NCBI GenBank assembly: GCA_020056205.1
Contig: JAGVIF010000181.1
Location: 1-13,060, forward strand
Source: Lentisphaeria bacterium
GTDB taxonomy: Bacteria; Verrucomicrobiota; Lentisphaeria; Victivallales; GWF2-50-93
Length of the DNA: 13,060 bases
Reading direction: 5' to 3'
In this document: positions 1 through 13,060 of the stretch, one piece after another
Layout: each line of letters starts with the position of its first letter
Numbering within the stretch: position 1 is the stretch's first letter
Made by a program: the position numbers and the translations under genes
The notes under the pieces: model-generated
Told to the model about the DNA's origin: nothing
Databases searched by the model: none
The model's input: only the letters and a program-made list of their open reading frames with translations

Positions 1-54
1 CCGATTGAACCGATTGAACCGATTGAACCGATTGAACCGATTGAACCGATTGAA
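1..54. repeat. Six tandem perfect copies of a 9-bp unit
   Basis: The unit CCGATTGAA occurs six times head to tail without a mismatch, followed by three further matching bases (CCG) before the pattern breaks. The array begins at the window edge, so its full length is unknown. Because the unit is nine bases, copy-number change by slippage would not shift a reading frame; in frame 1 it encodes Pro-Ile-Glu repeats. There are no spacers, so this is not a CRISPR array. It may be the coding tail of the upstream gene or a noncoding minisatellite. Confidence 0.95.
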
Positions 55-177
55 CCGCAAAACTTAGACCAACGCGGACAATATACCAAGCAAAAAGAAA
101 AAACAACCAAGAAACATCTTTTTTTTGATTTTTTTGAAAATTTATTCTGGCAGGTTAAATTGACACATAGAGTATAA
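1..177 (+). CDS. Possible C-terminal end of an upstream protein with a Pro-Ile-Glu repeat (partial, tentative)
   Basis: Frame 1 is open from the window edge to a TAA at 175-177 and would encode six Pro-Ile-Glu triplets followed by a lysine-rich stretch and an aromatic segment (LFFDFFENLFWQ), 58 residues in all. The other two frames are interrupted: frame 3 stops inside each repeat and frame 2 stops just after the array. A hairpin followed by four T's lies 19 bases after the stop, where a terminator for this gene would be expected. I recognise no domain, and the region after base 60 is AT-rich, so it may be noncoding. Upstream sequence would decide. Confidence 0.3.
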   Translation, partial: PIEPIEPIEPIEPIEPIEPQNLDQRGQYTKQKEKTTKKHLFFDFFENLFWQVKLTHRV

Positions 178-186
178 ATCTAAAAT
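160..186 (+). promoter_or_regulatory. Candidate sigma70-type promoter for the operon
   Basis: A perfect -35 hexamer TTGACA lies at 160-165, and TAAAAT (five of six matches to TATAAT) lies at 181-186. The 15-base spacer is shorter than the usual 17, which lowers confidence. The surroundings are AT-rich. It sits upstream of the only sizeable noncoding gap in the window and would start transcription near position 193, giving a leader of roughly 135 bases before the first ketosynthase gene. The -35 box would lie inside the tail of the tentative upstream reading frame. Confidence 0.4.
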
Positions 187-195
187 TAGCGACCT

Positions 196-215
196 ACTGC
201 GAATTTCGCAGTTTT
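196..215 (+). terminator. Short hairpin with T run, possible weak intrinsic terminator
   Basis: A perfect 7-bp stem pairs 196-202 (ACTGCGA) with 206-212 (TCGCAGT) around a three-base loop, and four T's occupy 212-215. It lies 19 bases downstream of the stop codon of the tentative upstream frame. The stem and T run are short, so termination would be weak. If the candidate promoter starts transcription near 193, the same hairpin would instead cap the 5' end of the operon transcript. Confidence 0.4.
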
Positions 216-223
216 ATCAATAA

Positions 224-305
224 GAAACTGCCAAGAAAAAGACACGCTAAAGTCGAAGATCCCGAGCCGCGGGGTCTCGGGGCTGTGAACTCCAACGGCA
301 GTTTC
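224..305 (+). promoter_or_regulatory. Structured 5' leader of the operon (long-range stem enclosing a GC-rich hairpin)
   Basis: GAAACTGCC at 224-232 is the perfect reverse complement of GGCAGTTTC at 297-305, a 9-bp closing stem around 64 bases. Inside it, CCCGAG at 261-266 pairs with CTCGGG at 276-281, and the loop can add two more G-C pairs (267-268 with 273-274), making a very stable hairpin. The closing stem ends one base before the purine-rich ribosome-binding site of the first ketosynthase gene. This architecture resembles cis-regulatory RNAs, but I could not match it to a riboswitch class I know, and no ligand can be named. It could also simply protect or expose the ribosome-binding site. 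Confidence 0.45.
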
Positions 306-318
306 AAAGGAGGAGGGG
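306..318 (+). promoter_or_regulatory. Very strong ribosome-binding site of the first operon gene
   Basis: The 13-base purine tract AAAGGAGGAGGGG contains two overlapping Shine-Dalgarno cores (GGAGG at 309-313 and 312-316), placed 12 to 15 bases before the ATG at 329; a third match GGGGAG (315-320) lies 8 bases away. It supports the ATG at 329 and directly abuts the closing stem of the leader structure, so folding there could affect its accessibility. Confidence 0.75.
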
Positions 319-328
319 AGAATATTAA

Positions 329-1564
329 ATGTCTACTCGACAAAAACGCAGAGTTGTAATAACCGGAATGGGGCTGACTTCCGCGCTTGGTCTCGATGTC
401 GGCGTTTTTTTTGACCGTCTTGAAGCTGGTGATTCCGCAGTTCGCCTGATGCCTGACTGGAGCAGGAAACTGAAGATCAATCCCGTCGCGGCGCCGGTTG
501 TCCTTTCTGAGGGCATTGAAAAATCAATACCCCGCAATTTCCGCCGTTCCATGGGGCGCATGAGCATTTATTCCGCGCTTGCGGCCGAAAAAGCTTTGCA
601 GGCGTCCGGCCTTCCCCGTGAATTTATCGCTTCAGGACGCTGCGCTTGTGTCATCGGTTCCACGATGGGTAGCAGCGAAAGCATTATGGAGGCGTCCCGT
701 ATTGTCATCCTGAACGACAGTGAAAACATGCCGGCCCTGCAATTTTTCAAATGCGCCTCTCATTCGGCCGCATTCAACACGGCTAACTTCCTGGGGCTTA
801 CCGGCTGCGTCCTTGCTCCTGCGGCCGCGTGCGCTTCGGGTCTCCAAGCGATCGGGATCGGGCGCGATTTGATACTGTCCGGCGTCCAGGACGCCGCGAT
901 ATGCGGCGGAGCTGAAGAAGTTACGCCAGAAGTAACCGCGTCGTTTGAGCTGATGTTCGCCGCCGCGAGGGGGTTTTCCGGCCCTCCGCAATACAGTTCC
1001 CGTCCTTTTGCCGCCGACCGCGCTGGTTTAGTCTGCGGTGAAGGCGCCGGACTTGTAGTTCTTGAGGAATATGAACATGCTGCTAGGCGAGGCGCCAATA
1101 TCCACTGCGAAATTATCGGTTATGCCACTTGCGGTTGCGGCTCGCATGTCAGTCAGTCGGATCACCGCAGCATTGTCCGCTGCATGGACCTGACATTCCG
1201 CGACGCCGCCATTTCACCCGGTCAGGCCGATTATATCAGCGCCCATGCCACCGCCACGGTTCACGGCGATTCAGAGGAAGCGATGGCAATTCGTGAATTT
1301 TTCGGACATGAAACCCCGGTCAGCAGTCTCAAAGGACATCTCGGCCATACTCTGGGAGCGTCCGGGGCGATCGAGCTCATCGCCTCGCTGGAGATGATGC
1401 GGAGAGGCCGCATTCTGCCGACCCTTAATCTGGAACGTGTCGCCGACGATTGCGCCGGACTTGACCACGTCCGCTCCGTCAGAGAACATAAAATCAATGT
1501 TTTTGTAAAAAACTGTTTTGCATTTGGTGGAATCAATGCGACCTTAATATGCCGCAAAGTTTGA
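329..1564 (+). CDS. Beta-ketoacyl-ACP synthase (KS1, FabF-like, APE-type)
   Basis: This 411-residue protein is a full-length condensing enzyme that would catalyse decarboxylative Claisen condensation of malonyl-ACP onto an ACP-bound acyl chain in the cytoplasm. The thiolase-fold catalytic set is complete: nucleophile Cys168 in AAACASG, His306 in SAHATAT, Lys335 and His340 in LKGHLGHTLGASG, and the C-terminal FAFGGIN loop. Length matches the FabF family. The ATG is supported by a strong purine-rich ribosome-binding site. It is the first gene of the operon, 40 bases ahead of the ACP gene. With a second complete ketosynthase and a half-length one downstream, it corresponds to one of the three ketosynthase-type proteins of aryl polyene clusters; which one (ApeO- or ApeR-like) I cannot tell. 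It is less likely a housekeeping FabF, given this neighbourhood. Confidence 0.93.
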   Translation: MSTRQKRRVVITGMGLTSALGLDVGVFFDRLEAGDSAVRLMPDWSRKLKINPVAAPVVLSEGIEKSIPRNFRRSMGRMSIYSALAAEKALQASGLPREFIASGRCACVIGSTMGSSESIMEASRIVILNDSENMPALQFFKCASHSAAFNTANFLGLTGCVLAPAAACASGLQAIGIGRDLILSGVQDAAICGGAEEVTPEVTASFELMFAAARGFSGPPQYSSRPFAADRAGLVCGEGAGLVVLEEYEHAARRGANIHCEIIGYATCGCGSHVSQSDHRSIVRCMDLTFRDAAISPGQADYISAHATATVHGDSEEAMAIREFFGHETPVSSLKGHLGHTLGASGAIELIASLEMMRRGRILPTLNLERVADDCAGLDHVRSVREHKINVFVKNCFAFGGINATLICRKV

Positions 1565-1604
1565 TACTTTTTAAAGTCAATATTTTAATCATAGCGATCT
1601 AATC

Positions 1605-1871
1605 ATGAATAGGGAAGAAATTGTGGCCGCGATAAACTCAATATTCATCGAGCAGTTTGAGATATCGGAAGATAAACTGATGCCGGACAAGGAGATTTTT
1701 AATGATCTCGGACTGGACAGCTTGGACATTGTTGATCTGATGGTGGGGTTGCAGCGCCGTTTCGGGGTATCCCTGCGCGAGAACGAGGAAATTCGCAAAA
1801 TCGTCACCCTTGGCGATGTCTATGAGTTTTTTGTCCGCCTTGAAGCCAAGCGCGGCGAGCCTAAAACTTAA
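1605..1871 (+). CDS. Acyl carrier protein
   Basis: An 88-residue acidic, helical protein of typical ACP length. The phosphopantetheine attachment site is Ser39 in LGLDSLDIVDLM, the classic DSL motif at the start of helix II. It would carry the growing acyl chain between the ligase, ketosynthases and dehydratases encoded here, after modification by a phosphopantetheinyl transferase that is not in this window. The ATG at 1605 has no clear Shine-Dalgarno sequence. The 40-base gap after KS1 is AT-rich and contains no convincing structure. It is the only ACP visible; APE clusters usually have two, so another may lie outside. Confidence 0.93.
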   Translation: MNREEIVAAINSIFIEQFEISEDKLMPDKEIFNDLGLDSLDIVDLMVGLQRRFGVSLRENEEIRKIVTLGDVYEFFVRLEAKRGEPKT

Positions 1872-1881
1872 TTGTCAGACT

Positions 1882-2616
1882 ATGCTCGTCTCCTTTACTA
1901 TTTATTTAAACTTGCTGATTCTTTCAGCGTTGTATTGCCTGTTCTCCGCGCCGCCATTCGTTGCGATCGCCATGATATTCCGGTTTGACCGCCATAAAAT
2001 AGCGCACTGGTTGAGGTTTTTTATCCTCTGGTATGGCAGGATCATCATTCATTTTGCGGTGTTTCCATTTGTCCGTGTTACCTATGAAGACACTGCTCCA
2101 GAGGAAAAAGACGCCGGTATAATCATTGTCAATCACCGTTCCGCTTCCGACCCATTTTTTGTGGCGGCGCTGGGCCGAAACGCCGTTCAAACGGTGAACG
2201 CTTGGCCGATGCATCTCCCATTTTTCGGTTTTTTCGCCCGCGCCGCCGAGTATATTGACATCACGCAGATAACTTATGATGAGTTTCGCGACCGGATCAG
2301 AAGCGTTTTGCGAAAAGGAGTTTCCGTCATCTCTTTTCCTGAAGGCACCCGTTCTGGGAACCGCGCGATGAACCAGTTTCACGGCGGCATTTTCAGGGTG
2401 GCGCATGAACTCGGGGCTGGCATCACACCAGTATGCATCACCGGCAATGAGAATATTCCGTCGCGCAAATTCAAGTTTTCCGGCGGTCATGTCAGAGTCC
2501 GCAAACTTGCCTCCGTCAAGCCGGAAATGATCGCCGGTCTTACGCCGTTCGCCCTGAAAACATATATCCGCGAAATAATAGTGAATGAAACTTCCAAAAT
2601 GGATGCGATGCTGTGA
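1882..2616 (+). CDS. PlsC/LPLAT-type membrane acyltransferase
   Basis: A 244-residue member of the lysophospholipid (1-acylglycerol-3-phosphate) acyltransferase superfamily, which transfers acyl groups from ACP or CoA to a hydroxyl acceptor at the inner membrane. The catalytic HX4D motif is His85-Asp90 in NHRSASD, and the acceptor-binding motif FPEGTRS spans 152-158; a third conserved block is GNENIPSR near 188. Two hydrophobic segments (about 4-34 and 44-67) would anchor it. The frame is open further upstream to an ATG at 1810, but that lies inside the ACP gene; the ATG at 1882, ten bases after the ACP stop, gives a sensible N terminus. In this context it may attach the polyene or fatty acyl product to a lipid head group. 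Its acceptor is unknown. Confidence 0.88.
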   Translation: MLVSFTIYLNLLILSALYCLFSAPPFVAIAMIFRFDRHKIAHWLRFFILWYGRIIIHFAVFPFVRVTYEDTAPEEKDAGIIIVNHRSASDPFFVAALGRNAVQTVNAWPMHLPFFGFFARAAEYIDITQITYDEFRDRIRSVLRKGVSVISFPEGTRSGNRAMNQFHGGIFRVAHELGAGITPVCITGNENIPSRKFKFSGGHVRVRKLASVKPEMIAGLTPFALKTYIREIIVNETSKMDAML

Positions 2617-3953
2617 GCGACAACATATCACGGTTTGACCGGAATCAGGATTGCGCCTTTATGGCTCTCGAAGACATTCGCCGACTTCAAACCCGACTTT
2701 TACGCGAACATCTGGAGTTCTGCGGAAAACAATCGCCTTATTACCGCAGTCTGCCGGGAGATTTTGATCTTTCCGGTTTTCAGATCGCCGACCTGATAAA
2801 AATACCCGCCGCCGACAAGACAATTCTCTCGGAAAAAAATGATATGTTCATCGCAGTTCCGGAAGCCGAGATCAGAGATATTTCCTTTACTTCCGGGACA
2901 ATTGGCGCTTCCTGCCGGATCGCCTACACCGAAAGCGACCTTGACCGCCTGGCCTACAACGACGCCACCGGCTTTGCCTGCTCGGGCATTGACCGCGGCG
3001 ACCGCGTTCTTCTCACCTGCACGCTGGATCGCTGTTTTATTGCAGGATTGGCATATTTTATGGGCGCGCGCAGGCTCGGCGCCACCGCCATCCGCAACGG
3101 AATCAACTCGCTTGAGAGCCATGCCGACATTATAATGCGGCTTAAGCCCGGCGCCATAGTCGGGGTTCCTTCCTTTTTGCGTTATCTCGGAAATTTCCTG
3201 CGGGACAACAAAATTGACTCTGGCTGCGTCAAGCGCCTGATTTGTATCGGCGAGCCGCTGCGCGATGAAAATATGGAGACTTCCTCGCTGGGCGAACAAC
3301 TGCTGCAGGTCTGGTCGGCGCGGATATTTTCCACATATGCGTCGTCGGAAATCGTCACCAGTTTCACCGAGTGCTCCGCTCAATGCGGCGGACACTTGCC
3401 GCCCGATCTGGCTGTCCTTGAAATACTGGACGAATCAGGGAATCCTCTGCCGCCTGGCGATGTCGGCGAGGTTACGGTCACCCCGCTGCAGGTTACCGGC
3501 ATGCCGCTGATCCGGTTTCGCACCGGCGACATCAGTTTCATGCTCGACAGTCCTTGTCGCTGCGGACGATTTTCCCCGCGCATAGGGCCAATTCTCGGGC
3601 GCAAAGCCCAGATGCTCAAAATCAAGGGGACGACGCTTTTCCCCGGAACTTTTTTTACAGCGCTCAATTCTTCGCCCGAAATTGCCGAGTATTATCTGGA
3701 GGCGTCCGGCGACGGGTTTTCGGATCGGATTGAAATATTCGTTGCGCTTAAAGACCCGGGGACGCGCCTCGACCAAGTGGCAAAAAGAATTCAGGCAAAA
3801 AGCCGTCTTTCTGTTCCGATAAGGGAAATGCCGATGGAAGATGTCAGGAAAAAAGTTTTTTCCGCTTCCCGCAAGCCGTTGCGTTTCTTTGACTTGCGCG
3901 CCGCGCCGGCAAAAAATATTCGCAGCGCGGACGCATGTGAATTTTCATCTTAA
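2613..3953 (+). CDS. PaaK-type adenylate-forming acyl/aryl-acid ligase
   Basis: A 446-residue member of the phenylacetate-CoA ligase branch of the ANL superfamily, expected to activate a carboxylic acid with ATP as acyl-AMP and pass it to CoA or the ACP. Visible motifs are the phosphate-binding SFTSGTIGAS (91-100), YASSE (242-246), RTGDI (303-307), the CRCGR segment (315-319) and GRKAQMLKIKGTTLFP (329-344), the last very characteristic of PaaK. Length is near the usual 430-450. The GTG start overlaps the preceding TGA by four bases. It probably supplies the starter unit. APE clusters normally use an ApeH-type ligase for an aryl acid; the PaaK-type enzyme suggests an aryl starter too, but the substrate is not readable from sequence. 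Several core motifs deviate slightly (SGTIG for SGTTG). Confidence 0.87.
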   Translation: MSDNISRFDRNQDCAFMALEDIRRLQTRLLREHLEFCGKQSPYYRSLPGDFDLSGFQIADLIKIPAADKTILSEKNDMFIAVPEAEIRDISFTSGTIGASCRIAYTESDLDRLAYNDATGFACSGIDRGDRVLLTCTLDRCFIAGLAYFMGARRLGATAIRNGINSLESHADIIMRLKPGAIVGVPSFLRYLGNFLRDNKIDSGCVKRLICIGEPLRDENMETSSLGEQLLQVWSARIFSTYASSEIVTSFTECSAQCGGHLPPDLAVLEILDESGNPLPPGDVGEVTVTPLQVTGMPLIRFRTGDISFMLDSPCRCGRFSPRIGPILGRKAQMLKIKGTTLFPGTFFTALNSSPEIAEYYLEASGDGFSDRIEIFVALKDPGTRLDQVAKRIQAKSRLSVPIREMPMEDVRKKVFSASRKPLRFFDLRAAPAKNIRSADACEFSS

Positions 3954-5408
3954 ATGAGTAAAACTTCAAAATTTGACTTTAGCGACGCCGAAATAGATTC
4001 AGCCGCAGCCGAAGGCCGTCTGTTATCCATGGAAATTGAGTTTAGCCGCGCATGCAATTACAGATGTCCATACTGCTATGTGCCGGACGCGGCCGTGCCG
4101 CCGGACGAACTAACTCCGGACGAGATACGCTCCGCATTGCGCCAGGCATCCGAACTTGGCGCCAAAAAAATCGTGGTCCTCGGCGGTGAACCCTTTTTGT
4201 TCCCGCAGTTGTTTGAGATGTTAGATCAGATCGGTTCGCTTGGCATGATGGCGGAAGTCTTTACCAACGGTTCCCTGATTAGCCCTGAAAACGCCGAACG
4301 CCTGTTCCGCGCCGGAGTCCGCGTGTCAATCAAGCTCAATTCGCTCGATCCGGACATTCATGACGAACTGACCGGCGAAAAAGATTCCTTATACACTGCT
4401 TTGAGGGCAATTGCAATCCTGAAGGACGCAGGTTATTGTGAAGGTGAGGACGACATGCTTGCGGCTGGTTCGATTATCAGTAGCCGCAACATCGAAGGCA
4501 TGGCCTCGCTTTGGCGCTGGCTCCGTGAAGAACGAATAACTCCGCTTTTTGAAATAATCACCCCGCAGGGACGCGCTTTGGACAACCGTCATCTCATGGT
4601 CGAAGGGCGGCGGCTCCAGCGAGTCTTCTCCGAACTCGCCGCCATAGACGCCGATTTCGGCCGCCAATGGAATCCCCAGCCGCCTCTCGTCGGCCGCAAA
4701 TGTTTACGCCACAGCTACTCATGCCTTGTCAACAGCGTCGGCGCCGTCATGCCATGTGTCGGTCTGACTGTCGTTATCGGCAACATCCGTTCGCAGCGGC
4801 TCAAGGAGATACTTGCCGGAAGCGGTATAATATCCAAACTTAAAAACTTTAGGCGCAACATAAAAAAACCGTGCGCGGACTGCGATAAAGCCGAACATTG
4901 CTACGGTTGCCGCGGCGCCGCCTACCAGATGACAGGTGATTACCTTGCGGCCGACCCGACATGCTGGTTCAACGCGGGCAAACTTGATCAGATCAAGGCA
5001 TTGCCGCTTGACGCCGCGTCGTTTATTCCGCATCGTCCGCCCATAAGCATGGTCGGCAGAATAGTGAAAGTCGGCGACAATGCCGGCGATTGCGAATCGC
5101 TTGTGATGCCCGACAATATTTTTCTTGACGAGAACGGCATATTGTCGCGCTCCGCCCTCATCGAGGCGGCGTCGCAGTCGGCTGCGGCCGTCAACAGTTT
5201 TATGAACGATGGGCGCATTTTGCCCGGCATGCTCGTCGGCGTCAAATCTTTCCGTTTCTTCGGCGACGCCCGTTCCGGCGACCTGATGATCATTAGCCTG
5301 AAAGTCGTCGCCGAATTTGCCGCGTCGCACAATATCGTCGTCAACATTTCCGTGGAAGGCCGCCTAATTTGCAAAGGAGAATTAAAAATATGTGTTTTCG
5401 AAAATTAA
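3954..5408 (+). CDS. Radical SAM/SPASM protein fused to a C-terminal ApeP-like hotdog domain
   Basis: The 484-residue protein has two parts. Residues 24 to about 345 are a radical SAM enzyme: the 4Fe-4S motif is Cys34-Cys38-Cys41 (CNYRCPYC), followed by LGGEP (76-80) for SAM binding. A SPASM-type auxiliary cluster region follows, with Cys250, 257, 268, 307, 310, 316, 319 and 337. Residues about 355-484 resemble the ApeP branch of hotdog 3-hydroxyacyl-ACP dehydratases: FIPHRPPISMVGR, then ALIEAASQ, then LVGVKSFRFF. His360 and Glu404 sit at family-conserved positions, but the GHFPG catalytic loop of FabZ is absent. The ATG directly follows the ligase stop, and no stop, frameshift or internal ribosome-binding site separates the parts. 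The likely role is radical modification of an ACP-bound chain, coupled to dehydration or chain recognition. The substrate is unknown. Confidence 0.88.
   Translation: MSKTSKFDFSDAEIDSAAAEGRLLSMEIEFSRACNYRCPYCYVPDAAVPPDELTPDEIRSALRQASELGAKKIVVLGGEPFLFPQLFEMLDQIGSLGMMAEVFTNGSLISPENAERLFRAGVRVSIKLNSLDPDIHDELTGEKDSLYTALRAIAILKDAGYCEGEDDMLAAGSIISSRNIEGMASLWRWLREERITPLFEIITPQGRALDNRHLMVEGRRLQRVFSELAAIDADFGRQWNPQPPLVGRKCLRHSYSCLVNSVGAVMPCVGLTVVIGNIRSQRLKEILAGSGIISKLKNFRRNIKKPCADCDKAEHCYGCRGAAYQMTGDYLAADPTCWFNAGKLDQIKALPLDAASFIPHRPPISMVGRIVKVGDNAGDCESLVMPDNIFLDENGILSRSALIEAASQSAAAVNSFMNDGRILPGMLVGVKSFRFFGDARSGDLMIISLKVVAEFAASHNIVVNISVEGRLICKGELKICVFEN
5373..5380 (+). promoter_or_regulatory. Ribosome-binding site that sets the LolA-like start
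   Basis: AAAGGAGA lies nine bases before the ATG at 5390, inside the last codons of the radical SAM gene. It favours the ATG at 5390 over an in-frame TTG at 5369, which would put extra charged residues in front of a good signal peptide. Confidence 0.75.
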
Positions 5409-6031
5409 CAGGGTTTTTCCGCGGTTTTTTACTGGTCTGCGTTGTTGTCGTCATCGCCGCAGACTCCAAAGAGGCCGTTTCGCCTATTGACACGCAGATT
5501 GATCTTCCGGATATCGCCACATTGCAGGCTGAATTTACCCAGACCAAGCAGATCGCCCTGCTGCGCCATCGCGCTGTAATCACCGGCGAATTGTACATCG
5601 AGAAGAAGAATGGCCGCATGGCCTGGCATGTCGCTTCGCCGATTCGCTATTCATGCGTAATAACCAACGAGTCGCTGACGCAATGGGATATTGACTCAAA
5701 CCGGCAGGTTACGCTTTCCGCTGACCGTTATCCATGGCTCAAGGTTTTATCACGGAATATGGAAGACTGGTTTTCCGGAAACTTCCGGAGCATGTCTTCG
5801 GAATTTACCGCCAAAGCCGGTGGAAAACATGAAACGCTCATGACCGCGCGCCCCGGCAGCCGCATCGCGGAGTTTATCAGATCAATCGAATTTCATTTTT
5901 CCGATGACGGTTCCAGCATCTCGCGGGTCATCTTCACCGAAGTCAATGGCGACACGACGGACATCGCATTTTCAAATATCAGAATCAACCAGCCAATCCC
6001 CGCAGAAAAATGGAAAGTAAAACCAAATTGA
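5390..6031 (+). CDS. LolA-like periplasmic lipoprotein/lipid carrier (ApeL-like)
   Basis: A 213-residue secreted protein. The N terminus is a signal peptide: basic residues Arg4, Lys5 and Arg11, a hydrophobic core (about 13-22, FLLVCVVVVI), and a likely cleavage after Ala24. The mature part has the LolA-like half-barrel pattern: LQAEFTQTKQIALLR, then GELYIEKKNGRMAWHVASP, ending in a LolA-like IRINQPIPAEKWKV tail. Proteins of this group bind acylated cargo in the periplasm, and a LolA-like protein is a regular part of aryl polyene and flexirubin-type clusters, next to the MMPL exporter gene. The gene overlaps the radical SAM gene by 19 bases and the exporter gene by 22, which points to tight co-expression. 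It is probably not the housekeeping LolA, given its place in a biosynthetic operon. Confidence 0.87.
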   Translation: MCFRKLTGFFRGFLLVCVVVVIAADSKEAVSPIDTQIDLPDIATLQAEFTQTKQIALLRHRAVITGELYIEKKNGRMAWHVASPIRYSCVITNESLTQWDIDSNRQVTLSADRYPWLKVLSRNMEDWFSGNFRSMSSEFTAKAGGKHETLMTARPGSRIAEFIRSIEFHFSDDGSSISRVIFTEVNGDTTDIAFSNIRINQPIPAEKWKVKPN

Positions 6032-9000
6032 ACAATTTTTTCCTGCGCCTGCTGATAGCCGCATCCAGGCATCGTCTGATATTGTACGCCATAGTCATAA
6101 TTCTGTCATTGCTGAGCCTGTACGGAATCCACCGCGGACGATACAGCAACGACATCGCTAAGATGCTGCCGGATTCATCCGAGTCGGCGCGCGCGCTGGA
6201 AATCATGCGGCGGAGCGGTGTTTCCAGCAGGGGTGTCGTCTCCTTTGACAGCGGCGGGAAGGCTTTTTCCGACTCGGCGTTGCCGGGCTACCTAGAGACC
6301 CTCGGCGCTCGTCTCCGCTCTTCCCCGATGATTACGCGCGTTGACTATCAATTTATTCCCAAGTCGCTGACATCTTCCCTGAATAATCTCTCATACTATA
6401 TTCCACAACTAATTGATGTGGAAGACTTTGAACGGCTCGCCACAGGCGGCGGCATCGCCAGAGCCGTCAGACAGGCATACCGCCAGTTCTTCCTGCCGGG
6501 CTCGTTAGGAACCACGGAACGACTGCGGGCGGATCCCTTCAACCTGCGTCTGCGCCCGCTGGAAAAACTCAACGACTTCCAGAAACTGTCCGGACTCCGG
6601 ATTTCTCCTTCGCATTCGTATATAGTCTCTCCGGACGAGCGGAAGGCGCTGCTATTGTTCGAGTCCAATATTTCGGCGGCGGACACCGCCGGCAGCCGCC
6701 GTCTTCTCGCAATGCTGGGCGATTCCCTGCGCGATTGCCCGTCCGGCATAACCTTCGATGTCGTCACACCCAATCAGCACGCCGTCGAAAATGAGGCAAC
6801 CATCAAATCCGATGTTAAAATAGTCGCATTTACATCATTTATGGTTTTCACATTGCTGTTCATCATATTTTATCGTTGCGATTTTCGCAGTCTGCTGATC
6901 CCGGCCATGCCGACTTTGGCTTCGCTGATTGTCATGGCATGTATGCCGCTTGTTTTCGAGGACTGCCTTTTTTTCGTCATCGGAATGGGCGGACTGATAA
7001 TAGGTCTTGCCGTCGGCGATTACGGCGCCCATGTCTATGCCGCGTCTTCCGGCGCGTTTGGGATGCGCCGGGTTGCAAGATTGTTCCTGCCGCTTCTTGT
7101 TGCATGTCTCACTACCGTCGGAACCTTTCTGCTTTTTCTGATTTCCGACATCGAGGCCTGCAGGCAGATAGGATTTTATGCCGGATCAAGCCTGCTTCTC
7201 AGCTTGTTGCTGACCATTTTTCTGCTCACCCCATTGTTATCGGGCGGAAGCGGACGGCCATATCATGTCGCGGCACCGAAGTTTATGACTCATCGCCCCT
7301 TGATTGTCATCTCCGTTTGGTCTGTCATGCTGATCTTGGCAATACCAGCTCTTAGCAGGATAAAATTCAACGACGATATCGGGCAATTTGACATGACATC
7401 GCAAATGACGCTCAAGTCGGAGGCGTCCTACGAAAAAAATTGGCAGTCCGGTCCCCGTCCGTCCATGTTGATCGTAACCGGCAAATCTAAAGACGGCATC
7501 TTGCGGCGGGGCGAGGCGCTGGCGGCGCGGCTACGACGGACATTGCCGGAGATGAACTGTTTTTCGCCAACGGATATTTCCCCTTCCGCCGGGAAATTGG
7601 CGGAGCGGCTGTCGCGATGGCGGCAGTTGGAAGAGTCCGGACGACTCCTGCGGATTGCTGAAGCAATGCGTCAGAAGGCCATTGAACAAGAGTTTGCGCC
7701 GGAGTTCTTCAATCCATTTTTCAATGCTCTCGGCGATGGCGTCAAACGGCCGCCGGACGGCGCGCCAGAACTTTTCCTGTCGCTGCTTTCACACACAATC
7801 ACTCGTAATGGAGACTGGCATTCCATGATGATATTTTTTCCTGACAATGATCATTGCAACGCGGAGGCGCGTTCACTCGTCGCCGCCGATCCGAACTGCG
7901 CCGTGATTTCGCGGAAGGTTTTCCGCCAGACGATTTCATCGGAGGTATCCGGACGATTTTTGTTCCTTCTCTCCTTGGCCGTGGCGCTGACATGCATCGT
8001 CACATTTCTTTTTTTCAGATCCTTCCTGCTCACTTCAGCGGCATTGATTCCGACCGTAAGCAGTCTGGTTTTCACCGGTGCCACATACGCCGCGTTCAAT
8101 GTTCCAATAAATATTTCGGTCTGCTTTGGCGCCGTCATCTTGGTGGGAGTCTCCATAGACTACGGCATCTTCATGGTTCATGCCTTTCAGCAACGTGAGG
8201 AAACGGCTATAGCGGATGCCATCGCACTGTCGGCCATAACCCTGATCGCGGGTGGGGCGACCGTTGTTTTCACACGGCATCCTATGCTCCGCTATGCCGG
8301 TTATACCCTGATTTTAGGGGTTAGCTTCGCATGGTTGTCCGCCGTTATGATAATACCTGCATTGCTCAAGTTTCTTGTTGGCCGCCGTGTCCTGCTTTTG
8401 CCATCCGCTCTTCTACTTCTGCTGTTCACCGGTTGCCGCAGCGAACCTTTCGCATGGTCGGAATTTCCGCCGTTGCCGCCTGTAATATTCAAGGATGGCA
8501 TGCTGGAAAAATGGTCGTCCGAACAAGCGTCCGAATTTATAGTCGAGGCGGGAGTAGTCTTCGAATATCAAGGATATTCCATGACTTCGCTCTGCATGGC
8601 CCGTGTAAACGACGCCGAGCGCGGCATTGATGTCGTCGGCATGAACCCCGCCGGCGCTAAAATATTCGAGGCATCCGGAATCAACGGCAAAACCATATCT
8701 TTCTCTTCTTTGCCGATTCTGCCGGAGATGGACATGCCGAAGGCCGGCGACGCGATTCTCAAGGACATCGGGAATATTTACTTTGACCTCGTCCCAGGCG
8801 CGAACTCCATTCCCGGCAAACCTGCCGGCAACTGCCTGTCAATGATAGAAAATACGACAGATAACTCCCGCTTCGAATATTTGTTCGCCGGCAATCCGCC
8901 GCGTCTCATCCGCAAAAAGTTTTACCGCGGCAACAACAGCGAGTGGCAGGTTTCCTTTTTCGAATATCTGGAGGCTGACGGAAAAATCATTCCCGGAAAC

Positions 9001-9090
9001 ATTGTCTATGATAATTTTAAATACGGTTACCGGTTGATTGTCCGGACCAGAACCGCCATCCCTATCAAAAAAGAAGGATTTCAGCAATGA
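6010..9090 (+). CDS. MMPL/RND exporter fused to a DUF3261-like lipoprotein domain
   Basis: The 1026-residue protein has three parts. Residues 1 to about 790 are a complete MMPL-type RND transporter: TM1 near 22-41, a periplasmic loop, a TM2-6 block (about 270-415), TM7 near 428-447, a second loop, and a TM8-12 block (about 647-790). Conserved acidic residues are Asp337 in AVGDYG and Asp717 in SIDYG, the likely proton-relay sites. Residues 792-809 then look like a lipoprotein signal peptide: Arg-Arg, a hydrophobic run, and FTGC ending at Cys809. Residues 810-1026 resemble the DUF3261 lipoprotein that usually follows the exporter gene in APE clusters; the tail FKYGYRLIVRT is typical. No stop or ribosome-binding site separates the parts. 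It would export an acylated product across the inner membrane and hand it on. Normal MMPL proteins of this type end near residue 790. Confidence 0.9.
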   Translation: MESKTKLNNFFLRLLIAASRHRLILYAIVIILSLLSLYGIHRGRYSNDIAKMLPDSSESARALEIMRRSGVSSRGVVSFDSGGKAFSDSALPGYLETLGARLRSSPMITRVDYQFIPKSLTSSLNNLSYYIPQLIDVEDFERLATGGGIARAVRQAYRQFFLPGSLGTTERLRADPFNLRLRPLEKLNDFQKLSGLRISPSHSYIVSPDERKALLLFESNISAADTAGSRRLLAMLGDSLRDCPSGITFDVVTPNQHAVENEATIKSDVKIVAFTSFMVFTLLFIIFYRCDFRSLLIPAMPTLASLIVMACMPLVFEDCLFFVIGMGGLIIGLAVGDYGAHVYAASSGAFGMRRVARLFLPLLVACLTTVGTFLLFLISDIEACRQIGFYAGSSLLLSLLLTIFLLTPLLSGGSGRPYHVAAPKFMTHRPLIVISVWSVMLILAIPALSRIKFNDDIGQFDMTSQMTLKSEASYEKNWQSGPRPSMLIVTGKSKDGILRRGEALAARLRRTLPEMNCFSPTDISPSAGKLAERLSRWRQLEESGRLLRIAEAMRQKAIEQEFAPEFFNPFFNALGDGVKRPPDGAPELFLSLLSHTITRNGDWHSMMIFFPDNDHCNAEARSLVAADPNCAVISRKVFRQTISSEVSGRFLFLLSLAVALTCIVTFLFFRSFLLTSAALIPTVSSLVFTGATYAAFNVPINISVCFGAVILVGVSIDYGIFMVHAFQQREETAIADAIALSAITLIAGGATVVFTRHPMLRYAGYTLILGVSFAWLSAVMIIPALLKFLVGRRVLLLPSALLLLLFTGCRSEPFAWSEFPPLPPVIFKDGMLEKWSSEQASEFIVEAGVVFEYQGYSMTSLCMARVNDAERGIDVVGMNPAGAKIFEASGINGKTISFSSLPILPEMDMPKAGDAILKDIGNIYFDLVPGANSIPGKPAGNCLSMIENTTDNSRFEYLFAGNPPRLIRKKFYRGNNSEWQVSFFEYLEADGKIIPGNIVYDNFKYGYRLIVRTRTAIPIKKEGFQQ

Positions 9091-9464
9091 GCAATATTAT
9101 CAAGGCGTTGAAGCAACGACTGCGGATTTGTGAACCATTGACATCCGATGTCTTTTTGGGTTCGTTGGTGTTCGACCCGGATTTTCCCGGCTTTCAAGGT
9201 CATTTTCCAGGAAATCCGATTTTGCCTGGTGTATGCCTGATTGAGGCCGCGGTTCAATTGATCTCCTGCGGATCCGGGCGGAATCTGCTCCTTGCCGAGC
9301 TTGAACGGGTGAAGTTTTTTTCCCCAGTCAAACCCGGCGACGAGGTGAAACTCGAATTTCATATCGAACACCTCCCGGATGGTGTCGGCGCCAAAGGGAC
9401 GATGATGTCCGGACAACGAAAAATCTGCGCGATAAAGCTGAAACTGACCGGTGAAAAATCATGA
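9087..9464 (+). CDS. FabZ/ApeI-like 3-hydroxyacyl-ACP dehydratase
   Basis: A 125-residue single hotdog-fold protein that would dehydrate 3-hydroxyacyl-ACP to trans-2-enoyl-ACP. The FabZ catalytic block GHFPGNPILPG is intact, with His39 as the base, and Glu53 in CLIEAAVQ as the acid partner; the later segment VKFFSPVKPGDEV matches the family. Length is slightly below E. coli FabZ (about 150). The ATG overlaps the exporter stop by four bases (ATGA), with AAGAAGGA eight bases upstream. Having no enoyl reductase nearby, repeated use of this enzyme would leave conjugated double bonds. Together with the hotdog domain fused to the radical SAM protein it matches the ApeI/ApeP dehydratase pair of APE clusters. 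Confidence 0.92.
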   Translation: MSNIIKALKQRLRICEPLTSDVFLGSLVFDPDFPGFQGHFPGNPILPGVCLIEAAVQLISCGSGRNLLLAELERVKFFSPVKPGDEVKLEFHIEHLPDGVGAKGTMMSGQRKICAIKLKLTGEKS

Positions 9465-9934
9465 AGCGCAAAAATTATTTCCAACAAGAGCCCAACAGCC
9501 CATCGCCCATCAAAACGACCATCAGCCGTCGCCTTCGTTTCAGCGAAACTGACGCGCTGGCAATCGCATGGCATGGACGCTTCCCGCAGTTTTTTGAAGA
9601 GGCGCAGACCGAGCTCGGACACAAATGCGGTCTAACATACGATGCCTTTCGCGATGAAGGGATCACGGCGCCGGTCGCGCAGATCCATATTGATTATTTC
9701 CGTCCGCTTCTGCTCGACAAAATCTTCACGGTCAAGGCGTCTCTGCTTTGGAACGACGCGGCGCGTCTCAATACCGAATACCGCATCACCGATGCGGATG
9801 GACTTTGCGCCTGCACCGGTTATACCATCCAACTTTTTGTGGATATAAAAACCCGCGAGCCGCTGTGGCTCTCTCCGAACGCGCTGATACTCTGTCGTCA
9901 AAGATGGCTGGCCGGGGAATTTTATGAAAAATAG
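9461..9934 (+). CDS. 4HBT-family acyl thioesterase (YbgC/ApeK-like)
   Basis: A 157-residue hotdog thioesterase. The family motif FSETDALAIAWHGRFPQFFE (27-46) matches the YbgC/4-hydroxybenzoyl-CoA thioesterase active-site region, with catalytic Asp31 and conserved His38; the glycines that usually follow the Asp are replaced by Ala-Leu. The second strand block HIDYFRPLLLDKIF is also typical. It would hydrolyse an acyl-thioester, either releasing the finished chain from ACP or clearing stalled intermediates. The ATG overlaps the dehydratase stop by four bases. The first 18 residues are polar and low in conservation, so translation could begin a little later, but I see no better-supported start. 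A thioesterase of this kind is a regular member of APE clusters. Confidence 0.88.
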   Translation: MKRKNYFQQEPNSPSPIKTTISRRLRFSETDALAIAWHGRFPQFFEEAQTELGHKCGLTYDAFRDEGITAPVAQIHIDYFRPLLLDKIFTVKASLLWNDAARLNTEYRITDADGLCACTGYTIQLFVDIKTREPLWLSPNALILCRQRWLAGEFYEK

Positions 9935-11054
9935 TCCGATCATTGTTTTCGCCGACCTGATAACCGCATACGGTCATGGGCTCGACCGGTGCTGGAATGG
10001 GTTTATGGCCCGTCGGCGGCCGTTCTCCGCGATTACAAGATTTCCAAGCGCAGGATTTGAAGGAGCGGTTGCCGCGACCGTCCCTGACTTCATGTATGAC
10101 AGCACATCATCCCTGGCAGAGCATCTCCTGAGAAAAATCGCGGCAACAACAATAGAACTGCCGACAGACGCGGAGCTTTTCCTCGCGACGACTGTCGGGG
10201 AAATTAACCTCCTGGAACAGGAAATACTATTGCATAAAACCGAAAAATGCGCCCCAACATGTAGTTCGCTCCTCGACAAGGCGAAAGCGATTTTCGGAAA
10301 AAAACGCGCGTCGCTGATCTCGGCGGCCTGCGCTTCCGGCAATATGGCGTTGGCGCGGGCGGCGGCAAAAATCCAAAACGGCGGCATCGAATATGCGATA
10401 GTCGCAGGTTGCGACATCGTAAGTGAATTCGTCTTTTCGGGATTTGCGTCTCTTGGCGCCATAGATTTGAACGGCGCGCGCCCATATGACCGCGACCGCG
10501 CCGGCCTTACTCTGGGCGAGGCCGCAGCCGTAATAGCGCTTGCGTCGGAGGATGCCGCCCGCCGCGACGGACTTCCGCGCTTGGCCCGGCTTGGCGGATG
10601 GGGTATCAGTTGCGACGCCGTCCACATCACCGCTCCGATGAGCGACGGACTGCAGTTGGCCGCCGCCATCCGTCACGCCATGGCGGCCGCCGGAATCTCG
10701 CCGCCTGAAATTGGAGGCGTCATAGGTCACGGCACAGGAACGGTTTACAACGATTCCATGGAAATAAACGCATTGAACTCAGTTTTCAACGAAGATGCGA
10801 AGCCGCTGTTTTCCACAAAGGGCGGAGTCGGCCACACACTTGGAGCGGCGGGCGTCGTCCAGGCCGCCGTCGCTGTCAGGGCGATACAGGAAATGCTCCT
10901 GCCGCCGCAGACCGGACTGCGTGAACCGATGCCCGGAACGGAACGCATGGTTTCCGGTCAGACGCAAAGTCGTCTAATCGCTCCAAAAATATTGTCGCTC
11001 AATGCCGGATTCGGCGGTATCAATGCTGTTTTGCTGATCGAGGACTGCGCATGA
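9924..11054 (+). CDS. Beta-ketoacyl-ACP synthase (KS2)
   Basis: A 376-residue condensing enzyme, slightly shorter than FabF (about 410), mainly through a compact N-terminal half. The catalytic residues are complete: Cys136 in SAACASG, His269 in GHGTGTVYND, and Lys299 and His304 in STKGGVGHTLGAAG, with the C-terminal NAGFGGINA loop. It is therefore predicted to be active rather than a chain-length factor. GGGGA five bases upstream supports the ATG, which overlaps the thioesterase gene by 11 bases. The next gene encodes a half-length ketosynthase-like protein, and the 4-base overlap between them suggests that the two products form a complex, as described for the ketosynthase/chain-length-factor pair ApeO/ApeC. 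Which of KS1 and KS2 starts and which extends the chain cannot be read from the sequence. Confidence 0.92.
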   Translation: MKNSPIIVFADLITAYGHGLDRCWNGFMARRRPFSAITRFPSAGFEGAVAATVPDFMYDSTSSLAEHLLRKIAATTIELPTDAELFLATTVGEINLLEQEILLHKTEKCAPTCSSLLDKAKAIFGKKRASLISAACASGNMALARAAAKIQNGGIEYAIVAGCDIVSEFVFSGFASLGAIDLNGARPYDRDRAGLTLGEAAAVIALASEDAARRDGLPRLARLGGWGISCDAVHITAPMSDGLQLAAAIRHAMAAAGISPPEIGGVIGHGTGTVYNDSMEINALNSVFNEDAKPLFSTKGGVGHTLGAAGVVQAAVAVRAIQEMLLPPQTGLREPMPGTERMVSGQTQSRLIAPKILSLNAGFGGINAVLLIEDCA

Positions 11055-11752
11055 AAACAATTAACCGCCAAACCTCTTTTAAACTTTCGCTCCGCGGAAT
11101 GGCGTTGGTCAATTCCAGGCAAGCCCTTATGATGAACAGCGGCCGTTCATTTGAATCAGAAGACGGAATCGCCGGGATTTACAGGGAAATCGCCAGTTCC
11201 AAAATAATTCCCCGGATGCGTCTCGACAACTTTCGGCGGGCCGGGGAAAAAGCTCGTCTTGCCATGCTCGGTTCACTGTTGGCCTTTGCCGACGCTGGCT
11301 CACCCTTTGCCGACAACACCGCAGTAATAGGCTGGGGCGGAGAGGAGAGCGTAAGCGAAAACCGCGCGTATTTCACAGATTATGCTGTCAACGGCAGATT
11401 ACTTGGCCGCGGTCAGCTATTCATAGGAACACTTCCCAGCACGCCTCTCTGCGAGGCCGCTATTTGCCTCAATCTGCATGGTCCTGTATTCTATTTCCAG
11501 TCAGATTGCGGTCTTGACTCGGTTTTGGCCGAGGCCGAATCGCTGTTGTCGGCCAAGCCGGCCGGACAAGCATTGCTTCTTGGAATCAGTTGTGGCGCGC
11601 TACTGGCTCTGCTTCTTGAGCCGGCCGGAGACGTCCATGATTTTTCGCAGTCGCCGCAAACAGACGATATGCCGCGCATCTATCATCACATGGAGAAGGA
11701 GTGGCGAAAAAAATACACGGCTCCCTTTTCCGATAAAGGAGGACCACCTTGA
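11051..11752 (+). CDS. Half-length ketosynthase-like protein (Ketoacyl-synt_2 / ApeC-like partner)
   Basis: A 233-residue protein that aligns by eye with the N-terminal half of ketosynthases. It has FIGTLPSTPLCEAAICL, which matches the conserved block before the active site, then NLHGPVFYFQSDCGLDS. Cys153 in SDCGLDS falls at the nucleophile position when aligned with Cys136 of KS2, while true chain-length factors usually lack that Cys. The C-terminal half with the catalytic histidines is missing, and no stop-interrupted remnant of it follows. This length is normal for the stand-alone Ketoacyl-synt_2 family found in APE clusters, so it is not a broken gene. The likely role is to partner KS2 and shape the chain-length pocket. 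The C terminus (200-233) is charged and probably extended. The ATG overlaps the KS2 stop. Confidence 0.78.
   Translation: MKTINRQTSFKLSLRGMALVNSRQALMMNSGRSFESEDGIAGIYREIASSKIIPRMRLDNFRRAGEKARLAMLGSLLAFADAGSPFADNTAVIGWGGEESVSENRAYFTDYAVNGRLLGRGQLFIGTLPSTPLCEAAICLNLHGPVFYFQSDCGLDSVLAEAESLLSAKPAGQALLLGISCGALLALLLEPAGDVHDFSQSPQTDDMPRIYHHMEKEWRKKYTAPFSDKGGPP
11735..11743 (+). promoter_or_regulatory. Ribosome-binding site supporting a TTG start
   Basis: AAAGGAGGA, a near-perfect Shine-Dalgarno sequence, ends five bases before TTG 11749-11751. That TTG overlaps the stop of the preceding gene (TTGA) and begins the typical N terminus M-K-I-L-L-I-Y-P, so the rare start codon is well supported. Confidence 0.8.
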
Positions 11753-12996
11753 AAATTCTACTGATATATCCTCGTTGGCCGAAATTGAAAAATCAGCCGG
11801 CTTTCAATCTCCCGCCCTTGGGGCCTGTCACTTTTGCCGCCACACTGCCGCATGATGTTGAAATCAGTTTCTATGACGAAAATGTGGAGGCCGTCAACCT
11901 TGAGGAGGAATCCGACCTTGTCGCCATTTCCTGTATGCTCACATGCCAGATTCCCCGCGGCTGCGAGCTGGCGGACTGGTTCCGGAAACACGGACGGACA
12001 GTCATTTTCGGGGGCATTGCCGCCATGCTGCACGCCGAAGAAGTCGCATCGCGCGCCGATAGCGTTTTCCTAGGGGAAGCCGAAGGCCGCATGGAAGCGG
12101 TTCTTGATGATTTTAAGAATGGTCGTCTGAAAAAAACATACAATTTCCTGCGCGATTTTCCGGATACGGCGCTGATCGGAGCGGCACGGCGCGGCATTCT
12201 GAAGCATCCGCTGTATAACTACCGCGGTGTCCGGATGGTTGACCTCGTTCACGCATCGCGCGGCTGCCGTTTCAATTGTTTTCCGTGCTGCACGCCGTAT
12301 CTGGGAGGACGCAAATTCCGGCCGCGTCCGCTGGACAAGGTGGCTGAAGAAATTGCCGGCATTGACAATAACCGGCTCTTCTTCGTGGACAACTCTTTAG
12401 CGCAGGACGATCAATGGGAGAAGGACCTTTTCAAAACTCTCGCGCCGCTGAAGAAAAAATGGATATCGCATCCGATTAAAAACGATGATGAAATCCTGAA
12501 ACTGGCGGCGGAGGCCGGTTGCTGGTATGTCTATCAGGCGGTCTTTGACACATCGGACTACATCCGTGAAAGAATCAAAAAATACAAGTCTTACGGAATT
12601 GGCGTGGAAGGGACGATCATTCTCGGGACAGACTACCAGGATCAGGATTCAATCCGGCGCCTGATAGATTTTCTGCAGGAAATAGAACTTGATCTTGCCG
12701 AATTTACCGTGCTTACCCCTTTCCCGCATACGCCGATCCGGGAAAAACTGGAACGGGAAGGACGGATACTGCACAACGACTGGATCCGCTATACCGCAGG
12801 AGAAGTAGTGTTTCGTCCGGCGCTTATGAGTCCGGATAAATTACAGGAAATGTATGAATACGCGTGGACGGAATTCTACCGCAGCACGTGCAAGGAAATG
12901 AAAATGGCGAAACTGTTTATCGAGGTCATTAAAAAAGAAAAAGCCGATGGTTCATACAGGGGAGCCAATTGCAAAACTCAAAACCGATGCCGATGA
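11749..12996 (+). CDS. B12-binding-type radical SAM enzyme
   Basis: A 415-residue protein. Residues 1 to about 125 form a Rossmann-like cobalamin-binding-type domain: MKILLIYPRW, then LPPLGPVTFA, VIFGGIAAMLHAEEV and the conserved LGEAEG; the DxHxxG cobalamin-ligand motif is not evident, as in many members of this class. The radical SAM domain follows with Cys173-Cys177-Cys180 (CRFNCFPC) for the 4Fe-4S cluster and GTIILGTDYQ late in the barrel. Relatives with this architecture (BchE, HpnJ, HpnP-type) perform methylation, ring formation or C-C bond formation on lipids and cofactors. In this operon it probably tailors the acyl chain or starter. It starts with TTG behind a strong ribosome-binding site. 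The C-terminal tail from about 395 is basic and unusual. Substrate and actual cobalamin use are not shown by the sequence. Confidence 0.9.
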   Translation: MKILLIYPRWPKLKNQPAFNLPPLGPVTFAATLPHDVEISFYDENVEAVNLEEESDLVAISCMLTCQIPRGCELADWFRKHGRTVIFGGIAAMLHAEEVASRADSVFLGEAEGRMEAVLDDFKNGRLKKTYNFLRDFPDTALIGAARRGILKHPLYNYRGVRMVDLVHASRGCRFNCFPCCTPYLGGRKFRPRPLDKVAEEIAGIDNNRLFFVDNSLAQDDQWEKDLFKTLAPLKKKWISHPIKNDDEILKLAAEAGCWYVYQAVFDTSDYIRERIKKYKSYGIGVEGTIILGTDYQDQDSIRRLIDFLQEIELDLAEFTVLTPFPHTPIREKLEREGRILHNDWIRYTAGEVVFRPALMSPDKLQEMYEYAWTEFYRSTCKEMKMAKLFIEVIKKEKADGSYRGANCKTQNRCR

Positions 12997-13060
12997 AGGA
13001 GATTATGAAATTCAGACAAGCCGCAAAACCGGAGGCATACCCAAGGCGGTATGTCGAGGA
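12993..13060 (+). CDS. Start of another operon gene (partial, cut by window end)
   Basis: A frame open to the window end begins at an ATG that overlaps the preceding TGA by four bases (ATGA at 12993-12996), the junction type used repeatedly in this operon. It encodes MKEIMKFRQAAKPEAYPRRY and a few more residues. In-frame alternative starts are ATG 12987 and ATG 13005; AAGGAG (12996-13001) is only three bases from 13005, so the choice is uncertain. I recognise no family from these 22 residues. It shows that the operon continues and may include the missing ketoreductase or a second ACP. Confidence 0.5.
   Translation, partial: MKEIMKFRQAAKPEAYPRRYVE

What the first reader, a model, noticed from the sequence alone, without database searches (positions are those of the whole stretch)
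329..13060. APE-like type II PKS/FAS operon with two radical SAM enzymes: a candidate undescribed pathway
Seen: in one coupled operon, two complete ketosynthases, a half-length ketosynthase, ACP, two hotdog dehydratase-type domains, 4HBT thioesterase, acyltransferase, ligase, LolA-like protein, and MMPL exporter with a DUF3261-like domain. Known: this set defines aryl polyene-type clusters. Unusual: two radical SAM proteins of different classes (SPASM type and B12-binding type) are embedded in the operon. Inference: the chain is built as in APE synthesis and then remodelled by radical chemistry (for example methylation, cyclisation or C-C bond formation), giving a modified polyene or an unusual membrane lipid. 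Anammox ladderane candidate clusters also combine fatty acid enzymes with radical SAM proteins, but I see no specific evidence for ladderanes.
Basis: partly seen in the sequence, partly recalled or inferred. Interest (0 to 1): 0.78.

Follow-up and report, generated by a model that had tools for sequence, protein, structure and literature searches.

The report
Polyene operon with built-in radical enzymes
This piece of an uncultured bacterium's genome is most of an operon for a polyene-type lipid, related to those that make yellow aryl polyene pigments, in which a radical-chemistry enzyme is fused to half of a chain-building enzyme; the same operon occurs in distantly related bacteria, including a cultured gut species in which its unknown product could be sought.

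Summary
In detail: twelve co-directional genes (329-12996) form an aryl-polyene-like type II PKS operon with two radical SAM genes. They are not chance insertions. Eleven distinct loci have all twelve genes in the same order, and the radical SAM genes co-occur almost without exception in two phyla.

New points. (1) The SPASM enzyme ends in ApeP, one half of the aryl polyene dehydratase. The catalytic His lies in the separate ApeI (31 of 31 rows) and an invariant Glu in the fused ApeP (60 of 60), so the radical enzyme should be part of the working dehydratase. (2) The operon runs past the contig: a third radical SAM protein, NCBIfam TIGR04072 (rSAM_ladder_B12), a glycosyltransferase and an acyltransferase; many relatives have FabG and a CrtD-like flavoenzyme upstream. 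(3) Aromatic ammonia lyase and chorismate lyase are missing in 10 of 10 carriers tested. (4) Victivallis vadensis DSM 14823 carries the whole operon.

Best reading: a polyene synthase whose carrier-bound chain is altered by radical chemistry, then built into an exported lipid. Reactions and product are unknown; orthology with anammox genes was not testable. New variant of a known kind.

The parts
329..1564 (+). KS1, full ketosynthase, ApeR-like
   Evidence: PF00109/PF02801; best PDB relative 7f27_A, 310.8 bits, then 4ewg_A, both ApeR by PMC8358021 (passages); Cys, His, His motifs present
1605..1871 (+). acyl carrier protein
   Evidence: PF00550 36.1 bits
1882..2616 (+). PlsC-type acyltransferase (ApeD-like); start uncertain, the ORF opens at 1810
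   Evidence: PF01553 66.8 bits; possible starts listed
2613..3953 (+). FlxY/PaaK-like acid ligase (ApeH role)
   Evidence: PF00501; NCBIfam FlxY 407.8 bits, cut-off 520
3954..5408 (+). fusion: radical SAM core, SPASM domain, C-terminal ApeP hotdog
   Evidence: PF04055 and PF13186; PF22817 precomputed; model pLDDT 94.6, pTM 0.91; SPASM and ApeP fold matches; 10 Cys and Glu404 invariant in 60 of 60 aligned
4995..5408 (+). ApeP part of the fusion
   Evidence: 6qsr_B: E 8e-14 with profile A1, best of 8 at E 0.012 with the domain alone; Foldseek rank 27, E 2e-10
5390..6031 (+). LolA-like carrier (ApeL role); ATG at 5390, ORF opens at 5369
   Evidence: PF03548 46.7 bits; LolA2_flexi 77.6 bits, cut-off 125
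6010..9090 (+). MMPL exporter fused to a DUF3261-like lipoprotein part (ApeM and ApeN roles)
   Evidence: PF03176; the DUF3261 part aligns with separate genes of relatives, 5 of 5 of which hit PF11659 weakly
9087..9464 (+). ApeI-like dehydratase half carrying the HFPG His
   Evidence: PF07977 40.7 and PF22818 ApeI-like 38.4 bits, both over cut-off; 6qsr_A among the PDB hits, sixth; His in 31 of 31 rows
9461..9934 (+). 4HBT thioesterase (ApeK role)
   Evidence: PF13279 and PF03061
9924..11054 (+). KS2, full ketosynthase beside the CLF-like gene (ApeO role by position)
   Evidence: PF02801 and PF00109; motifs present; 6qsp_A thirteenth of 54 PDB hits, so not discriminating
11051..11752 (+). CLF-like half-length KS (ApeC role, likely)
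   Evidence: no Pfam hit itself; family evidence
11749..12996 (+). gene 12: radical SAM protein with a B12-binding-like N-terminal domain, the most conserved gene of the operon
   Evidence: 68-73% identity, n=9; CxxxCxxC 44 of 44; model pLDDT 90.8; AprD4 nearest fold
12997..13060 (+). spacer at the contig end, resembling the spacer before TIGR04072 in G005 and on C242
   Evidence: compared by eye

Best explanation
Most of an aryl-polyene-type type II PKS operon of anaerobes with radical SAM chemistry built in. The ligase primes the ACP with a carboxylic acid. KS1 (ApeR-like) and KS2:CLF (ApeO:ApeC-like) extend it, a FabG (upstream in many relatives) reduces, and an ApeI:ApeP heterodimer dehydrates; no enoyl reductase was recognised among the genes identified, so the chain stays conjugated. 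ApeP is the tail of the radical SAM/SPASM enzyme, which therefore sits in the dehydratase complex and acts on the ACP-bound chain, most likely by oxidation or C-C bond formation. Gene 12 and the TIGR04072 enzyme after it do further tailoring that some lineages lack. Acyltransferases and a glycosyltransferase build the lipid, and LolA, MMPL and DUF3261 export it. Shown: gene content, order, conservation, fusion, residue split. Inferred: every reaction, the complex and the product.
For: Families. Fusion and fold. His of ApeI in 31 of 31 rows with Glu/Asp in only 7 of 31; Glu404 of ApeP 60 of 60 and no HF...P motif in 0 of 60 ApeP parts. A single-site ApeI/ApeP heterodimer is described for A. baumannii (PMC8041823, passages). 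All 12 genes in order in 11 distinct loci. In 288 phylum genomes gene 12 occurs in 17, all with the fusion and with TIGR04072; 24 of 27 TIGR04072 genomes have the fusion. In a second sample of 285, 10 of 10 genomes with a full-length fusion have gene 12. TIGR04072 follows gene 12 on the same strand and contig in 16 of 16 other genomes.
Against: No reaction, complex or product was observed. Glu404 and the His were read from alignments, not from a modelled heterodimer. A His at position 360 of ApeP exists in 45 of 60. The CLF assignment is weak. FabG and the CrtD-like gene are not in the window; the own genome gave only 28 bits for CrtD, though it is 81% complete. Two loci (L125, L126) have lost CxxxCxxC while keeping ApeP, so the radical step is not needed everywhere. 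The usual aryl starter enzymes were not found, so 'aryl' is unproven.
Confidence: 0.6

Rival explanations
1. The radical SAM enzymes mainly make the starter acid or a head group, which the ligase loads; the chain itself stays an ordinary polyene.
For: No aromatic ammonia lyase or chorismate lyase in 10 of 10 carriers, controls ringing in 5 and 1 of 14. Gene 12 is the most conserved gene and its fold relatives act on small or free substrates among others.
Against: The SPASM enzyme is fused to ApeP, a chain enzyme. Gene 12 and TIGR04072 are missing from otherwise complete operons, so they do not make an essential starter there: neither in L120, L122, L125; TIGR04072 only in L126, L179, L180, L181, L182, L184.
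Confidence: 0.2
2. The product is a ladderane or a precursor hydrocarbon like that of Desulfotalea, and the operon is a ladderane-type cluster.
For: TIGR04072 over cut-off; CrtD-like gene; ligase beside radical SAM as in kuste3344-3343, and FabG, FabZ, ACP, GT, membrane protein in that cluster. L031 has TIGR04072, KS pairs, ligase, unfused SPASM enzyme, CrtI-like gene and a methyltransferase.
Against: APE-type features (ApeI:ApeP, LolA-MMPL-DUF3261, CLF-like) are not in the published anammox list. Ladderanes were not found in D. psychrophila. No anammox sequence was reached here, so orthology is untested.
Confidence: 0.06
3. An ordinary aryl polyene operon in which the SPASM domain is only a scaffold for ApeP.
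For: L125 and L126 have lost CxxxCxxC but keep the SPASM Cys and ApeP.
Against: All 3 radical SAM and 7 SPASM Cys are invariant in the 60 I aligned; two more radical SAM genes accompany it in most carriers.
Confidence: 0.08
4. Chance insertion or misassembly put radical SAM genes into an unrelated operon.
For: Draft MAG of 597 contigs; the contig is cut at both ends.
Against: Same order in 11 distinct loci, co-occurrence in two phyla, uniform GC3.
Confidence: 0.01

Closest known systems
Aryl polyene (APE) gene clusters of E. coli CFT073, Xenorhabdus doucetiae, Acinetobacter baumannii
   Same: KS, CLF, ACP, acid ligase, ApeI and ApeP dehydratase halves, thioesterase, acyltransferases, glycosyltransferase, LolA, RND/MMPL, DUF3261 and (in relatives) FabG: the roles listed for E. 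coli in PMC8253772 (passages)
   Different: ApeP fused to a radical SAM/SPASM enzyme; two B12-type radical SAM genes; CrtD-like flavoenzyme in relatives; one ACP in the window; no ApeB-type methyltransferase or ApeG was recognised; ammonia lyase and chorismate lyase not found in carriers
Flexirubin clusters (NCBIfam Flx families)
   Same: Best NCBIfam hits of ligase (FlxY) and LolA (LolA2_flexi), and of a relative's reductase (FlxB)
   Different: All three below the equivalog cut-offs: 407.8/520, 77.6/125, 301.7/340; radical SAM genes
Anammox (Kuenenia kuste3335-3352) and Desulfotalea FASII clusters
   Same: Published list has KS, ACP, FabZ, FabG, phenylacetyl-CoA ligase beside a radical SAM gene, CrtI-like gene, glycosyltransferase, membrane protein (PMC4790861 and PMC2649909, passages and sections 9 and part of 11)
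   Different: No ApeI:ApeP or LolA in that list; methyltransferases present there; sequence orthology not tested
Unfused SPASM family in Desulfobacterota, Nitrospirota, Allochromatium
   Same: About 50% identity to the SPASM part; L022 and L032 also have gene 12 (60%)
   Different: No ApeP fusion; other KS, ligase (4-coumarate-CoA-ligase-like) and a FakA/DegV-type protein in L022
AprD4, MgmA, OxsB, CysS, TsrM (radical SAM with a B12-binding-type domain)
   Different: About 20% identity; substrate and cobalamin use of gene 12 unknown

Membership tests
Aryl polyene cluster | ApeI:ApeP heterodimeric dehydratase | tested here: met
   Both halves present; complementary His and Glu; association itself not tested
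Aryl polyene cluster | KS-CLF pair plus a second KS | tested here: inconclusive
   KS1 is ApeR-like; KS2 beside a CLF-like gene, but CLF evidence is weak
Aryl polyene cluster | LolA, RND/MMPL exporter, DUF3261 protein | tested here: met
   DUF3261 weak
Aryl polyene cluster | ketoreductase ApeQ/FabG in the cluster | tested here: inconclusive
   FabG found in 15 of the 25 loci other than L114 and L115 by a coverage cut (L010/L118 one genome); outside the window
Aryl polyene cluster | aryl starter supply (chorismate lyase or aromatic ammonia lyase) | tested here: not met
   0 of 10 carriers for each; other suppliers not tested
Aryl polyene cluster | aryl polyene product | not testable with these tools
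   needs extracts
Flexirubin cluster | equivalog cut-offs of Flx families | tested here: not met
   FlxY 407.8/520, LolA2 77.6/125, FlxB of L016 301.7/340
Anammox ladderane-type cluster | TIGR04072 protein over cut-off with the operon | tested here: met
   495.8 bits on C242, not on the window contig; directly after gene 12 in 16 of 16 other genomes
Anammox ladderane-type cluster | orthology of the radical SAM genes with anammox genes | not tested
   no anammox sequence reached; 120 of 478 proteins listed include none so named
Anammox ladderane-type cluster | ladderane lipids | not testable with these tools
   needs extracts
SPASM radical SAM enzyme (gene 5) | CxxxCxxC and seven SPASM Cys | tested here: met
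   60 of 60 aligned; lost in L125 and L126, which are outside that alignment
Cobalamin-dependent radical SAM enzyme (gene 12) | B12-binding domain that binds cobalamin | tested here: inconclusive
   PF02310 28.0 bits, cut-off 32.1; nearest fold AprD4, then cobalamin enzymes

The most novel reading that the evidence does not exclude
The operon family is an evolutionary bridge between aryl polyene synthases and the anammox/Desulfotalea-type clusters: a radical SAM enzyme tethered in the dehydratase, helped by two B12-type radical SAM enzymes, turns an enzyme-bound polyene into a carbocyclic, cross-linked or methyl-branched lipid, a chemistry I know of in no type II PKS, in anaerobes that include a cultured human gut species.
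Probability: 0.18. Interest if true: 0.93.

Novelty: new variant of a known kind. Interest (0 to 1): 0.7.

Why it matters
If true, radical chemistry is delivered to a carrier-bound chain by fusing the radical enzyme to half of the dehydratase, a wiring that the ten paper searches made here did not turn up (open-licence papers only). The shared TIGR04072 gene, the CrtD-like flavoenzyme of relatives and the ligase-radical SAM pairing touch the open question of how anammox-type clusters make unusual lipids. Unlike anammox bacteria (said not to be in pure culture in PMC4790861), a carrier, Victivallis vadensis DSM 14823, is a named strain, so the product can be looked for directly.

Tried and rejected
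Chance insertion: tested by synteny and co-occurrence, rejected. Flexirubin membership: equivalog cut-offs not reached. Starter supply by aromatic ammonia lyase or chorismate lyase: not found in 10 carriers (8 of them listed as at least 90% complete and at most 5% contaminated). RNA families in window, L135, L009, L114, L166: none at gathering scores. Plasmids: the fusion protein found 344 records, all under 60% identity, one covering 80% or more of the query; the 8 rows listed are generic radical SAM proteins. A query with the unfused SPASM protein of L031 was meant to reach anammox proteins; none of the 120 listed of 478 bears such a name. So the ladderane comparison rests on published gene lists.

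Limits of the counts. Genomes sampled are related, so the hypergeometric values (5e-20, 8e-21, 5e-27; 1e-17) show association, not a probability free of kinship; I chose the bit-score cuts after seeing the lists (gene 12 at 600 bits or more, next best 203). The 29 fusion genomes include fragments (G222, G225, G295), a frame with one stop that matches 8-361 only (G171) and a degenerate one (G031). In the second sample G437 (unfused match only) was dropped from the fusion count and G455 (gene 12 without the fusion) is the one exception. Duplicates: L009 is G023/L116, L010 is L118, L011 is L176. One search counted L010 and L118 both; one search counted L011 and L176 both (32 loci given, L115 gave no hit). 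One search counted 13 complete loci; I dropped L176 (duplicate) and L126 (its gene 12 hit is a cross-hit on TIGR04072). Its label ORDER DIFFERS on several loci comes from KS1/KS2 cross-hits on cut or partial loci, as in L172, where one search shows no true KS1; L174 and L175 are truly rearranged. L123 ends inside the CLF gene, so its lack of gene 12 says nothing.
Full report
1. What is in the window. The window is contig C112 (1-13060) of a draft genome of 2.89 Mb in 597 contigs, listed as 81% complete. Twelve co-directional genes run from 329 to 12996: KS1, ACP, PlsC-type acyltransferase, FlxY/PaaK-like ligase, radical SAM/SPASM protein, LolA, MMPL exporter fused to a DUF3261-like part, ApeI/FabZ-like dehydratase, 4HBT thioesterase, KS2, a half-length KS-like protein and a B12-type radical SAM protein, here called gene 12. 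Several starts overlap the stop before them. GC3 is 0.55-0.62 in every gene.

2. The SPASM gene is a fusion. Its last ~137 residues are ApeP, the partner of ApeI in the aryl polyene dehydratase. Precomputed Pfam shows PF22817 in 119 of the 120 listed relatives of 1630 under 1e-3 (only the 7999 candidates sharing most words were scored). My own scan of the window protein did not report that domain. The best hotdog relative in the PDB is 6qsr_B (E 8e-14 with profile A1; E 0.012 with the domain alone), titled 'The Dehydratase Heterocomplex ApeI:P from Xenorhabdus doucetiae'. Gene 8 hits 6qsr_A, sixth in its list. The model is confident (pLDDT 94.6, pTM 0.91) and its N-terminal part matches SPASM enzymes such as SkfB, SuiB, PqqE and anSME. 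Three radical SAM Cys and seven SPASM Cys are invariant in the 60 sequences I aligned.

3. A split active site. In A. baumannii ApeI/ApeP is described as a heterodimer with a single active site (PMC8041823, passages). Here the ApeP part has no HF...P motif in 60 of 60 but keeps Glu404 in 60 of 60; a His at 360 is present in 45 of 60. ApeI keeps the HFPG His in 31 of 31 rows, but Glu or Asp at the matching place in only 7 of 31 (30 distinct loci). The natural reading is one site made of the ApeI His and the Glu of the radical SAM-linked ApeP, so that the radical enzyme is an obligatory member of the chain-building complex. This is inference from residues; association was not tested.

4. Conservation. 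One scan of named genomes and a search of 60 genomes, own included, gave loci compared gene by gene. Eleven distinct loci hold all 12 genes in the same order and strand: L009 (Victivallis vadensis DSM 14823), L011, L014, L015, L018, L020, L061, L168, L171, L177, L178 (after dropping L176 and L126 as told under Tried and rejected). L016 and L017 lack only the ligase. Titles of the named ones read Lentisphaerae, Oligosphaeraceae, Candidatus Omnitrophota, Deltaproteobacteria, Nitrospirae and Pseudomonadota; most are MAG labels and may be wrong.

5. Rates. Against the window gene 12 is 68-73% identical (n=9), while medians are 53% for KS1, 51% for the ligase, 50% for the SPASM part, 42% for KS2 and 28% for MMPL.

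6. Co-occurrence. In 288 genomes of the phylum, own included in the lists, the fusion query has a match at 1e-30 in 29, TIGR04072 over cut-off in 27, and gene 12 at 600 bits or more in 17. All 17 have both others; 24 of 27 TIGR04072 genomes have the fusion. Exceptions: G010, G031, G058, G171, G222 have the fusion query's match without TIGR04072 over cut-off; G012, G066, G114 have TIGR04072 without it. In 285 genomes of the phylum around L014 (titled Omnitrophota), full-length fusions are in 10 and gene 12 in 11, with 10 shared. These are associations among related genomes.

7. The operon goes on beyond the window. In 16 of 16 other genomes with gene 12, the TIGR04072 gene follows on the same contig and strand (coordinates); in G006 a 1.6 kb repeat-rich stretch lies between. 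In the own genome it lies near the start of contig C242 (495.8 bits, cut-off 360), followed by a GT2-DUF2062 glycosyltransferase and a lipid A-type acyltransferase, the order seen in G005 and G006. Whether C242 directly follows C112 is not shown. Upstream of KS1, 15 loci show FabG and 15 a CrtD-like flavoenzyme; its NCBIfam match is weak (CrtD, 69 of 549.7 bits). The own genome gave only 28 bits for it. NCBIfam calls TIGR04072 'lipid biosynthesis B12-binding/radical SAM protein', short name rSAM_ladder_B12; I recall, from no call, that the name refers to ladderane clusters.

8. Natural variants. L120, L122 and L125 pass from CLF to the glycosyltransferase with neither B12-type gene; L126, L179, L180, L181, L182 and L184 have TIGR04072 but not gene 12. 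L125 and L126 keep SPASM Cys and ApeP but have lost CxxxCxxC. So ApeP looks like core, and radical steps like tailoring that can be lost. In several Desulfobulbaceae loci and Allochromatium palmeri the SPASM part is unfused; in L022 and L032 gene 12 (60%) sits in another ACP/KS cluster.

9. Starter. PF00221 and PF04345 are absent from 10 of 10 carriers; the controls ring in 5 and 1 of 14 genomes. Other suppliers were not tested. The ligase is of the aryl-acid type by family only, so the starter is open.

11. Mechanism. Shown: gene set, order, fusion, residue split, distribution. Inferred: the ligase primes the ACP; KS1 and KS2:CLF extend; FabG reduces; ApeI:ApeP dehydrates; the tethered SPASM enzyme oxidises or joins carbons of the bound chain; the two B12-type enzymes tailor further; acyl- and glycosyltransferases build the lipid; LolA, MMPL and DUF3261 export it. 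Work on APE enzymes supports the roles of the non-radical parts (PMC8041823, PMC8253772, PMC8358021; passages only).

12. Known or new. The closest kinds are APE and flexirubin clusters; flexirubin equivalog cut-offs are not reached. Anammox and Desulfotalea clusters share part of the gene set (PMC2649909, passages, section 9 and part 1 of section 11; PMC4790861, passages). Expression of 34 anammox candidates in E. coli gave no new fatty acids in the tests described there. Clusters that antiSMASH calls 'ladderane' are reported in Omnitrophota, Verrucomicrobiota and other phyla (PMC9902471, passages), so members of this family may already sit in such lists without analysis. Ten searches of the open library listed no paper on a radical SAM-ApeP fusion or on this operon as far as titles and abstract starts show; most subscription papers are not held.

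13. Verdict. A real and conserved variant of the aryl polyene kind, undescribed in what I could search, with a physical link between radical SAM and dehydratase at the sequence level, an unknown product and a cultured carrier.

Noticed in passing
window 1-57; G006:C57 between gene 12 and TIGR04072 (L166): Tandem 9-base repeats at the contig start, and a repeat-rich 1.6 kb insert inside the operon of a relative in the same family; repeats may break both the operon and the assemblies.
   Followed up: partly
L125 about 8500-11800; L126 about 7000-10500: SPASM-ApeP proteins that have lost the radical SAM CxxxCxxC but keep the SPASM Cys and ApeP: natural pseudo-radical-SAM variants.
   Followed up: partly
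G184:C48 1843-10654; also G012:C100 and G260:C340: Several tandem radical SAM genes with 32-37% identity to gene 12 on one contig; meaning unknown.
   Followed up: no
L031 783-13634: A Thermodesulfovibrionia-labelled locus with TIGR04072, KS pairs, PaaK-like ligase, unfused SPASM enzyme, CrtI-like gene and a UbiE-like methyltransferase, much like the published anammox gene list.
   Followed up: partly
L022 182-11023; L032 1587-11047: Desulfobulbaceae and Allochromatium palmeri loci with gene 12 at 60% identity and an unfused SPASM enzyme in a different ACP/KS cluster (with a FakA/DegV-type protein and a 4-coumarate-CoA-ligase-like gene in L022).
   Followed up: partly
window 240-330: A GC-rich hairpin just upstream of KS1 (predicted -24.7 kcal/mol for 240-330; no shuffle control); no Rfam match.
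   Followed up: no
L174, L175: Rearranged operon: ApeI follows the ligase; in L174 the SPASM-ApeP gene lies downstream of TIGR04072.
   Followed up: no
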